From the IMG/VR virus record IMGVR_UViG_3300031539_000091, positions 1-43,537 of that record: a stretch of 43,537 nt of DNA, one strand, 5' to 3'. Positions within the stretch are counted from its first letter, which is position 1; each line of letters opens with the position of its first letter. Source of the stretch: a virus. The notes below the pieces were generated by a model. The model did not search any database. It saw only the letters and a program-made list of their open reading frames with translations, and was not told where the DNA came from. This document shows positions 1 through 43,537 of this stretch, piece by piece. Both the position numbers and the translations under genes were made by a program.

Positions 1-161
1 GGCGCCTTTGCACCAACTTCGACGACCGTAAGCTTCATTCGCATTTCTGTAGCGTTATAAGTAATTCGACCAATGTCGCCAACGAGACCATGTTGTTTGA
101 GAACCTTGTTAACGTCATTCATCGCTGCACGAAGCTTGAGGCACGTTGAGCGGTCGGTCAT
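1..161 (-). CDS. Hypothetical protein, C-terminus cut off by window edge
   Basis: The gene begins at 161 with MTDRSTCLKLRAAMNDV and runs off the left edge after 53 codons without a stop. An AAGGA ribosome site lies 9 nt upstream, and a near-consensus sigma-70 promoter sits at 195-223. The visible part is a mixed helix/strand sequence (KVLKQHGLVGDIGRITYN) with no motif I recognise. The promoter and ribosome site make it convincing as a real gene. Its function cannot be judged from the fragment. Confidence 0.7.
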   Translation of the reverse strand, partial: MTDRSTCLKLRAAMNDVNKVLKQHGLVGDIGRITYNATEMRMKLTVVEVGAKA

Positions 162-194
162 TTTCGAAGTCCTTTTTAACGTTTGTAAGTCTAT

Positions 195-223
195 ATTATA
201 TGGTATTTTGGCAAAAAGAGCAA
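195..223 (-). promoter_or_regulatory. Sigma-70 promoter for the gene at 1-161
   Basis: Read on the minus strand: TTGCTC at 223-218, a 17-nt spacer, then TATAAT at 200-195. The start codon follows about 33 nt downstream after an AAGGA site. Two copies of the window's recurring TAAGTSNTTGATT sequence (242-254 and 285-297) lie just upstream. Confidence 0.75.
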
Positions 224-241
224 CCAAAATAGGTGGCCATA

Positions 242-254
242 TAAGTGCTTGATT
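242..254 (+). repeat. Recurring motif copy 1 (TAAGTGCTTGATT)
   Basis: One of ten copies in the window of a sequence with consensus TAAGTSNTTGATT, usually followed by TAAAGG-like bases. This one lies 18 bp upstream of the -35 box at 218-223, in the opposite orientation to transcription. Confidence 0.6.
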
Positions 255-281
255 ATAAAGGATTTATTAGAAATGGGGGTC

Positions 282-647
282 TTATAAGTCTTTGATATTA
301 GGCGTCTTTTTTAATAGTGCTTCTATCACCTTGTATTTCTCATAGGCATCCCGCAGCGCCTCATATTTTTCTAGGAGTTCTGGATCTGGTATTAAGACAC
401 ATAGCCGTTCATTTATTTTGTTTATTGCATCCATTAACGACGTGCCGTCTGCAAAAATTATGTCGCTGTCTGTAATGGCTGTGGAGCGTCCGCGGCTTTC
501 GCTTCCGATGGTACTATTGAACGAATAGGTTGCAGTTCCAGATATAATGCTGTCAGTTACAATGCTGCTGTCGCTAGTTAAAAATACGCCGCCGGTAGTA
601 ATTGAAGCCGTTCCGGGAGTTGCATTTGAAGTGATAAATGTGGTCAT
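282..647 (-). CDS. Hypothetical phage protein, 121 aa, possibly virion-associated
   Basis: The N-terminal half is rich in Ser, Thr and Gly (TSNATPGTASITTGG) with a beta-strand pattern. The C-terminal half is a charged helix, PELLEKYEALRDAYEKYK, likely to form a coiled coil. This layout is common in small virion or fibre-associated phage proteins, but I recognise no named family. The start at 647 lies 5 nt after an AATAAATA late-type promoter (653-660), fitting late expression. There is no good Shine-Dalgarno site. The last codons (NIKDL) overlap a copy of the recurring TAAGTSNTTGATT motif. Confidence 0.7.
   Translation of the reverse strand: MTTFITSNATPGTASITTGGVFLTSDSSIVTDSIISGTATYSFNSTIGSESRGRSTAITDSDIIFADGTSLMDAINKINERLCVLIPDPELLEKYEALRDAYEKYKVIEALLKKTPNIKDL
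285..297 (+). repeat. Recurring motif copy 2 (TAAGTCTTTGATA)
   Basis: Matches the consensus TAAGTSNTTGATT at 12 of 13 positions. It overlaps the last codons of the 282-647 gene and lies 31 bp from copy 1. Confidence 0.5.
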
Positions 648-652
648 GCATC

Positions 653-660
653 TATTTATT
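653..660 (-). promoter_or_regulatory. T4-type late promoter candidate (AATAAATA)
   Basis: AATAAATA on the minus strand ends 5 nt before the ATG at 647. The T4 late sigma factor gp55 recognises TATAAATA as an extended -10 without a -35. In AT-rich DNA such 8-mers also arise by chance, so position is the main support. Confidence 0.4.
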
Positions 661-868
661 TAATTTTTATTAGCTGATCTCTTTTTACCCAATTCACTTT
701 TCTAGTATGGTTAATATCAGTCTTTGTAAAGACGCCGACATACTTCTCTCCGTTAATCCATTTTTCATATAGATTGCTGGTATAGTACTCATCGCCAGAA
801 ATATGGTTTCTTACCTTAGTAAGAGATTCTCCTCGTTTTAAATACTTGGGTTTATTAAGATCAGTCAT
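656..868 (-). CDS. Hypothetical protein, 70 aa, basic
   Basis: Starts MTDLNKPKYLKRGESLTKVR at 868, chosen because AAGGA lies upstream at suitable spacing and because it overlaps the preceding gene by 8 nt, as is usual here. The protein looks like a compact all-beta domain: YYTSNLYEKWINGEKYVGVF followed by WVKRDQLIKIK, which resembles SH3-like small phage proteins. No family is recognised. It is last in a short unit with the two genes upstream. Confidence 0.65.
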   Translation of the reverse strand: MTDLNKPKYLKRGESLTKVRNHISGDEYYTSNLYEKWINGEKYVGVFTKTDINHTRKVNWVKRDQLIKIK

Positions 869-1079
869 ATGTTTTTTCCTTAAGCATATCAAATTCATTC
901 TCAGCAAATGTCCATTCCCAGCCATCACTTTCATAACCAGAGTCGTATTTTCCTTTTCGATATATAGTTTGCATCCAAAACATTTGCCGCCCAACTCGCT
1001 CGGGCAACCAAGCAAAATACTCATGCCAAGTTTCTAGCCTAGCCTTCTTTTCTTCCCAAGTTTCTGAATACCATTTCAT
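861..1079 (-). CDS. Hypothetical protein, 72 aa, aromatic-rich, paralogue of its neighbour
   Basis: The start MKWYSETWEEKKAR at 1079 overlaps the stop of the upstream gene as ATGA, indicating translational coupling. It is rich in Trp and Tyr (TWHEYFAWLPERVGRQMFW, then IYRKG). The same order, W-x(5)-W-x-x-WFAW/YFAW-x-P then W-x(3)-IYR, recurs in the neighbour at 1076-1270, so the two appear to be tandem duplicates. Function unknown. Confidence 0.65.
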   Translation of the reverse strand: MKWYSETWEEKKARLETWHEYFAWLPERVGRQMFWMQTIYRKGKYDSGYESDGWEWTFAENEFDMLKEKTYD

Positions 1080-1270
1080 TCTGTTAACCGTTGCCAAGTA
1101 TTTCCTGTAGATATCCAAAATCTTTGGGTGCATACGTCATACAAAACAAAGTGCTCAGGCTTGCGTCTATAAATAGATTCTCCCCACACTCGCACCCCTT
1201 CCACCTTAACAGGGCACCAAGCAAACCATTTTTCCCAAAGTGTATAAAATTCTTCCGCTGGCCAATCCAT
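1076..1270 (-). CDS. Hypothetical protein, 64 aa, paralogue of the downstream gene
   Basis: Starts MDWPAEEFYTLWEKWFAW and shares the WFAW-x-P and W-x(3)-IYRR pattern with the following gene. There is no Shine-Dalgarno sequence. The ATG lies 6 nt after a TACACT -10 whose TTGACT -35 is 17 nt upstream, the same geometry as three other genes here, so the mRNA may be leaderless. It is the first gene of a three-gene unit ending near 656. Confidence 0.6.
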   Translation of the reverse strand: MDWPAEEFYTLWEKWFAWCPVKVEGVRVWGESIYRRKPEHFVLYDVCTQRFWISTGNTWQRLTE

Positions 1271-1276
1271 CTAATT

Positions 1277-1305
1277 AGTGTAATATAAAAGATTGAAGAA
1301 GTCAA
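1277..1305 (-). promoter_or_regulatory. Putative sigma-70 promoter, leaderless configuration
   Basis: TTGACT (1305-1300), a 17-nt spacer, and TACACT (1282-1277) are followed by 6 nt and the ATG at 1270. The -35 overlaps the last T residues of the terminator at 1304-1330, so termination and initiation are packed together. The -10 matches consensus at only 4 of 6 positions. Confidence 0.5.
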
Positions 1306-1330
1306 AAAAAAGACACACCGAAGTATGTCT
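1304..1330 (-). terminator. Rho-independent terminator with UUCG tetraloop
   Basis: On the minus strand AGACATAC and GTGTGTCT form an 8-bp stem closed as C(TTCG)G, followed by eight T. It lies 36 bp past the stop of the winged-helix gene at 1367-1588 and would end that transcript. Confidence 0.85.
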
Positions 1331-1366
1331 CTTTTCCTGTACTTTATAAGTTTTAAAGTTTCAAAC

Positions 1367-1588
1367 TTAGGCGTACATTCTGCGGCTAACTGCATACGCA
1401 GTACGGCCGACAGTATTTTTACGGGTTCTAACAGTGAATCCGTCTTCGCGTAGTTCGCTGATTCTGGCACGGAGGTTCATAATGCCATAAAGTGATTCAG
1501 CTTGAGTTGAAGATAGTTCACGGCCAGTTCCGCGCAAATAATTAACTAGAAAATCTCGTTGGGTAGTTTTGAGTGTAGCAAATGACAT
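1367..1588 (-). CDS. Small winged-helix DNA-binding protein, 73 aa
   Basis: The protein has the pattern of a winged helix-turn-helix: an N-terminal helix (TTQRDFLVNYLRGTG), a second helix (SSTQAESLYGI), a recognition helix (NLRARISELREDGF), then a strand-turn-strand wing (VRTRKN followed by RTAYAVSRR). Similar short wHTH proteins are common in T4-like marine phages. The start is supported by AAGGAG 7 nt upstream. A strong terminator follows. It probably acts as a transcriptional regulator or DNA-binding accessory protein; the target is unknown. Confidence 0.75.
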   Translation of the reverse strand: MSFATLKTTQRDFLVNYLRGTGRELSSTQAESLYGIMNLRARISELREDGFTVRTRKNTVGRTAYAVSRRMYA

Positions 1589-1699
1589 ATTATGTCTCCT
1601 TTAAATTAACGTCTACAGTAATATTTAGTATCCAGCAATTTAAGGAGGATTTTTCGCTACCAAACCAATTATTCACGGGTTTGAATTTTACCATCTGGC

Positions 1700-2014
1700 C
1701 TAGGACGTACAATGGTTTCCATCGTAAACGTCTTCGATGCCTTTGATTGCGAAAAGTTCATCCCAATCCTCCATCTCGCCAACGATATCCATTGCTACGA
1801 CCTCGCAGCGACCACCCTCATAATCCTTATCATTAGCAAGATTGAGAAGTGCTTCTGCTGCCACCGTAACATCGACTTTACGGAACATCGACACCAATGC
1901 ATCTACATCCATCACTTCATGCGGGCCTTTATCATCAAAGGAATAAACGCCAAATATTGTGAGGGCTTCGGTAAGATCCTTTTTGCACCGAACAACTAAA
2001 GAATTTGCGTCCAT
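1700..2014 (-). CDS. Hypothetical acidic protein, 104 aa
   Basis: Start chosen at MDANSLVVRCKKD (2014), because AGGAG lies 6 nt upstream; the ATG two codons earlier would sit on top of that site. The protein is acidic (MDIVGEMEDWDELFAIKGIE) and mostly helical, with no recognised domain. It follows a 31-codon gene and the ligase in the same direction, so it may belong to the ligase transcript. Confidence 0.65.
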   Translation of the reverse strand: MDANSLVVRCKKDLTEALTIFGVYSFDDKGPHEVMDVDALVSMFRKVDVTVAAEALLNLANDKDYEGGRCEVVAMDIVGEMEDWDELFAIKGIEDVYDGNHCTS

Positions 2015-2030
2015 GCTCATCTCCTAATTT

Positions 2031-2126
2031 TTAATACCATCCTGTAATTTTGAGTTCCTTTACTCGCTTTCCATACTGAACAAAAATTCGATTTTTGCAT
2101 TCTTCGATTGCCTCTTGCTCAACCAT
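2031..2126 (-). CDS. Small hypothetical protein, 31 aa
   Basis: Reads MVEQEAIEECKNRIFVQYGK and on to KITGWY, filling most of the gap between the ligase and the next gene. It ends just before that gene's ribosome site. Its own ribosome site is weak. Acceptance is based on position and plausible amino-acid composition only. Confidence 0.4.
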   Translation of the reverse strand: MVEQEAIEECKNRIFVQYGKRVKELKITGWY

Positions 2127-2153
2127 AAATCCAATCGAGCATAGTTAATTTCC

Positions 2154-3506
2154 TTAAATTTTCTCGCCTGCTTTAAACCCACGAAACGCTTTAAAGCGCG
2201 GAAATCTCATGCTATGGTAATCATTGCTGTCGCTCTTGCTAAGGGCATCAGCGCGCACTTCCGCAACCATACCGATAAGCTTTTTCTGCGCAGAGGGGAC
2301 AAACCACTCTTCACGTTGTTTGTCGCTGTAACCGCTGCCAACACTAACTCGAATCTTAACACCGTCGTCAACGCCTTCGCAAAGCAGGGCACCCATTTTG
2401 CCTACGTTTTTCGTACCGGCCTTGCCCTCTTCAACTTTGATTACTTTGAGGCTAACTTCGATAAACGGTTTCAGCTTCAACCAATCTACCGAACGTTTGC
2501 AGCGATACGGTGCGTCGAGGTTTTTAATCATAATACCCTCGTACCCACCTTTAATTGCTTTGTTGTTGATCTCGGCAAATTTCTTTTGCCCAGCATTCGT
2601 ATCCAATTCCACAATATCATGTTCCAAAATACGAACGTTGTCACCGAGCGCAAGTTGAGAAAAGACATGCGTATGCCATTTCTTCAGTGTCGCGGTGCGA
2701 TCGACTTGTTTAACTTTACTAATGCCCACTTTGAATTCGTTTACAGTTAGAACGTCAAACAAATACAGCACCGCATCCTTAGCGTTGACGTTCGACTTAC
2801 GATTGATTTGCGTCATCAAGTCCTGAAACGACGCGCTCATCACTTCACCGTCAAGTACCATCGGTTCCTTAAACTGCTTAAGGCACTTGCTAATCTGTTC
2901 TTTAATGTGTCCGAAGTTATGGAGTTCTTTTCCGTTCCGGCTATACTGAATAACCTCGCCAGTTGCGGGATACACAAAAGTTAGGACACGCACACCATCC
3001 AATTTAGTTTCAATCATTTTCTTACCACTAACCTTTTCTTCGTGGTTTTTGCTATCGTGCGCTAGTTGGGCTTCAAATACCGGCACGCCGTATTCTTTCA
3101 GCTTGCCCATCGCTTTAGCCATCTTGTTTACTGTACGCTCGCTCATACCACAGCGCAGGTCTTTAATAAGGATACGTCGGTACCAGCCGTTCCATTCTTC
3201 GTTGGTAGCTAATCCCATAGCAGTATCAATTTCTGCTAGGGCAGCATGACCAGTAACTTTACGTTGGGATAGGCGATCGGCTAAGATTTTAAACGTCGCC
3301 CAAGTAAGGCCAATGCCGCCGACATTCTTATCGCTGCGCACCGGAACCTTTTTCACACCGAATGTAACCATCGCGTCATACGCAAGGCGCACACCGGCAA
3401 AAAAATCTGAATTGCTTGCTTTGATTTCGCGGGTAACAATTGCCTGCTTGACAAGCTTGCTGTTATCAGCTTCGAGTTCTGCAATAACTGTCCACGGTTT
3501 GTTCAT
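2154..3506 (-). CDS. ATP-dependent DNA ligase
   Basis: 450 aa. This joins nicks in duplex DNA, as T4 gp30 does during replication and repair. The adenylation motif I is at about residues 166-173 (ETKLDGVR, K168 as AMP acceptor). Later nucleotidyltransferase motifs include LDGEVM, a segment ending YLFDVL, EGIMIKN and the final WLKLKP. The C-terminal part (VGKMGALLCEG to RFPRFKAFR) matches the OB-fold domain of phage and archaeal-type ligases. The length is close to T4 ligase (487 aa). The ATG at 3506 has GGAG 8 nt upstream. A strong sigma-70 promoter at 3540-3568 suggests early or middle expression. Confidence 0.95.
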   Translation of the reverse strand: MNKPWTVIAELEADNSKLVKQAIVTREIKASNSDFFAGVRLAYDAMVTFGVKKVPVRSDKNVGGIGLTWATFKILADRLSQRKVTGHAALAEIDTAMGLATNEEWNGWYRRILIKDLRCGMSERTVNKMAKAMGKLKEYGVPVFEAQLAHDSKNHEEKVSGKKMIETKLDGVRVLTFVYPATGEVIQYSRNGKELHNFGHIKEQISKCLKQFKEPMVLDGEVMSASFQDLMTQINRKSNVNAKDAVLYLFDVLTVNEFKVGISKVKQVDRTATLKKWHTHVFSQLALGDNVRILEHDIVELDTNAGQKKFAEINNKAIKGGYEGIMIKNLDAPYRCKRSVDWLKLKPFIEVSLKVIKVEEGKAGTKNVGKMGALLCEGVDDGVKIRVSVGSGYSDKQREEWFVPSAQKKLIGMVAEVRADALSKSDSNDYHSMRFPRFKAFRGFKAGEKI

Positions 3507-3539
3507 CAATGCCGCTCCTAGTTAACATTTTACTCTACT

Positions 3540-3568
3540 ATTATAGCAAAATCTAGCCATTTCGTCAA
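3540..3568 (-). promoter_or_regulatory. Sigma-70 promoter for DNA ligase
   Basis: TTGACG (3568-3563), 17-nt spacer, TATAAT (3545-3540), with TGC directly before the -10 (extended -10). A copy of the recurring motif lies upstream at 3584-3596. Confidence 0.85.
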
Positions 3569-3583
3569 CAATTTGGCGTGTTG

Positions 3584-3596
3584 TAAGTTGTTGATT
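3584..3596 (+). repeat. Recurring motif copy 3 (TAAGTTGTTGATT)
   Basis: Ten-copy motif family. It lies about 15 bp upstream of the ligase -35 box, inverted relative to transcription, and touches the stop codon of the 3595-3891 gene. Confidence 0.6.
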
Positions 3597-3891
3597 ATAA
3601 AGAGGGTTTTAATTCATTAGCAGGGGTCTTTGTTGGGGGCAATTTGACGGGTACAATACACCATGCTCCGATGATATGCCCCTCCATTCCTCTGTAGTAA
3701 GATGTATCGTTGCCAACAAAATGAAAATTGCGCGCCTCGTTAAAAGCCATTGCCATTTGTTGACATGTTTCGGAATTTTTGTAGTGCGGCGCAGTAACAA
3801 AAACTTTGGTTTTTGCAACCTTCCAATCTGTTCCCTCGGCTGGCGGACCTGTGTATAACATTAATGCAATTGCATATATGAATGTATTCAT
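3595..3891 (-). CDS. Hypothetical exported or anchored protein, 98 aa
   Basis: Begins MNTFIYAIALMLYTGPPAEG, a short hydrophobic stretch that could be a signal or weak anchor. The remainder has two Cys (SETCQQMA and GAWCIVPV) that could form a disulfide outside the cytoplasm. The start overlaps the upstream stop as ATGA. No family recognised. It is last in the unit that follows the tmRNA. Confidence 0.6.
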   Translation of the reverse strand: MNTFIYAIALMLYTGPPAEGTDWKVAKTKVFVTAPHYKNSETCQQMAMAFNEARNFHFVGNDTSYYRGMEGHIIGAWCIVPVKLPPTKTPANELKPSL

Positions 3892-4145
3892 TTGCCTAAG
3901 AACTCCTTAAATCTACCTTCAGCTTCTTCCCATTCTAATTTAGTTTTATCTTCATCACCTAAACCTTCCGTTGCAAGGTAAAAGATATTTTCTTTAGCGC
4001 AACATTCCCATTCTAATGCTGAACGTTGTGCTTCTAATGCTGTTCGCTGAATGACAGTGAGTGTTTCCTTTAACCCGCCGATTGTTTTTAGCTGCTTTTT
4101 TACTTGCGTTTCTAGTTTCTTTATCGCAGCTTTGTCGGTGGTCAT
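3888..4145 (-). CDS. Hypothetical coiled-coil protein, 85 aa
   Basis: Starts MTTDKAAIKKLETQVKKQLK at 4145, overlapping the upstream stop as ATGA. The first 50 residues have a heptad-like pattern (KLETQVKKQLKTIGGLKETL) typical of a coiled coil. It also contains a vicinal Cys pair (WECCAKEN). Function unknown. Confidence 0.65.
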   Translation of the reverse strand: MTTDKAAIKKLETQVKKQLKTIGGLKETLTVIQRTALEAQRSALEWECCAKENIFYLATEGLGDEDKTKLEWEEAEGRFKEFLGK

Positions 4146-4351
4146 TGTTTGAGTTGGCAATACGGCTCATCACCGTTTGCCGCTTTTTGAATGAGGTAAT
4201 CTATTTCCATTTCTGCTTTGATCCACGTAAGGTCTGCAAGAATTTCGTAGAATAGTTTGTGATTGTTGTTGTTGCTACCGTCGGCGGAACGCTTTTTTAA
4301 AATCAATACTTTCTCGTAAATCGTATCAATTGTGACGTTTGGATGTTCCAT
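4142..4351 (-). CDS. Hypothetical protein, 69 aa
   Basis: The start is placed at MEHPNVTIDTIYEKV (4351), preceded by AAAGGAT 7 nt upstream; an earlier in-frame GTG would fall inside the tmRNA 3' hairpin. The protein is helical and acidic (LADLTWIKAEMEIDYLIQ). No motif recognised. It is the first protein gene after the tmRNA and may share its transcript. Confidence 0.65.
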   Translation of the reverse strand: MEHPNVTIDTIYEKVLILKKRSADGSNNNNHKLFYEILADLTWIKAEMEIDYLIQKAANGDEPYCQLKQ

Positions 4352-4387
4352 TTTCAAATCCTTTGTGGAAGTAATTAATAAAATAAC

Positions 4388-4419
4388 CCTGGTTGTTTTG
4401 TTAACAAGGCACAACCAGG
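4388..4419 (-). other. 3' hairpin of the tmRNA coding piece
   Basis: CCTGGTTGT and ACAACCAGG form a perfect 9-bp stem whose loop holds the self-complementary TTGTTAACAA. It follows the tag stop by 16 nt, where tmRNAs carry helix 5 or a downstream pseudoknot. The following GTTATTTTATT could also act as a weak terminator. Confidence 0.6.
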
Positions 4420-4435
4420 AAATCCCCGTCGAGTA

Positions 4436-4480
4436 TTACGCCGCTAGGCGTAGGTCCTCAAAGTATGCACTATCGTTTGC
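4436..4480 (-). other. tmRNA tag reading frame (14 codons plus stop)
   Basis: GCA AAC GAT AGT GCA at the 5' end and CTA GCG GCG TAA at the 3' end encode ANDSAYFEDLRLAA. The AND start and LAA end match known ssrA tags (E. coli ANDENYALAA) and would present a C-terminal degron to ClpXP-type proteases. Confidence 0.92.
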
Positions 4481-4568
4481 ATTTACGTTTTTTGCTCTGC
4501 TTACGGCAGTCGCCTATCGTGCTGTCCATTTAGTTACTCACCTGTCCTGTCGAAACCTTGTCATCCCC

Positions 4569-4647
4569 AACGAAGCACACTAAGGGATTGCTCTCCTTGT
4601 ATCGCAGTCGTTCCCAAACGCTGCGCCTCTCGGAGTAAATGTGCTTC
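4569..4647 (-). other. Intervening segment of the permuted tmRNA precursor
   Basis: 79 nt separate the acceptor 3' end from the coding 5' end. Its ends are the inverted repeat GAAGCACA / TGTGCTTC (8 bp), nearly continuous with the 7-bp acceptor stem. The precursor would therefore fold as one long helix that is cut on both sides to give two RNAs. Confidence 0.85.
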
Positions 4648-4715
4648 GGTGGAGATGGCGGGAGTCGAACCCGCGTCCAGAACACCTTTTACCTCACTTC
4701 ATACAGCAATAGTAA

Positions 4716-5054
4716 TTATTTATCTCCTTCAGTTTTTCCCATACGTTTATTGTGCCCAAGATCGTGTAAAGCTTTAATCCATTCCCAACCAAACCACCCA
4801 ACAAACACTACGCACATCAATACGAACCCAACAACAAATGATGCAATGAAACTAAAAAATGTTATTGCATACCAAGGGATTGGATTGTTAATATGCCAAA
4901 TTAGGAGACCTATAAACGATACCGCATAACAAAGCCAATATATGATGAATCTAGCATCTTCGTTTCCTTCTGTAAGACGCGAGATTAAATATCCTATAAA
5001 ATATCGCACTATAATTCTTAATCCGGTCCAGAGATTTAAAAAGAATTCTTTCAT
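4716..5054 (-). CDS. Small membrane protein, 112 aa
   Basis: Two hydrophobic stretches are visible: FIIYWLCYAVSFIGLLIW and ITFFSFIASFVVGFVLMCVV. A charged C-terminus (ALHDLGHNKRMGKTEGDK) follows. The start MKEFFLNLW at 5054 overlaps the preceding stop as ATGA. It is the last of five coupled small membrane genes and ends just before the tmRNA. No family recognised. Confidence 0.65.
   Translation of the reverse strand: MKEFFLNLWTGLRIIVRYFIGYLISRLTEGNEDARFIIYWLCYAVSFIGLLIWHINNPIPWYAITFFSFIASFVVGFVLMCVVFVGWFGWEWIKALHDLGHNKRMGKTEGDK
4717..4724 (-). promoter_or_regulatory. T4-type late promoter candidate for the tmRNA
   Basis: GATAAATA on the minus strand, overlapping the stop codon of the upstream gene. 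Late initiation about 6 nt beyond its last A falls at roughly 4711, almost at the expected 5' end of the tmRNA acceptor piece. Confidence 0.45.
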
Positions 5055-5479
5055 GCCTTCCACCCTTTCGCCAGCTTTGGTTTCTGTTTCACACCTTTAT
5101 AGTGAGCAGCAGTGCTAATTTGTTGACGTAATTGAGATGCACGGTCAGGTACAACTTCTTCGTCAGCTGGTTGTTGCAATGTATTAAACATCTCCGTTTT
5201 AATCTCATCTCCTCGTTTGTCCAAGTTTTTAACCCAAGCAATAAGATTTTTGACAACAGCAATGATGAAAAATTGTGTTATCATAGCGGCCAAGACTGAT
5301 GTTACGGCGCCCAAACTGGCTGCCGCCCACCAGGGCGCATTGGAAGTATATCCATTGTTGAATACAATTACAGGCCACATGTAAATTAATGTCAAGCTAA
5401 TTACCGCAACCGTGCCCCTAAACTCAGAACTGTCGCGATATAACTCTTTAAGAGCTAGCTTTATGTTATAAGCTTTCAT
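5051..5479 (-). CDS. Small membrane protein, 142 aa
   Basis: Hydrophobic segments lie near residues 22-42 (GTVAVISLTLIYMWPVIVF) and 50-77 (AAASLGAVTSVLAAMITQFF). A long hydrophilic tail (AWVKNLDKRGDEIKTEMF) is probably cytoplasmic. It overlaps its upstream neighbour by 14 nt and its downstream one by 4. It shares layout with the other four proteins of this operon. Function unknown. Confidence 0.65.
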   Translation of the reverse strand: MKAYNIKLALKELYRDSSEFRGTVAVISLTLIYMWPVIVFNNGYTSNAPWWAAASLGAVTSVLAAMITQFFIIAVVKNLIAWVKNLDKRGDEIKTEMFNTLQQPADEEVVPDRASQLRQQISTAAHYKGVKQKPKLAKGWKA

Positions 5480-5759
5480 TCATAACTCTCCCAGTTAAAA
5501 TTTCCATTACTAAATCATATCTCTGCTTACCGTGAGCAACTAACTGTTTGGTAAGAAAAAACAAAATTGAACCAGCCCCTAATAACGAGACACCACTAAG
5601 AAAAAAATCTGCCCACACAAAAACTTCAGCAGTAAATACATCTATCATCATTAAAGAATATATTATAACAGAACAATTCAATGCAATAAAAAGAAGCGCG
5701 TCTTCCTTATGCTTATCGGCGGTCAATTCAAGTTTGAGATATTTAAAAGATTCCATCAT
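5466..5759 (-). CDS. Small membrane protein, 97 aa
   Basis: Two transmembrane segments are evident (ALLFIALNCSVIIYSLMMI and FFLSGVSLLGAGSILFFL), then a short tail GKQRYDLVMEILTGRV. This tail resembles the end of the neighbours at 5756 (EQRYYIVYDVLK) and 6106 (TEKYRCIEILK), so the genes look like diverged paralogues. The start overlaps the upstream stop as ATGA. Confidence 0.65.
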   Translation of the reverse strand: MMESFKYLKLELTADKHKEDALLFIALNCSVIIYSLMMIDVFTAEVFVWADFFLSGVSLLGAGSILFFLTKQLVAHGKQRYDLVMEILTGRVMNESL

Positions 5760-6109
5760 TTTCCTTTGTCTTTTAAAACGTCGTATACTATGTAATATCT
5801 CTGCTCACCTTTTTTCCTAAACCGTAAAACCGCACTAAAAAAATCTATCGTTCCAGATACCACGAAGCCGACTGTCGCACCTACTACTATCCAAATAAAT
5901 GAGGCCGAAAAGAAACTAAGTAATAATTTTAACATTACTCCTAAATCAGTAGTAAAAAAACTGAAATCGATATTAGTATAAAACAAAAATGTTAACGGTA
6001 AGATTATGAAAACAACAGAAAATAGGATAGGCGCAGAATTCTTAAAATCATTATCAGTCTCAATGGCGTCAACAAATCCTAGCCAGATAAACGTAAACCA
6101 TTTCTTCAT
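5756..6109 (-). CDS. Small membrane protein, 117 aa
   Basis: Starts MKKWFTFIWLGFVDA at 6109, overlapping the upstream stop as ATGA. Hydrophobic segments are APILFSVVFIILPLTFLFY and FIWIVVGATVGFVVSGTI. The C-terminal EQRYYIVYDVLKDKGK matches the RY-x-V/C-x-E/D-I/V-L pattern of its neighbours. Third of five in order from the end; same presumed function, unknown. Confidence 0.65.
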   Translation of the reverse strand: MKKWFTFIWLGFVDAIETDNDFKNSAPILFSVVFIILPLTFLFYTNIDFSFFTTDLGVMLKLLLSFFSASFIWIVVGATVGFVVSGTIDFFSAVLRFRKKGEQRYYIVYDVLKDKGK

Positions 6110-6450
6110 TCGGGTTCCTCGGTTTTTTGTTTTAATATTTCGATGCACCGATATTTTTCAGTTTTGCCTTCTTTGACTAGCCCTTGACAACCCTCAATGA
6201 TTTTTATCATCAACGCCATTAACCCCGCTAAGCCTATGAGGGTCAGAATTGAACTAAGAGTGCCTAAGCTAATGGCTACAATTAGTTTAACCACAACTGA
6301 AGCAACTTTAATAACATGAAAGTAAAACAAATAACTTTCGACCGGTACTAATACCGTAAGAGCTGCCATAATAATAAATTTAAATACAAAATCCGAATCC
6401 TCACGACATTTAGCTTTAATGCCTAAGAAAAAATATTCAATTGTTTCCAT
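6106..6450 (-). CDS. Small membrane protein, 114 aa, first of five-gene operon
   Basis: Starts METIEYFFLGIKAKCRED, with GGGTGATCC just upstream as a weak ribosome site. Hydrophobic stretches are FIIMAALTVLVPVESYLFYF and SSILTLIGLAGLMALMIKII. A sigma-70 promoter at 6493-6521 drives it. The tail TEKYRCIEILKQKTEE matches the paralogous neighbours. Possible roles include membrane takeover, superinfection exclusion or holin-like functions. None can be chosen from sequence. Confidence 0.65.
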   Translation of the reverse strand: METIEYFFLGIKAKCREDSDFVFKFIIMAALTVLVPVESYLFYFHVIKVASVVVKLIVAISLGTLSSILTLIGLAGLMALMIKIIEGCQGLVKEGKTEKYRCIEILKQKTEEPE

Positions 6451-6492
6451 GGATCACCCAAAGTGTTTTGATTAACTAACTAAATGAACCTT

Positions 6493-6521
6493 ATTGTAGC
6501 AAAAATATTCATGTCTGTCAA
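6493..6521 (-). promoter_or_regulatory. Sigma-70 promoter for the membrane-protein operon
   Basis: TTGACA (6521-6516), 17-nt spacer ending TTTTTGC, TACAAT (6498-6493). The upstream edge abuts a plus-strand AATAAATA (6522-6529), so divergent early and late starts are back to back. Confidence 0.85.
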
Positions 6522-6529
6522 AATAAATA
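6522..6529 (+). promoter_or_regulatory. T4-type late promoter candidate (AATAAATA)
   Basis: Ends 4 nt before the ATG of the plus-strand gene at 6534, which has no Shine-Dalgarno site. It fits the late cassette that begins here, although initiation at normal distance would fall on the start codon itself. Confidence 0.4.
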
Positions 6530-6533
6530 CATA

Positions 6534-7238
6534 ATGAGATTATTTGAATTTACCAGAACTTTGGCTGAGGGCGGGAACGTTTTTAAGGGCGATCTTGCTA
6601 CCCAAAGGATTCTAAAAGCAGACGTTTTACCAACAGTAAATTGGTTAGAGCGTATTTTGGGCATGGCGCTCAAAAATAACCTATTAGGCAGCACAGGTAA
6701 GAAGCCAGATTCCGGAGATATTGATATTGGTTTGCAACAAGACACAGTATCAAAAGATGATCTGTTCCAAAAACTAAGGAAATGGGCAGCGGATAACAAA
6801 CTCCGCCCCGAGGACTATGTTAGGAAAACGGGAACCAGTGTACACTTTAGAACTCCGATTGCTGGCGATCCTAATAGAGGATTTGTGCAAACAGATTTAA
6901 TGATACTGCCCGATATGAAGTTTGCACAGTTTTTCATGTCGCCCGATCCTAATTCAACTTTTAAAGATGCACAGAAACATATACTGCTAGCAAGTATTGC
7001 CAAGCATGGCGGCCTACGTTGGTCACCAACAGTTGGTTTAACGTCTAGGACTACGGGCAACGTTATTGCTAACGAACCAGAACATATTGCGGAAATGTTA
7101 TTAGGACCAAACGCTTCGGCGCAGGATTTAACCTCAGTTGAAAGAATACTAAAGACGTTAGAGAATGATCCAGAGAGAGAAGCTAAGATAAGCGACGCAA
7201 AGAAAACATTAGGATTATTAGGGTCAGATGAGATTTAA
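6534..7238 (+). CDS. Nucleotidyltransferase-fold protein with putative head-targeting peptide
   Basis: 234 aa. A Pol-beta-type nucleotidyltransferase signature is visible: LGSTGKK (GS at 52-53), GDIDIG (D62, D64) and a third acidic residue in VQTDLMI (D121). Such enzymes transfer NMP to a nucleic acid, protein or small molecule; the acceptor here is unknown. The N-terminus MRLFEFTRTLAE|GG contains L-A-E followed by Gly at 10-13, matching the (L/I)-x-E cleavage rule of T4 prohead protease gp21 on capsid-targeted proteins. I infer the protein may be packaged and injected. It is first of three overlapping plus-strand genes. Confidence 0.75.
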   Translation: MRLFEFTRTLAEGGNVFKGDLATQRILKADVLPTVNWLERILGMALKNNLLGSTGKKPDSGDIDIGLQQDTVSKDDLFQKLRKWAADNKLRPEDYVRKTGTSVHFRTPIAGDPNRGFVQTDLMILPDMKFAQFFMSPDPNSTFKDAQKHILLASIAKHGGLRWSPTVGLTSRTTGNVIANEPEHIAEMLLGPNASAQDLTSVERILKTLENDPEREAKISDAKKTLGLLGSDEI

Positions 7239-7452
7239 CGAAGTGAAATTACATGCTCCGTATCCAACAAGGCGTTCGGAATTCGCAAAGGCAGGAGATA
7301 GCGTAATGTCTGTCATCGGCGGAATGCGTGGCGAAGTGGTGCGTGTCATTACTACTGCTGGCTCAATTCCTTACGCTCTTGTAAAATGGGAAAATGGTCA
7401 CACTGGGCGAGTTACAATCACTAGCATTGCGAGAGTAAACAATGAGATATAA
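7228..7452 (+). CDS. Small SH3-like beta-barrel protein, 74 aa
   Basis: Starts MRFNEVKLHAPYPTRR, overlapping the upstream gene by 11 nt. The core GEVVRVITTAGSIPYALVKW followed by ENGHTGRVTITSI is a strand-turn-strand pattern like KOW or SH3-type nucleic-acid or protein-binding domains. Its MR-x-x-E start resembles the two neighbouring genes (MRLFEF, MRYKEI). Function unknown. Confidence 0.65.
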   Translation: MRFNEVKLHAPYPTRRSEFAKAGDSVMSVIGGMRGEVVRVITTAGSIPYALVKWENGHTGRVTITSIARVNNEI

Positions 7453-7804
7453 AGAAATAGTTACTGAGATGGTTCACATTCCTATAAGTCCCAGAGGAAG
7501 GGCAACAGTTCCTGCTCCTGCCGTATTGTATCATTCACTCAGAAGACGTCCTGCTAGTATAACAGGAATCCAAGCATATCCGTTGTCGGATAAGGAAAAT
7601 GAATTAGCGTTTATGTTTCCTGAAGAAAAAAGACAGAATGGTTTTATTTGGTTGAGTATAGGCGCGTTATCGAATGATGCTTATCAAATTGACGCACATA
7701 AATTAGATTCTACTAATCTACGGTACACAGGACAAAGCGAAGGATATTTGATACATGCCGGAGACATTCCTGCGGAAGCAATTATTACTAAGCTTAACTA
7801 TTAG
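7442..7804 (+). CDS. Hypothetical protein, 120 aa, possibly ART-like
   Basis: Starts MRYKEIVTEMVHIPISPRG and overlaps its upstream neighbour by 11 nt. The order AVLYHSL near the N-terminus, IWLSIG in the middle and YLIHAGDIPAEAI near the C-terminus recalls compact ADP-ribosyltransferase-fold proteins (LYH start and an IPxxxI end), but the catalytic pattern is incomplete by eye. V-T-E at 7-9 is a poor match to the prohead cleavage rule. It ends convergently with the kinase gene, overlapping by 11 nt. Confidence 0.6.
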   Translation: MRYKEIVTEMVHIPISPRGRATVPAPAVLYHSLRRRPASITGIQAYPLSDKENELAFMFPEEKRQNGFIWLSIGALSNDAYQIDAHKLDSTNLRYTGQSEGYLIHAGDIPAEAIITKLNY

Positions 7805-8447
7805 CCCTGTTAGCTAGTTCGTTTTGTATCCAAGCCGTTGCTGCTGGCTGAGTTGGCTTTTTACTAAGAAATTGTTCTAAACGTTTTGCAACTATTTGTA
7901 CATTAGCGCCAGCATTGGAATTATCAACAATAAAGAAATTACCACCAAACTCATTCTGCAATTGACCCAAGTTATCTTGCGTCACTTTCCAATTCTGTTT
8001 TACTCGATCCAATGGAACACTTCTTCCGATTTCTTTTGCTCTAGCTTGCATTCGTTGTATAGCAGTATCTAAGTCAGTATTAACAAATATCATCGCAGTA
8101 TCATAACCAATTTTTTCAAGTACACGTTTTGTTTTTTCAATACGTCGAAGATCCTTTGCAGTACCATCAATTACCATTCCTAGTCGTCCGGCAATATAGT
8201 TCTTTCGCTGCGCCATATTCTTGCGCCAATAATAATCGTAATCTTTTGTTGAATCTTTTTTGAGATTATTGAAGAATTCCCACCATTTATCAATATCTAA
8301 CTCTTTAAGTCCTGTATGTGCTAGAAGCTTTTTTCTAACAGTCGTCTTACCTGCTCCAGGCGCGCCGGCCATAAAAATAGCCTTAAAAATATGAGGATCA
8401 TATACACCTTCTTCTATTGGTTGGTTTATAACTTCAAAGCATTTCAT
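7794..8447 (-). CDS. P-loop kinase (polynucleotide-kinase or zeta-toxin like) with putative head-targeting peptide
   Basis: 217 aa. The Walker A motif GAPGAGKTT is at 28-36, followed by DIDKWW, a strand MVIDGTAKD that may carry the acidic Walker B position, and a basic lid segment (QRMQARAKEIGRSV). This layout fits AAA_33-type kinases including zeta toxins and PNK-like enzymes; the substrate cannot be told. The N-terminus MKCFEVINQPIEE|GV holds I-E-E then Gly at 11-14, again the gp21-type cleavage rule. The ATG is 7 nt after a perfect TATAAATA on the minus strand, with no ribosome site. Confidence 0.8.
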   Translation of the reverse strand: MKCFEVINQPIEEGVYDPHIFKAIFMAGAPGAGKTTVRKKLLAHTGLKELDIDKWWEFFNNLKKDSTKDYDYYWRKNMAQRKNYIAGRLGMVIDGTAKDLRRIEKTKRVLEKIGYDTAMIFVNTDLDTAIQRMQARAKEIGRSVPLDRVKQNWKVTQDNLGQLQNEFGGNFFIVDNSNAGANVQIVAKRLEQFLSKKPTQPAATAWIQNELANRANS

Positions 8448-8454
8448 GTAGTAG

Positions 8455-8466
8455 TATTTATAAATA
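8455..8466. promoter_or_regulatory. Divergent overlapping T4-type late promoters
   Basis: The palindrome TATTTATAAATA contains TATAAATA on both strands (plus 8459-8466, minus 8455-8462). Each copy is followed by exactly 7 nt and then an ATG (8474 plus, 8447 minus). TATAAATA is the exact T4 gp55 late consensus. Confidence 0.75.
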
Positions 8467-8473
8467 CACTGTT

Positions 8474-9616
8474 ATGACCGATAAGACCATACAAGAAGCT
8501 CCTCCGACAGACTTAAAACCTGGTAAACGTAAGGTATTAAGAAAATCGGATCCAAACGAAGATGCAGGAAATGAGTTTGAGGAGAAATTTGGGGCAATTT
8601 TACGAAAAAATTGTAAGTTATCTGTAGCGACTTTTAAAAAAATAGGGAAGTATTTGTATCGGGGATCCAGAGATCACGGAGTGGCGTATATGGGGCGTTC
8701 GACAAATAAAAGAAGGGCGTCAGATACACCAGATTTTGTACAGGATAATTTAAATCAATTATTCTTAAAAGCCGGATATAAAGCAGTTAGAGGTAATAGT
8801 ATTTTTACTTCTGGGAACGAGAACGTAGCGGCGGACTACGGTGATGTATATATTATATTTCCTGTTGATGGATTTAATTTTACTTGGTCATCAAAGATAG
8901 CAGATTTATTCTCGTATTACGACCGCGGAGGATTTCTAACTGGATTTGATCTAGCGCAAAATACTAGAAAATATACCAAAATAAATGATTCCTTTGTAAG
9001 ACAATTAGAAAAGGCCGCTTCAAATAACAGTAGTCAACTCGGTTATTTTCACGAACACATATTATATGATGATAATGGATTTACAGGTAAAACACCACTT
9101 CAAATTAAAATAAGCAGAATGCTTAGTAAATGGCAAGGAGAATATGCCGTAGAGTTCGACAAACTCTTTATTGATCCGTATAATTCTTCTCCGGATTTTA
9201 CCCTTGCAGAAGAATTATTTAGAATTAGAAAATATCATATTAAAAAGGAAACAATTTTATACACTGAGTTAGTTAAAGAGGCTATCGAATTAACAAAGTT
9301 TGATAAAACAAATAATGTATTTGATAACAAAGGCCGACAGCAACTATCTAAAATAATTGCTAAGTCGATTTCTATAATTAAAATGTTAAAAGAATATGAC
9401 AAATTGACTTTTAGAATTTTTAAGGAAATATCTAAAAAACCCACGTCTAATGTATCCGCAGAATCCTTAGAAAAATTAGGATTTATGAATAATAAAAATT
9501 TTGCATGGGCAATTGCATCTAAAAATGAAATATATATAAACGGTTTATATTATGCATTTGATATTGATACATACTACAAAGCAATTCGTTCCTGGCTTAA
9601 AAAGTTAAATAAATAA
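8474..9616 (+). CDS. ADP-ribosyltransferase-like protein, possibly injected
   Basis: 380 aa. Residues fit the R-S-E pattern of arginine-type ADP-ribosyltransferases: R63 in YLYRGSRD, S-x-x-T-S in NSIFTSGN (109-113) followed by AADYG, and an acidic C-terminal element SKNEIYING with E about 352. T4 Alt, also an ADP-ribosyltransferase, is packaged, processed by gp21 and injected to modify host RNA polymerase. Here the N-terminus MTDKTIQE|APP has I-Q-E then Ala at 6-9, a matching cleavage site. I infer an Alt-like host-takeover enzyme. The second Glu of an ExE motif is not evident (K-N-E). Transcribed from the divergent late promoter. Confidence 0.65.
   Translation: MTDKTIQEAPPTDLKPGKRKVLRKSDPNEDAGNEFEEKFGAILRKNCKLSVATFKKIGKYLYRGSRDHGVAYMGRSTNKRRASDTPDFVQDNLNQLFLKAGYKAVRGNSIFTSGNENVAADYGDVYIIFPVDGFNFTWSSKIADLFSYYDRGGFLTGFDLAQNTRKYTKINDSFVRQLEKAASNNSSQLGYFHEHILYDDNGFTGKTPLQIKISRMLSKWQGEYAVEFDKLFIDPYNSSPDFTLAEELFRIRKYHIKKETILYTELVKEAIELTKFDKTNNVFDNKGRQQLSKIIAKSISIIKMLKEYDKLTFRIFKEISKKPTSNVSAESLEKLGFMNNKNFAWAIASKNEIYINGLYYAFDIDTYYKAIRSWLKKLNK
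9608..9615 (+). promoter_or_regulatory. T4-type late promoter candidate (AATAAATA)
   Basis: Overlaps the last codons and stop of the ADP-ribosyltransferase-like gene and ends 4 nt before the ATG of the radical SAM gene at 9620. Confidence 0.35.
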
Positions 9617-9619
9617 TCA

Positions 9620-11563
9620 ATGAAACTAATAAGCTTCTCGCAACCAAACTTCCAACAAGGACCGAAAGAATTTAACGCATACTACCTTCCGTACAGCGCA
9701 GGCGTGCTTTGGTCGTATGTTAAATCGTTCCCACACATCAACGAGAATTACAAATTACTAAATTACATCTGGAAGAGAGACGCACTAGATAAATCCTTAG
9801 ATCTTATTAAGGACAGTGACGTCGCATGTTTCAGTACCTATGTGTGGAACAAAAGCTATAATTACACTTTAGCCAAGAGGATGAAGGACTTAAAACCAGA
9901 ATGTCTTATTGTGTTCGGTGGTCCCGAACCTCCCATTACCGATCCTGAATTTTTCAAAACGTTTCCGTACATTGATATAATGGTAAAGTCGGAAGGTGAG
10001 AAAACATTCCTCAAAATATTAGAGTCTACAAGCTTAGAAGAATTAAGACAGGTACCGGGGTTATTGTTAAACATTGATGGCGAAACGGTTGATACAGGAA
10101 ACCCGGATAGAATTAACAACTTGGAAGAAGTTCCTAGTCCTTATCTAACAGGATTGTTTGACGACTTAATGGCCGCCCACCCAGAAGTAGAGTGGAACAT
10201 GACACTAGAAACAAATAGAGGTTGTCCTTACCAATGTACATTCTGTGACTGGGGTAGTTTAACATATAACAAGGTTAAGAAATTTGAACTTGATCGTGTC
10301 AATGATGAGATCGAATGGGCAGGTAAAAACAAGTGCGGGTTTATTTCCATTACAGATGCAAACTTTGGCATATTCCCGGATAGGGATAATTTGATTGCTG
10401 ATAAGATAATAGAAGTACAGACGAACTATGGTTACCCAAATACGTTTAGCACTGCTTGGGCAAAGAACCAGAAACAAGAAGTGGTGGATATTGTTAAGAA
10501 ACTTATACATTCACCACGTGGATTTAATCAGGGCTTAACACTGTCAGTTCAAAGCTTAGACTTAGACGTTTTAGAGAATATCAAGCGAAAAAACTTAGAA
10601 ATTAGCAAGATCGAAGAAGTTTTTGACATTTGTGATAAAGAAAATATTCCAATCTACACTGAAATTATCCTAGGATTACCGGGAGAAACACTAGCAACTT
10701 GGAAACAAAACTTTTGGAAGCTATTCAATTCTGGAAATCACACCGGAGTAACAGTGTTTCAAGCTCAAATGCTAGAAAATGCGGAGATGAACTTATTACA
10801 GAAGAAACTCTATAAGATCACTGACCAAATGGTTTATGACTATATGAGCGGCAGCTATAACGAGGATGAATTGAAGGAAGGGATCAAAGTTATTACATCA
10901 ACAAAGGATATGTCATTCGACGAGATGCTAGAAGCACAGATCTTTAGCTGGTATATAAACACGTTTCATATAAACGGATTGACTACATACATTAGTAGAT
11001 TTTTAAAGAAGTTTCGCAATATTGAATACTCGGATTTCTACGAAAAGCTGTTTGAATACGTTAAGCAGGATTCATGGATTGCTGAAGAGATAGAAGAAGT
11101 AGGTAGTTACTATCGTCGTTGGATGACCACTGGACAAATTGACCATCCTATTATCGGAAATATAGAAATACATGGATGGAATTTAATCCATAGGTCAGTA
11201 ATACGAATACATGCTGATAACAAATATGATCATATATTTAATATGGTAGAAGACTTTATTAATAAAGAATACGACTTAGATGAAGGTAATTGGGATAGCT
11301 GCCCTGACGACATCCTCGAGCAGTTAATGAAATTTCAGCGCAACTATTTAATCAACTACCACGATATTCCAAACTATCCTAAGGTATTAACATTCGATTA
11401 TGATTTCTTAGGATACTTGCAAGACGATGCTAACATCAGAGATCAAGTGCAGTACACTTTCGACTTCAATGAAGACAAGACAATGAGTTTCCCGCGCTTC
11501 TTGGACAATATCTATTTTTATAGAAGAAGGAACTTTGGGAAAGCTTGGATTACGAAAATTTAA
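9620..11563 (+). CDS. B12-binding-domain radical SAM enzyme, 647 aa
   Basis: The first ~140 residues have a Rossmann-like B12-binding fold (VACFSTYVWNKSYNYTLAK, then VFGGPEPP). The radical SAM cluster motif GCPYQCTFCDWG supplies C202, C206 and C209 for a [4Fe-4S] cluster. SAM-domain features include ITDANFGIF, LSVQSLDLDVL and EIILGLPGET. The C-terminal ~200 residues are unassigned. Family members use SAM and often cobalamin to methylate or rearrange unactivated carbons. The classical DxHxxG cobalamin ligand is not visible, as in BchE-like members. It immediately follows the ADP-ribosyltransferase-like gene. The substrate is unknown. Confidence 0.88.
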   Translation: MKLISFSQPNFQQGPKEFNAYYLPYSAGVLWSYVKSFPHINENYKLLNYIWKRDALDKSLDLIKDSDVACFSTYVWNKSYNYTLAKRMKDLKPECLIVFGGPEPPITDPEFFKTFPYIDIMVKSEGEKTFLKILESTSLEELRQVPGLLLNIDGETVDTGNPDRINNLEEVPSPYLTGLFDDLMAAHPEVEWNMTLETNRGCPYQCTFCDWGSLTYNKVKKFELDRVNDEIEWAGKNKCGFISITDANFGIFPDRDNLIADKIIEVQTNYGYPNTFSTAWAKNQKQEVVDIVKKLIHSPRGFNQGLTLSVQSLDLDVLENIKRKNLEISKIEEVFDICDKENIPIYTEIILGLPGETLATWKQNFWKLFNSGNHTGVTVFQAQMLENAEMNLLQKKLYKITDQMVYDYMSGSYNEDELKEGIKVITSTKDMSFDEMLEAQIFSWYINTFHINGLTTYISRFLKKFRNIEYSDFYEKLFEYVKQDSWIAEEIEEVGSYYRRWMTTGQIDHPIIGNIEIHGWNLIHRSVIRIHADNKYDHIFNMVEDFINKEYDLDEGNWDSCPDDILEQLMKFQRNYLINYHDIPNYPKVLTFDYDFLGYLQDDANIRDQVQYTFDFNEDKTMSFPRFLDNIYFYRRRNFGKAWITKI

Positions 11564-12101
11564 TATCGTTTTCTGTTGCAATAATAACGTCGTTCTTATA
11601 TAAAGCCCACGCAGTGAATCCTCTGGTACCAGTCAACGTACCTAGTCGATGGCACCAAACACCGGGGTTTGTTTCGCTAAATCCTGTGTCGTCAATTTTC
11701 AATACACAGTTAAACTTCTTCAGCTCTTCAACGTGTGGCACCTCTAAGCTAATCATTACAGTAATCTTTTTGGATTTTGGCAAGTGTGGAAGGAGGCGTA
11801 AAATGTCGCGCGGCGCGCCGTCAATTGTTACATAGAATTTCTTTAATAGCCGTTTGACAGTTTCGGTATCTGTATGTTGCCAAAACTTTAAACTCATATT
11901 AGCCGTAGCAAAAATATGCCTAATCTTTTGCTTAGTTCGTTCCTCTGCTATTTTGTGCCACTTAATAATTTCGTCGTACGGACGAGGTCCAGCAACAAAC
12001 AATGTCTGGACTTTATATTGATTGGTCTTTTCGATTTCTTGGCCAACAAAATATACAACTTTCTGGTTAGAATTGTTCTTATCTTTATAATCACGTTTCA
12101 T
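11550..12101 (-). CDS. Hypothetical protein, 183 aa
   Basis: A mixed alpha/beta protein with strands such as VQTLFVAGPRPYDEII, KFYVTIDGAPRDIL and ITVMISLEVPH in Rossmann-like alternation. No catalytic motif recognised. It overlaps the convergent radical SAM gene by 14 nt at the 3' end. The weak terminator of the upstream gene lies just before its start. Confidence 0.7.
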   Translation of the reverse strand: MKRDYKDKNNSNQKVVYFVGQEIEKTNQYKVQTLFVAGPRPYDEIIKWHKIAEERTKQKIRHIFATANMSLKFWQHTDTETVKRLLKKFYVTIDGAPRDILRLLPHLPKSKKITVMISLEVPHVEELKKFNCVLKIDDTGFSETNPGVWCHRLGTLTGTRGFTAWALYKNDVIIATENDIKFS

Positions 12102-12118
12102 TTCTGTATCCTCAAAAG

Positions 12119-12143
12119 GAAAAAGGGCAGTACCCTGCCCTTT
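12119..12143 (-). terminator. Rho-independent terminator
   Basis: AAAGGGCAG, a 4-nt loop and CTGCCCTTT form a 9-bp stem, followed on the minus strand by TTTTCC. It lies 21 bp past the stop of the 12165-12530 gene. The U-run is short, so some readthrough into 11550-12101 is possible. Confidence 0.7.
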
Positions 12144-12164
12144 CCCTTACCCTTGTAGTAGGTG

Positions 12165-12530
12165 TTACCCTTCGATGATCGCATCGGCAAGGACTTCGGC
12201 CGGGGTTTCGGTCGTCGGCGCAGTCTCCGGAGTCGGAGCATTTTTCGCAGACTTGACTTTTACCGCAGTGGCCTTGGCCTTCACCTTAACGGTAGTTGCA
12301 CCGTTATACTTGACGTCGGCCGCCTTAAGTGCTTCGCGGTTTTCGCCGGTGAACTCTTTCTGGCTAAGCAGATACTTAACTACCTCGCCCTTTTTCATCG
12401 CTTTCGGCATCTCGATAAGGTTGATGTTGCTATGACCGGCCTTGTCGAGTACTTTGACACGCGCCATCTCATTAGCAAAACGAACCTTTACCTTGCCTTT
12501 AAATTTCGAAACTCCAGCAACTTTAAACAT
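12165..12530 (-). CDS. Small basic protein with Lys/Ala-Pro-rich tail, 121 aa
   Basis: Starts MFKVAGVSKFKGKVKVRFAN, with AAGGAG 6 nt upstream and its own promoter. The first ~75 residues look like a compact basic beta/alpha domain. The tail (KVKAKATAVKVKSAKNAP, then TPETAPTTETPAEV) is low-complexity. The same N-terminal pattern is common among T4-like marine phages without assigned function. Probably DNA- or RNA-binding (inference). It stands alone between a promoter and a terminator. Confidence 0.75.
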   Translation of the reverse strand: MFKVAGVSKFKGKVKVRFANEMARVKVLDKAGHSNINLIEMPKAMKKGEVVKYLLSQKEFTGENREALKAADVKYNGATTVKVKAKATAVKVKSAKNAPTPETAPTTETPAEVLADAIIEG

Positions 12531-12585
12531 ATACTCTCCTTGGTTGAAAAACAAAGTATTAACTCACAAAAGTCATACTGTAGCC

Positions 12586-12617
12586 ATTATATTACTATCA
12601 AAGCACTTTGGTGTCAA
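12586..12617 (-). promoter_or_regulatory. Sigma-70 promoter for the 12165-12530 gene
   Basis: TTGACA (12617-12612) is followed either by TAATAT at 17-nt spacing (12594-12589) or by TATAAT at 20-nt spacing (12591-12586). The first has the better spacing. Confidence 0.65.
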
Positions 12618-12645
12618 CCAATTAAATTGGTCAATTTCACCAAAA

Positions 12646-13026
12646 TTAAAGAAATTCATGATCTACATTGGTTTCCTCTTTTGATGAGATGATTTCGAAT
12701 ACGGAATTAGCCAATTCGCAACGTACCAAAATTGTACGTCGCTGTTCGTCAGTTAATTTAATCCATTTTTTCATAACTTCCAGAGAACCCCAACTTTCTG
12801 GCGGAGCCATCCAGCTTATCCATTTAAAAATGTCTACAAATGCTCCTCTATTTGCTACATCGGCAATAAAAACTGCATTGGTTAAATCCTTCGTAAGCAT
12901 TGCAGTTAGAAATCCGCCGGGCTGATACCCATAAAAAAAATAGCCAGCTAAAGCGTCCTTAGTATGTGGCGGCATGTAATTAAGATTAGGATGACGTTTA
13001 AACGCTAAGGCTAGCTTCGAATCCAT
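12646..13026 (-). CDS. Hypothetical protein, 126 aa
   Basis: Starts MDSKLALAFKRHPNLNYMPP. The central GYFFYGYQPGGFLTAMLTKD is aromatic- and glycine-rich, followed by helices (DIFKWISWMAPPESWGSLEV, RRTILVRCELANSVFEII). I associate the central segment with uncharacterised small proteins of large phages, without a known role. It lies 1 bp after its upstream neighbour and ends the 13.0-15.4 kb run of small genes. Confidence 0.7.
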   Translation of the reverse strand: MDSKLALAFKRHPNLNYMPPHTKDALAGYFFYGYQPGGFLTAMLTKDLTNAVFIADVANRGAFVDIFKWISWMAPPESWGSLEVMKKWIKLTDEQRRTILVRCELANSVFEIISSKEETNVDHEFL

Positions 13027-13027
13027 A

Positions 13028-13312
13028 TTAGTCCTCGCTTTCCTTCCTAAGTACTTTGATTAAGTCCACATAATGATATGCAGGTTTCGATTCTTTCTCA
13101 GCGATCTCAAGCTTCACAACTTCCCATTCCGCAGGAATAGTCTTCCGCACCCGCACAACTGCATTTAGATGGCGCTTCAAATACACTTCTTTGGACCAAA
13201 CTTTGCCCTGTGTACTCCAGCCAGTCCCCCAGCCTTGGAAATCTCCCCAAGTGCCGCCGTTACTATACCTACCAGTAACGGTGTGTCTGACTTTGAAAAC
13301 AAAACTGCTCAT
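13028..13312 (-). CDS. Hypothetical protein, 94 aa
   Basis: Starts MSSFVFKVRHTVTGRYSNGG, overlapping the upstream stop as ATGA. Gly/Trp-rich (GTWGDFQGWGTGWSTQGKVW) followed by IPAEWEVVKLEIAE. It looks like a small beta-rich phage accessory protein. No family recognised. Confidence 0.65.
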   Translation of the reverse strand: MSSFVFKVRHTVTGRYSNGGTWGDFQGWGTGWSTQGKVWSKEVYLKRHLNAVVRVRKTIPAEWEVVKLEIAEKESKPAYHYVDLIKVLRKESED

Positions 13313-13719
13313 CTTTTCACCACAACAAATTCATCACGCTGAAGCTCATCCAAGCCCGCCGAAAACCTGTAAAACTTGTCGCACTCTCTGATAAACAATC
13401 CGGCAACATCAAGGTTGACATTGTCAAGGCCTTGCATGCCTTGTTCCGAATAACTTACTGCGTCAACCGCTTCCTTTGTAAACTGGTATTTGTCCATTAG
13501 CAGTTTGCGAAATTCTTCTTCCCAATTGGGATCAGTGTAAATCAATCCATCTGTATTAACGTCCCATTCCGAGTGATCAAAGTACACAATTAATGTGCCA
13601 TATTTTTTTCCGGTAATTCTGTTCATACCGCCCATGTGCAGTTCGATTTTTAAAACAGAAACGGCCGCTTTTTTCTTAGACCACATTCCTTTGCCGTTGG
13701 TTTTGCAATAGCCGATCAT
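13309..13719 (-). CDS. Hypothetical protein, 136 aa
   Basis: Starts MIGYCKTNGKGMWSKKKAAV. Contains LIVYFDHSEWDVNTDGLIY, then a helix EEEFRKLLMDKYQFTKEAVD and YSEQGMQGLDNVNLDVAG. Mixed alpha/beta, no recognised motif. It overlaps the downstream gene by 4 nt. Confidence 0.65.
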   Translation of the reverse strand: MIGYCKTNGKGMWSKKKAAVSVLKIELHMGGMNRITGKKYGTLIVYFDHSEWDVNTDGLIYTDPNWEEEFRKLLMDKYQFTKEAVDAVSYSEQGMQGLDNVNLDVAGLFIRECDKFYRFSAGLDELQRDEFVVVKR

Positions 13720-13728
13720 AGTAATTTC

Positions 13729-14034
13729 CTATCTAAGTCTGTTTGCAAGGACACAGAACGAAAGCCGCTGTTCTAGGTCATCATAAAAATGAGGCCAAAT
13801 TGTCAGCATCTGTTGTTCCGACATTTGGTCGTACCCTTTCTTCGTTTTTGTCCGCTGCAATTTTTCAAGCTCTTCGCTCGCAGACCAACTAGCATTGGGC
13901 AGTTTTTTGAAGTTAAGAGTTTTGCCACGCTTGCCCCAAAATGTGTAATACAGCTTCTCATTCTGGAAATAGCCCCAAACCTTATCGTTTGTATCGGTCT
14001 TCATCCAGCCGATCCATTCGAATTTAAAGTTCAT
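13729..14034 (-). CDS. Hypothetical protein, 101 aa
   Basis: Start MNFKFEWIGWMKTDTN at 14034, with GGAG 6 nt upstream; the ATG two codons earlier overlaps that site. Trp-rich N-terminal half (WGYFQNEKLYYTFWGKRG) suggests a small beta domain of the WGR kind (inference, weak). Helical C-terminus. It overlaps the upstream gene by 11 nt. Confidence 0.65.
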   Translation of the reverse strand: MNFKFEWIGWMKTDTNDKVWGYFQNEKLYYTFWGKRGKTLNFKKLPNASWSASEELEKLQRTKTKKGYDQMSEQQMLTIWPHFYDDLEQRLSFCVLANRLR

Positions 14035-14242
14035 TGTCATCTCCTTCGCGTTTTGCTTCGACTTGCCCGATCACTTTGATCATATAAAATGCGCAGCTTA
14101 ATAGCATAACACAGATTATGGATGTGATCAAATAACTGTATCCGTCCATCGAAGGACCAATTGTAAAACGTTTAGCCATAGCCAGCGATCCCATTACACC
14201 GAGGATTCCTGCTGGCGCTGCTGCTAAGAGAAGGAGTTTCAT
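14024..14242 (-). CDS. Small membrane protein, 72 aa
   Basis: Two hydrophobic segments (LLLAAAPAGILGVMGSLAMA and LITSIICVMLLSCAFYMI) and a charged tail (GQVEAKREGDDNEL). Preceded by AGGAGAATAAAAG. Function unknown. Confidence 0.65.
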   Translation of the reverse strand: MKLLLLAAAPAGILGVMGSLAMAKRFTIGPSMDGYSYLITSIICVMLLSCAFYMIKVIGQVEAKREGDDNEL

Positions 14243-14253
14243 CTTTTATTCTC

Positions 14254-14466
14254 CTATCTATATTCCGGGGGAAGGCCTTCCATCATATCGGCCATAAAAT
14301 TCTCGAACGTCATTCTCAGTTTTTGCGACTCAATTTCGCATTCACAAACGTCGGCGTCACAAAACATACCATCCTCGTTTGTCCGAACAATCGGCATGCC
14401 CGACTTCTCGCACGTGATCTCGGCATCATACCTGTTCTTACCGACTTTGGTTGTTTTAATTTTCAT
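14254..14466 (-). CDS. Small Cys-rich protein, 70 aa, possible metal binder
   Basis: Start MKIKTTKVGKNRYDAEITCE at 14466, with TTGGAG 6 nt upstream. Cys residues in TCEKSG, MFCDADVCECEIE could bind zinc, though no classic CxxC pair is present. Overlaps its upstream neighbour by 11 nt. Confidence 0.6.
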   Translation of the reverse strand: MKIKTTKVGKNRYDAEITCEKSGMPIVRTNEDGMFCDADVCECEIESQKLRMTFENFMADMMEGLPPEYR

Positions 14467-14623
14467 CGTCATCTCCAAAAAAACCGTTGACCTCGCACAT
14501 ATCATTAACGTCCCATTCGCTCATGTAATTTACACAAGCCAAGATAACTGCATCCTTATCGAGGATGCCGCCCTCAATTAATTCGAGCAGTTTGCGGGTA
14601 GATTGTCTGCTTTCGTTTGCCAT
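14456..14623 (-). CDS. Small acidic protein, 55 aa
   Basis: Starts MANESRQSTRKLLELIEGGI at 14623 with AGGAGAACTGAAC upstream. Acidic C-terminus (SEWDVNDMCEVNGFFGDDDE). Its 20-bp leader is identical to that of the next gene upstream. Function unknown. Confidence 0.6.
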   Translation of the reverse strand: MANESRQSTRKLLELIEGGILDKDAVILACVNYMSEWDVNDMCEVNGFFGDDDEN

Positions 14624-14640
14624 GTTCAGTTCTCCTAGAG
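14621..14640 (-). repeat. Duplicated 20-bp stop/ribosome-site/start leader, copy A
   Basis: CTCTAGGAGAACTGAACATG is identical at 14797-14816. It merges the previous gene's TAG stop, an AGGAG ribosome site and the next ATG, so each gene ends in Leu-stop inside the next gene's ribosome site. Confidence 0.7.
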
Positions 14641-14799
14641 CGAGGCAAGAACAACAAACGCCGAGATGCCGCTGGCCATCAAAAATGTTTGTGTCTGTGA
14701 AACTGCCTGTCCATTTGCGGCGCGGCCAGCGCAAGTAAACCCGTATGCGATCCCAACTGTTAAGGACACAAATTTAGCTACAAGAATGGCTTCGATCAT
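14635..14799 (-). CDS. Small membrane protein, 54 aa
   Basis: Reads MIEAILVAKFVSLTVGIAYG, then a polar middle (AGRAANGQAVSQTQTF) and a second hydrophobic stretch (ASGISAFVVLASL). Two transmembrane segments are likely. A strong ribosome site AGGAGAACTGAAC precedes it, part of a 20-bp sequence shared with the next gene. Function unknown. Confidence 0.6.
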   Translation of the reverse strand: MIEAILVAKFVSLTVGIAYGFTCAGRAANGQAVSQTQTFLMASGISAFVVLASL

Positions 14800-14816
14800 G
14801 TTCAGTTCTCCTAGAG
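14797..14816 (-). repeat. Duplicated 20-bp stop/ribosome-site/start leader, copy B
   Basis: Identical to 14621-14640. Here it joins the end of the 14811-15041 gene to the start of the 54-residue membrane protein. Confidence 0.7.
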
Positions 14817-15041
14817 GACTTTTACTTTGCTGGGATACGACCCGTCTTTGCGCGCCATATATTCAACCTTGCACCACTTGCCAAAGTACTTTAGGCCTGT
14901 GTAGTAAAAGCATTTGGGCGAATTAAAATAATTGATTACCCTTCCATGGGGGAGCGCGACCTGCGCGTCAATTGCCTCGCCAACCACATCTCGCCTGTAC
15001 AGTAACAGGGAACCTTTAAACAGATAGCGTTTCGCTTTCAT
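14811..15041 (-). CDS. Small basic protein, 76 aa
   Basis: Starts MKAKRYLFKGSLLLYRRDVV at 15041, with CTAGGAG 6 nt upstream. Beta-strand pattern (KCFYYTGLKYFGKWCKVEYM) and basic composition. No family recognised. It follows the GIY-YIG-like gene in the same unit. Confidence 0.6.
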   Translation of the reverse strand: MKAKRYLFKGSLLLYRRDVVGEAIDAQVALPHGRVINYFNSPKCFYYTGLKYFGKWCKVEYMARKDGSYPSKVKVL

Positions 15042-15050
15042 AGTCATCTC

Positions 15051-15365
15051 CTAGTACTGGTTTAATTCAGGCTTGTGTTCCGCGATCAGCTTGCGTTCTT
15101 CTGCGTGGGCAGCAATACGTCCACGCACTTTGCCGATCAATTCCATTACGAAAGTCTCGGGACCATACTTGCGGATGTCGTTGCACATAGTCCAGTCCTG
15201 GGCTTCAGTCAATGCGCGCCGAACATGTTTCTGCCAGCGCACTTTGAGGGTTTTCTTAACGCCGCCCTTTAACACAGTAATGCCAAGGTAGCGGGTTCCG
15301 GTCACGCAGTTGGCGATCATATAAATTGCGTGGTTCCGATCGTTCCGTGCTTTTCTTTTCACCAT
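15051..15365 (-). CDS. GIY-YIG-like nuclease, 104 aa
   Basis: After the start MVKRKARNDRNH come AIYMIANCVTGTRYLGIT (AIY at 13-15 and YLG at 26-28, variants of GIY and YIG), then R43 and H47 in RWQKHVRRA, IRKYG, and a strand ending VMELIGKV. This matches the order of the GIY-YIG endonuclease domain without a separate DNA-binding domain, like short Seg-type or stand-alone nucleases. It may act as a homing or host-DNA nuclease (inference). The ATG lies 6 nt after a TATAAT -10 with no ribosome site, so a leaderless mRNA is likely. Confidence 0.75.
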   Translation of the reverse strand: MVKRKARNDRNHAIYMIANCVTGTRYLGITVLKGGVKKTLKVRWQKHVRRALTEAQDWTMCNDIRKYGPETFVMELIGKVRGRIAAHAEERKLIAEHKPELNQY

Positions 15366-15371
15366 ACATAC

Positions 15372-15400
15372 ATTATACGTGGATTTACTCAAAAGATCAA
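15372..15400 (-). promoter_or_regulatory. Sigma-70 promoter, leaderless configuration
   Basis: TTGATC (15400-15395), 17-nt spacer, TATAAT (15377-15372), then 6 nt to the ATG at 15365. Normal initiation 6-7 nt past the -10 would start the RNA at the ATG. Confidence 0.8.
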
Positions 15401-15418
15401 CCAAAACAATGGGTCGCG

Positions 15419-15431
15419 TAAGTCATTGATT
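15419..15431 (+). repeat. Recurring motif copy 4 (TAAGTCATTGATT)
   Basis: Upstream of the GIY-YIG gene promoter, inverted relative to transcription. A palindromic pair of the same motif follows 34 bp further on. Confidence 0.65.
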
Positions 15432-15464
15432 CTATTAGGTATTTCATATCTAGCTGTCCTTGTA

Positions 15465-15490
15465 AATCAATGACTTATAAGTCGTTGTTA
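15465..15490. repeat. Recurring motif copies 5 and 6, palindromic pair
   Basis: Two copies meet head to head (AATCAATGACTTA then TAAGTCGTTGTTA), making the near-perfect palindrome CAATGACTTATAAGTCGTTG at 15468-15487. The right-hand copy is followed by AAAAGGATTTT as in copies 1, 7 and 8. The surrounding gap 15366-15502 has no gene. Confidence 0.7.
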
Positions 15491-15502
15491 TTAAAAGGAT
15501 TT

Positions 15503-15850
15503 TCAGAGATACACCCTCGGTGGTCGCCGGGATCGTCGGGCCGTTTTAATGGTATGCGAAGTAGCCCAATACCTAAGGCGGCGCCGCCATTCGACTTGAT
15601 GCACAGTTAATCGATTAATTTTAGCTAAGTCCTCAGAATCGGACAACATTGCAAACACCAACTCTTTTTTCTTACTATAACGTTTGATCAATTCTAATAG
15701 TAACAATTCTGAATTACAAAAACGTTTATAATAGAATGCTGCTGTGGCTGTGTGGTATAATTCAATCGGCGTATGAGTTGTTAGAATAGCTAATTCTATT
15801 AAACTGCGTTCGAAGTTAGTCATCAAAGATTTTTTAAATCTCTTATTCAT
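15503..15850 (-). CDS. Hypothetical basic helical protein, 115 aa
   Basis: Starts MNKRFKKSLMTNFERSLIEL at 15850, overlapping the upstream gene by 8 nt. Mostly helical. The C-terminus is strongly basic (TIKTARRSRRPPRVY), suggesting nucleic-acid binding. QVEWRRRLRYW could be part of a helix-turn-helix, but this is weak. Function unknown. Confidence 0.6.
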   Translation of the reverse strand: MNKRFKKSLMTNFERSLIELAILTTHTPIELYHTATAAFYYKRFCNSELLLLELIKRYSKKKELVFAMLSDSEDLAKINRLTVHQVEWRRRLRYWATSHTIKTARRSRRPPRVYL

Positions 15851-16229
15851 CTTCGTACCCAATTTTCAGAAGCAATTCATCTGTCGAACGTATTAGTTTT
15901 TCTGCATAAGCAGCGACGTACAATTTTTCTGTTTCGTGTTCATTGGTTAAATTACTTCCCTGTATTGTTTCCCACATCCAGCGGCTTTCATCTTGTAGTC
16001 GATATTGCTCAAGTTCTTTGTACCTACTAACAGCGGTCGTATACCATTCATACATACTTACAATATACAGAGGAGTTACTTGATAATGTTGTCCCGTGTG
16101 ATCGTTAAACGAAATTAATAGATCCCGATTGCCGCGGCCTGCCCGGTCAGCGTCGCTGAAACCTTTTATTATTTGTACTGCGGTGGTGGCCCGACTTAGC
16201 TGATTCGTTGTTAGTCCACACAGAATCAT
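15843..16229 (-). CDS. Hypothetical protein, 128 aa
   Basis: Starts MILCGLTTNQLSRATTAVQI immediately after the upstream stop. A mostly helical acidic protein (YEWYTTAVSRYKELEQYRLQ, LYVAAYAEKLIRSTDELLLK). No recognised domain. Middle gene of a three-gene unit starting with the HAD-like gene. Confidence 0.65.
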   Translation of the reverse strand: MILCGLTTNQLSRATTAVQIIKGFSDADRAGRGNRDLLISFNDHTGQHYQVTPLYIVSMYEWYTTAVSRYKELEQYRLQDESRWMWETIQGSNLTNEHETEKLYVAAYAEKLIRSTDELLLKIGYEDE

Positions 16230-16230
16230 G

Positions 16231-16722
16231 CTAAACCTTCACAAACTCAATTTGGATGTTGCTGTTGTGAATGTTAACGGTACGATTCTCTACTAGGTCG
16301 TCAATTAGTACAACCGTACTATCAATAAATTTATTGGAATGTAATTTAATCCAGTCTTCTAAGGAACGGTCCTTGCCCCACATAGGGATAAAATCCCAGG
16401 AGTCAAGTTTACCAATATTAAATCCTTTGATCTTGCACACTGCCTTTATCATTTCGTCCACTGTGGGCACGGCAATAAAATTAAGGTTAAATTCTTCCTC
16501 CAACCAAAATTTCGTTTCGGTATTAAAGATAATGCGATCTGTGTCGTTCCATATAGCAAACGACCACACCGTAGCATCTAGTGGTTCATTGTGATGCGAA
16601 TGTTCGAAGTGTTCGTCTAGTAAATGGAGTACCTTATGCTTGGGACCGAGCGTATTAACGCCCCAAGTCTCAATGAGAGTACTTTCCAGGTCGATGAACA
16701 GATGTTTTTTGACGGTTTCCAT
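16231..16722 (-). CDS. HAD-like phosphatase-fold protein, 163 aa
   Basis: The start METVKKHLFIDLESTLIETW carries a HAD motif I variant D11-L-E13-S-T15 (classic DxDxT, second Asp replaced by Glu). VVLIDDLVENRTV (DD at 141-142) resembles motif IV. WSFAIWND may serve as motif II. HAD proteins are usually phosphatases or nucleotidases. The Glu in motif I could weaken this, so activity is uncertain. The ATG is 6 nt after a perfect TATAAT with no ribosome site; METV is chosen over an upstream in-frame ATG that would overlap the promoter. Confidence 0.7.
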   Translation of the reverse strand: METVKKHLFIDLESTLIETWGVNTLGPKHKVLHLLDEHFEHSHHNEPLDATVWSFAIWNDTDRIIFNTETKFWLEEEFNLNFIAVPTVDEMIKAVCKIKGFNIGKLDSWDFIPMWGKDRSLEDWIKLHSNKFIDSTVVLIDDLVENRTVNIHNSNIQIEFVKV

Positions 16723-16728
16723 TCGACT

Positions 16729-16757
16729 ATTATAGCGAATAGTTGCCAAAGCGTCAA
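16729..16757 (-). promoter_or_regulatory. Sigma-70 promoter, leaderless configuration
   Basis: TTGACG (16757-16752), 17-nt spacer ending CGC, TATAAT (16734-16729), then 6 nt to the ATG at 16722. A recurring-motif copy lies 7 bp upstream of the -35. Confidence 0.85.
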
Positions 16758-16764
16758 TAACTTC

Positions 16765-16777
16765 TAAGTCGTTGATT
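16765..16777 (+). repeat. Recurring motif copy 7 (TAAGTCGTTGATT)
   Basis: Perfect match to the consensus. It sits between the stop of the PP-loop gene (16776) and the -35 box of the HAD-like gene. Confidence 0.65.
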
Positions 16778-17684
16778 AGTTAAAGTATTCTGTATTATGC
16801 TGCGGGCCGTCTAGTTGATAGACGCGCTGGCTTAAAGTATTGTTTACTTTCAAGAGGTTACAGTATTCGTCCAACGGAATTAAAACAATGTTGTCCTTGG
16901 CGTACAGCTTATGCCAAAATGTTAGCTTTTCCGAGCCAGCATACTTAGGAAAATATAATAAGTGGTCCTTCCAAAGATGGGCATATTGCAATGGTTTTAC
17001 ATACACTTCGCAAGCCCACAACGACTTAACTTTTGTACCTTTACGTTGCAATCCGTTGTTGTCTAAATAATTCCAGCTTCTAACCATGCTGCTAAAGAAA
17101 GGGTCGGTTAAGTAACTTAACATCACTTCATTTGTGAATAAGAAATTATAGCTTAGTCTGCCGGTGCCTTCTACTGCTCGCTTTCTACCAATGTCAGGAT
17201 CGAAATAGCTATGTAAGATATAGGGCTTTCCGTCCTTAACACAAAAGTTAGGCTGCGCCAATCCTTGTACTACATTCCTACCCTCAGGAAGCTTACTGCA
17301 AAAATACGCATGAATGGCATGGGCAGGATTAATATCTAGCTCGACGGATAGTTGGTCAACAGCTTTTCTGATCTTAGTTGCATCTTCGGTATAAACAGTT
17401 ACTCTGTTGCCAAACTTCTTCTGCACTGCCCTAACGTTTTCATACTCGTTGTCATTAAAGCCAGGCATGTGGAAAAACACAGACTCGATGCCTATGCCCT
17501 GAGAAAGGAAACTATGTAAAATAACTTGGGAGTCTAGTCCTGCGCTAAGGGCAAGGAGAAGATTACTATCTAATGCATGTAATCTTCTTGCCTCAATCTT
17601 AACTTCTTCTTTTAAACTTCTAACTTCCCTGGAACAACCATTTACTTCTACATAGAATTTGTTATCGTCAAATCCAAATTTCAT
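16776..17684 (-). CDS. PP-loop ATPase, asparagine-synthetase-like, 302 aa
   Basis: SAGLDSQV at 46-53 is a PP-loop variant (SGGxDS), following a strand LLLAL. PP-loop enzymes adenylate a carboxyl or carbonyl group before amidation, thiolation or peptide-like bond formation. VFFHMPGFNDNEYENVRAVQ and FGNRVTVY fit the N-type ATP pyrophosphatase fold of AsnB-like enzymes. The glutaminase domain of true asparagine synthetase is missing, so nitrogen or another nucleophile must come from elsewhere. It overlaps the stop codon of the DctP-like gene upstream by one base. A second PP-loop gene lies at 18649-19914. Confidence 0.75.
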   Translation of the reverse strand: MKFGFDDNKFYVEVNGCSREVRSLKEEVKIEARRLHALDSNLLLALSAGLDSQVILHSFLSQGIGIESVFFHMPGFNDNEYENVRAVQKKFGNRVTVYTEDATKIRKAVDQLSVELDINPAHAIHAYFCSKLPEGRNVVQGLAQPNFCVKDGKPYILHSYFDPDIGRKRAVEGTGRLSYNFLFTNEVMLSYLTDPFFSSMVRSWNYLDNNGLQRKGTKVKSLWACEVYVKPLQYAHLWKDHLLYFPKYAGSEKLTFWHKLYAKDNIVLIPLDEYCNLLKVNNTLSQRVYQLDGPQHNTEYFN

Positions 17685-18625
17685 TACTGAAGTCTAATCT
17701 TAGTAACTAAATCGGTTGAGAAATAATTCTTATATAACTCATAGACCGATTCGGTCATTTGCTTAAATTTTTCAACTTCGGCTTCGGGTAAATCAACAAT
17801 GTCGATATCGTCTTTCTTGCAACGTTCTTGTACTAATAGGATATCTTCAAGGCTAATTGCGCGTTCATATCTAGCTGCGTTTTCTGCGGCTGCTTGGATC
17901 TTATCCTGCTGTTCTTTAGTTAAGTCACCCCAAAAATCGGTGTTGACAATAATTGAAGTAAGGAATAAACTATGCTTGGTGTCGTTAATGTATGCACAGG
18001 CTTCATTCTGCTTTAGTGCATAAAAACGTGGATATGTACTTTCACCACCAGTAATCTCACCTTTCTTAACAGCATAGGTAATCTGCTCTAATTCCATTAC
18101 AACTGGTTCTGCCCCAACTGCTTTTAAAATATCAATAGCAACTGGACTTCTATTAGAGCGAACTTTTAGTCCTTTAAAATCTTCAACAGTTTTAATTTCT
18201 TTAGTAGCCGGGATCATTCTATATCCGCCACTATATGTAAAAGCTAATCCTTTTATGTGGCTGTCCTTGCCAAGACCGTTTAACAATCCTTTACCGATCT
18301 CACCGTCTAAAACTCTTGCAGCGTGTTGGTGGTCTCTAAACAAGAATGGAAGATCCAATACATGCATGTCCTTCGAATATCTTTCACCTAGCCAAACAGT
18401 GTACATCTGGCTCATTTCAATTTCACCCGATTCCATTAAGTCTAATAGATCGTGCTTCGTAACTTGTTTACCGTCGTGGTATTTGTCGCCATACTCACTT
18501 AAGGTCATAATCTCAAATTCCATGACCCCTGGCATCGTTACACTTAGCTCTTCAACAAACTTTAGTGCTGCCCGTAGGAATAATTCAATCGGCTCGTGCG
18601 CCAGCACCCATCTAATTTTTTTCAT
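17684..18625 (-). CDS. TRAP-type solute-binding protein (DctP-like) without signal peptide
   Basis: 313 aa. Strong DctP/TRAP features: DLPFLFRDHQHAARVLDGEI, a turn FTYSGGYRMI, GLKVRSNRSPVAIDILKAVG then EPVVMELEQI, and GGESTYPRFYALK. In the family the Arg in this VR segment contacts the substrate carboxylate. Normal members are exported to the periplasm. This one starts directly at the mature-like MKKIRWVLAHEP, so it should stay cytoplasmic. Lying between two PP-loop genes, it could deliver or sequester a carboxylate for them (inference). Strong ribosome site AGGAGG. AATAAATA lies upstream. Confidence 0.85.
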   Translation of the reverse strand: MKKIRWVLAHEPIELFLRAALKFVEELSVTMPGVMEFEIMTLSEYGDKYHDGKQVTKHDLLDLMESGEIEMSQMYTVWLGERYSKDMHVLDLPFLFRDHQHAARVLDGEIGKGLLNGLGKDSHIKGLAFTYSGGYRMIPATKEIKTVEDFKGLKVRSNRSPVAIDILKAVGAEPVVMELEQITYAVKKGEITGGESTYPRFYALKQNEACAYINDTKHSLFLTSIIVNTDFWGDLTKEQQDKIQAAAENAARYERAISLEDILLVQERCKKDDIDIVDLPEAEVEKFKQMTESVYELYKNYFSTDLVTKIRLQ

Positions 18626-18648
18626 AATGTTTCCTCCTAACTTGTTAG

Positions 18649-19914
18649 TTATTTATTACTCCAGTCAATTTTATAATTTTTTAGTCCTTTTAGAATAAAA
18701 TCACGCACTTCTTCATTGTCTACAGTTAATAATTTAAAATCCGAATCCACCCCAAATATCTTCTCTATCTTCAAGTTTTTAAAGTTCTTCACATACAGGT
18801 TCCTAAGCGACGGAATCTTTAGCTTGTAATTCAACGCCCAACTGTTTTTATCAAAATTGTATATATACTTTCGTGCTGCCCATTTGTACCTAGGCTGCGT
18901 TAACCCATTAAGCTTTTGACCATTGTTGTTATTCACCATGCTCCATTTTTGGTAATCATCGGTACCGAACCAATTAAATACCCGTTCCTTAATTCCTTCT
19001 TTCATCTTATCCTCTGTTCCGTAGTATACAGAGGATCGAATTGCACAATGCATATATTTGATGTTGAAAATCAACCACCAAAAGAAATCGTGTAAACTGT
19101 GCACCGGAACATGACTAGTGTTAATGTTCTTTACAATCTTATCGTAATATAGCCGACCAAACGTTTGGTTGTAGCTAAATTCTTTGTATGCCGACTTGCT
19201 AAAGTAATGCACTAACAAATCTTCATACTTGGAATAATGAACATCTTCGTTTGTGATTCCGTTGTATAAGTGCTTGAGCTTGCTTTTTGCTTCCGGATTC
19301 ATTTCGTTAATTAACTCGTAAAACTTTGAATACATTTTTGTACCGAACTCAGTACCAAATAAACTATCTCCTTGGTCTAGTGTGATAGGAATTGTATCAC
19401 TGCTTTCGTTAATTATGTCGCTGTAAAATGTGGTGTTTGAATCCAACAATGTAAATTTGTCTTTAATATACTTCTCAAAAAACATTGGGTTTTCTATTAG
19501 CGAGTCGTAGCTTAACACCAGGCGCACTGATTTTAGTTCTTTGTCGCTTAGGTTTTTTAGAAGAGAAGTAACACAGACGGTACTATCAATTCCACCCGAA
19601 TAAAATACTACTATATTCTTGCCCTCATTAATTAGCTTCTTCGTCTTTATGCCTGTAAGATCTGTTATCTCACTAAACGATAGATTAAAGTTCTTATCAT
19701 ATGTGGGCATTTCGTAGCCTGGAATTATTGTTGTTGGCCAAGGTAGGCTCCACTCTCCGTCCCTAGGTATTAGCATATTATCGGATATTAACCTAGCAAT
19801 CATAGTGTGGAATTTACCGCCGTCGCTAAAGTCTTTGAAATTTGTTTTTAGAAATTCTTGATGAGGAACCCAACCATAACAAATTGAATGGAAGTATAAC
19901 GGTAGCTTAATCAT
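18649..19914 (-). CDS. PP-loop ATPase, asparagine-synthetase-like, 421 aa
   Basis: IVVFYSGGIDSTVCVTSLLK gives a canonical PP-loop (SGGIDS at 106-111). The N-terminal ~95 residues are not a recognisable glutaminase domain, lacking the Cys2 nucleophile. Later segments (GLTQPRYKWAARKYIYNFDK) parallel the GLAQPNF segment of the 16776 protein, showing the two are related. It overlaps the upstream gene by 8 nt. Probable carboxylate-activating enzyme of an unknown small product or protein modification. Confidence 0.75.
   Translation of the reverse strand: MIKLPLYFHSICYGWVPHQEFLKTNFKDFSDGGKFHTMIARLISDNMLIPRDGEWSLPWPTTIIPGYEMPTYDKNFNLSFSEITDLTGIKTKKLINEGKNIVVFYSGGIDSTVCVTSLLKNLSDKELKSVRLVLSYDSLIENPMFFEKYIKDKFTLLDSNTTFYSDIINESSDTIPITLDQGDSLFGTEFGTKMYSKFYELINEMNPEAKSKLKHLYNGITNEDVHYSKYEDLLVHYFSKSAYKEFSYNQTFGRLYYDKIVKNINTSHVPVHSLHDFFWWLIFNIKYMHCAIRSSVYYGTEDKMKEGIKERVFNWFGTDDYQKWSMVNNNNGQKLNGLTQPRYKWAARKYIYNFDKNSWALNYKLKIPSLRNLYVKNFKNLKIEKIFGVDSDFKLLTVDNEEVRDFILKGLKNYKIDWSNK
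18650..18657 (-). promoter_or_regulatory. T4-type late promoter candidate (AATAAATA)
   Basis: Overlaps the stop of the 18649-19914 gene and precedes the DctP-like gene, followed by an AGGAGG ribosome site and the ATG at 18625. Confidence 0.4.
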
Positions 19915-20608
19915 GGAACAAAAGTTCTGTTAACTTTTCTTTGTATATGTTCATAAAATATGGTTTTGAAGTTGGTCGAGCAAATATGTTTTCGATCTGT
20001 TTAGTTGCTTCGTCGATAGTACTAGAAAGGTATATTATTTTTTCTACCTCAGCCACAAATCCGTTTGGTATTCCTGTTTCGTCCTCATTGTATAGCAGCT
20101 CAACATCAAAGAATTTAGCATAAAACCTATTATCTAAGTTAGTATATAGCCCGTCAATTACGCGCAACGCCTGCACCGTTTTTAAGACAAAGTAGCAATA
20201 CTCCTGCTCCTTAACTAGCTGCTCTAAGTCATCTAACCTGTCAATTGGCGGTCCGACTTTTACAACCTCATGAAGAGTAAGACGTTCTTTTAGTAGAGGC
20301 GTTTGGTTAATGATAGGAAATCCAATATTGCGTTGGATCCCGTAGTTTAGGCAAGAGTGGGTAAAGACCGGAGTCTCATTGTCCATCGGAAAAACTAGAG
20401 ATTGAAACTTAGATGACAAAAGTTTTGCCGCATGTAGCACAGACCAAAGGTCTAAGTCATCAATAAGAATGAATCTTTCTAGGCCAGGAATGAACAGGCC
20501 GAAATTAGATGTTTCTTTGTTTCCGTAGTATTGACTGAAGTGGGCAGGAGGTGGGCGCGCCCACTTACTTCTGGAAATTTGATTAAGGATTGCCTGAGGA
20601 CTCTGCAT
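19907..20608 (-). CDS. Hypothetical partner of the PP-loop cluster, 233 aa
   Basis: Starts MQSPQAILNQISRSKWARPP. Contains ERFILIDDLDLWSVLHAAKL and TLHEVVKVGPPIDRLDDLEQ; mixed alpha/beta. No family recognised. It overlaps the following PP-loop gene by 8 nt, so it is probably a dedicated partner in the same pathway. Confidence 0.65.
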   Translation of the reverse strand: MQSPQAILNQISRSKWARPPPAHFSQYYGNKETSNFGLFIPGLERFILIDDLDLWSVLHAAKLLSSKFQSLVFPMDNETPVFTHSCLNYGIQRNIGFPIINQTPLLKERLTLHEVVKVGPPIDRLDDLEQLVKEQEYCYFVLKTVQALRVIDGLYTNLDNRFYAKFFDVELLYNEDETGIPNGFVAEVEKIIYLSSTIDEATKQIENIFARPTSKPYFMNIYKEKLTELLFHD

Positions 20609-20660
20609 TCATATATTTACCCAAGGCAAAAACGATTGCAAAAAGTTCTGCGAAACCCAT
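20583..20660 (-). CDS. Micro-protein, 25 aa
   Basis: Reads MGFAELFAIVFALGKYMNAE then SSGNP. It starts on a TAATG overlap with the preceding micro-gene and overlaps the next gene by 26 nt. A hydrophobic N-terminal half suggests membrane association. Supported only by the perfect chain of overlaps. Confidence 0.35.
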   Translation of the reverse strand: MGFAELFAIVFALGKYMNAESSGNP

Positions 20661-20722
20661 TACTGATCCAGATACAAAACGAAGCAGATAACAATCAACA
20701 CAATGAACAGAAACACTCCCAT
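20660..20722 (-). CDS. Single-span membrane micro-protein, 20 aa
   Basis: MGVFLFIVLIVICFVLYLDQ is one transmembrane helix almost without tails. The ATG lies 1 nt after the stop of the 60-aa membrane gene (TAATATG), and its own stop overlaps the next start. Very small, but composition and coupling favour a real product. Confidence 0.4.
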   Translation of the reverse strand: MGVFLFIVLIVICFVLYLDQ

Positions 20723-20723
20723 A

Positions 20724-20906
20724 TTAATGGCTGTTGAGGCCTGTTTTAATCATTCTAGCTATTTTGGCTTCTTCTCGCTTTTTAAGTTTAGCAAGGCTTA
20801 GCTGCACCTTTTTGTATTCTTTGAAAGCAATAATACTTAAGACTATGACACAACCGACGAGAGCAATGAAACAAACAATAAGAACGATAGTGAGCGTTGA
20901 ATACAT
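20724..20906 (-). CDS. Small membrane protein, 60 aa
   Basis: N-terminal transmembrane helix (TLTIVLIVCFIALVGCVIVL), then a basic amphipathic tail (FKEYKKVQLSLAKLKKREEA). Layout resembles a spanin or a small membrane scaffold, but no lysis assignment is possible. It directly follows the 20907-21104 gene. Confidence 0.6.
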   Translation of the reverse strand: MYSTLTIVLIVCFIALVGCVIVLSIIAFKEYKKVQLSLAKLKKREEAKIARMIKTGLNSH

Positions 20907-21104
20907 TCAGTGAACAAACATCCTGTGGATGATGTTACCGTCGTATTGAAGAAGGTAGATTGCATCGTCAATTGTTTCGGCACGTTCTGTCGGGAAAATC
21001 TCTGCCACTTTGTTAAACATTTCTTTCTCAGAAATTGCAGTAATGTCCGTAAGCGGATCTGTTGTACCACGCGGAATAATTGTGTAGGTCATTTGTTGTA
21101 TCAT
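20907..21104 (-). CDS. Hypothetical protein, 65 aa
   Basis: Starts MIQQMTYTIIPRGTTDPLTD, overlapping the upstream stop as ATGA. Soluble mixed alpha/beta (MFNKVAEIFPTERAETIDDA). No family recognised. Confidence 0.6.
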   Translation of the reverse strand: MIQQMTYTIIPRGTTDPLTDITAISEKEMFNKVAEIFPTERAETIDDAIYLLQYDGNIIHRMFVH

Positions 21105-21313
21105 GCTTCTTCCTCTTCTTCGTTTTCGTCAATGTCTGAAACTGTAGTGAACAGGTGAATGTAACCGATTCCGACTACAAGAACGGCCACAGCCCCGGCC
21201 CATGATGGAATGTGAGATTCGACGCCTGGAAGGTATCCAAATGTTAGCAGCAATCCAAATGCAGTAATCGCACCTGAGAAATACGCACCCGTCAAGTATT
21301 CACTTTTCATCAT
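21101..21313 (-). CDS. Small membrane protein with acidic tail, 70 aa
   Basis: Two hydrophobic helices (AYFSGAITAFGLLLTFGYL and WAGAVAVLVVGIGYIHLF) and a strongly acidic end (SDIDENEEEEEA). It overlaps the upstream gene by 14 nt. Function unknown. Confidence 0.65.
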   Translation of the reverse strand: MMKSEYLTGAYFSGAITAFGLLLTFGYLPGVESHIPSWAGAVAVLVVGIGYIHLFTTVSDIDENEEEEEA

Positions 21314-21551
21314 TTCTCACCACCATTAAGTCCCAGGCATGCAGCATTGCACAATCGGATGAATGTTCTATGGCATATCCATTCTTTAATGTGTCAAACG
21401 TCGGATTCCATTGTTCAGCTATCTGGGCATGTCCTTTAATCTTTGTTGACGCTAAACAAAACGGACACATATATGAATCGGCTCCGTTCTCATTCCTATC
21501 GGGAATTAAATAGGCCTCGCGGATTGCTTGTTTGTAATCGAACTCAGCCAT
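21300..21551 (-). CDS. Small zinc-binding-type protein, 83 aa
   Basis: Contains MCPFCLAS, then EHSSDCAMLHAWD. CxxC followed by H-x4-C and a further His suggests a zinc finger. Starts MAEFDYKQAIREAYLIPDRN, overlapping the upstream stop. Similar small zinc proteins are frequent in phage early regions. Role unknown. Confidence 0.65.
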   Translation of the reverse strand: MAEFDYKQAIREAYLIPDRNENGADSYMCPFCLASTKIKGHAQIAEQWNPTFDTLKNGYAIEHSSDCAMLHAWDLMVVRNDEK

Positions 21552-21648
21552 TTGTATATCTCTTTGTTTTGTAGTCGTAATTAATATTACAGCCTTGGGT
21601 AAGGTCTATTTCAGTAACAAGTATCATTCGTTTTTCATCCTTAAGCAT
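21544..21648 (-). CDS. Very small protein, 34 aa
   Basis: Start MLKDEKRMILVTEIDLTQGC at 21648 is preferred over an ATG 6 nt upstream, because AAGGA lies 8 nt before it. The remaining residues (NINYDYKTKRYTNG) are polar. It overlaps genes on both sides. No function proposed. Confidence 0.45.
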   Translation of the reverse strand: MLKDEKRMILVTEIDLTQGCNINYDYKTKRYTNG

Positions 21649-21967
21649 CAGCATATTCCTTAAGGTGTTTGCACTTCCCACGGTAAACATAACCTGGACA
21701 GGTGCATGTCTTTTCTTCAGGGTCAACCCAATATACATTTCCTTTGCTGCCGCTCACCTCAATCACCCCCGCTTTCTTTACCACTGTGAACGGATTCGGA
21801 TTGACCGGAGCAAAGGTGCGCCCGTTCTTCTTAAAACCGATGTACGGCTTCTTAAAGTAGAACGGCTCGGTTGTCCCCTTCTTAATGTAAGCGACAAGCG
21901 TAAGCCCGTCCACTAAGTAGATGTGGTTCGGAAACTCCCAATCAGTCGTTTCACGAATGGCTTGCAT
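21641..21967 (-). CDS. SWIM zinc-finger protein, 108 aa
   Basis: C-terminal KTCTCPGYVYRGKCKHLKEY gives CxC-x8-CxH (C88, C90, C99, H101), the SWIM signature, which binds zinc and usually mediates nucleic-acid or protein contacts. The N-terminal part (HIYLVDGLTLVAYIKKGTTE) is a beta-rich domain. The start overlaps the upstream stop as TAATG. Likely a small DNA- or RNA-associated early protein (inference). Confidence 0.8.
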   Translation of the reverse strand: MQAIRETTDWEFPNHIYLVDGLTLVAYIKKGTTEPFYFKKPYIGFKKNGRTFAPVNPNPFTVVKKAGVIEVSGSKGNVYWVDPEEKTCTCPGYVYRGKCKHLKEYADA

Positions 21968-22236
21968 TATTTCACGCCCTTGGGATAGCTGCCATACCGC
22001 TGCTTCCAGCGTTCGTTTTTCATGTACTCGCGCTTGGCTCTGTAAAACCGGCGTTCGTAACCAACCACCAATTTCTTTCCAACCCTAATCGCGTCATTAG
22101 GTGACTTGATTCCGATTATCGCAGCCGACATAAAAAATTCGGCGCGTTCTTTGCCACGTGCCGGTGGCGGCGTGTTGAACATTTTAATTTGTTCTTCACG
22201 ATCGACTAGTTCATCATTTGTAAATTTAGGTTCCAT
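21967..22236 (-). CDS. Hypothetical protein, 89 aa
   Basis: Starts MEPKFTNDELVDREEQIKMF, overlapping the upstream stop as TAATG. Helical and basic at the C-terminus (RRFYRAKREYMKNERWKQRY). No recognised domain. Confidence 0.6.
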   Translation of the reverse strand: MEPKFTNDELVDREEQIKMFNTPPPARGKERAEFFMSAAIIGIKSPNDAIRVGKKLVVGYERRFYRAKREYMKNERWKQRYGSYPKGVK

Positions 22237-22382
22237 TAGAACATACCTCCAAAAACTGCAAACAAAAATGCGTCGATATTTCCTGGCATTGTTGCTGTAT
22301 AGTTAGCAAGTGCCCAATCGGTACGAATCTCTTCATTCATAACAACTAAGCGGTCAACACGATCAATTTCATTCTCATTCAT
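22236..22382 (-). CDS. Hypothetical protein, 48 aa
   Basis: Reads MNENEIDRVDRLVVMNEEIR, then DWALANYTATMPGNIDAFLF and AVFGGMF. It links by ATGA to the gene before it and by TAATG to the gene after it, so translation is coupled on both sides. The hydrophobic C-terminus may contact a membrane. Confidence 0.55.
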   Translation of the reverse strand: MNENEIDRVDRLVVMNEEIRTDWALANYTATMPGNIDAFLFAVFGGMF

Positions 22383-22570
22383 GCTTTTAACCTCGTGCAA
22401 AGTTGGTTGTGGATGTCGGCCATCTCATCGCTGTAAACATAGAAGTCGGTAAATGGATCGTAGTAGTGACCTTCTTTGGGGTCATAGTATAAAGCTCTGC
22501 CCCCAACAAAGTAGAAAGGACCTTCAAGTCCTTTCCTCGCCCACAACCTGTTGTCTTTAACGTATGCCAT
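22379..22570 (-). CDS. Hypothetical protein, 63 aa, leaderless mRNA
   Basis: Starts MAYVKDNRLWARKGLEGPFY. A small beta-rich sequence with repeated Tyr (YYDPKEGHYYDPFTDFYVYS). First gene of the long unit down to about 20583. The ATG is exactly 6 nt after TATAAT with no ribosome site. Confidence 0.65.
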   Translation of the reverse strand: MAYVKDNRLWARKGLEGPFYFVGGRALYYDPKEGHYYDPFTDFYVYSDEMADIHNQLCTRLKA

Positions 22571-22576
22571 AGTAGT

Positions 22577-22605
22577 ATTATAGCAAATCTACCCAAAAAT
22601 AGCAA
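22577..22605 (-). promoter_or_regulatory. Sigma-70 promoter, leaderless configuration
   Basis: TTGCTA (22605-22600), 17-nt spacer TTTTTGGGTAGATTTGC, TATAAT (22582-22577), 6 nt, ATG. The spacer differs at only two positions from that of the promoter at 36155-36183. Confidence 0.85.
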
Positions 22606-22624
22606 TATTAAAGAAAGCCTTTTA

Positions 22625-22637
22625 AATCAATGACTTG
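22625..22637 (-). repeat. Recurring motif copy 8 (minus strand)
   Basis: AAGTCATTGATTTAAAAGG reads on the minus strand, the same direction as transcription, unlike most other copies. It lies about 20 bp upstream of the -35 box at 22600-22605. Confidence 0.6.
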
Positions 22638-22657
22638 CGTTGCTAAGGGCGCCCTCG

Positions 22658-23191
22658 CTACAGTTTGTCAATGGCTTGTTCTATTAGAGAGCGAAATGAT
22701 GTCGCTTTAATAATGTCAGTCGCACCGTTGGTTTTTTTGTACATTAGTTCGTATCCACTTTCCCAAAATGCACGTTGTAAATCTATTTTGTTAACATAGC
22801 GAATAAACGTGTCAAATTTTTCGACTTGTGTTACATCGCTTAATGCTAGCAGAATCTCAGGTAGGCTTTCTTTAAACGCCCAAACCAATTCCCGTTCAGC
22901 GCCAATTACTATATCATTCATTTTAGCATATTCTTCTTTGGAAACTTTCAATCTTTTATCGTAGTCTGTTTCTTCCTGGGCTTTAACAATATATTCCCGT
23001 TCTTCATCGGTTAACGGCCGGCCCAATGCAGCTTCCGACTTCTTTACTTGTTCAAGCATGGCTTCAGATCCCGCCGGAATAGTTACATCGGTCTTGGGGC
23101 CATCTTCTACCCGTATCGAACTTAACTTGTCCTGAGAAGTCCTTAGCTTCTCAGACAATACCGTTAACCGATGATGTAATATACTAAACAT
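22658..23191 (-). CDS. Hypothetical helical protein, 177 aa
   Basis: Starts MFSILHHRLTVLSEKLRTSQ, 6 nt after the upstream stop and without a clear ribosome site. Strongly helical with a coiled-coil N-terminus, and GRPLTDEEREYIVKAQEE followed by DKRLKVSKEEYAKMNDIVIG. No family recognised. It lies in the unit begun by the SleB-type hydrolase. Confidence 0.65.
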   Translation of the reverse strand: MFSILHHRLTVLSEKLRTSQDKLSSIRVEDGPKTDVTIPAGSEAMLEQVKKSEAALGRPLTDEEREYIVKAQEETDYDKRLKVSKEEYAKMNDIVIGAERELVWAFKESLPEILLALSDVTQVEKFDTFIRYVNKIDLQRAFWESGYELMYKKTNGATDIIKATSFRSLIEQAIDKL

Positions 23192-23197
23192 ATATTG

Positions 23198-23362
23198 TTA
23201 GGTAAGAATGATATCGGTAGTCGGCGGGGTGGAACGCATCACGCGCTCAATGTCGTCCTGAGAAAACACGGCACCGGGGATATACTTAGTGGTGTTCACC
23301 GCCTTAACGACTTTGAAAGCGCCGCCGGGGGCCCGTTTGAACGTAACAGTAACTTTTTTCAT
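23198..23362 (-). CDS. Small basic protein, 54 aa, relatively GC-rich
   Basis: MKKVTVTFKRAPGGAFKVVK, then NTTKYIPGAVFSQDDIERVM. It overlaps the hydrolase stop as ATGA. Codons are clearly more GC-rich (CGG GCC CCC GGC GGC) than the neighbours, hinting at separate origin. Beta-strand then helix; function unknown. Confidence 0.6.
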   Translation of the reverse strand: MKKVTVTFKRAPGGAFKVVKAVNTTKYIPGAVFSQDDIERVMRSTPPTTDIILT

Positions 23363-24102
23363 GATGATTTTCCTTTTTTGGCTTTTGCTGCTAGTGAATA
23401 AAAAATGTGCTGCCCAATCGTTCCAATCTTATGCTTCTCACTTGCCCAGTAAGGGGCCTTAATATATCCAGTGTGATAAAACAATGCATTTCTCACCGGA
23501 TAAAGTTGCACACCCGATTCAACAAAGTCTCGCGCAATTGCTAAACTCCGCTCCCATAAAATTCCCTTTGCTTCGGGTTTTTTCATACACACCCAACTAA
23601 ACGCACAGGTAACCCTATTAGTTTTTTTCGACTTGGCTTTGGCATATACCACTGCGCAAATAGAATTAGGAAATCCTTCACGAACAGCTCGATTATAAGT
23701 AACCTGTGCAACTGCGTACTTACCAAGATCATTTTCAACGCCAGCTTCGTAGTAGATATTTTTAGCTAGGCACTGAACATCCTTCTTAGTAAATTTGTAT
23801 GAACGATATTTCTGTCCTTTAACAGGCTTGTAGAGCAACATTAGTGTAGAGGTGTGCAACGTTTTCTCAATTGAAGAAACCCGTTGCTTAGTAAATGTGC
23901 GATTTACTGCTTTATCAATCAACTTAATGTCACTTTTCATTGTCTGTATATTACCCTGGATAGACGAGATACGCACTTCCTCAGAAATACGCTTCATATT
24001 CACCAGTCCTGGTTTATTGGCTTCTTCGTAATAGTTGCCGACGGCGAAAATAAGATCCATCGACAAAATGAATAGCACAACGTGGGTAACTTTTGGAGTC
24101 AT
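23359..24102 (-). CDS. Membrane-anchored SleB-type cell-wall hydrolase, 247 aa
   Basis: Start MTPKVTHVVLFILSMDLIFA at 24102 with GAGG upstream; a TTG five codons earlier is less likely. One N-terminal transmembrane anchor (about 7-23) is followed by ~80 residues of linker. The SleB/Hydrolase_2 domain runs from VQCLAKNIYYEAG (catalytic Glu in YYEAG) through VAQVTYNRA and a CAFSW segment to NALFYHTGYIKAPYW. This domain cuts peptidoglycan glycan strands as a lytic transglycosylase or muramidase-like enzyme. Here it may serve lysis or wall penetration. Driven by its own promoter. Confidence 0.85.
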   Translation of the reverse strand: MTPKVTHVVLFILSMDLIFAVGNYYEEANKPGLVNMKRISEEVRISSIQGNIQTMKSDIKLIDKAVNRTFTKQRVSSIEKTLHTSTLMLLYKPVKGQKYRSYKFTKKDVQCLAKNIYYEAGVENDLGKYAVAQVTYNRAVREGFPNSICAVVYAKAKSKKTNRVTCAFSWVCMKKPEAKGILWERSLAIARDFVESGVQLYPVRNALFYHTGYIKAPYWASEKHKIGTIGQHIFYSLAAKAKKGKSS

Positions 24103-24134
24103 CTCGCCTCTAATCAAAATAAAACAGACTACAT

Positions 24135-24163
24135 ATTATACTATAAATTGAAGTATTATGCAA
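24135..24163 (-). promoter_or_regulatory. Sigma-70 promoter for the SleB-type hydrolase
   Basis: TTGCAT (24163-24158), 17-nt spacer, TATAAT (24140-24135). A recurring-motif copy starts 7 bp upstream of the -35. Confidence 0.8.
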
Positions 24164-24170
24164 CTATTAG

Positions 24171-24183
24171 TAAGTGCTTGATT
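24171..24183 (+). repeat. Recurring motif copy 9 (TAAGTGCTTGATT)
   Basis: Identical in its 13-bp core to copy 1 at 242-254 and followed by TTAAAGGG. It abuts the stop of the nucleotidyltransferase gene. Confidence 0.65.
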
Positions 24184-24909
24184 TTAAAGGGATTTCTGTT
24201 CTAAGCTTAGATCTTTGTCTCTGAGATGGAATATATGGTCTCGTATCTTCCCGCCATATCCATTATTGCGCAGTAATTTGAATGAGATGTTCTCCGGACT
24301 AAATTCACCTTCTCGGTGCAGTCCAGTTTTACGCATGTCCTTAATATCTTCCCACACGTCCTCAGCGGCAAGTAGGTTGTCAGTTTTAATGACATTATCG
24401 ATCCGTGTCATAAATGCTTCGACTTTGCTAATCACGCTCATATCATCTATGTTTGCTTTTTCTTTCTTTGGGACGCTCAACCATTTGTTATTTAGAACAC
24501 TAAAGATGCCAGCACTAATATGTGGCTGATTTGGATCTTGTACATACAGCTCTACATCGTATCCTTTGATGCGCAGTGTGCGTGATTCGTTAAATTGGAA
24601 TTTCTTAGCGTCAAACAATTGTCTATAAACTTCACTGTAATCTACATTGGGGACATCAATTAGTAGGTGTAAATCTATATCACTGTGCGGAGTATAAGTG
24701 TAGGCGGCATTGCTTCCGCTTAGTGTAATGTCTTGTACATCTAAATTCTCTACACCTAAAAATTCTTTAAAAGTTTCTGCTATTGCTAGAAGTCGCTCCC
24801 TAACAACGGGCTTCATTTGTTCATTTTCCCAAACATCGGGATTTAGTTCATCTCGGAATTGTACTGCGTCTGAAATTTTAACTTCCTCGCCAATATCAAA
24901 TACGTTCAT
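24184..24909 (-). CDS. Pol-beta-type nucleotidyltransferase, 241 aa
   Basis: SGSNAAYTYTPHSDIDLHLL provides the GS (65-66) and D-x-D (D77, D79) signature; a third acidic residue lies in GYDVELYV (about 118-120). The C-terminal helical region may bind substrate. This family, typical of large phages, resembles RNA or small-molecule nucleotidyltransferases; the true acceptor is unknown. It is a second member of the fold after 6534-7238. The N-terminus MNVFDIGEEV contains I-G-E at 6-8 followed by Glu, a poorer fit to the prohead cleavage rule. It overlaps the upstream gene as ATGA. Confidence 0.8.
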   Translation of the reverse strand: MNVFDIGEEVKISDAVQFRDELNPDVWENEQMKPVVRERLLAIAETFKEFLGVENLDVQDITLSGSNAAYTYTPHSDIDLHLLIDVPNVDYSEVYRQLFDAKKFQFNESRTLRIKGYDVELYVQDPNQPHISAGIFSVLNNKWLSVPKKEKANIDDMSVISKVEAFMTRIDNVIKTDNLLAAEDVWEDIKDMRKTGLHREGEFSPENISFKLLRNNGYGGKIRDHIFHLRDKDLSLEQKSL

Positions 24910-25100
24910 TCTAGGTTTCCGATTTTTTCGATTGGGACCGGCTTACCGTTGTCGTCAACAATTAATATGTCATCGACCTCGCCAGTAAAGTATTTACCGT
25001 GCCCCACTCCTCGACCATTATATAATACTCTACGCACTATGACACCATTTAACTTGCGTACCTTTTGTATATTATCTTTGAGTTGTCGTGGAGCCGCCAT
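24906..25100 (-). CDS. Small hypothetical protein, 64 aa
   Basis: MAAPRQLKDNIQKVRKLNGV, then GRGVGHGKYFTGEVDDILIV and PIEKIGNLE. It couples by TAATG to the amidase stop and by ATGA to the nucleotidyltransferase start. Beta-rich small protein, no known function. Confidence 0.65.
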   Translation of the reverse strand: MAAPRQLKDNIQKVRKLNGVIVRRVLYNGRGVGHGKYFTGEVDDILIVDDNGKPVPIEKIGNLE

Positions 25101-25789
25101 TAGTTGTCTCTTCTGTCAATATACAATTCAACGTGAAAATCTCGACACTTAAAGAACATCTCCGGTATTAACTCACCGTTGTTTGCTTCAATCATCGACT
25201 CAAAGTGGAAGAAACGTTTCTTGTAGTCTTCAAAATTGTCAAAACTTCCGATCAATGCATCTCTTACTAATTCTACACAACTCATTTCAGTGTTGTCTAT
25301 TAGATCAAACAATGTGTCGTATCCCTTGCCCACATTGTCCTTGGCTCTTTCTAATGCTTTTTCCCACTCATCTTCTGTAAATCCCCTTGGACGTAATAGT
25401 GCAACAATATCACAATCAAATACTTTCATAAATGTGCTGTATACTACGCCTTGCTGGATCGATTCTACTAATTGAAATTCGTGTGAGCGTAACGGATCGT
25501 CTTCATTGTCAACGTTTAATAGTACGTGGGTGAATACTGGCCAACCCCTGCCTGTTAGTAACGATGCCATTTTTACTCCGATGCCAGACAACGACGGATG
25601 CCCGGCAGTTAGGATCACATAAAATCCAGAACCAAGTTTTCTTCTTAATTCGTTGTGGTCAGCTTCTGTAAGCTTCCAGTAAATTCCGTGGTTAAATAAC
25701 GCCTTCCAGGAGCGCCATGTTACTGACGCTAACCCGGCGATAAATCCACCGAACATACCTAATAATGTTCTTTTTGTTTTCCTATTCAT
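25100..25789 (-). CDS. Membrane-anchored papain-like amidase/peptidase (YiiX/C92-like), 229 aa
   Basis: An N-terminal transmembrane segment (LLGMFGGFIAGLASVTW) precedes a circularly permuted papain-like domain: catalytic His in VFTHVLLNV (H88) first, then EMSCVELVRDALIG with catalytic Cys C171. This His-before-Cys order marks the NlpC/P60-related YiiX/YebB class. Members cleave amide or ester bonds in peptidoglycan peptides or lipids. Possibly part of lysis or virion entry (inference). Confidence 0.7.
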   Translation of the reverse strand: MNRKTKRTLLGMFGGFIAGLASVTWRSWKALFNHGIYWKLTEADHNELRRKLGSGFYVILTAGHPSLSGIGVKMASLLTGRGWPVFTHVLLNVDNEDDPLRSHEFQLVESIQQGVVYSTFMKVFDCDIVALLRPRGFTEDEWEKALERAKDNVGKGYDTLFDLIDNTEMSCVELVRDALIGSFDNFEDYKKRFFHFESMIEANNGELIPEMFFKCRDFHVELYIDRRDN

Positions 25790-25807
25790 GTTTGTTCTCC
25801 GACTCTT

Positions 25808-25815
25808 TATTTATT
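25808..25815 (-). promoter_or_regulatory. T4-type late promoter candidate (AATAAATA)
   Basis: Precedes the papain-like amidase gene by 18 nt, leaving room for its CGGAG ribosome site. Confidence 0.45.
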
Positions 25816-25820
25816 TGGGA

Positions 25821-26120
25821 TTATAGATTTTTTTCATCTACGGAGATCTCGTAGCCTAGTATTAGGTAAAACTCATCTTCGGTAAAGCCATATGTTTTTT
25901 GGAACATCTCATCAAGTCTTTTTTGCGCTTTTAAATAAGTGCCCTTATTATGCCAGGAACTTTTGTAAGTAATGCTCTTACCGTCAGGAGCCATGTGTTT
26001 ACTGTTACTCTTAGAAAGTTTGTGTTCTTTGGTGTACGATATATTACAAACATCGTTTAATAAGAACCGAGGAATTGTATAATGCGTTCGACTGTAATAT
26101 CGTTTTGTTAGGATGAACAC
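25821..26120 (-). CDS. Hypothetical protein, 99 aa
   Basis: MFILTKRYYSRTHYTIPRFL. Basic, Ser/Lys-rich middle (KEHKLSKSNSKHMAPDGKSI), then TYGFTEDEFYLILGYEISVD. No domain recognised. One bp after the hydroxylase stop. Confidence 0.6.
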   Translation of the reverse strand: MFILTKRYYSRTHYTIPRFLLNDVCNISYTKEHKLSKSNSKHMAPDGKSITYKSSWHNKGTYLKAQKRLDEMFQKTYGFTEDEFYLILGYEISVDEKNL

Positions 26121-26121
26121 A

Positions 26122-26661
26122 TTAAAATACTTTATCTACGCACATTACTAAATGAAGGCGTTGCTTTACTAAGTCAAAATTCGCAGCGGTGTGCGGTTGT
26201 CTAGTGTTTGCCCAATATGTAGCGCCATCGGCAGCAAAATGATACATTTGAGCAGCAAATCCTACAGTGGGGAAAATCATATAGCAATTCTTATTTGAAA
26301 TTAATGGAAGGTGGAATCGAAATTCGTGGTCGCTGTGAATCGAATATGTACTCTTCGGATCCATCATCATCAACCTAGATCTAAACACAGGAATTTCTAA
26401 CCAATTAAAGTATTCTTCAACTATGCTTCCTGCCAGAGCTGGTTGAATTTTATTAAATGTCCGTGTTGGTAGCAAGTCAGCATAATTTTCAATAGTGCCC
26501 ACACCATAAAACCAATCATTGTATTCAGCATTGGTTTGCAGCATAATTTGATTAGCATATTGTTTATTTTTTGATTGTATTTCGACAATAGAAGTACAAA
26601 GTTCAACCAATTCATCAAACTTAGGGAATACTGGTTTAACCGAGTACTTTACTAGATTCAT
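26122..26661 (-). CDS. Aspartyl/asparaginyl beta-hydroxylase-like 2OG dioxygenase, 179 aa
   Basis: YSIHSDHEFRFHLPL carries H109-x-D111, followed by YWANTRQPHTAANF (H157) and QRLHLVM (R168). This HxD...H...R order and the R-x-H-L-P spacing match the Asp/Asn hydroxylase cupin family, in which Fe(II) and 2-oxoglutarate hydroxylate protein side chains or small molecules. It overlaps the upstream 112-aa gene by 1 nt. A target in the virion or fibre is possible (inference). Confidence 0.8.
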   Translation of the reverse strand: MNLVKYSVKPVFPKFDELVELCTSIVEIQSKNKQYANQIMLQTNAEYNDWFYGVGTIENYADLLPTRTFNKIQPALAGSIVEEYFNWLEIPVFRSRLMMMDPKSTYSIHSDHEFRFHLPLISNKNCYMIFPTVGFAAQMYHFAADGATYWANTRQPHTAANFDLVKQRLHLVMCVDKVF

Positions 26662-26999
26662 TAAATAATATCTTCGTATAGTATCTGTGATTTGTAACCA
26701 GTTGCTTCGATTACTTCTAGTATAGACTTGCCTATTGTGTCTTTATAGAATATTCTATATTTGCCAATGTCTTCGTCATATTCTTCAATAGATGGATAAC
26801 AGATTTTGGTTATTATCCGTATGTGATCTCCTTCGAGGAACATTGTTTTAGTAAATTCTGAGGCGTTAACCAGAATATTTGTGGTGTAGTAGGTTTTAAT
26901 TACACCAATATCTAAGCTATTTACATCTTCTAATGTGTCGAGCGGATTCGCATTAAATTGGTTAGGAGGTGATATCATTTCATCTTCACGTATGTACAT
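26661..26999 (-). CDS. Hypothetical protein, 112 aa
   Basis: MYIREDEMISPPNQFNANPL. A beta-rich sequence (HIRIITKICYPSIEEYDEDI, KYRIFYKDTIGKSILEVIEA). It may be a small structural or adaptor protein; no family recognised. CTAAATAAATC precedes it, a weak late-promoter candidate. Confidence 0.6.
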   Translation of the reverse strand: MYIREDEMISPPNQFNANPLDTLEDVNSLDIGVIKTYYTTNILVNASEFTKTMFLEGDHIRIITKICYPSIEEYDEDIGKYRIFYKDTIGKSILEVIEATGYKSQILYEDII

Positions 27000-27021
27000 A
27001 ATAAATCCTTAGTTGATTTAT

Positions 27022-27468
27022 TTAGTATGCTCGTTTAAGTGGGATTCCAAATCTATTCAATGTGTTTCTCCATTCTAAGAAACTAGGACCGTGGTTAATA
27101 TTCAATCGTAACCCTTCTTTAATGCGTTTTGGCCCTACAATTTCCCATTGATATTGGTGAACCATCTCATGCGCTAGTGCAATGACAAATAATTGTTTGG
27201 TGGGGTATTTGTTGGTTAATACGATGTGCGATCTATTAAACAAAACATTTTTTCCTTCATTGTATCCTGAAAAATATCCCCATGCGCCACGTAGTCTATC
27301 AATTTCTAACTGTGGCTTTGACAGCGCCCCCTTAAAGATATACCTGTTTAGTAAATTGTAGTATAGTCTCAGGTCCACGATAGAGGGTTCGTACCAATCC
27401 GTACCGGTAACAAAACTAACCGTTTTAGCCTTCATTAATCTTATAATAGGATTCTTACGTTTACGCAT
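27022..27468 (-). CDS. SprT-like zinc metalloprotease, 148 aa
   Basis: LAHEMVHQYQW gives HExxH (H100, E101, H104), with a third ligand in NHGPSFLEW (H126). This is the SprT-like layout. LYYNLLNRYIFKGAL and a downstream FSGYNEG also match the family. SprT-type proteins cut proteins cross-linked to DNA or act as phage maturation-type proteases. The ATG at 27468 is chosen over a TTG two codons upstream. AATAAATA precedes it. Confidence 0.85.
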   Translation of the reverse strand: MRKRKNPIIRLMKAKTVSFVTGTDWYEPSIVDLRLYYNLLNRYIFKGALSKPQLEIDRLRGAWGYFSGYNEGKNVLFNRSHIVLTNKYPTKQLFVIALAHEMVHQYQWEIVGPKRIKEGLRLNINHGPSFLEWRNTLNRFGIPLKRAY

Positions 27469-27491
27469 TATCAACCCCGACCCACTTCTAA

Positions 27492-27499
27492 TATTTATT
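27492..27499 (-). promoter_or_regulatory. T4-type late promoter candidate (AATAAATA)
   Basis: Lies 23 nt upstream of the SprT-like start codon, leaving room for a GTCGGGGTT leader. Confidence 0.4.
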
Positions 27500-27553
27500 T
27501 GCGGGCGGGGGTCAATAACTAGTGTTTAATTAAAATTAGGTTAAAACCCACTA

Positions 27554-27742
27554 TTACTTAGTTTTTGGGGCAAATCCCTTAAGACCATCAAAATACTTAG
27601 TTCCAGCTTCAGCTAATGCGATGTTAAAATCGACATTAGCATCAACTAAAATGTTCATATAGTCCTTTACGTCCTTAGCGGGAATCATTCCGGTTACTAC
27701 TTTTGCTGCTGTACGTCCTTGCTCTAATAATTGTTTGAACAT
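27554..27742 (-). CDS. Small hypothetical protein, 62 aa
   Basis: MFKQLLEQGRTAAKVVTGMI, then DYMNILVDANVDFNIALAEA. An amphipathic helical protein with a strong AGAGGAG ribosome site, alone between two strand switches. The helical pattern is somewhat phasin-like, but this is not a firm assignment. GATAAATA precedes it. Confidence 0.6.
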   Translation of the reverse strand: MFKQLLEQGRTAAKVVTGMIPAKDVKDYMNILVDANVDFNIALAEAGTKYFDGLKGFAPKTK

Positions 27743-27763
27743 AGTAATTCTCCTCTGTTATTT

Positions 27764-27771
27764 TATTTATC
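27764..27771 (-). promoter_or_regulatory. T4-type late promoter candidate (GATAAATA)
   Basis: Lies 21 nt before the 62-residue gene. A plus-strand AATAAATA at 27813-27820 makes this gap a divergent late start region. Confidence 0.45.
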
Positions 27772-27812
27772 ATTTTACCTTGCGCTGCAACATATTTGTT
27801 ATCCAGATTGTG

Positions 27813-27820
27813 AATAAATA
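27813..27820 (+). promoter_or_regulatory. T4-type late promoter candidate (AATAAATA)
   Basis: Precedes the plus-strand lysine-rich gene by 19 nt, with the AGGAGA ribosome site in between. Confidence 0.45.
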
Positions 27821-27839
27821 TACAACAGGAGATACTATT

Positions 27840-27989
27840 ATGTTTGGTTGGATTAAAAGATTATTGAGTGCTGGCGGAGACACAGAATCGGCTAAGCCTG
27901 TTGTAAAGAAAGTAGTCGCGGTTAAAAAAGTTAAGGCAAAGTCTAAAGCTAAGAAGCCGGTTAAAAGAGACAACAGAAACAAGTTCTAA
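27840..27989 (+). CDS. Lysine-rich small protein, 49 aa
   Basis: Starts MFGWIKRLLSAGGDTESAKP with AGGAGA upstream. The tail is a histone-H1-like run of Lys, Ala and Val (VVKKVVAVKKVKAKSKAKK). It is the only plus-strand gene between 11.6 and 43.5 kb. The composition suggests binding to DNA or RNA, perhaps as an internal head protein (inference). The amphipathic N-terminus could touch membranes. It overlaps the convergent 27986-28288 gene by 4 nt. Confidence 0.65.
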   Translation: MFGWIKRLLSAGGDTESAKPVVKKVVAVKKVKAKSKAKKPVKRDNRNKF

Positions 27990-28288
27990 ATATTTGACTG
28001 TAGCAATAATCTAGTGTAGCCAAATGTATCAATTATCAACATTGACATGTTTAGCAGTGATAACCCAAAACTTCCCCTACTTCTAGCACATAGAAACAAA
28101 ATAAAGACGGCACTGATCCATAATGGATACAGTAAATACATAGGTGGAATTGGTACGGTAAATGCAAATATTGTAGCAGTAAGTATCGTCACTGCGCACC
28201 CGTAGGATTCGCCTAGTAGACGTATTGGATTTGATATGTAATCAAGTTTGATCCAAGCAATCGTCTCAATTATTTTTTTGGCTATCAT
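27986..28288 (-). CDS. Small multi-span membrane protein, 100 aa
   Basis: Hydrophobic stretches AVTILTATIFAFTVPIPPMY, LLYPLWISAVFILFL and LSLLNMSMLIIDTFGYTRLL suggest three membrane spans after an amphipathic start. The closing FGYTRLL is reminiscent of PnuC-like or small phage membrane proteins, but it is too short for a transporter. Overlaps the sulfotransferase gene by 23 nt. Confidence 0.6.
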   Translation of the reverse strand: MIAKKIIETIAWIKLDYISNPIRLLGESYGCAVTILTATIFAFTVPIPPMYLLYPLWISAVFILFLCARSRGSFGLSLLNMSMLIIDTFGYTRLLLQSNI

Positions 28289-29063
28289 ATATCTCTCTTA
28301 TCTTATCTATATTTGAAAAGAATCGTTCTTTGTTGCCATACTGTTGTTTAACTGGAAACGATTCGATGTCTTTTCTTGTTAGTATAGGCTCAAGTCCTAA
28401 GTTACTTAACAATATATTAGGATTTCTAAACGGAATGTCTTCAAAGTAAATTACATTCGTCTTCTTAGTAATAAGAGAATCATCTTCTTTAATCATCTTC
28501 ATAAAACGTGCCACTTCTAATAGTTGAGCAGTGATTGATTTTTGTTTTACTTTGTGCAACTTTTTTCCTCGGTATATAACATAACTTTTTGTATGGCCAC
28601 TCAATAAATAGCTGAGTAACTGTTCCCAAGTGTCTCGTCTTTTTAGAAAAATGTGTGGATACGATAATACTAACTTGCGTGATTCTGCTGTTAACTCCTG
28701 TGGATGTTGCTTTATGAGGATTTTTGATTTAGTTGCTCGTAATACTTTTATCTTGTGTTTAGTTTCCTCTGATGGTTTTAAATTCCGAGGTTCGTATATA
28801 CAGTTTGCATGAATTAGCCCGTTTTTATCTAAGACTGGAAGTTGATAGAACCTCCCAGGCACATGAACTTGATAATGGAACCATCTGCCGTCCGGCATTA
28901 TTTCGTGATAAGCTTCCTGACTAAAATATCCATCATAGTAAAACTGAAAATCATGCTTCCTTTGCAAATAAAAATACAATACTTTGCCAAACCAAGTTGA
29001 GCCTGATCTAGGAGAACCGAGGATAGTGAATAGTTTTTTGTTACAGGCTAGAATCTTTTCCAT
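28266..29063 (-). CDS. Sulfotransferase-like protein, 265 aa
   Basis: FTILGSPRSGSTWFGKVLY near the start is the 5'-phosphosulfate-binding loop of PAPS-dependent sulfotransferases (SPRSGSTW at 17-24). IFLKRRDTWEQLLSYLLSG matches the 3'-phosphate-binding RxxxxxxxS segment. Such enzymes move sulfate from PAPS onto sugars, lipids or tyrosine. It overlaps the tail-fibre stop by 16 nt, so modification of a fibre glycan or host surface sugar is attractive (inference). Confidence 0.8.
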   Translation of the reverse strand: MEKILACNKKLFTILGSPRSGSTWFGKVLYFYLQRKHDFQFYYDGYFSQEAYHEIMPDGRWFHYQVHVPGRFYQLPVLDKNGLIHANCIYEPRNLKPSEETKHKIKVLRATKSKILIKQHPQELTAESRKLVLSYPHIFLKRRDTWEQLLSYLLSGHTKSYVIYRGKKLHKVKQKSITAQLLEVARFMKMIKEDDSLITKKTNVIYFEDIPFRNPNILLSNLGLEPILTRKDIESFPVKQQYGNKERFFSNIDKIREIYDSQKNN

Positions 29064-30388
29064 CTAGTGCCACCTAGACATTGCCACCCCGTTGTTGGTA
29101 TAGCAATAGGATTAGTATTGAAAACAATATCTCCTGTATTACCTTTGTGGCCAGGTTCAGTGCTGCTAACGGAAATCTTCATCGACGCAATTGTTAGGTC
29201 ATCAACATTTACAGTACCATCGGCACCAAGCACAATGTTGTTTTTATTATGTGCGCCAAGCACTAAATTATTATTCCTATCCGTGCCAATATATGCAGTA
29301 TTTTTATAGGCCTTTCTAACTACAACCTCAGTTTCCTGATCCCATACAGTCAATGGAGCGACTGGTTTAATTGTATTAATTCCTAGCTTACCTTTTACAA
29401 TAGATATAGTATCGGCAAATATTGAATCACCAACCACCTTTAAATCTCTTAACAGTCCAACTTTCTCTAGCTTACTGTTAGTAATTGTGCTAGCTAATGC
29501 ATGGTCCTCAAGCAATGGTTCTCCGTCTACTACTAGATTCTTAATATCTAACTTTCTAGTTTGCAATTCTGCTGCAAGGATATCAATAATGTAATCAGTT
29601 TTATCGTCAAATATCCGTTTGATAATTACGTTAGATAATGTCTTTTCGGCATTCTCTTTTAGGTCTAGTTCATTTACTACTGTTAACTTATCTTTAACTT
29701 CGATATCACTTGCTACCAATTTATTTTCTATAATTGTGGTATCATCAGTAATAGTAAGTTGGCAATTTTTTGATAAGTCCTGTATACCAGTGCTGTTAAA
29801 ATCTCTAATCGTTCCGCCTCGGATAAAGTCGCCGGTAAACCTAGCACCTGAGAAATTGATATACTTATGACTTAACGATTGTTCGTGCAGTAGGTTATTC
29901 TTCTTTGGATCTTTGAATAATTTAATAATGTAATGTGTGATTGTTGGGACAATATCTAATTTACTAAGATGTTCCTCAATTTTTGTTTTAATAAGGTCTT
30001 CTATGGAAGCTGTTGAGGATTTGTGTATATTTAAATTGCCTTTAAGGGTTAAATCACCATCGATCTGCAATGAGCCATTTATCCTAGCAGCATTAGTTAG
30101 TAGAGTATTTTCAACAATAGTAAAGTCATCACTAACAGTTAATTGGCAATTAGTTGCTTTATCCTGTATTCCTGTGCTGTTAAAGTCTTTGATTAAGCCG
30201 CTAGATATGTTGTCGCCACTAAGCTTTACGCCAGTGAAATCTATAAACTTGTGATTAATACCGTGCTGTCTGATTAAACCGTTGCTTTCTAGGTCACCCA
30301 GGACAGCTCTTACTCGATTACTAATCTCCTTGTCGATTTCAGTTTTTAGGATCCCGACAATTAGATCCTCTATTTGTTTTCCATCCAT
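29048..30388 (-). CDS. Tail-fibre or baseplate-associated structural protein, 446 aa
   Basis: Two ~65-residue repeats (about 44-110 and 172-235) share INHKFIDFTG / LSHKYINFSG, DFNSTGIQD and NCQLT, showing internal duplication. The C-terminal part has the fibre-like patterns KLGINTIKPVAPLTVWDQE, NNLVLGAHNKNNIVLGADGT and TGWQCLGGTRWKRF. These are typical of fibre proteins of T4-like marine phages. Probably involved in host binding. It is flanked by sulfotransferase and methyltransferase genes. Confidence 0.8.
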   Translation of the reverse strand: MDGKQIEDLIVGILKTEIDKEISNRVRAVLGDLESNGLIRQHGINHKFIDFTGVKLSGDNISSGLIKDFNSTGIQDKATNCQLTVSDDFTIVENTLLTNAARINGSLQIDGDLTLKGNLNIHKSSTASIEDLIKTKIEEHLSKLDIVPTITHYIIKLFKDPKKNNLLHEQSLSHKYINFSGARFTGDFIRGGTIRDFNSTGIQDLSKNCQLTITDDTTIIENKLVASDIEVKDKLTVVNELDLKENAEKTLSNVIIKRIFDDKTDYIIDILAAELQTRKLDIKNLVVDGEPLLEDHALASTITNSKLEKVGLLRDLKVVGDSIFADTISIVKGKLGINTIKPVAPLTVWDQETEVVVRKAYKNTAYIGTDRNNNLVLGAHNKNNIVLGADGTVNVDDLTIASMKISVSSTEPGHKGNTGDIVFNTNPIAIPTTGWQCLGGTRWKRF

Positions 30389-30389
30389 A

Positions 30390-31079
30390 TTAAAAATCGA
30401 TAGTTATGATATGCTCATAATTTTTCTTCAACATCCCCTTATACATCATGTTTTTTTGAAACAAGAACTTAATTGATTTATTATTTTCAGCTTGCCTAGC
30501 CAACTGTTTAAAATACATCGACCTTCTACCCACAGGACCGAAAATAGTTAAGTTATCATTGTGGTCGATCTTGTATACTTTAGTTAAGAAGTGATTTCTG
30601 CCCTTAGTATGTTTTTCTAAGTATGTAGTATATCCTTCTTTAGTTTTATAACCCTGCGGGTCACTGTAGTCCTTAGTGTTCTCGGACATATTTTTGTAGT
30701 CGCTTAAAGTTACAATTAAGACTGCCTTAGTAAGATCGCATACAGTATTAAGAAGATCTTTTTGGGCAGTTTCGTCGGATGCAAATGTAATATATTCGTC
30801 TAGTGCGAGAACCGCATCGTACCTAATGTTAATATCAAACGGAACAAATGGTGGTCCCATCTCTTCGCTTGAATCTAGTAGTGAAATGTCGTAGCCTTCT
30901 TTTTGTAATCCTAATGCAACTGGATTGTATCCCGTGCATAAGACGGTTTTAATATCATTATAGCCGCGTAGGATTTTTAAAAAGTTCTCAGTTTTTCTAG
31001 CGATTAAGTCTTCGGTTTTAATTAGCTCGTTGAATGCCGAGACTACAGCCTTGTTATATATTTGAAAGTCATTATTCAT
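30390..31079 (-). CDS. SAM-dependent methyltransferase-fold protein, 229 aa
   Basis: VLCTGYNPVALGLQKEGYDI then SLLDSS resembles motif I-II of class I methyltransferases, although the usual GxGxG is degenerate. YDAVLALDEYITFA and AVLIVTLSDYKN fit later strands. It stands 1 bp from the tail-fibre gene, suggesting shared late expression and maybe fibre modification. Activity uncertain because of the degenerate motif. Confidence 0.65.
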   Translation of the reverse strand: MNNDFQIYNKAVVSAFNELIKTEDLIARKTENFLKILRGYNDIKTVLCTGYNPVALGLQKEGYDISLLDSSEEMGPPFVPFDINIRYDAVLALDEYITFASDETAQKDLLNTVCDLTKAVLIVTLSDYKNMSENTKDYSDPQGYKTKEGYTTYLEKHTKGRNHFLTKVYKIDHNDNLTIFGPVGRRSMYFKQLARQAENNKSIKFLFQKNMMYKGMLKKNYEHIITIDF

Positions 31080-31100
31080 AGAAGTGCCTTATGTACTAAT

Positions 31101-31676
31101 TTATTTAGTATTATTGATGATGTCCTGAATAATCTTAATGACGTGATCATTCTGTAATACTTCACTGTGGTTGTCTACAACATCAATGTAATTTACACCC
31201 TCTAGTCTCATCTGGCTATACTTGGTAATTAGCCCATCGTTAGGCTCTAATGTATAAGAGGTGTGCGTAGTAGTGCAAACGACCTGGTGCCAATTTGGAT
31301 GCATAGTAAGCTTTTGTAAACCTCTTATCACAGGACTTGAGACGCACGAATCAACCCACAATACATTTCCAGGAAAAAATAATTTTAGTATTGAGCTAAT
31401 AGAACTGCCGCCGTAGGGCGCAGCTAACGTTACCCCACCCTTTACATTGCTTAACAATGCCTGTAAGTAATAAGCGTAAACACCACCCATGCTATGAGCA
31501 ATAAAGAAAATAGATTTTTTGTTTGCTAGTTGTTCTTCTTGTTGTTCTAGATTTTTTTGAAAGCTGACAGAACTATCAAATTCGATAAATGTTTTAGGAT
31601 ACCCGTCAAAGAATAGTTTAGCATAGTTCCAGCTGCTGGAACTGCTGTTAGCCCCGTGGATAAAAACCAATTCCAT
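31101..31676 (-). CDS. Alpha/beta hydrolase (lipase/esterase-like), 191 aa
   Basis: LVFIHGANSSSSSWNYAK supplies the oxyanion HG motif and IAHSMGGVYAYY the nucleophile elbow (S62). The His is likely H170 in VVDNHSEVLQND. Short for the family (usually 230-300 aa), with no signal peptide or cap domain seen. It could de-esterify host surface lipids or polysaccharide, or the fibre glycans (inference). The upstream gap has AATAAATA and a hairpin. Confidence 0.8.
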   Translation of the reverse strand: MELVFIHGANSSSSSWNYAKLFFDGYPKTFIEFDSSVSFQKNLEQQEEQLANKKSIFFIAHSMGGVYAYYLQALLSNVKGGVTLAAPYGGSSISSILKLFFPGNVLWVDSCVSSPVIRGLQKLTMHPNWHQVVCTTTHTSYTLEPNDGLITKYSQMRLEGVNYIDVVDNHSEVLQNDHVIKIIQDIINNTK

Positions 31677-31696
31677 CGAGGCATTTAAATAACGTT

Positions 31697-31717
31697 AATA
31701 GTATGTTGCATACTATT
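31697..31717 (-). other. 9-bp hairpin in the leader of the hydrolase gene
   Basis: AATAGTATG and CATACTATT surround a 3-nt loop. On the minus strand it begins at the edge of the AATAAATA at 31724-31717, so it would form the very 5' end of a late transcript. No T-run follows, so it is not a terminator. Confidence 0.6.
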
Positions 31718-31724
31718 ATTTATT
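31717..31724 (-). promoter_or_regulatory. T4-type late promoter candidate (AATAAATA)
   Basis: Immediately precedes the 31697-31717 hairpin and the alpha/beta hydrolase gene. Confidence 0.45.
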
Positions 31725-31729
31725 TTAGA

Positions 31730-32986
31730 TTAACTTAATGAAGTATTTCTGGTGTTCCCATAATGTACTATTTTAACTTCAGGAATAAAATCAAGCGGCA
31801 ACTCTCTCCACGGATCAACAATCACACTACCGGGCATTATTTTCGTATAAAGTTTGTAATCGTTTGCTACCACAACTCCTGTTCCTGCGTAGGTAGTTTT
31901 AGGACTATGTGCCATTAATACTACACCTTTGATTCCGGTTGGCACTCCCGATTCAGTTAGCGGATCAATATACTGCACAGTTTTTCCTAACTTGCTTATA
32001 TAGTGGCCAACTAATAAACTATAACTTCCGTCAACAAAATCTACTAATGGTTTATATGCTTTGCCGTGTATGAAAATATTTAGATGGGTGCTATCTGCAA
32101 TATCTACTAATTTTTTTGCTAGGTTCTTTGCTTGCAGATCCCGAGAATCCATTAAGGCGCCAAACAAATCATATCCCAAGTCTAGTTCATTACTTAACCA
32201 TCTCAATGCAATATTATCCCTTGGGTGGCATGCTCCGGCATCACCCAATCCTGCTCTCATATAGCGTGGCCCCATTATTCGTTGTGTGCTGCTTTTTAAT
32301 GCATCGGTTACAACGTCTACATTAATGTTTCCGTTCTTTTCTGCAACATCTAGTATCATGTTTACTAATCCGATCTTAGCAGAAATAAATGTATTGTAGA
32401 AAATCTTAATACATTCAGCTTCATCCCATGTACCTATAATCATGCGAGGATCATTTTTCATTAACGGCTTATAGAAATCGGTTAGTAACGCAGCATCACC
32501 AGTTTCGCTTCCGTCGTCAGTGCCAATAATTAACATCTCAGGATTAACCATATCCCATTCTACCGATCCCATTGCAATAAGGTATGGATTGTATATGAAT
32601 CTGCAATTAGTTAATAACGGCATTAAGTGCCGACGAACTGTTCCTGGAAGTACAGTACTAATCAACACTACTAACTGATTTTTATTGAGGTTAGGATTGA
32701 TTTTATTGAATACGTCTTGTACAATACTGTAATCAAAATTCTTAGGTGGCAAATCTGTAATAGGAGTCTCGCCACCATATTCTTTACTGTGTGGTGTGGG
32801 TACAGAAACAAATATAATGTCTCTATCTTTTACAGCATCAACAATATCATACACCATCGAAAAGTTTTTAGGTGTTCTTGTGCTAGTATCAAACCCAACG
32901 ACATCATATTGTTCAGCTACTACTTCTGCGCACGGTTGTCCTAATTTTCCTACACCGATGAAACATATTTTTGGTTTTTTGGTCAT
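31730..32986 (-). CDS. UDP-glucose/GDP-mannose dehydrogenase family, 418 aa
   Basis: ICFIGVGKLGQPCAEVVAEQ is the NAD-binding GxGxxG. ISTVLPGTVRRHLMP matches the dimer/central domain. GDAGACHPRDNIA carries the catalytic Cys (C253) in the GxCxPxD context. This family oxidises a nucleotide-sugar C6 alcohol to a uronic acid. The length is typical. It overlaps the glycosyltransferase stop as ATGA, so the two may build or attach an acidic sugar on phage or host surface. Confidence 0.88.
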   Translation of the reverse strand: MTKKPKICFIGVGKLGQPCAEVVAEQYDVVGFDTSTRTPKNFSMVYDIVDAVKDRDIIFVSVPTPHSKEYGGETPITDLPPKNFDYSIVQDVFNKINPNLNKNQLVVLISTVLPGTVRRHLMPLLTNCRFIYNPYLIAMGSVEWDMVNPEMLIIGTDDGSETGDAALLTDFYKPLMKNDPRMIIGTWDEAECIKIFYNTFISAKIGLVNMILDVAEKNGNINVDVVTDALKSSTQRIMGPRYMRAGLGDAGACHPRDNIALRWLSNELDLGYDLFGALMDSRDLQAKNLAKKLVDIADSTHLNIFIHGKAYKPLVDFVDGSYSLLVGHYISKLGKTVQYIDPLTESGVPTGIKGVVLMAHSPKTTYAGTGVVVANDYKLYTKIMPGSVIVDPWRELPLDFIPEVKIVHYGNTRNTSLS

Positions 32987-33720
32987 GGTAAAATTAATCC
33001 TCTCGCTTTAGCTAAGTGTTTTGTTACCTTCATCGAGTCTCTCCAGATAATTGCTTGTATCTCTGGACTATCGATATGCATAGGATTCTTGGGATCACCC
33101 TCCATATAAACACGTTCTTTATACACTTCATCATTGTTGTTGCCTGTAATATCGAATCTATCATGTAAAATGTAGATCGGAACATTAACAAGAAATTGCT
33201 GTACCATTACCCTGTGTCCAACTTCATATATAAAGCGATCAACTTGTGCGTTGGGACTTAGGTAACCTAGCAAATTATACCATGTCCTAGGTACAATAGG
33301 AAATAATGCAAAGGGGTGATTATGATTGCTAACTTGCGCTCGCACTAAGCCGAAGAACCCTTTCATCCTATATAAAAGTTCATCCCAGTTCTCGGTTTCC
33401 ATTGTTGCATCGTCGTTCCAAACGAATAACCATTCTTTAGTACTTACTTCACAAAGTTTATTTAGATATTCGTTCATCCTCGAATAACCAAGGCGCTCAG
33501 AAAAAACAACATCTATTAATTTTGCCTCAGGATATGTTTGTTCAAACTTTGCACGATAATGGTTGTCTAACCAAGTCTTAGTTTCCGTATCATCCGGGTC
33601 TATTGCTAGCAGTATTTCTAAGTCTTTTTGACTTGCTGTCCTACTTACTAGAGAATCTATGGATTTTTCAGCTAGTTCTGGACGTTTTCTTGTTGCCAAT
33701 AATACTGATGTTGAAGACAT
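32983..33720 (-). CDS. Family-2-type (GT-A) glycosyltransferase, 245 aa
   Basis: Start MSSTSVLLATRKRPELAEKS at 33720 with CGGAG upstream. The GT-A fold is indicated by VLLATRKRPE at the N-terminus, EILLAIDPDD and WLFVWNDDATMET, where NDDA plays the DxD metal-binding role. Transfers a sugar from a nucleotide donor to an unknown acceptor. It shares a transcript with the sugar dehydrogenase. Confidence 0.8.
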   Translation of the reverse strand: MSSTSVLLATRKRPELAEKSIDSLVSRTASQKDLEILLAIDPDDTETKTWLDNHYRAKFEQTYPEAKLIDVVFSERLGYSRMNEYLNKLCEVSTKEWLFVWNDDATMETENWDELLYRMKGFFGLVRAQVSNHNHPFALFPIVPRTWYNLLGYLSPNAQVDRFIYEVGHRVMVQQFLVNVPIYILHDRFDITGNNNDEVYKERVYMEGDPKNPMHIDSPEIQAIIWRDSMKVTKHLAKARGLILP

Positions 33721-33765
33721 AATTACTCCGCTGTTCTTGTAATTATGCTTAGGAATTTCAGTCGT

Positions 33766-33792
33766 AAAAAAAGGCACCTAAGTACCTTTTTG
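33766..33792 (-). terminator. Rho-independent terminator
   Basis: AAAAAGGTAC, a 4-nt loop and GTGCCTTTTT form a 10-bp stem with one G.U, continuing into a TTTTTTT run on the minus strand. It ends the transcript of the 33806-34675 gene. Confidence 0.85.
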
Positions 33793-33805
33793 GAAACGTT
33801 TGATA

Positions 33806-34675
33806 TTATCCTTTCCCAGCGGCTTTATCTGAGTACCAATTTTCTAATGCTTCAATATCTGGTCCGGCCGGCGCGGTGAACCCCGGCAAGGGGATCACAA
33901 GCGGATAATCAGATTTAGAATTTTTATCTTTAAGGGGATAGCTTGTTCCGCCGCGGGGGACATAACTGTCCTTGTAGTAAAATTGTTTGCCGCACGAGAA
34001 GCAATGGTTAAGTTCTTCTCTGGCTTTTACCTCTGATCGACAATGGGGGCACAGTGGTTGTACTTCAGTGTTGAAGTCTTGCTTTTCATTTGCTTTCCTC
34101 TTAAAATCATCTTCACTACGAATAGAATATTGTTGTGGGAAAAATACTGAATAGGTAAGCCATATTGTCATTGCGCCGAAAAGGACAAGGCCACCGGTGA
34201 TGAATTCGCCGCCAAATATGATCCTAATAACCCAGCCACTAATTGTTGTTGGGAACGCCCACATACCGTCCGGACCGGTCCAAAACCATACATTAAGTTT
34301 TATCATATAAAAAGTTAACACACCAAGGATGATACTCCATATCACCGTCCAAACCCTTCCAGCTAACGCCTCTGCTTTCTTGTCTTCGTTATATTGTTGT
34401 ATACCGATTTGTTTGGTTAAATACCATTCTTCGCCCTTAATGTCTCTATCTGATAGAGTAATTACTTTAGCCTTAACCGCATTTCCAACATCTAACTCAA
34501 ATTGAGATTCGCTATCAACATTGATTTGTGTATTTCTGACTGTAGGTTGACCTTCCCTAATAGGTTCGTAGAGGAATTTGATTCCGCAGCTAGCGGCAAG
34601 ACACTGCCACTTGTGCTGATCATATTCAGTTGCCCTGTGACTGCATTTGGGGCATGATAGGTTAACTACGCTCAT
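33806..34675 (-). CDS. Membrane protein with two zinc ribbons, 289 aa
   Basis: An N-terminal zinc ribbon (LSCPKCSHRATEYD then WQCLAASC) and a C-terminal one (CPHCRSEVKAREELNHC then SCGKQF) flank three hydrophobic segments (VWTVIWSIILGVLTFYMI, SGWVIRIIFGGEFITGG, LVLFGAMTIWLTYSVFF). Probably an inner-membrane protein with both ribbons facing the cytoplasm. No family recognised. Followed by a strong terminator. Confidence 0.7.
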   Translation of the reverse strand: MSVVNLSCPKCSHRATEYDQHKWQCLAASCGIKFLYEPIREGQPTVRNTQINVDSESQFELDVGNAVKAKVITLSDRDIKGEEWYLTKQIGIQQYNEDKKAEALAGRVWTVIWSIILGVLTFYMIKLNVWFWTGPDGMWAFPTTISGWVIRIIFGGEFITGGLVLFGAMTIWLTYSVFFPQQYSIRSEDDFKRKANEKQDFNTEVQPLCPHCRSEVKAREELNHCFSCGKQFYYKDSYVPRGGTSYPLKDKNSKSDYPLVIPLPGFTAPAGPDIEALENWYSDKAAGKG

Positions 34676-34684
34676 AGCGCTCTC

Positions 34685-34801
34685 CTAGTTAAACAGGAAA
34701 TTCACAAAATGTTGAACCGGATGAAACGTCTTCTCAATCATCGCAGAGACGACCATAATAAGTACACCGTGCCATAGTCCTTTACGGTATTCAGTCATCA
34801 T
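34685..34801 (-). CDS. Small membrane protein, 38 aa
   Basis: MMTEYRKGLWHGVLIMVVSA, then MIEKTFHPVQHFVNFLFN. One short membrane span. GGGAGAGCG precedes the ATG, and the ATGs overlap the exonuclease stop codon, so translation is coupled. Function unknown. Confidence 0.6.
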   Translation of the reverse strand: MMTEYRKGLWHGVLIMVVSAMIEKTFHPVQHFVNFLFN

Positions 34802-35286
34802 CGCTCTCCCTTAACTAACCGTTCGAACGCTTCTACGTTACCCATTGCATCATGTACAGGATGGTGATCGTGCTTAGTAATCCTCAACCTCTTCCAATCC
34901 GATCCTAGCCAAAATGAACCTTTTAGTCCTGCTGCAAAGTCGCCAATGCGCCTCGAAGAATGTCCAAACGGATTGTATCCGATTGTCTTCACAAAGCCAT
35001 CGTTAATCCATTGGTAGTCGTATCCGTTGTTGTCGCTAACGAAGATTGGCCGCCCTTTAAACTTCTTAAGCCATTCCTCAAACTGCTTGAATACTGCCAG
35101 TTCTTGCGCAGGATCTACTACGCCTACGAGTTCTGGAATTGCAGGGTTCTCTTTTGAGGGACGACCTTCCACAATAACGCCGTGGAAGGTTTCCTTAGAA
35201 CGATATTCTACTGCGCCGAATTCTGTTAGTTGACCGAGCCGTGGGCTTAGACCAACTGCCTCACAGTCTACAAATATTAATGACAT
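34798..35286 (-). CDS. DnaQ-like DEDD exonuclease, 162 aa
   Basis: LIFVDCEAVGL carries the Exo I pair D7/E9. NNGYDYQWIND fits Exo II. HHPVHDAMGNVEAF gives the Exo III H-x4-D type ending. A 3'-5' exonuclease acting on DNA or RNA. Short, like stand-alone epsilon or oligoribonuclease-type proteins. It overlaps the small membrane gene downstream. Confidence 0.85.
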   Translation of the reverse strand: MSLIFVDCEAVGLSPRLGQLTEFGAVEYRSKETFHGVIVEGRPSKENPAIPELVGVVDPAQELAVFKQFEEWLKKFKGRPIFVSDNNGYDYQWINDGFVKTIGYNPFGHSSRRIGDFAAGLKGSFWLGSDWKRLRITKHDHHPVHDAMGNVEAFERLVKGER

Positions 35287-35508
35287 TTACTCGACTTCGG
35301 TGTTGTCTTTGGGTTCGACAACAGGAGCCGCAACAGTTTTGCGGTCATCGTCACGACCACGCTTGCGGCTGTTCTTGTAGTTCTGCTCGTCTAGCTCTGC
35401 CTGGAACATAGTGCGAACATAATGGCCTCGATCATGCGGATCGAGAATATGTCCGGCTACTCGCTTAACTTCCTGCGACAGAGTAATTGTTTGCCTTTTA
35501 ATTTTCAT
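35287..35508 (-). CDS. Small charged protein, 73 aa
   Basis: MKIKRQTITLSQEVKRVAGH, then NYKNSRKRGRDDDRKT. Basic centre with an acidic Pro/Val tail. The first part resembles a ribbon-helix-helix strand followed by helices, but the match is weak. It abuts the exonuclease start by 1 bp. Confidence 0.6.
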   Translation of the reverse strand: MKIKRQTITLSQEVKRVAGHILDPHDRGHYVRTMFQAELDEQNYKNSRKRGRDDDRKTVAAPVVEPKDNTEVE

Positions 35509-35525
35509 TGCTATTCCTATTCCTA

Positions 35526-35732
35526 TTAGTTAAAGATTGGCCAAACTTCCCATTGGCCACAAGTAGCATGTGGCTCTTTTTGGATGCGATTAAACCCGCC
35601 ACCCAAACATTCACCTTTCTGCTCGCTTTCGAAGATTGCTACTGCACGAATAGAATCGGTTCCTCGTCCGCCACCCCATTTAGCACAGGTGGCACATATT
35701 CTCATGCTTGAGGTAACTTGGTTTCTGGACAT
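35526..35732 (-). CDS. Small Cys-rich protein, 68 aa
   Basis: Start MSRNQVTSSMRICATCAKWG at 35732, right after the lipoprotein stop. Four Cys (ICATC, GECLG, ATCGQW) suggest one zinc site. Follows the lipoprotein gene on the same transcript. Function unknown. Confidence 0.6.
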   Translation of the reverse strand: MSRNQVTSSMRICATCAKWGGGRGTDSIRAVAIFESEQKGECLGGGFNRIQKEPHATCGQWEVWPIFN

Positions 35733-35733
35733 A

Positions 35734-36123
35734 TTAGTAGCCTCGACGTCCACGGTGATATGCTTCACGTTCAGCGCGCCGCTGCGCTTCGCGCGCACGG
35801 TCGGCCCTGCCACGTGCATAGGCAGCGTCAACTCCGGCGTTTTGTTCTAGGCCATAATAACCCGGGGCCTGCGTACCGACACGAAGATCCTCACCTTCAT
35901 CCAGTGCTCTGCCGTTCTCGTTGCCGATGAGGCCACCGATAACAGCACCGACCGCAGTAGCGATAATCTGCCCACTGCCGCCGCCAACCAAACTACCCAA
36001 CGCGCCGCCGATTGCTGCGCCGGTTACAGTGTGGACGGCTTCGTGCTGACGGTTTTGATATGTTGCGCAGCCACTTGTAGCCAAAAGCGTAGCAACTGCA
36101 ATCAAAGCCAATGTCTTTTTCAT
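35734..36123 (-). CDS. Glycine-zipper lipoprotein, 129 aa
   Basis: MKKTLALIAVATLLATSGCA is a lipoprotein signal peptide with lipobox ending at Cys19. A 2TM glycine-zipper domain follows (GAAIGGALGSLVGGGSGQII then GAVIGGLIGNENGRALDEG), as in SlyB/OmpA-like outer-membrane lipoproteins. The C-terminus is rich in Arg and Ala. It would go to the outer membrane of the infected cell. Its GC-rich codons hint at acquisition from a bacterial host. Driven by a perfect consensus promoter and an AAGGA ribosome site. Confidence 0.85.
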   Translation of the reverse strand: MKKTLALIAVATLLATSGCATYQNRQHEAVHTVTGAAIGGALGSLVGGGSGQIIATAVGAVIGGLIGNENGRALDEGEDLRVGTQAPGYYGLEQNAGVDAAYARGRADRAREAQRRAEREAYHRGRRGY

Positions 36124-36154
36124 AGTGTATTCCTTAAAATGGTATTCAACTGCT

Positions 36155-36183
36155 ATTATAGCAAACTTACCCAAAAATGTCAA
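36155..36183 (-). promoter_or_regulatory. Perfect-consensus sigma-70 promoter for the lipoprotein gene
   Basis: TTGACA (36183-36178), 17-nt spacer TTTTTGGGTAAGTTTGC, TATAAT (36160-36155), with an extended -10 TGC. It is the strongest promoter seen in the window. Confidence 0.9.
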
Positions 36184-36190
36184 TCAAACG

Positions 36191-36203
36191 TAAGTCTTTG
36201 ATT
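36191..36203 (+). repeat. Recurring motif copy 10 (TAAGTCTTTGATT)
   Basis: Starts 7 bp upstream of the -35 of the consensus promoter at 36155-36183, inverted relative to transcription. It is the rightmost copy; none was seen between 24.2 and 36.1 kb or beyond 36.2 kb. Confidence 0.65.
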
Positions 36204-36212
36204 CATGGGCGA

Positions 36213-36809
36213 TTATTTTCTCCCTACAAGCATATATCTATCGTAAATATTAAGGTTCAAAGTGCCACTGAATAATGTTTTAAGAGGATATTTCAACACC
36301 ATTTCACCAATATTTTTGCAGATATTGACGTGTTCTGGTATTTCTAAGTTGTTACTTTGTAATAGCAGTAACTTACCATGGTCTATTCGCTTAAACCATG
36401 TATCTTCTACAATGTGTTCGCACGACATATTTATAATGATATCGTAGTCGTTAATTTCGATGAAGGAATTAACGTCTTTGAAATGCCTTGTTACATTTTG
36501 TACTAAATTCTGTGAAATTTTGAGGTATTTGGGATTTAAGTCTATTTCAGTTAGATTCGTGTATCCTAATTTTTGCAGGCAAAGGGTTGTAAATCCAGTC
36601 CAGGACCCGATAATTAAAATTTTAGAATCTTTATCATAATCTCCGCATATGAATTCTCTAATCAACCAGGCTTTAGATTTTATTTGATTGGTGTGAAATA
36701 AGTCACGCAATTCAACCACTGTGATATTCCTTAGCGATTCGGCGTTATACAGAGAATCCATAAACTCCGGAATGTGATCGGTTACTACGCGGGCGTTAAA
36801 ATTAGACAT
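36213..36809 (-). CDS. Class I SAM methyltransferase-like protein, 198 aa
   Basis: KILIIGSWTGFTTLCLQKLG is a motif I-like nucleotide loop, followed by NLTEIDLNPKYLKISQNLV with the acidic ribose-binding residue, then YDIIINMSCEHIV. Probably uses SAM; the substrate is unknown. It is last in the 42.0-36.2 kb operon and overlaps the dioxygenase stop by 8 nt. Confidence 0.7.
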   Translation of the reverse strand: MSNFNARVVTDHIPEFMDSLYNAESLRNITVVELRDLFHTNQIKSKAWLIREFICGDYDKDSKILIIGSWTGFTTLCLQKLGYTNLTEIDLNPKYLKISQNLVQNVTRHFKDVNSFIEINDYDIIINMSCEHIVEDTWFKRIDHGKLLLLQSNNLEIPEHVNICKNIGEMVLKYPLKTLFSGTLNLNIYDRYMLVGRK

Positions 36810-37758
36810 CCGTTTCGTTCCAAACTTTAATTGGCCCGGACTGCTTTATTTGCTCCTGTGGACGATCATATGCCCAATCAAAGCTAACTCCATTCTTTAA
36901 TCCGATATGATCTGCAAACCAATCTTGGAACTGTCCGTCTATTCTCAGTACTAGGTGATCGAATTGAGGGTCTGCGCCGTGTAAGTCACATTCATTAAAA
37001 GTGTAACATCTACTTGATGGATTTAGATAATGCCGAATATTCTTAATAGGATCATATATAAAAACATTCCTACTATCTTTACTTAACGAAACATTAAGGT
37101 GATGCATCGAATGATTTCTTAAATAACTATCCCTGTGTATTAACAGCTTAGTATCCTCGTTGGATCTAAAAATAAGCCCAATGCCCATATGCTTAAAGGG
37201 CAATGACTCTGCTAACTGTCGAAGGTATGGAAAGTGTTGAATTATAGGCAACCACGTAGATGGATTGCCCTTTTCGTAAAATGGCAGCGGCGTTCTTAGG
37301 TGTAATACTCTTTTCCAGGACTTGGTTAGACCAAACTTATTTACATAGTATCGCTTCAACGCATGAAAGTTTGTAATCTTTCGTGCAAATGTAAAGTTGT
37401 CATTTTCAATTCCGTACTTTAATGGATTTAATAAGAATGCGTCTAAGCATTTCTCGTCGTTGATTTCCTCAGGAATTAATCCGAATGGAATCATATGCAC
37501 TAAGGACTCTGTTGCTAGTCCTATATTGTTTTGTAATTCTTCTTGTATTTTATCTAGGTTGCTTAGGTCTACAAAGTCGTCTGCTTCTATAAACGGTCTC
37601 CCTTCTTCACCTAGTCCCATTGCAGGAGCATCATAATAATGAAAAGAGTTAGCAATCCTGTTTCTTATAGCTGGACATGGATGAACTATGTTATAGTCAA
37701 TCTTAATCTTAGCCTCGTCTATGTAATCCTCATTTTTACTTTTGAATAGGCCCGTCAT
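36802..37758 (-). CDS. 2OG-Fe(II) dioxygenase-like protein, 318 aa
   Basis: LLIHRDSYLR gives H208-x-D210; ECDLHGADPQ gives H260; VLRIDGQFQDWF gives R272, the expected ligands for Fe(II) and 2-oxoglutarate. The same ...LHG-D/A...LRxDGQ pattern recurs in the 41085-41837 protein, so they are paralogues. The N-terminal ~180 residues are unassigned. It overlaps the GNAT gene by 23 nt. Likely hydroxylates a product of this operon. Confidence 0.75.
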   Translation of the reverse strand: MTGLFKSKNEDYIDEAKIKIDYNIVHPCPAIRNRIANSFHYYDAPAMGLGEEGRPFIEADDFVDLSNLDKIQEELQNNIGLATESLVHMIPFGLIPEEINDEKCLDAFLLNPLKYGIENDNFTFARKITNFHALKRYYVNKFGLTKSWKRVLHLRTPLPFYEKGNPSTWLPIIQHFPYLRQLAESLPFKHMGIGLIFRSNEDTKLLIHRDSYLRNHSMHHLNVSLSKDSRNVFIYDPIKNIRHYLNPSSRCYTFNECDLHGADPQFDHLVLRIDGQFQDWFADHIGLKNGVSFDWAYDRPQEQIKQSGPIKVWNETDV

Positions 37759-38335
37759 AATGTATTTTATCCCAATCGAATTTATAATTCCAGTCTAACG
37801 GTTTATATAAAACATAGTGTTTGGTGTGATTTATATAAACAGGTTTATTGTGCGCAGTTAAGCCTTCATATACATTGTATTTAACTGCTTGGTTGTGTAA
37901 GAACAAATTAAACTTACCTTTTTGCATTACGTTGAAAAGTGATCCACCATTTTCAAAACAAAAGAACATTGCCTTACCGCCGCGCCTTTTAACTTCCTCA
38001 GTTTGTTTTGGTAACATGTACTGACTCATCAATAATTGGTGTTGGTGAGATTTTCTCGTTAATGTCCTAACTCCACAAATGTAAATGTTCTCATCAAAGT
38101 CGGCCTTATTGAAGCCTGACATGTGAGCTAGCTGCTCGTTTTCATAAAGTAAAATGTATGCACCATTATTCTCAGAGAAAATATCTGTATACACTAATTT
38201 GTGAAGAATGCATTTTGGATTGTTACCCCAATCAACGTCGGTGAAGTTTTCCAAGTGTCTATTTTCAGCGCACAAGGAAACAATGTCATTCAAGTCACTA
38301 ATTGTGCAGCGTTCTTTCGTTATTGTTCTAAGCAT
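37736..38335 (-). CDS. GNAT-like acyltransferase, 199 aa
   Basis: The central part fits the GNAT fold: AYILLYENEQLAHMSGFN, then ICGVRTLTRKSHQHQLL in place of the CoA-binding strand and loop, then GGKAMFFCFENGGSLFNVMQ. The usual Q/RxxGxG/A loop is not clear, so acetyl-CoA use is uncertain. It overlaps the radical SAM stop by 16 nt. Confidence 0.6.
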   Translation of the reverse strand: MLRTITKERCTISDLNDIVSLCAENRHLENFTDVDWGNNPKCILHKLVYTDIFSENNGAYILLYENEQLAHMSGFNKADFDENIYICGVRTLTRKSHQHQLLMSQYMLPKQTEEVKRRGGKAMFFCFENGGSLFNVMQKGKFNLFLHNQAVKYNVYEGLTAHNKPVYINHTKHYVLYKPLDWNYKFDWDKIHYDGPIQK

Positions 38336-39819
38336 CGCTTTTTGTACTTATTAAACATTGCTTCTGTTATCGCTTTAATTTTGGATGCATCTCTTTTGTT
38401 GCTTAAATTCTTAACTTCGTCATATGTTAAACCGTATCCCATAAGTGTTACTAGTGAAAAGTTTTGCAAACTTCTATCTGTTTTTGCTGCCTCTATATTA
38501 GCATCAGTTGCTAAACTTTTTACAGCATCGTATGAGGTTACGTTGTTAACCCACTGTGGATTCAATGCATATGATTTTGAATTTTTTATTGTGTAATTAA
38601 ACTTCTTTAAGTCTAAATCAATATCTGTTTTGTACGTTGCTGCACTACCTAATAATGTTAGAGGTTGAAAAATTAGATCGTGTTTGTAAAAGAGGTTAGT
38701 TCCGAATACATACTGACTGGTCCATCTGTCCATTGTCTGTATTGTTTCGCCAGGTAACCCATATATAAACGAACAGGTAACGGAAATCTCGTCTTTCCAT
38801 TTTTGATTCACTAGTTCCATTGCTCGTAATGTCTTATCCGGCGATTGTCCTTTTCCTATATTCTTTTTAGATGTTTCATCTAATGTTTCTATCCCGAAAA
38901 ATGCCCCGCGTAATCCCATCTTCTTTAGTAAATCTATAGTATCCTGATGTGCATACAGTAAGTCTAATCTTATGTATGCTGCAAATTCTATACTAAAGGG
39001 AAGAGAACTAATCATCTCATACAATGCTTCCATTTTAGGAACAGAGTCGTTAAACGTATCGTCACAAAAGATATACTTAGTTGTGCCAAACATATCATAG
39101 TTACGTTCAAGTTCTTCCTTTAAATTGTGTGTAGTTTTAATGAAGCTATTATCTCTGGAAGAACGTCCCTTTAATGGGAACGAACAAAACTTGCATTTAA
39201 AAATACATCCTCTGGAAATTTCCAAGGGCAATGTTTCGCCGTATATAATATTATCCTCATCTTCGAATATTATCTTACTGTCCCTAAATTTAAAATCGGC
39301 ACTAAGAGGATTCGAATAAAAGGGTTTTTTATTAAAGAATTGTTTAGAGAAAATAGGACGTTGTTTGTCTACGTCTTTTACATAGTCAACTAATAAATTG
39401 TCCGCATACCCCTCAACATAAAGGTCAACAAACTCTGGGTCAATATTTTTCTTCCTACACGAAGGCCCACCTAATACTACTTTGAGATTAGGGAATTTTG
39501 TTTTATAGTGACATATAACTGCATTAATGTTTTCTATTGCCCTATTGGGAAAGCATAGCGAATTTTCGTCGTTGGCCGTGCTCCTAGCAGCATAATCAAC
39601 CATAAAGGTAGTCGATATACCTAGCACTAATGTTTTATTATCTATACAACGGTCTAACATTTCTATTAGGGTTTCTTTGCTGTAGTATCCTGCCCCTACA
39701 ACTACTTTAGTCGAATATTGATTTGCCCGTAGCTCTGTTGCTAGTCGATACGGACCTGCATATCTATTAAAAAATTGATTTGACGGCGCTTGCCCTGCTA
39801 TGAGGACTACGCTAGACAT
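38320..39819 (-). CDS. B12-binding-domain radical SAM enzyme, 499 aa
   Basis: The first ~150 residues fit a B12-binding-like Rossmann domain (LVLGISTTFMVDYAARS, LKVVLGGPSCRKK). ISRGCIFKCKFCSFPLKGRS carries C205, C209 and C212 for the [4Fe-4S] cluster. FGIETLDETSKKNIGKGQSP and SFIYGLPGET are typical later SAM motifs. The DxHxxG cobalamin ligand is absent, as in many BchE-like enzymes. It shares an operon with a desaturase, GNAT and two dioxygenases. Second such enzyme here after 9620-11563. Confidence 0.88.
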   Translation of the reverse strand: MSSVVLIAGQAPSNQFFNRYAGPYRLATELRANQYSTKVVVGAGYYSKETLIEMLDRCIDNKTLVLGISTTFMVDYAARSTANDENSLCFPNRAIENINAVICHYKTKFPNLKVVLGGPSCRKKNIDPEFVDLYVEGYADNLLVDYVKDVDKQRPIFSKQFFNKKPFYSNPLSADFKFRDSKIIFEDEDNIIYGETLPLEISRGCIFKCKFCSFPLKGRSSRDNSFIKTTHNLKEELERNYDMFGTTKYIFCDDTFNDSVPKMEALYEMISSLPFSIEFAAYIRLDLLYAHQDTIDLLKKMGLRGAFFGIETLDETSKKNIGKGQSPDKTLRAMELVNQKWKDEISVTCSFIYGLPGETIQTMDRWTSQYVFGTNLFYKHDLIFQPLTLLGSAATYKTDIDLDLKKFNYTIKNSKSYALNPQWVNNVTSYDAVKSLATDANIEAAKTDRSLQNFSLVTLMGYGLTYDEVKNLSNKRDASKIKAITEAMFNKYKKRCLEQ

Positions 39820-40565
39820 TAGCTCTTAACCAATCTGACCAAATACTTGGTGAGATCGATTTCTCTTTTTGTATGTCCAAAGTCGTAATTAGTAGGATTA
39901 GCATGATGGTTGTTATGAAATCCTATGCCCCAAAACAATAAACCAGGAATCCAATAGTTTACGCTGTCGTCCTCAGTCTCAAAATTTCTATATGAGAATG
40001 GCATTGTTCGTAAATGGCAAAACAAGTTAACACAAAATTCTAAATGCATTGTAATAACTTGCGCTACAACTAATGATAAAAACATTGTCGGGCCAATTGC
40101 AGCAGCAATCATCCATGCTGTATAGTTAATTAAAAAATATCTATTGTTTAACCACTGTTGCCAATCGCTTCTCATTAAGTCTGTGATGTATCTGTAACTA
40201 AGGTCCTTGTAATGAATTTTGTTTGGCCAAAGCATATATGCCCACAGCTTACCTTTTTTAGGTGAGTGTGGATCTTTATCTGTGTCTGTATATTTGTGGT
40301 GATATCCTCGATGAATGTTAACCCAAAACATCGGACTACCTTGTACACATATACAAGACACTAACGATAAAACGTTTTCTATTACAGGATGAGTATTAAA
40401 TGCACGATGCGCCAACAGCCGATGCAACGTAACGCCAACACCGAATCCAGATAAAACAATCCAGAATATAACTGTTAGTAGTGGGCTAATATATTCAAAA
40501 TAATAAAGTGCTGTTATAAAGAATGCATGTAGCGGAAGGAACAGTATCCAGAAGTATTTGTTCAT
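39819..40565 (-). CDS. Fatty-acid desaturase (acyl-CoA delta-9 type), 248 aa
   Basis: The three His boxes of membrane desaturases are present: HRLLAH, HRGYHHKYTD and GFHNNHH. Hydrophobic segments lie around them (LTVIFWIVLSGFGVGV, MIAAAIGPTMFLSLVVA). The start MNKYFWILF at 40565 is chosen because it overlaps the upstream stop as TAATG. Inserts a cis double bond into acyl chains using a di-iron centre and an electron donor not found here. It could alter host membranes or act on a lipid-like product of this operon. Confidence 0.9.
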   Translation of the reverse strand: MNKYFWILFLPLHAFFITALYYFEYISPLLTVIFWIVLSGFGVGVTLHRLLAHRAFNTHPVIENVLSLVSCICVQGSPMFWVNIHRGYHHKYTDTDKDPHSPKKGKLWAYMLWPNKIHYKDLSYRYITDLMRSDWQQWLNNRYFLINYTAWMIAAAIGPTMFLSLVVAQVITMHLEFCVNLFCHLRTMPFSYRNFETEDDSVNYWIPGLLFWGIGFHNNHHANPTNYDFGHTKREIDLTKYLVRLVKS

Positions 40566-40762
40566 TAATACGCGAATGCCCATATAATATATATTAAAAT
40601 AATCCATATCAAATATATGCTTGTTAGAACCACGCCAACTATTCTAAACCACATTCGCTCTTTCTTAGATTCTAATCCATAAACTAGAATAAGGACTTCA
40701 TCAATAACTAATATAATAAGTCCAATCACACCACACCACATGAGAAACCCTGGAGTTATCAT
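40565..40762 (-). CDS. Small membrane protein, 65 aa
   Basis: Two membrane spans (FLMWCGVIGLIILVIDEVLI and IVGVVLTSIYLIWIILIY). Couples by ATGA to the gene above and by TAATG to the desaturase below, so it may support that enzyme. No family recognised. Confidence 0.65.
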   Translation of the reverse strand: MITPGFLMWCGVIGLIILVIDEVLILVYGLESKKERMWFRIVGVVLTSIYLIWIILIYIIWAFAY

Positions 40763-41100
40763 TTGTCATTCTCCTTCTTTTCAGTGAATACATGATGATA
40801 CGGTCCTGACAACATTGCGGTAATCTTGTACTGTCTATTATAATCGTCTCTAAGTTCTATATATGGCTTAACTCGTTCATCAGTTAGCCATTCTCTATAA
40901 CCTTCGACTGTCTTCCACACAGTTGTTATTCTTTTTTCGACATTGACATCGGTCATAATATTGATTCCTCCATGGTCGCGGAAGGCCGCGGCGATATCTG
41001 CTTTTAACTCCAGACTTAAATTCTCATGCATCAAGTACGGATGATCTCCGTGTGACATTTCGATGTAAATGTAAGCATAATGTGTTACCGTTTTGTCCAT
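40759..41100 (-). CDS. ABM-like (dimeric ferredoxin-fold) protein, 113 aa
   Basis: KRITTVWKTVEGYREWLTDE and KPYIELRDDYNRQYKI match the central pattern of antibiotic-biosynthesis-monooxygenase-like ferredoxin folds. Such proteins act as cofactor-free oxygenases or as scaffolds. Overlaps the dioxygenase stop by 16 nt. Assignment moderate. Confidence 0.6.
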   Translation of the reverse strand: MDKTVTHYAYIYIEMSHGDHPYLMHENLSLELKADIAAAFRDHGGINIMTDVNVEKRITTVWKTVEGYREWLTDERVKPYIELRDDYNRQYKITAMLSGPYHHVFTEKKENDK

Positions 41101-41837
41101 AATATTCCTGTTCTTTTACAGAATTCCTCTGTAAGTTGTCCGTCTACTCTTAATGAATATGCGGAGTAAGGCACCGCATCATTTCCATGCAAATAAGAGG
41201 TATTGAAAAACGCTACCTTACTATCTATATATTCTTTTTCGTAGCCGTCAACTAAAAAGAACTTTTTTGCACTAAACGGATTAAACCACATAAAATGGAA
41301 TCGACCATTATACCATTCATCTCTTCGGTCATAATGCATATCCGACGCCATATACTGTCGTGTAACAAAAAACAGTATTCGACCAATTTCCTGAAATGGT
41401 AAGGTCTTAACCCAATCCATTAATTCGGTAAAATGAGGATAGTTGATCGACTCTTCGGTTTTGTCTGCGTAGAATGTTGCAAATTTATCTTGCAGGTATT
41501 CTTTTTTAGTAAAACGTACTCTTACAAAATCACCATCAGTGTAGCCTTTGCTGTATAGCTCTAAGAATTTGCGTTGCTCTACATACGATAAATCTTTGTA
41601 GTAGAAATATTCCTCAGGGGTAAGATACTCAGTAGCATTGTCAGCAACTGCTGAAATCCTATCAATTTCGGCGTTCTTGTAATCAACTGCTAACCGAAAG
41701 TTATCTCCCATTTCATATCCAGGAATATACCTAGTAGAAGGAGTAAGCTTTGATTTAGCAATACCTAGACAATTTTTTAGATGTAAGTCCTCTAACGGTT
41801 TAATATCAATATAATGATCTAATGCTACTATTTTCAT
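41085..41837 (-). CDS. 2OG-Fe(II) dioxygenase-like protein, 250 aa
   Basis: Start MKIVALDHYIDIKPLEDLHL at 41837, overlapping the upstream stop as ATGA. DMHYDRRDEW gives H168-x-D170, SYLHGNDAV gives H217 and YSLRVDGQL gives R230: the full Fe(II)/2-oxoglutarate set. RFHFMWFNPFSAKKFFLVDG forms the jelly-roll strands. Paralogue of 36802-37758. Substrate unknown. Confidence 0.75.
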   Translation of the reverse strand: MKIVALDHYIDIKPLEDLHLKNCLGIAKSKLTPSTRYIPGYEMGDNFRLAVDYKNAEIDRISAVADNATEYLTPEEYFYYKDLSYVEQRKFLELYSKGYTDGDFVRVRFTKKEYLQDKFATFYADKTEESINYPHFTELMDWVKTLPFQEIGRILFFVTRQYMASDMHYDRRDEWYNGRFHFMWFNPFSAKKFFLVDGYEKEYIDSKVAFFNTSYLHGNDAVPYSAYSLRVDGQLTEEFCKRTGILWTKR

Positions 41838-42028
41838 TGGGCTTCTTTTTGTTTCTTTGACAGAACGCTTACTATGCCACAACCATCAGTTGACGTCCAT
41901 CTTTCATAGTCATATGCATCATCACACAATCCCCATATCGCTCCTAATTTAAGAGATTGGGTTTGATAATTCTTGTCGTCATTGAGAACCTTCTTTATCA
42001 TAAAAATTGTCATTTCGTCAGGGATCAT
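41834..42028 (-). CDS. Hypothetical protein, 64 aa
   Basis: MIPDEMTIFMIKKVLNDDKN, then LGAIWGLCDDAYDYERWTST. A GGGAGG ribosome site precedes it and it overlaps genes on both sides as ATGA. It sits at the border between the AT-rich operon and the GC-rich cassette. No function proposed. Confidence 0.55.
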   Translation of the reverse strand: MIPDEMTIFMIKKVLNDDKNYQTQSLKLGAIWGLCDDAYDYERWTSTDGCGIVSVLSKKQKEAQ

Positions 42029-42543
42029 TTCATCCTCCCGGCTTCATCTTCTGTGCTTACGGGTTTCTGATGTTTTGCCCAGTTTTCTATCTGCGCCGTA
42101 GTCATTTCGTCGGGGCAGTATTCCAACATGAGACGGTCTATCTTTGCCTGCGCCTCGTCACGCTCGGTGTCAAGCTGCACATACCTCATCAATACCTGTT
42201 CAGCCTCATGGCGACAGCGTCTTTCAAAGACAAGCTCGCGCTCAAGCTCCTCGATGCGGACGGCAAATTTTCCTACAACAGACTCGGCTGTGGGGTCTGT
42301 TATACGAACTGCTTTCACTAGCTCTGTCGTATCGTCGCTCGGCGTGTCGGCACCACAGATACATTCCTCAGCACCATGCCCGTACCCGCCCGTCGCGGGA
42401 CATCCTTTCTTGTGTGTGGTCATGTCTTTCTCCTCATTTAACGGTGCAGGTGGTTGCGGCTCGACTCGAATTGAGAATGCAGCGTTTTGCGGATCAGGAA
42501 TTAGCCAACACTTCCACAACTTACTCCATACAAGTTTGCTCAT
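42025..42543 (-). CDS. Ea22-like coiled-coil early protein with two possible starts, 172 aa
   Basis: Start MSKLVWSKLWKCWLIPDPQN at 42543 with GGGAGGAAGCC upstream. A second in-frame ATG at 42423 (MTTHKKGCPATGG) has its own GAGGAG site, so two products are plausible. The C-terminal part is a coiled coil (RIEELERELVFERRCRHEAE). Cys pairs (GCPATGG, ECICGA) may bind metal. GC-rich compared with the rest of the window. Confidence 0.65.
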   Translation of the reverse strand: MSKLVWSKLWKCWLIPDPQNAAFSIRVEPQPPAPLNEEKDMTTHKKGCPATGGYGHGAEECICGADTPSDDTTELVKAVRITDPTAESVVGKFAVRIEELERELVFERRCRHEAEQVLMRYVQLDTERDEAQAKIDRLMLEYCPDEMTTAQIENWAKHQKPVSTEDEAGRMK

Positions 42544-42568
42544 GGCTTCCTCCCGATGATCTCGTCTA
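42536..42568 (-). repeat. 33-bp direct repeat at gene junction, copy A
   Basis: A 33-bp sequence identical to 42841-42873. It spans the codons for DEIIGRKP at the end of one gene, the GGGAGG ribosome site and the MSK start of the next. Confidence 0.75.
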
Positions 42569-42848
42569 TGTCGAGGGCATCCCTGGCGCGTTGCATGCTT
42601 CTGTTGTGGTGAACGTCGCCTAGATTGTTGATGCGGATATAGTCTGCGGTTTCCTCGTACAGCCCACGCAGGGCGCGCTCCAAGGTGCGAGCAAGCTCCC
42701 ACGGTGCGTCCCTTGTCATGTTCTCACGCTCACATTGCGTCTCAAGCGCATCCGTCCTCGGCGTGTCGGTGGTCATGGCTTCTCCGGGAGTTTCGTAATG
42801 CGGCTCAGGCCGGCGGCCGTCGTACTTTAGATAGTCAGGCTTGCTCAT
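42540..42848 (-). CDS. Ea22-like small early protein, 102 aa
   Basis: Start MSKPDYLKYDGRRPEPHYET at 42848 with GGGAGGAAGCC upstream. An internal start MTTDTPRTDALETQCEREN (42776) has CCGGGAG just upstream. The coiled-coil ELARTLERALRGLYEETADY and the TPRTDA sequence recall Ea22-type phage early proteins. The end ALDIDEIIGRKP is shared with the next gene upstream, marking a duplication. Confidence 0.65.
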   Translation of the reverse strand: MSKPDYLKYDGRRPEPHYETPGEAMTTDTPRTDALETQCERENMTRDAPWELARTLERALRGLYEETADYIRINNLGDVHHNRSMQRARDALDIDEIIGRKP

Positions 42849-42873
42849 GGCTTCCTCCCGATGATCTCGTCTA
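42841..42873 (-). repeat. 33-bp direct repeat at gene junction, copy B
   Basis: Identical to 42536-42568, joining the ends of two neighbouring Ea22-like genes. A shorter related junction occurs at 43078. Confidence 0.75.
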
Positions 42874-43081
42874 CGTCGATGACAGGCGCGGTGCCGTGAA
42901 GAAAGCGTCCATAGGTGGCCTTGCGCCATGCCTCATCCACCGCCAGCGCGATTCGCCGCTGGTCGGCCTCAAGCTGCTTGATGCGGTCAAGTTCGCTCCG
43001 TAGCGACTTGCACAGCGTTCTTTTGTCCGCACAGTATGCGTATTCTTGCTTCACCAGATCGCTCGGCGTGTCGGTGGTCAT
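42845..43081 (-). CDS. Ea22-like small early protein, 78 aa
   Basis: Start MTTDTPSDLVKQEYAYCADK at 43081, shared in part with the neighbours (MTTDTPRTD). SELDRIKQLEADQRRIALAV is a coiled coil. Ends VIDVDEIIGRKP like the downstream gene. GAGGAAGCC ribosome site. Confidence 0.65.
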   Translation of the reverse strand: MTTDTPSDLVKQEYAYCADKRTLCKSLRSELDRIKQLEADQRRIALAVDEAWRKATYGRFLHGTAPVIDVDEIIGRKP

Positions 43082-43419
43082 GGCTTCCTCGCGGCGTCGA
43101 TGGCGGCGTGTATCTCTTTTCTCAACCAATCCACTGATACATCTCTTTCATCGTGAGGGTCGGGCAATAGCGCCTGTTCGATGGTTCTAAATGCCGCTTT
43201 CACCTCGGCAAGCTCGCCCTCAAGCTGCTCGATTCTTTTTTGTCGAATAGCCACGGCGTGTAGTCGTAACAAACCGGGATCATCAACTATCTTCTTAAGT
43301 GCGTGAAGTTCGCCAGCAGCTTCTAATATCAAATCGTGGCCCCGAGTATTAAGGGGAAGAATCCAAGCACCTACCTCTTCTTCCAGCCTCTTCGCTAGAT
43401 CGTCGCTCGGCTTGATCAT
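43078..43419 (-). CDS. Coiled-coil early protein, 113 aa
   Basis: MIKPSDDLAKRLEEEVGAWI, then RIEQLEGELAEVKAAFRTIE, a long coiled coil. AGGGAGG lies 7 nt upstream. The same general design as the three downstream genes, and it overlaps the next gene as ATGA. Function unknown; such proteins are usually dispensable phage early genes. Confidence 0.65.
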   Translation of the reverse strand: MIKPSDDLAKRLEEEVGAWILPLNTRGHDLILEAAGELHALKKIVDDPGLLRLHAVAIRQKRIEQLEGELAEVKAAFRTIEQALLPDPHDERDVSVDWLRKEIHAAIDAARKP

Positions 43420-43537
43420 TTTGAACCTCCCTTATATTGTTCACAACGAAAACTAAATTTATGTAAGTTAAACGTTTTACTCTCTTTTTTCAGTTTCTTA
43501 TAGCTGTTCATAACTTTTGTGCCAGCTTCGGTGCATT
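43416..43537 (-). CDS. C-terminal end of a gene cut by the window edge
   Basis: An open frame enters from the right edge (CTEAGTKVMNSYKKLKKESK) and ends SFRCEQYKGGSK, its TGA overlapping the next ATG. The alternative is a 31-aa gene from the internal ATG at 43511. Lys-rich; product unknown. Confidence 0.45.
   Translation of the reverse strand, partial: CTEAGTKVMNSYKKLKKESKTFNLHKFSFRCEQYKGGSK

Follow-up and report, generated by a model that had tools for sequence, protein, structure and literature searches.

Two-piece tmRNA genes of the permuted form have already been described in bacteriophages. A two-piece ssrA was reported in 2022 for Melnitz, a marine methylophage of OM43, and a survey of 18,146 phage genomes in the same paper gave 53 distinct two-piece tmRNAs (PMC9004378). 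The 2025 tmRNA database holds 79 bacteriophage tmRNAs of all forms and 11,946 permuted sequences overall, and the maturation of such RNAs is known: tRNA-processing enzymes cleave the transcript of a permuted gene into two pieces that stay paired (PMC11915505). Records of Stenotrophomonas phages of the genus Menderavirus also contain permuted tmRNAs, some of them annotated as ssrA. In our own searches of IMG/VR, one spacing class alone gave at least 120 permuted tmRNA matches, and ARAGORN called 116 permuted tmRNAs among the loci collected by that stage. The original prediction, which knew of no well-described permuted tmRNA in a phage, did not hold in this respect, given Melnitz and the 53 distinct cases counted in that paper, the Stenotrophomonas phages and more than 100 cases in IMG/VR. 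A phage-borne permuted tmRNA as such is therefore not new.

The window, that is, the whole stretch of 43,537 nucleotides that we analysed, comes from a linear IMG/VR record and adds one more case to this populated class. ARAGORN found exactly one RNA gene in it, a permuted tmRNA at c4345-4739 with the tag ANDSAYFEDLRLAA. The Rfam model RF04321 (tmRNA_permuted) matched positions 4708-4436 over its full length (1-213) with 131.8 bits and an E-value of 1e-25, where the gathering cut-off is 47 bits, and RF01850 (beta_tmRNA) matched 4759-4366 with 97.6 bits (cut-off 84). The tmRNA gene is thus confirmed far beyond chance. The prediction of a phage-borne, two-piece permuted tmRNA on the minus strand, acceptor half first, was borne out by ARAGORN, RF04321 and direct reading, and two of the checks that it had proposed, ARAGORN and covariance models, both returned the gene. 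The features are listed in Table 1.

Table 1. Features of the permuted tmRNA gene and its downstream neighbour in the window.
Feature	Position	Strand	Basis
Complete permuted (two-piece) tmRNA gene	4388-4709	minus	ARAGORN and Rfam
Acceptor piece, first in transcript: 5' part of helix 2, T arm, CATCTCC, ACC end	4648..4709	minus	RF04321 and RF01850 alignments
T arm GCGGG-TTCGACT-CCCGC	4658..4674	minus	read directly and Rfam
Acceptor stem 3' strand CATCTCC, has U70 of G3.U70, pairs with 4562-4568	4651..4657	minus	read directly and Rfam
ACC end after acceptor 3' strand	4650-4648	minus	read directly
Intervening segment, 79 nt, non-coding	4569..4647	minus	ends GAAGCACA/TGTGCTTC prolong acceptor stem
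Acceptor stem 5' strand GGGGATG, opens coding piece	4562..4568	minus	read directly and Rfam
Coding piece up to resume codon: acceptor strand, TTTCGAC, 3' part of helix 2, short hairpin	4481..4568	minus	Rfam alignment
Tag reading frame ANDSAYFEDLRLAA and stop, GCA...TAA	4436..4480	minus	read directly and ARAGORN
3' terminal hairpin CCTGGTTGT...ACAACCAGG	4388..4419	minus	strands 4419-4411/4396-4388
ATP-dependent DNA ligase, downstream of tmRNA	2154..3509	minus	phrog_114, E 5e-85; neighbour kept in G047 and G027

In the transcript, the acceptor piece is followed by the 79-nt intervening segment and then by the coding piece. The 3' strand of the acceptor stem (4657-4651) therefore precedes its 5' strand (4568-4562) on the same minus strand, which is the permuted order. 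The parts named beforehand, among them the acceptor stem GGGGATG/CATCTCC with G3.U, the T arm, helix 2 on both pieces and an AND...LAA tag frame, are present in the sequence. The acceptor stem forms seven of seven pairs including G3.U70, the alanine identity pair, and the T stem GCGGG/CCCGC (4674-4670/4662-4658) closes the loop TTCGACT. The terminal A of CCA is not encoded, the sequence reading ACC-G. The tag frame is open and intact and ends in LAA, and the 3' terminal hairpin folds with a z-score of -3.2. The ends of the intervening segment, GAAGCACA and TGTGCTTC, extend the acceptor stem into one long helix (91 nt folded, -39.2 kcal/mol, z -4.8), a detail that the original prediction did not contain. 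Segment ends are likewise complementary in other viral contigs of the same spacing, and excision of the 79-nt segment from the transcript is expected. A search of the flanks of the tmRNA gene for promoter-like and terminator-like sites gave nothing above chance level. Every test supports its identity as a phage-borne, circularly permuted, two-piece tmRNA, and to judge from the sequence it is very probably a working phage ssrA gene.

Like the two-piece ssrA of Melnitz and the 53 phage cases, the gene is phage-borne and permuted and has a tag frame (PMC9004378). It differs from Melnitz in the phage and the tag, and in that the Melnitz gene is described there with a predicted glutamine riboswitch in its 3' domain, whereas in our intervening segment and 3' domain even a permissive E-value in the Rfam searches brought up nothing besides the tmRNA models and matches expected by chance. 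In the Menderavirus ssrA genes (vB_SmaM_Bhz51, Moby), the acceptor piece also comes first and the coding piece second on one strand, and the intervening segment, 72 nt in Moby, has a prolonged acceptor stem; unlike the window gene, these lie inside a tRNA cluster, and identity is about 68% over about 220 bases. Bacterial permuted tmRNAs (RF04321; RF01850 beta_tmRNA) share the order and the helices, as the full-model covariance match shows, but their segments are mostly 23-57 nt against 79 nt here, and the window gene lies in a phage.

We examined pairing in 221 distinct viral permuted tmRNAs. These sequences were selected for both acceptor and T stems, so the pairing of these two stems is circular and not evidence; helix 2, which was not used in the selection, is the sole independent pairing evidence in this set. 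The outer and inner positions of helix 2, which joins the two pieces, are paired in 83-100% of the sequences, exceeding shuffled pairings and with many double changes, while the four pairs that the Rfam model has in the middle of the helix are not kept in these sequences. Helix 2 is thus conserved by covariation in its outer and inner parts, the central four pairs excepted. Absence of a covariance match, or loss of the helix 2 and acceptor pairs in related phages, would have spoken against the original prediction; the covariance models did match, and related phage genes keep helix 2 with covarying pairs. Many relatives' contigs had no detectable tmRNA copy, most of those contigs being fragments.

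The closest relative, G047 (tmRNA locus L247), is collinear with the window, has a 90% identical ligase and keeps the tmRNA at the same place, before the DNA ligase. Its acceptor piece is identical to that of the window at 62 of 62 positions, and its coding piece is 93% identical before the tag and 94% in the tail; the 3' hairpin shows a compensatory change from G-C to A-U in G047 (CCTAG...CTAGG). Two stretches did not align at all. One is the intervening segment, 79 nt and non-coding in the window versus 147 nt and protein-coding in G047, and the other is the tag, ANDSAYFEDLRLAA (14 aa) versus (VN)DKFTKNGTFVVSGKGIKLSSFVTAEAELA (29-31 aa). The window's tag DNA is 84-87% identical to the tags of L037 and L532, which sit on other tmRNA backbones, and the tags of L080 and L402 are related to it. 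The nested ORF of G047 has a relative on another backbone (L513), while the window's intervening segment had no counterpart among the tmRNA loci compared. Recombination of tag and intervening segment between backbones would be the simplest reading of these sequences.

We then took the viral permuted tmRNAs in which both the acceptor and the T stem pair and looked for ORFs in their intervening segments, calling an ORF significant when it was longer than in 95% of shuffles. Among the matches listed, significant ORFs were present in 35 of 48 segments of 143-174 nt, in 24 of 68 segments of 112-142 nt and in 1 of 103 segments of 58-89 nt; each of these three gap classes holds at least the number given, and the actual proportions, both of segments that code and of tags that are long, may differ. 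Many of the nested ORFs start about 12 nt into the segment, after the Shine-Dalgarno sequence AAGGA, and many stop at a TGA immediately 5' of the coding piece. They are present in L247 (G047), L248 (G053), L245 (G052), L250 (G054), L150 (G014) and many of the loci L305-L536, and represent several protein families, coiled-coil and membrane proteins among them. Comparisons within a family mostly gave a dN/dS of 0.05-0.4, with a few at 0.5-0.7 and with very close pairs uninformative; these sequence comparisons indicate that the nested small ORFs in many viral permuted tmRNAs are under purifying selection. No ORF spans the window's own 79-nt segment.

By the same measure, none of the 35 bacterial permuted tmRNA genes examined had a significant nested ORF. 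Their intervening segments were mostly 23-57 nt long, with a few of 106-233 nt. A scan of bacterial contigs for long intervening segments gave no permuted tmRNA of that length among the matches listed, and the bacterial controls were therefore drawn from covariance searches. Of 150 genomes sampled from the order to which an Azonexus MAG belongs, only 4 (G098, G214, G123 and G156) had a strong permuted tmRNA, the other matches being weak save one at 51 bits, just above the cut-off. Nested small protein genes are thus a feature of many viral and of none of the examined bacterial permuted tmRNAs. In the literature searched, which lies largely outside the subscription journals, the Melnitz paper was the only one to use the terms 'permuted tmRNA' and 'open reading frame' together, and its passages on the tmRNA mention no such nested ORF (PMC9004378). 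Two features of phage permuted tmRNAs, exchangeable tags and protein genes nested in the segment that is cut out, appear to be new.

Some of the tags are much longer than that of the window. A tag family of about 29 aa with the motif VTVSGKx[VI][KR]FSARTA occurs at loci L024, L083, L251 and L261-L300, and another long-tag group contains FEY (L113, L020). A degenerate pattern for VTVSGKxVKFSARTA matched 44 viral contigs, in 40 of which it lies within a permuted tmRNA, two others being cut by the contig start and two being without clear placement. It had no match in the genomes of 84,980 bacterial and archaeal species, and tblastn found no long tag in annotated phages. The tag of G047 resembles this motif (GTFVVSGKGIKLSS). 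Most residues are already prescribed by the search pattern, so the matches are no independent evidence that the motif is conserved; for the same reason, synonymous and nonsynonymous counts on the long tag would be circular and were not used.

We lean towards a reading in which phage permuted tmRNA genes act as cassette platforms, with the tag and the excised segment swapped between close relatives on a conserved backbone. The segment would in many phages carry a small protein gene of about 30-70 aa with its own Shine-Dalgarno sequence in the stem that prolongs the acceptor, so that one transcript would give both a small protein and a rescue RNA, and translation of the ORF and maturation of the tmRNA may exclude each other. 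The window would represent the non-coding form and its nearest relative the coding form.

By analogy with known tmRNAs, the window gene most likely performs ordinary trans-translation with the SmpB of the host. The transcript would fold into one long helix, host tRNA-processing enzymes would cut out the intervening segment, and the acceptor stem and helix 2 would hold the two pieces together. The tmRNA would be charged by host AlaRS via G3.U70 and, together with host SmpB, the RNA would enter ribosomes stalled on broken mRNA, append ANDSAYFEDLRLAA and free the ribosome, the tagged product then being degraded by Clp-type proteases. Compatibility with the host's SmpB, AlaRS and Clp proteases is assumed here. 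The benefit would be recycling of ribosomes while mRNA is degraded during infection, and possibly recovery of amino acids; ribosome rescue or redirected tagging, both of which the original prediction had put forward, is plausible.

A search that detected SmpB in 10 of 14 control genomes gave no SmpB gene in any of 42 distinct viral records, among them that of the window; the RNA must therefore use host SmpB. Five large phages (G027, G032, G052, G053 and G054) encode full-length ClpA and a strong ClpP match (E 4e-82 to 2e-63) and no SmpB, and among the records tested for Clp proteins all that have both also have a permuted tmRNA. In this small sample of related phages, the pattern hints that part of the lineage may supply its own tag-and-degrade route. 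The window fragment shows no Clp gene. Partial matches to PF00574 in T4-like contigs (E 1e-26 to 1e-32) were not counted as ClpP owing to their coverage; they may be prohead proteases of the ClpP fold.

The surroundings of the gene bear on its origin. About 10 window proteins match the 158-kb record G027, a more distant relative than G047, in largely the same order, and the tmRNA lies just before the ligase in both. The 342-kb record G052, which has a terminase, matches 12 window proteins; its tmRNA lies at 136 kb and its ligase at 325 kb, so the position of the tmRNA is kept only in the nearer relatives G047 and G027. From the collinearity with G027 and the 12 proteins in common with G052, the window is most likely a piece of a large-phage genome. 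It encodes an endolysin, a UDP-glucose dehydrogenase and many proteins without known function, and no terminase match was found in it. The upstream neighbour protein (4716-5054) gave no relatives, and when the first 24 kb were compared with annotated phages by megablast, the sole match was a stretch of 52 bases in the T arm, from one Acinetobacter phage. The window also encodes a TRAP-transporter solute-binding protein, DctP (17684-18625; PF03480, 167 bits), with 27 viral relatives at 51-64% identity, and radical SAM proteins at 9620-11563 and 38320-39819, one of them with a weak B12-binding match.

That the window is misbinned bacterial DNA and its tmRNA no phage gene is the least probable of the alternatives, and highly improbable. 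Metabolic genes such as those for the TRAP solute-binding protein and UDP-glucose dehydrogenase and the missing terminase match would fit it, but the source is an IMG/VR virus record with an endolysin gene, the collinearity with G027 and the proteins common to G052 tie it to large phages, and isolated phages, too, carry genes of this kind. It is also very unlikely that the gene is a non-functional relic of ssrA, acquired from a host at an attachment site. Although tmRNA genes often serve prophages and genomic islands as integration sites (PMC11915505), this one is complete with an open tag frame, has phage genes of the same strand on both sides and is kept in relatives with compensatory change, and a PHROGs scan of 40 window proteins detected no integrase family.

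Another explanation, which concerns purpose rather than origin, is that a different tag is the very point of the phage tmRNA, which would compete with the host tmRNA so that stalled products escape, go to phage proteases or receive another mark. The exchange of tags between near-identical backbones, the restriction of VTVSGKxVKFSARTA to the 44 viral contigs in the comparison above, and the ClpA and ClpP of some relatives speak for it. The window's own tag, by contrast, is a degron of the usual AND...LAA type and resembles many other tmRNA tags, and we regard this explanation as unlikely, if less so than the other two. We prefer ordinary trans-translation by a phage gene as the reading for the window.

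The window and its nearest relative amount to a natural swap experiment, in which the same tmRNA body carries another tag and another intervening segment. If the nested protein genes hold up, the segment that is cut out would offer phages spare space for a gene, which suggests why they keep the permuted form, and the question of why phages carry a tmRNA would become testable as one of rescue, retagging or coupled control of a small protein.

Follow-up and report, generated by a model that had tools for sequence, protein, structure and literature searches.

Candidate capsid-targeting peptides on the kinase, nucleotidyltransferase and ADP-ribosyltransferase-like protein of a T4-type phage cassette

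Background

Why should neighbouring, unrelated enzymes of a phage begin with the same kind of short peptide? The question was raised by a metagenomic fragment of environmental origin (IMGVR_UViG_3300031539_000091) that belongs to a T4-type phage; the whole stretch of 43,537 nt was analysed and is called the window here. The initial annotation had reported (L/I)-x-E followed by a small residue on three neighbouring proteins, a nucleotidyltransferase (NT), a kinase and an ADP-ribosyltransferase (ART)-like protein. The open reading frames and the sites were confirmed: LAE/G in the NT, IEE/G in the kinase and IQE/A in the ART-like protein, all within the first 14 residues (the slash marks the candidate cleavage position). 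The unrelated enzymes start with what appears to be a T4-like, removable address label, and the phage probably delivers them along with its DNA.

The capsid-targeting sequences (CTS) of the T4 internal proteins IPI, IPII and IPIII resemble the peptides of the cassette: they are short, N-terminal, carry (L/I)-x-E and a small residue, and are common to unrelated proteins. The cargo differs, enzymes here and small basic proteins in T4, and the tag sequence in the present phages varies by lineage. The ART-like protein parallels Alt, the ADP-ribosyltransferase of T4, in its gp21-type N-terminal site and as a candidate for injection with the DNA. Comparative genomics described polyvalent proteins and predicted head packaging of ARTs and further effectors whose genes lie close to those of the head (PMC9503650). 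An ART-kinase fusion of phage Atu_ph07 is of that style, whereas the cassette consists mostly of separate proteins with short tags of their own instead of fusions to MuF or portal domains.

Results and discussion

Table 1 Positions of the cassette genes, candidate targeting peptides and promoter-like signals in the window
Feature	Positions	Strand	Details
Late-promoter-like AATAAATA	6522..6529	+	4 nt ahead of NT ATG
NT, Pol-beta-superfamily nucleotidyltransferase, 234 aa	6534..7238	+	start MRLFEFTRTLAE/GGNVFKG; candidate tag residues 1-12
NT candidate capsid-targeting peptide codons	6534..6569	+	from sequence; model disordered up to E12
74-aa protein	7228..7452	+	MRFNEVKLH...; M-R-x-x-E-hydrophobic start; no LxE site
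120-aa protein	7442..7804	+	candidate tag MRYKEIVTE, then MVHIP; best tagged protein of the window; body without assignment
P-loop kinase, Zeta-toxin/AAA_33 class, 217 aa	7794..8447	-	start MKCFEVINQPIEE/GVYDPHIFKA
Kinase candidate capsid-targeting peptide codons	8409..8447	-	from sequence; conserved P3/P1 in 58 kinases
Palindrome TATTTATAAATA	8455..8466		yields a T4-late-like TATAAATA on both strands; spacing of 7 nt to the ATG of either flanking gene (kinase, ART-like)
ART-like protein, 380 aa, phrog_11975 family	8474..9616	+	start MTDKTIQE/APPTD; candidate tag MTDKTIQE
Radical-SAM/B12-binding protein	9620..11563	+	untagged; PF04055 3.3e-12; AATAAATA upstream

The NT belongs to the Pol-beta superfamily, with the GS...DxD motif (GSTG..SGDIDI, alignment A5) and a palm fold in an AF2 model that Foldseek matched to DNA polymerase lambda/beta (E 5e-5). 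The model had a pLDDT of 89, and only residues 1-12 and 231-234 were below 50. The kinase is a P-loop kinase of the Zeta-toxin/AAA_33 class, as indicated by Walker A and family profiles (PF06414, 1.9e-14, 54.0 bits at a cut-off of 22.3; AAA_33, 42.7 against 27), and it matched phrog_12810 with 4.7e-52. The third enzyme is a putative ADP-ribosyltransferase by its motifs. Within the family (phrog_11975, 1.1e-27), R63, R80, R106 and E352 were invariant in the alignments A1 and A6, in A1 also S109, and a comparison to the R, S-x-S and E motifs of the R-S-E class found YRG, the S109 region and E352 conserved. The assignment as ADP-ribosyltransferase is based on these motifs and found no support from profiles: no match to Pfam, NCBIfam or PDB profiles was obtained and, in contrast to T4 Alt, no relation to a curated ART profile was detected. 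A single-sequence search found no relatives, an AF2 model from seven family sequences was unusable (pLDDT 42), and hhalign of the family against 123 T4 proteins ranked ModB first with a probability of only 8 %.

Sites of the [LI]xE[AGS] type in residues 2-15 followed 2.7 % of the internal methionines of the window (a base rate of about 3 % per start) and occurred in 4 of 77 first-ATG open reading frames, three of the four being the NT, the kinase and the ART-like gene. The chance of a site in three of five consecutive genes is about 2e-4 at a rate of 2.7 % and 2e-3 at 6 %. The (L/I)-x-E sites of the cassette are real and non-random. At about 3 % per protein the site was too weak to serve as sole evidence, and comparative tests were used in its place; their tag patterns were composed after the window, T4 and a syntenic contig (L002) had been seen. 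The three proteins noticed initially did not include the best tagged one, the 120-aa protein encoded between NT and kinase, which starts with MRYKEIVTE/M. The within-genome pair test gave no significant pair of look-alike N-termini for the window alone.

The L002 ortholog of the 120-aa protein was 83 % identical, with LSE/M in place of VTE/M. The matching place in contig L189 encodes a YHGT-type protein (MLITELLNE/S..LYHGT) that is weakly KptA-like; this match belongs to the L189 protein only. The 74-aa protein was not found in L002 and had a weak, sub-threshold similarity to DUF1918/phrog_4808. Both small genes also have M-R-x-x-E-hydrophobic starts, and there the MR stems partly from overlapping stop/start DNA (ATGAGATWTAA; GATGAGATTTAA and AATGAGATATAA at about 7226 and 7440). 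As the entire cause of the common MR start the overlap was dismissed, because it accounts for these two genes only.

L002 carries canonical tags on all four orthologs: MRLREIISE/GGNAF on the NT, MRLKEILSE/M on the 120-aa protein, MRYSDLKEEQIEE/G on the kinase and MKVDDIILQE/A on the ART-like protein. In the window, NT, kinase and ART-like protein each open with a short peptide closed by (L/I)-x-E, and L002 has it in canonical form. The ART-like tag of the window (MTDKTIQE) is degenerate; in L002 and other relatives it is canonical. Relatives use a dialect peculiar to each genome and common to its non-homologous proteins, e.g., M[ND]FK[SR]F[LIV]xE or M-ENWR-FLxE; such a common peptide was found in L002, Atu_ph07, G013 and G021. 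Atu_ph07 uses M[RK]WxQLTE in 27 tagged open reading frames, against 2.0 expected from internal methionines. Its look-alike pairs of N-termini numbered 75 versus 16.6 after permutation (maximum 26), and 18 versus 11.4 in a control region; ART paralogs contribute to the 75, and 51 pairs have no common downstream 5-mer. In G021, 23 pairs were observed versus 2.2 (maximum 5), partly due to MKKI leader-type starts, and the ART-like paralogs and the kinase have M[ND]FK[SR]F-type starts. The NT of G013 begins with MKLIMETWRKFVAE, similar to MKQLMENWRGYLSE and MKKLINEWRDFLTE on other proteins. Tags of different families were more alike within than between genomes (13.2 vs 7.9, permutation p = 0.02).

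Among 58 related kinase N-termini, collected with two search patterns of which one contained EG, P3 was L, I, M or V and P1 was E in 58 of 58, while P2 was variable. The peptides ahead of the site varied in length and sequence, yet P3 and P1 were kept. Kinases on other viral contigs start with MKTFQDFIQE/G or MKTYQDIRE/G, close to the proven T4 IPIII targeting peptide MKTYQEFIAE/A. For IPIII the first 10 residues are enough for targeting (PMC9026906).

(L/I/V)AEGGNVFK is near-invariant among the NTs, also where it stands at residue 2 or close to residue 235, and some contigs without detected gp21 encode NTs with LAEGG and no preceding tag (MLAEGG, MKLAEGG). These NTs, like the untagged ones of Atu_ph07 and Phosso, speak against the head-targeting reading. 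The LAE/G pointed out initially does lie within 14 residues, but it is a motif of the whole family, kept where no peptide precedes it; being confounded in this way, it was dropped as an independent argument. A tag on the NT is plausible from the sequences of L002 and G013. It could be argued that there is no tag, that LAEGG and EEG are intrinsic to the NT and kinase domains, and that similar starts reflect small-sample chance and the overlap bias at the two small genes. The family-wide NT motif speaks for this explanation, and so does the kinase EG, which is retained inside fused proteins and may therefore belong to the domain. The genome-specific dialects on unrelated proteins of several genomes, the constant P3 and P1 behind dissimilar kinase peptides, the exclusion of residues 1-12 from the modelled NT fold and the NTs of Atu_ph07 and Phosso, which start with MGG, untagged and without any LAE, make it improbable. 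The kinase and 120-aa tags are the best supported of the four.

The late-type promoters of the initial annotation remain candidates by position, not by number. The window has 4 copies of TATAAATA where 5.0 were expected, and this count, showing no enrichment, was discarded as evidence, the signal being informative only relative to start codons. In the window and L002 alike, a spacing of 4 or 7 nt separates an upstream [TA]ATAAATA from the start codons of the NT, kinase, ART-like and radical-SAM genes, the last a conserved neighbour in L002, and the palindrome between kinase and ART-like gene recurs in the same arrangement there. A rough Fisher test gave 7e-6; it was made after the pattern had been seen, with hand-rounded counts for the other open reading frames. 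Many kinase homologs have a Shine-Dalgarno sequence and no late promoter.

Neither gp21 nor a recognised head gene is encoded in the window; both the window and L002 are fragments without head genes. The gp21-like protease that the initial annotation asked for was, however, present in many relatives: gp21 (PF03420, S77) was found in Atu_ph07, Phosso, Melnitz, HTVC008M, T4, G011-G013, G018, G019 and G021. In relatives with this protease, tagged ART-like genes adjoin capsid, sheath and protease genes. One follows the major capsid gene immediately (G018), another is flanked by large-terminase- and sheath-like genes (G021), while G019 combines gp21 with the same divergent kinase/ART-like pair and with tagged NT-family and other proteins. 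Atu_ph07 encodes the same kinase, ART-like and NT families amid experimentally found virion proteins: within CDS 31-76, 29 of 46 proteins were detected in virions by mass spectrometry, a figure for the cluster as a whole (PMC6102473). This region includes the ART-kinase fusion (gp53), a tandem ART-like array (gp54-62) and the NT (gp65); fusion, array and untagged NT set it apart from the window.

These neighbourhoods bear on two further explanations. The enzymes might be ordinary early or middle proteins of host takeover, produced in the infected cell and not carried in the virion; phage early regions commonly encode kinases, NTs and ARTs, and the cassette of this phage is known from sequence. 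The signal of the TATAAATA type close to the ATGs, the late gene neighbourhoods in relatives and the Atu_ph07 virion cluster render this highly improbable. Alternatively, the tag might dock or localise proteins elsewhere, e.g., at a replication or transcription complex, and not be cleaved by gp21. Short common N-terminal peptides do not by themselves tell the binding partner, P1' is variable (in Atu_ph07 often K, N, D or H instead of A, G or S), and the HTVC008M kinase, which has a poor tag (MIPFILKE), is encoded among replication genes, with UvsX and primase as neighbours, and outside the late genes. Docking elsewhere is nevertheless unlikely, given that the kinases follow the gp21 rule of a hydrophobic P3, a variable P2 and E at P1, that capsid, protease and sheath genes adjoin the tagged genes, that the tags resemble the T4 CTS and that the Atu_ph07 families lie in a virion cluster.

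Through the dialects, the likeness of kinase tags to the T4 CTS, the gp21 and late/head context in relatives and the Atu_ph07 cluster, comparison gives good support to reading the peptides as T4-IP-like capsid-targeting peptides carried by unrelated enzymes. The initial idea of an injected cassette is supported in part, for the targeting peptide, and is probably right; cleavage and injection are what we infer. We assign a probability of about 0.6 to the reading that this T4-superfamily myovirus encodes in the cassette effectors that are housed in the head and injected, by the following scheme. Transcription would occur late, from promoters of the TATAAATA type directly adjoining the start codons. 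A peptide of about 8-13 residues in the dialect of the phage would then dock on the prohead core. A gp21-type prohead protease would cut after (L/I)-x-E, as the conservation of the site suggests, and leave the mature enzyme inside the head. By analogy to T4 Alt and IPI-III, all four proteins (NT, 120-aa protein, kinase and ART-like protein) would accompany the DNA out of the head and, early in infection, act on host molecules.

Conclusions

The capsid-targeting peptides of T4-superfamily phages may even be a general address system, a tentative generalization for which we see slightly less than even odds. Kinase, Pol-beta-type NT and tandem ART-like modules would be swapped between phages and re-tagged in the dialect of the lineage. 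The resulting class of head-injected enzymes would be large and for the most part unannotated, be driven by near-leaderless late promoters and be recognisable by sequence alone. If so, injection of a phage protein could be told from its first 8-14 residues, and jumbo and marine T4-like phages would offer many testable head-packaged effectors among their unknown proteins. Candidate enzymes for the first minutes of infection would be a P-loop kinase, a Pol-beta-type nucleotidyltransferase and ART-like arrays. The T4 tag has already been used to load foreign proteins into phage heads; the dialects would add natural, lineage-specific packaging tags for this purpose.

Proteins and N-termini of the cassette

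The cassette of the T4-type phage fragment, a virus sequence of 43,537 bases from IMG/VR, probably (roughly 60 %) encodes head-targeted effectors resembling T4 internal proteins. The initial annotation, which proposed injected proteins processed by a gp21-type prohead protease, is probably right in kind; cleavage, packaging and injection are steps that we infer.

Features of the cassette and of related contigs (/, putative cut)
Feature	Contig	Position	Strand	Start in L002
Nucleotidyltransferase (NT)	window	6534-7238	+	MRLREIISE/GGNAF
74-aa protein	window	7228-7452	+	
120-aa protein	window	7442-7804	+	MRLKEILSE/MVHIP
Kinase	window	7794-8447	-	MRYSDLKEEQIEE/GVHDPHIF
ART-like protein	window	8474-9616	+	MKVDDIILQE/APSNG
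Radical-SAM/B12-binding protein	window	9620-11563		
Octamers	window	8455-8466; upstream of 6534; upstream of 9620		
Two proteins, weak QueC/ThiI/PAPS-reductase-type similarity	window	16776-19914		
ART-like array	L056 (Atu_ph07, 39.5-49.5 kb)	6567-16590		
Small phrog_13986 protein	L073	1850-2098		
Small phrog_13986 protein	L162	17360-17602		
Small phrog_13986 protein	L187	3452-3703		

The kinase matched Zeta_toxin and AAA_33 of Pfam, both above cut-off. The NT had no Pfam match; its aligned GSTG..SGDIDI motif, an AF2 model (pLDDT 89) and its Foldseek hits, among them DNA polymerases lambda and beta, place it in the Pol-beta superfamily. The proposed ADP-ribosyltransferase belongs to phrog_11975, with R63, R80, R106 and E352 conserved in family alignments, but because it matched neither curated ART profiles nor solved structures and its AF2 model failed (pLDDT 42), the label stays a motif-level suggestion. 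The radical-SAM protein, kept beside the cassette in the syntenic relative contig L002, is untagged and has an upstream octamer as in the cassette.

The (L/I)-x-E sites named for NT, kinase and ART-like protein were confirmed in the window ORFs. Within the first 15 residues [LI]xE[AGS] followed 2.7 % of internal Met, the window background; four of the 77 first-ATG ORFs had it, and the cassette accounts for three of these. An overlooked start, MRYKEIVTE/MVHIP of the 120-aa protein, is the cassette start closest to the T4 targeting peptide. Since no pair of starts reached threshold in a pair test of the window alone, the case for these candidate capsid-targeting peptides (tags) rests on relatives. 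L002 shares the cassette genes with cleaner starts: MRLREIISE and MRLKEILSE head unrelated protein bodies, and the tagged ORFs (4/46, first-census pattern) are exactly the four cassette proteins. The LAE/G site of the NT is present but not independent evidence, because (L/I/V)AEGGNVFK is near-invariant across the family, even in proteins starting MLAEGG or carrying it internally; NTs of the phages Atu_ph07 and Phosso start MGG, without LAE. The NT model is disordered at residues 1-12 and ordered from G13 onward.

Kinase starts in viral contigs (MKTFQDFIQE/G, MKTYQDIRE/G, MKTFxELQE/G and others) compare with T4 MKTYQEFIAE/A, whose first 10 residues are enough to direct a protein to the head (PMC9026906). 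Among 58 kinase N-termini P3 was always L, I, M or V, without search bias, and P2 took 11 different residues; P1 was always E and P1' always G, a constancy partly biased because one search pattern contained EG.

Promoter-like octamers

As to the claimed late-type promoters, TATAAATA was not enriched in the window, but in both window and L002 [TA]ATAAATA lies 4 or 7 nt upstream of the start codons for the NT, the kinase, the ART-like and the radical-SAM protein, without Shine-Dalgarno sequence (rough Fisher value 7e-6, with rounded counts for other ORFs and the pattern seen beforehand), and likewise abuts an ART-like start codon in the relative G018. Among further kinase homologs, several carry it at a distance of 5 nt and many have a Shine-Dalgarno sequence in its place. 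The T4-late-like WATAAATA was seen 4, 5 or 7 nt 5' of starts in the window, L002, L187 (7956), L218, L222, L228, L251 and L260. Such spacing without Shine-Dalgarno sequences suggests near-leaderless late mRNAs in these phages. The HTVC008M kinase gene adjoins UvsX and primase, which counts against late expression.

Protease and head-gene context

The S77 protease gp21 was not found in the window fragment or L002, but is present in Atu_ph07, Phosso, Melnitz, HTVC008M and contigs G011-G013, G018, G019 and G021. Tagged ART-like genes of G018 lie directly 3' of the major capsid gene, in one operon with gp21 and gp22; one in G021 lies between large-terminase-like and sheath-like genes, so named from sequence reading and position. 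G019 has a divergent kinase/ART-like pair arranged as in the window. Between portal and gp21, in the position that gp67 takes in the T4 gene order, lies a small phrog_13986 protein whose start is likewise tag-like, MKLTELFNPLTE/S.

In Atu_ph07, an Agrobacterium jumbo phage, an ART-kinase fusion (gp53), the ART array (gp54-62) and the NT (gp65) all fall inside CDS 31-76 (numbering checked against gp2, gp4, gp5, gp18 and gp70), a cluster for which 29 virion proteins are given by mass spectrometry as a cluster-level count (PMC6102473).

Genome-specific tags

The tandem ART-like paralogs of Atu_ph07 start MRWEQLTE or MKWHQLTE-like, and unrelated proteins MRLIDLLE and MRLFQLLE. The array comprises about ten paralogs, each with a tag of the form M[RK]Wxx L-x-E, and in its final member the kinase and two additional domains are fused on. 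By regular expression 27 ORFs were tagged (2.0 expected from internal Met). N-terminal pairs sharing 5/8 residues numbered 75 in a column-permutation test (16.6 expected, maximum 26), against 18 (11.4 expected) in a control region; ART paralogs contribute to the excess, yet 51 of the 75 pairs had no common downstream 5-mer. For G021, 23 pairs were counted (2.2 expected), some of them between close paralogs or between proteins with an ordinary leader of MKKI type. The starts of its kinase and ART-like paralogs read MNFKRFLTE, MNFKSFITE, MDFKSFITE and MDFKSFVNE. L292 and neighbouring G021 pieces hold another such array, made up of six or more ART-like paralogs whose starts are of the M[ND]FK type; some lie a few kb from gp21. 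The G013 NT start, METWRKFVAE/GG, resembles MENWRGYLSE, NEWRDFLTE and KNWKTYLNE of other G013 proteins. Another N-terminal peptide, MKITKxxLKxIIxEE, is common to several unrelated G012/G013 proteins (L088, L093, L096, L099).

Tags of different families were more alike within than between genomes (p = 0.02, hand-made genome set). Such phage-specific dialects are what one would expect of peptides that dock on a core peculiar to each phage.

Follow-up and report, generated by a model that had tools for sequence, protein, structure and literature searches.

Gene row and setting

Four genes lie in a row on the minus strand of the 43.5-kb window, by which we mean the whole stretch of DNA analysed, an IMG/VR virus record that carries phage genes such as those for a DNA ligase and an endolysin. 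X233 is followed by PPb421, a DctP-family protein and PPa302, with an overlap of 8 nt between X and PPb, a gap of 23 nt between PPb and DctP and an overlap of 1 nt between DctP and PPa (Table 1). The ORF coordinates bear out the original prediction in placing four genes in one direction, overlapping or close together.

The window also contains a tmRNA gene, found with ARAGORN, whose tag peptide is ANDSAYFEDLRLAA, and encodes a radical SAM protein with a B12-binding domain. Close to the row lies a gene for a protein that is HAD-like by eye and without a Pfam match; it recurs in L107, the closest relative of the window. In the relatives, genes were called with a simple ORF caller on contigs that are mostly fragments, and the related loci are not fully independent of one another.

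Table 1. Positions of the four-gene row and of other features in the window.
Feature	Coordinates	Strand	Description
X233	19907..20608	-	233 aa, partner protein, upstream member of the X-PPb pair
PPb421	18649..19914	-	421 aa, PP-loop synthetase with predicted asparagine/beta-lactam synthetase ligase-half fold, without glutaminase
DctP	17684..18625	-	313 aa, signal-less DctP-family (TRAP solute-binding) protein, PF03480
PPa302	16776..17684	-	302 aa, second PP-loop protein, optional module member
HAD-like protein	16231..16749	-	172 aa
tmRNA	4345..4739	-	
Radical SAM protein	9620..11563		647 aa, B12-binding domain
Accessory gene row	36213..40607		Methyltransferase-like, 2OG-oxygenase-like, GNAT-like, radical SAM and fatty acid desaturase genes

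The X-PPb pair and PPa302

The assignment of PPb421 and PPa302 to the PP-loop proteins is based on motifs and weak profile matches, with the predicted fold backing PPb421 only. PPb421 carries the motifs SGGxDS, D-x-G-D, SLHDFFWW and NNNNG as well as K344, all invariant in 30 sequences; the PP-loop comprises residues 106-111, and the alignment of the synthetase half starts at residue ~61. When the AlphaFold2 model (pLDDT 87) was compared over residues 61-410 with solved structures by VIA-align, Z scores of 13.0, 11.7 and 11.6 were obtained for TsnB9, beta-lactam synthetase and asparagine synthetase, respectively, against lower values of 7.4-8.9 for LarE, GMP synthetase and NAD synthetase. Plain Foldseek scores were weak. 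PPb421 is thereby predicted to adopt the fold of the ligase half of asparagine and beta-lactam synthetases, and since its identity to the matches with Z 11-13 is 8-12%, the model speaks for a shared fold and not for a shared reaction. The likeness to asparagine synthetase B, beta-lactam synthetase and the hydroxyamidotransferase TsnB9 includes SGGxDS and an acidic second motif resembling GD.(L/I)FG. PPb421 differs from these enzymes in its identity of about 10%, in the lack of a PF00733 match and in being paired with X instead of a glutaminase domain. Neither PPb421 (421 aa) nor PPa302 has a glutaminase domain, as had been anticipated for both, and neither matched PF00733 up to E = 1.

The weak matches of the PP-loop proteins were to the QueC-like phrog_1550, DndC, ThiI and LarE. 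Phages often modify their DNA, and the two proteins might on these grounds be nucleotide or tRNA/DNA modification enzymes (QueC-, TilS-, ThiI- or DndC-like), with DctP binding an acidic modification precursor. This explanation is quite improbable: PPb421 is closer to the asparagine/beta-lactam synthetase fold than to those of LarE and the GMP and NAD synthetases, and the profile matches are confined to the PP-loop segment, with no Pfam family over its cut-off. For QueC, DndC and TilS the only matches were partial ones far below the curated cut-offs, and PADLOC gave no defence assignment for the module beyond weak PP-loop matches.

X233 matched no Pfam or NCBIfam family above cut-off, and its PHROGs matches were weak. 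Its AF2 model (pLDDT 84) found nothing above Z 4 in the PDB (Foldseek, VIA-align), and among viral models its matches were uncharacterised phage proteins only. Its position is highly regular: in 42 of 46 distinct loci the gene directly upstream of PPb encodes an X homolog. The four exceptions are L034, where X is three genes off; L043, where the family set includes an X match that the gene caller did not place; L155, of a group whose relative L151 carries a diverged X-like gene; and L148. In the last (L148:6958-8769, minus strand) an in-frame fusion of 603 aa, truncated at its N-terminus where the contig stops, couples the C-terminal portion of an X-like protein to PPb by way of a collagen-like GPTG linker. 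X and PPb are a near-obligate pair.

PPa302, with the motif S[GAS]GLDSQ, belongs to a PP-loop family of its own, whose proteins are about 300 aa long; it has 24 distinct phage members, and about half of their loci also harbour X-PPb. In L107 the HAD-like gene directly follows DctP with no PPa302 between them; PPa302 is thus not obligatory but an optional member of the module.

DctP is likewise variable. In the available sequence it accompanies about half of the PPb loci, those without it including contigs of 100-208 kb, and a number of long contigs with X-PPb or PPa lack it too. The ligase is therefore not dependent on DctP, and X-PPb is best seen as a core to which DctP is accessory. With DctP and PPa302 both variable, as in L107 for the latter, a fixed four-gene unit was ruled out, and this part of the original prediction falls. 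Co-occurrence in other phages, which it had put forward as a check, is supported, with X-PPb as the core. When loci were gathered via DctP alone, a PP-loop gene lay at most three genes away in 43 of 48 non-identical cases, compared with 18% of control genes. After stronger removal of redundancy the same held in 23 of 27 non-redundant loci (85%), where permutation gave an expected mean of 10.9 and a value as high as 23 in none of 2000 rounds, which rules out chance co-location.

The partner varies with the type of phage: PPc3 together with DUF2061 in marine T4-like loci, and PPb or PP10 in freshwater-type loci. The small gene beside DctP was considered as a possible acyl carrier and rejected, as it encodes a DUF2061 membrane protein. 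In the INPHARED phage records there was no homolog of PPa302 or PPb421, and the matches to DctP were distant only.

The variable presence of PPa302 and DctP in a mosaic island could also mean that there is no system, only four unrelated accessory genes in a common permissive insertion region. The adjacency and fusion of X and PPb argue against this, as does the linkage of DctP to PP-loop genes, which is shared by marine T4-like and freshwater phages whose flanking regions differ considerably, and we consider it very improbable.

A solute-binding protein without a signal peptide

The DctP-like protein of the window matches Pfam PF03480 over the full domain (E = 7.5e-49, 167 bits, curated cut-off 23.4), and its best solved-structure matches are TRAP solute-binding proteins. 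Viral relatives were found in 435 IMG/VR stretches and form a group of their own; the best 80 of these show identities of 51-59%, with one at 85%, compared with about 25-31% for the nearest non-viral relatives, which are plasmid-borne bacterial DctP proteins. At 1e-45 the viral clade was not found in 298 phylum-sample genomes other than the centre genome. In the centre genome the DctP match sits ~1 kb from X-PPb genes on one contig, which may for that reason itself be phage. Judged by these sequence comparisons, the protein belongs to a virus-specific clade. A contig of 504 kb filed as a bacterial MAG (JAIELP010000006.1, L065) carries X-PPb-DctP as well and may be a jumbo phage.

The absence of a signal peptide, a central point of the original prediction, is upheld in the window and in the relatives. 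The DctP gene has an AGGAGG site by its ATG and an in-frame stop a few codons upstream, so a longer, exported form cannot be encoded. By a hydropathy measure, as opposed to a trained predictor, none of 119 members of the clade had a hydrophobic, signal-like N-terminus; the TctC proteins of these loci scored signal-like in 43 of 50 cases, which demonstrates that the test works. The N-terminus itself, M-x2-IRWVxAHEP, is a conserved part of the protein in the alignment.

In SiaP, Arg-147 serves as a carboxylate filter and specificity determinant and is present in 96.8% of DctP proteins (PMC4646407). R156 of the window protein, in the motif LKVR, falls in the alignment on the arginine of K-(I/L)-R in solved DctP proteins and is the equivalent of this family carboxylate-binding residue; it is kept in the core DctP clade and missing from some paralogs. 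Against this common ground with TRAP DctP/SiaP stand the missing signal peptide, a diverged N-terminal region, the first ~60 residues aligning poorly with solved DctP proteins, and an arginine of the clade's own, R200, which is invariant there and has no arginine counterpart in the solved proteins shown. The viral proteins are also set apart by usually having no membrane partners and by normally standing beside PP-loop enzymes. Between the window and L107, dN of 0.09 against dS of about 1.4 (dN/dS about 0.07) indicates purifying selection on DctP. In two relatives the DctP gene is found as two overlapping ORFs at the same place (L026:10001-10946 and L027:10001-10943), which could represent separate lobes or a frameshift.

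MqnA, MqnD and Thi5 are periplasmic-binding-protein folds that were recruited to catalysis in the cytoplasm, and the DctP-like protein may similarly be an enzyme that transforms a carboxylate, either ahead of the PP-loop step or following it. Its conserved cytoplasmic location, the strong purifying selection, the pairing with several different PP-loop enzymes and the clade-specific invariant residues, which include W6, H10, P12, R200, H218 and S219, would all suit such a role. The family carboxylate arginine is retained as in plain binders, however, and we know of no catalytic precedent within the DctP family, which leaves an enzymatic function unlikely.

The second point on which a normal transporter had been dismissed was the lack of membrane partners. 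This is true of the window, where no transporter genes were recognised beside DctP in 43.5 kb, but it does not extend to all relatives, as 8 of 45 related contigs encode membrane subunits (DctM in three, TctA in five). The expectation that relatives would have neither signal peptides nor transporter genes thus held for the former and in part failed for the latter. In L165 (6311-10442) and L166 (3680-7808) a complete set of DctQ-like, DctM and signal-bearing DctP genes is directly followed by the signal-less DctP, and in L084 the row X-PPb-TctC-DctP continues with PPc3, a TctB-sized gene, TctA, TctC and DctP. TctC proteins, nearly all with signal peptides, occur in 17 of 46 PPb loci. They belong to a family separate from DctP, and neither TctC nor TctA was recognised in the window, although exported TctC-like proteins, sometimes with TctA, are found inside the same phage islands. 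In marine T4-like phages a DctM-like permease (~450 aa) stands beside a signal-bearing binding protein whose sequence suggests the TAXI type, both next to virion genes (L004:4319-6584 and L010:8296-10543).

In view of these occurrences the module may be linked to carboxylate uptake. On a rival reading it would serve carboxylate uptake and feeding; a tripartite transporter would then have DctP as its sensor, regulator or sink in the cytoplasm, with the PP-loop enzymes as unrelated neighbours. The L165/L166 and L084 rows, the marine TAXI-like and DctM-like genes and the frequent TctC are in line with this; the rarity of membrane subunits when set beside PP-loop neighbours in 85% of non-redundant loci, and an identity of merely 22% between the exported DctP of L165 and the window DctP, make it decidedly unlikely. 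The signal-less DctP is not a periplasmic protein in disguise, yet it keeps company with carboxylate uptake, and this company agrees with a cytoplasmic step that follows import.

A candidate route from imported acid to amide

The reading we prefer, with a probability of roughly 0.4, is that DctP captures an organic acid in the cytoplasm, which X-PPb activates for amide formation. X233 and PPb421 would act jointly as an ATP-dependent amide ligase, PPb421 adenylating a carboxylate, as asparagine and beta-lactam synthetases do with their C-terminal halves, and passing it to ammonia or an amine, with X as a near-obligate partner in place of the missing glutaminase domain. The predicted fold and the motifs suggest the adenylation and amide chemistry, and the role of X and the hand-over by DctP are likewise inferred. 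In the cytoplasm the signal-less DctP would close on the carboxylate by means of the family arginine and the second, clade-specific arginine, and hold or present it for the PP-loop enzyme. The acid may enter through tripartite carboxylate transporters, either those of the host or, where a relative encodes them, DctQM, TctA or TctC of the phage, and PPa302 would be an extra, interchangeable PP-loop tailoring enzyme. Co-occurrence, the absent signal, the synthetase fold without glutaminase and the kept arginine all fit carboxylate activation with a DctP-held acid, as was originally suggested with a protein, nucleotide or lipid as the putative target of attachment, though not as the work of a fixed four-gene system and with the link to uptake remaining. 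DctP is found with further PP-loop families as well (PPc3 and PP10), which counts against this reading.

The pair is embedded in a wider set of genes. Around X-PPb-DctP, PP8 and PP10 PP-loop proteins recur together with GNAT acetyltransferases, a fatty acid desaturase, radical SAM proteins, Rieske oxygenase, acyl-CoA ligase, SDR, BKACE, ATP-grasp and 2-oxoglutarate-type oxygenases, where the names acyl-CoA ligase, SDR, BKACE and 2-oxoglutarate-type oxygenase were read from the sequence and not from a domain scan. The families of the accessory gene row in the window (Table 1) recur near X-PPb in other phages. This recurrence suggests that the island may encode a phage biosynthetic or tailoring pathway. 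Desaturases encoded by Lake Baikal viruses have been described as phage auxiliary metabolic genes (PMC7678222). The island resembles such genes in bringing host-like metabolic functions into aquatic phages, and differs from them in being multi-gene and phage-specific, with no recognised host pathway.

It is possible, if doubtful, that large aquatic phages run a small-molecule biosynthesis of their own, in which several PP-loop amide ligases, a DctP channelling imported acid and tailoring by desaturase, radical SAM, acyltransferase and oxygenase enzymes would yield a new metabolite or conjugate without NRPS or PKS. The module was not described in the literature searched on phage DctP/TRAP, phage PP-loop clusters, phage TctC and signal-less solute-binding proteins, and a virus-specific clade of a solute-binding protein relocated to the cytoplasm and linked to ligases of a carboxylate-activating type had no counterpart there. 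The module offers a concrete lead, open to testing, towards a new phage metabolite or modification. Since it is found widely among marine and freshwater phages, its chemistry would be relevant to the use that phages make of host organic acids.
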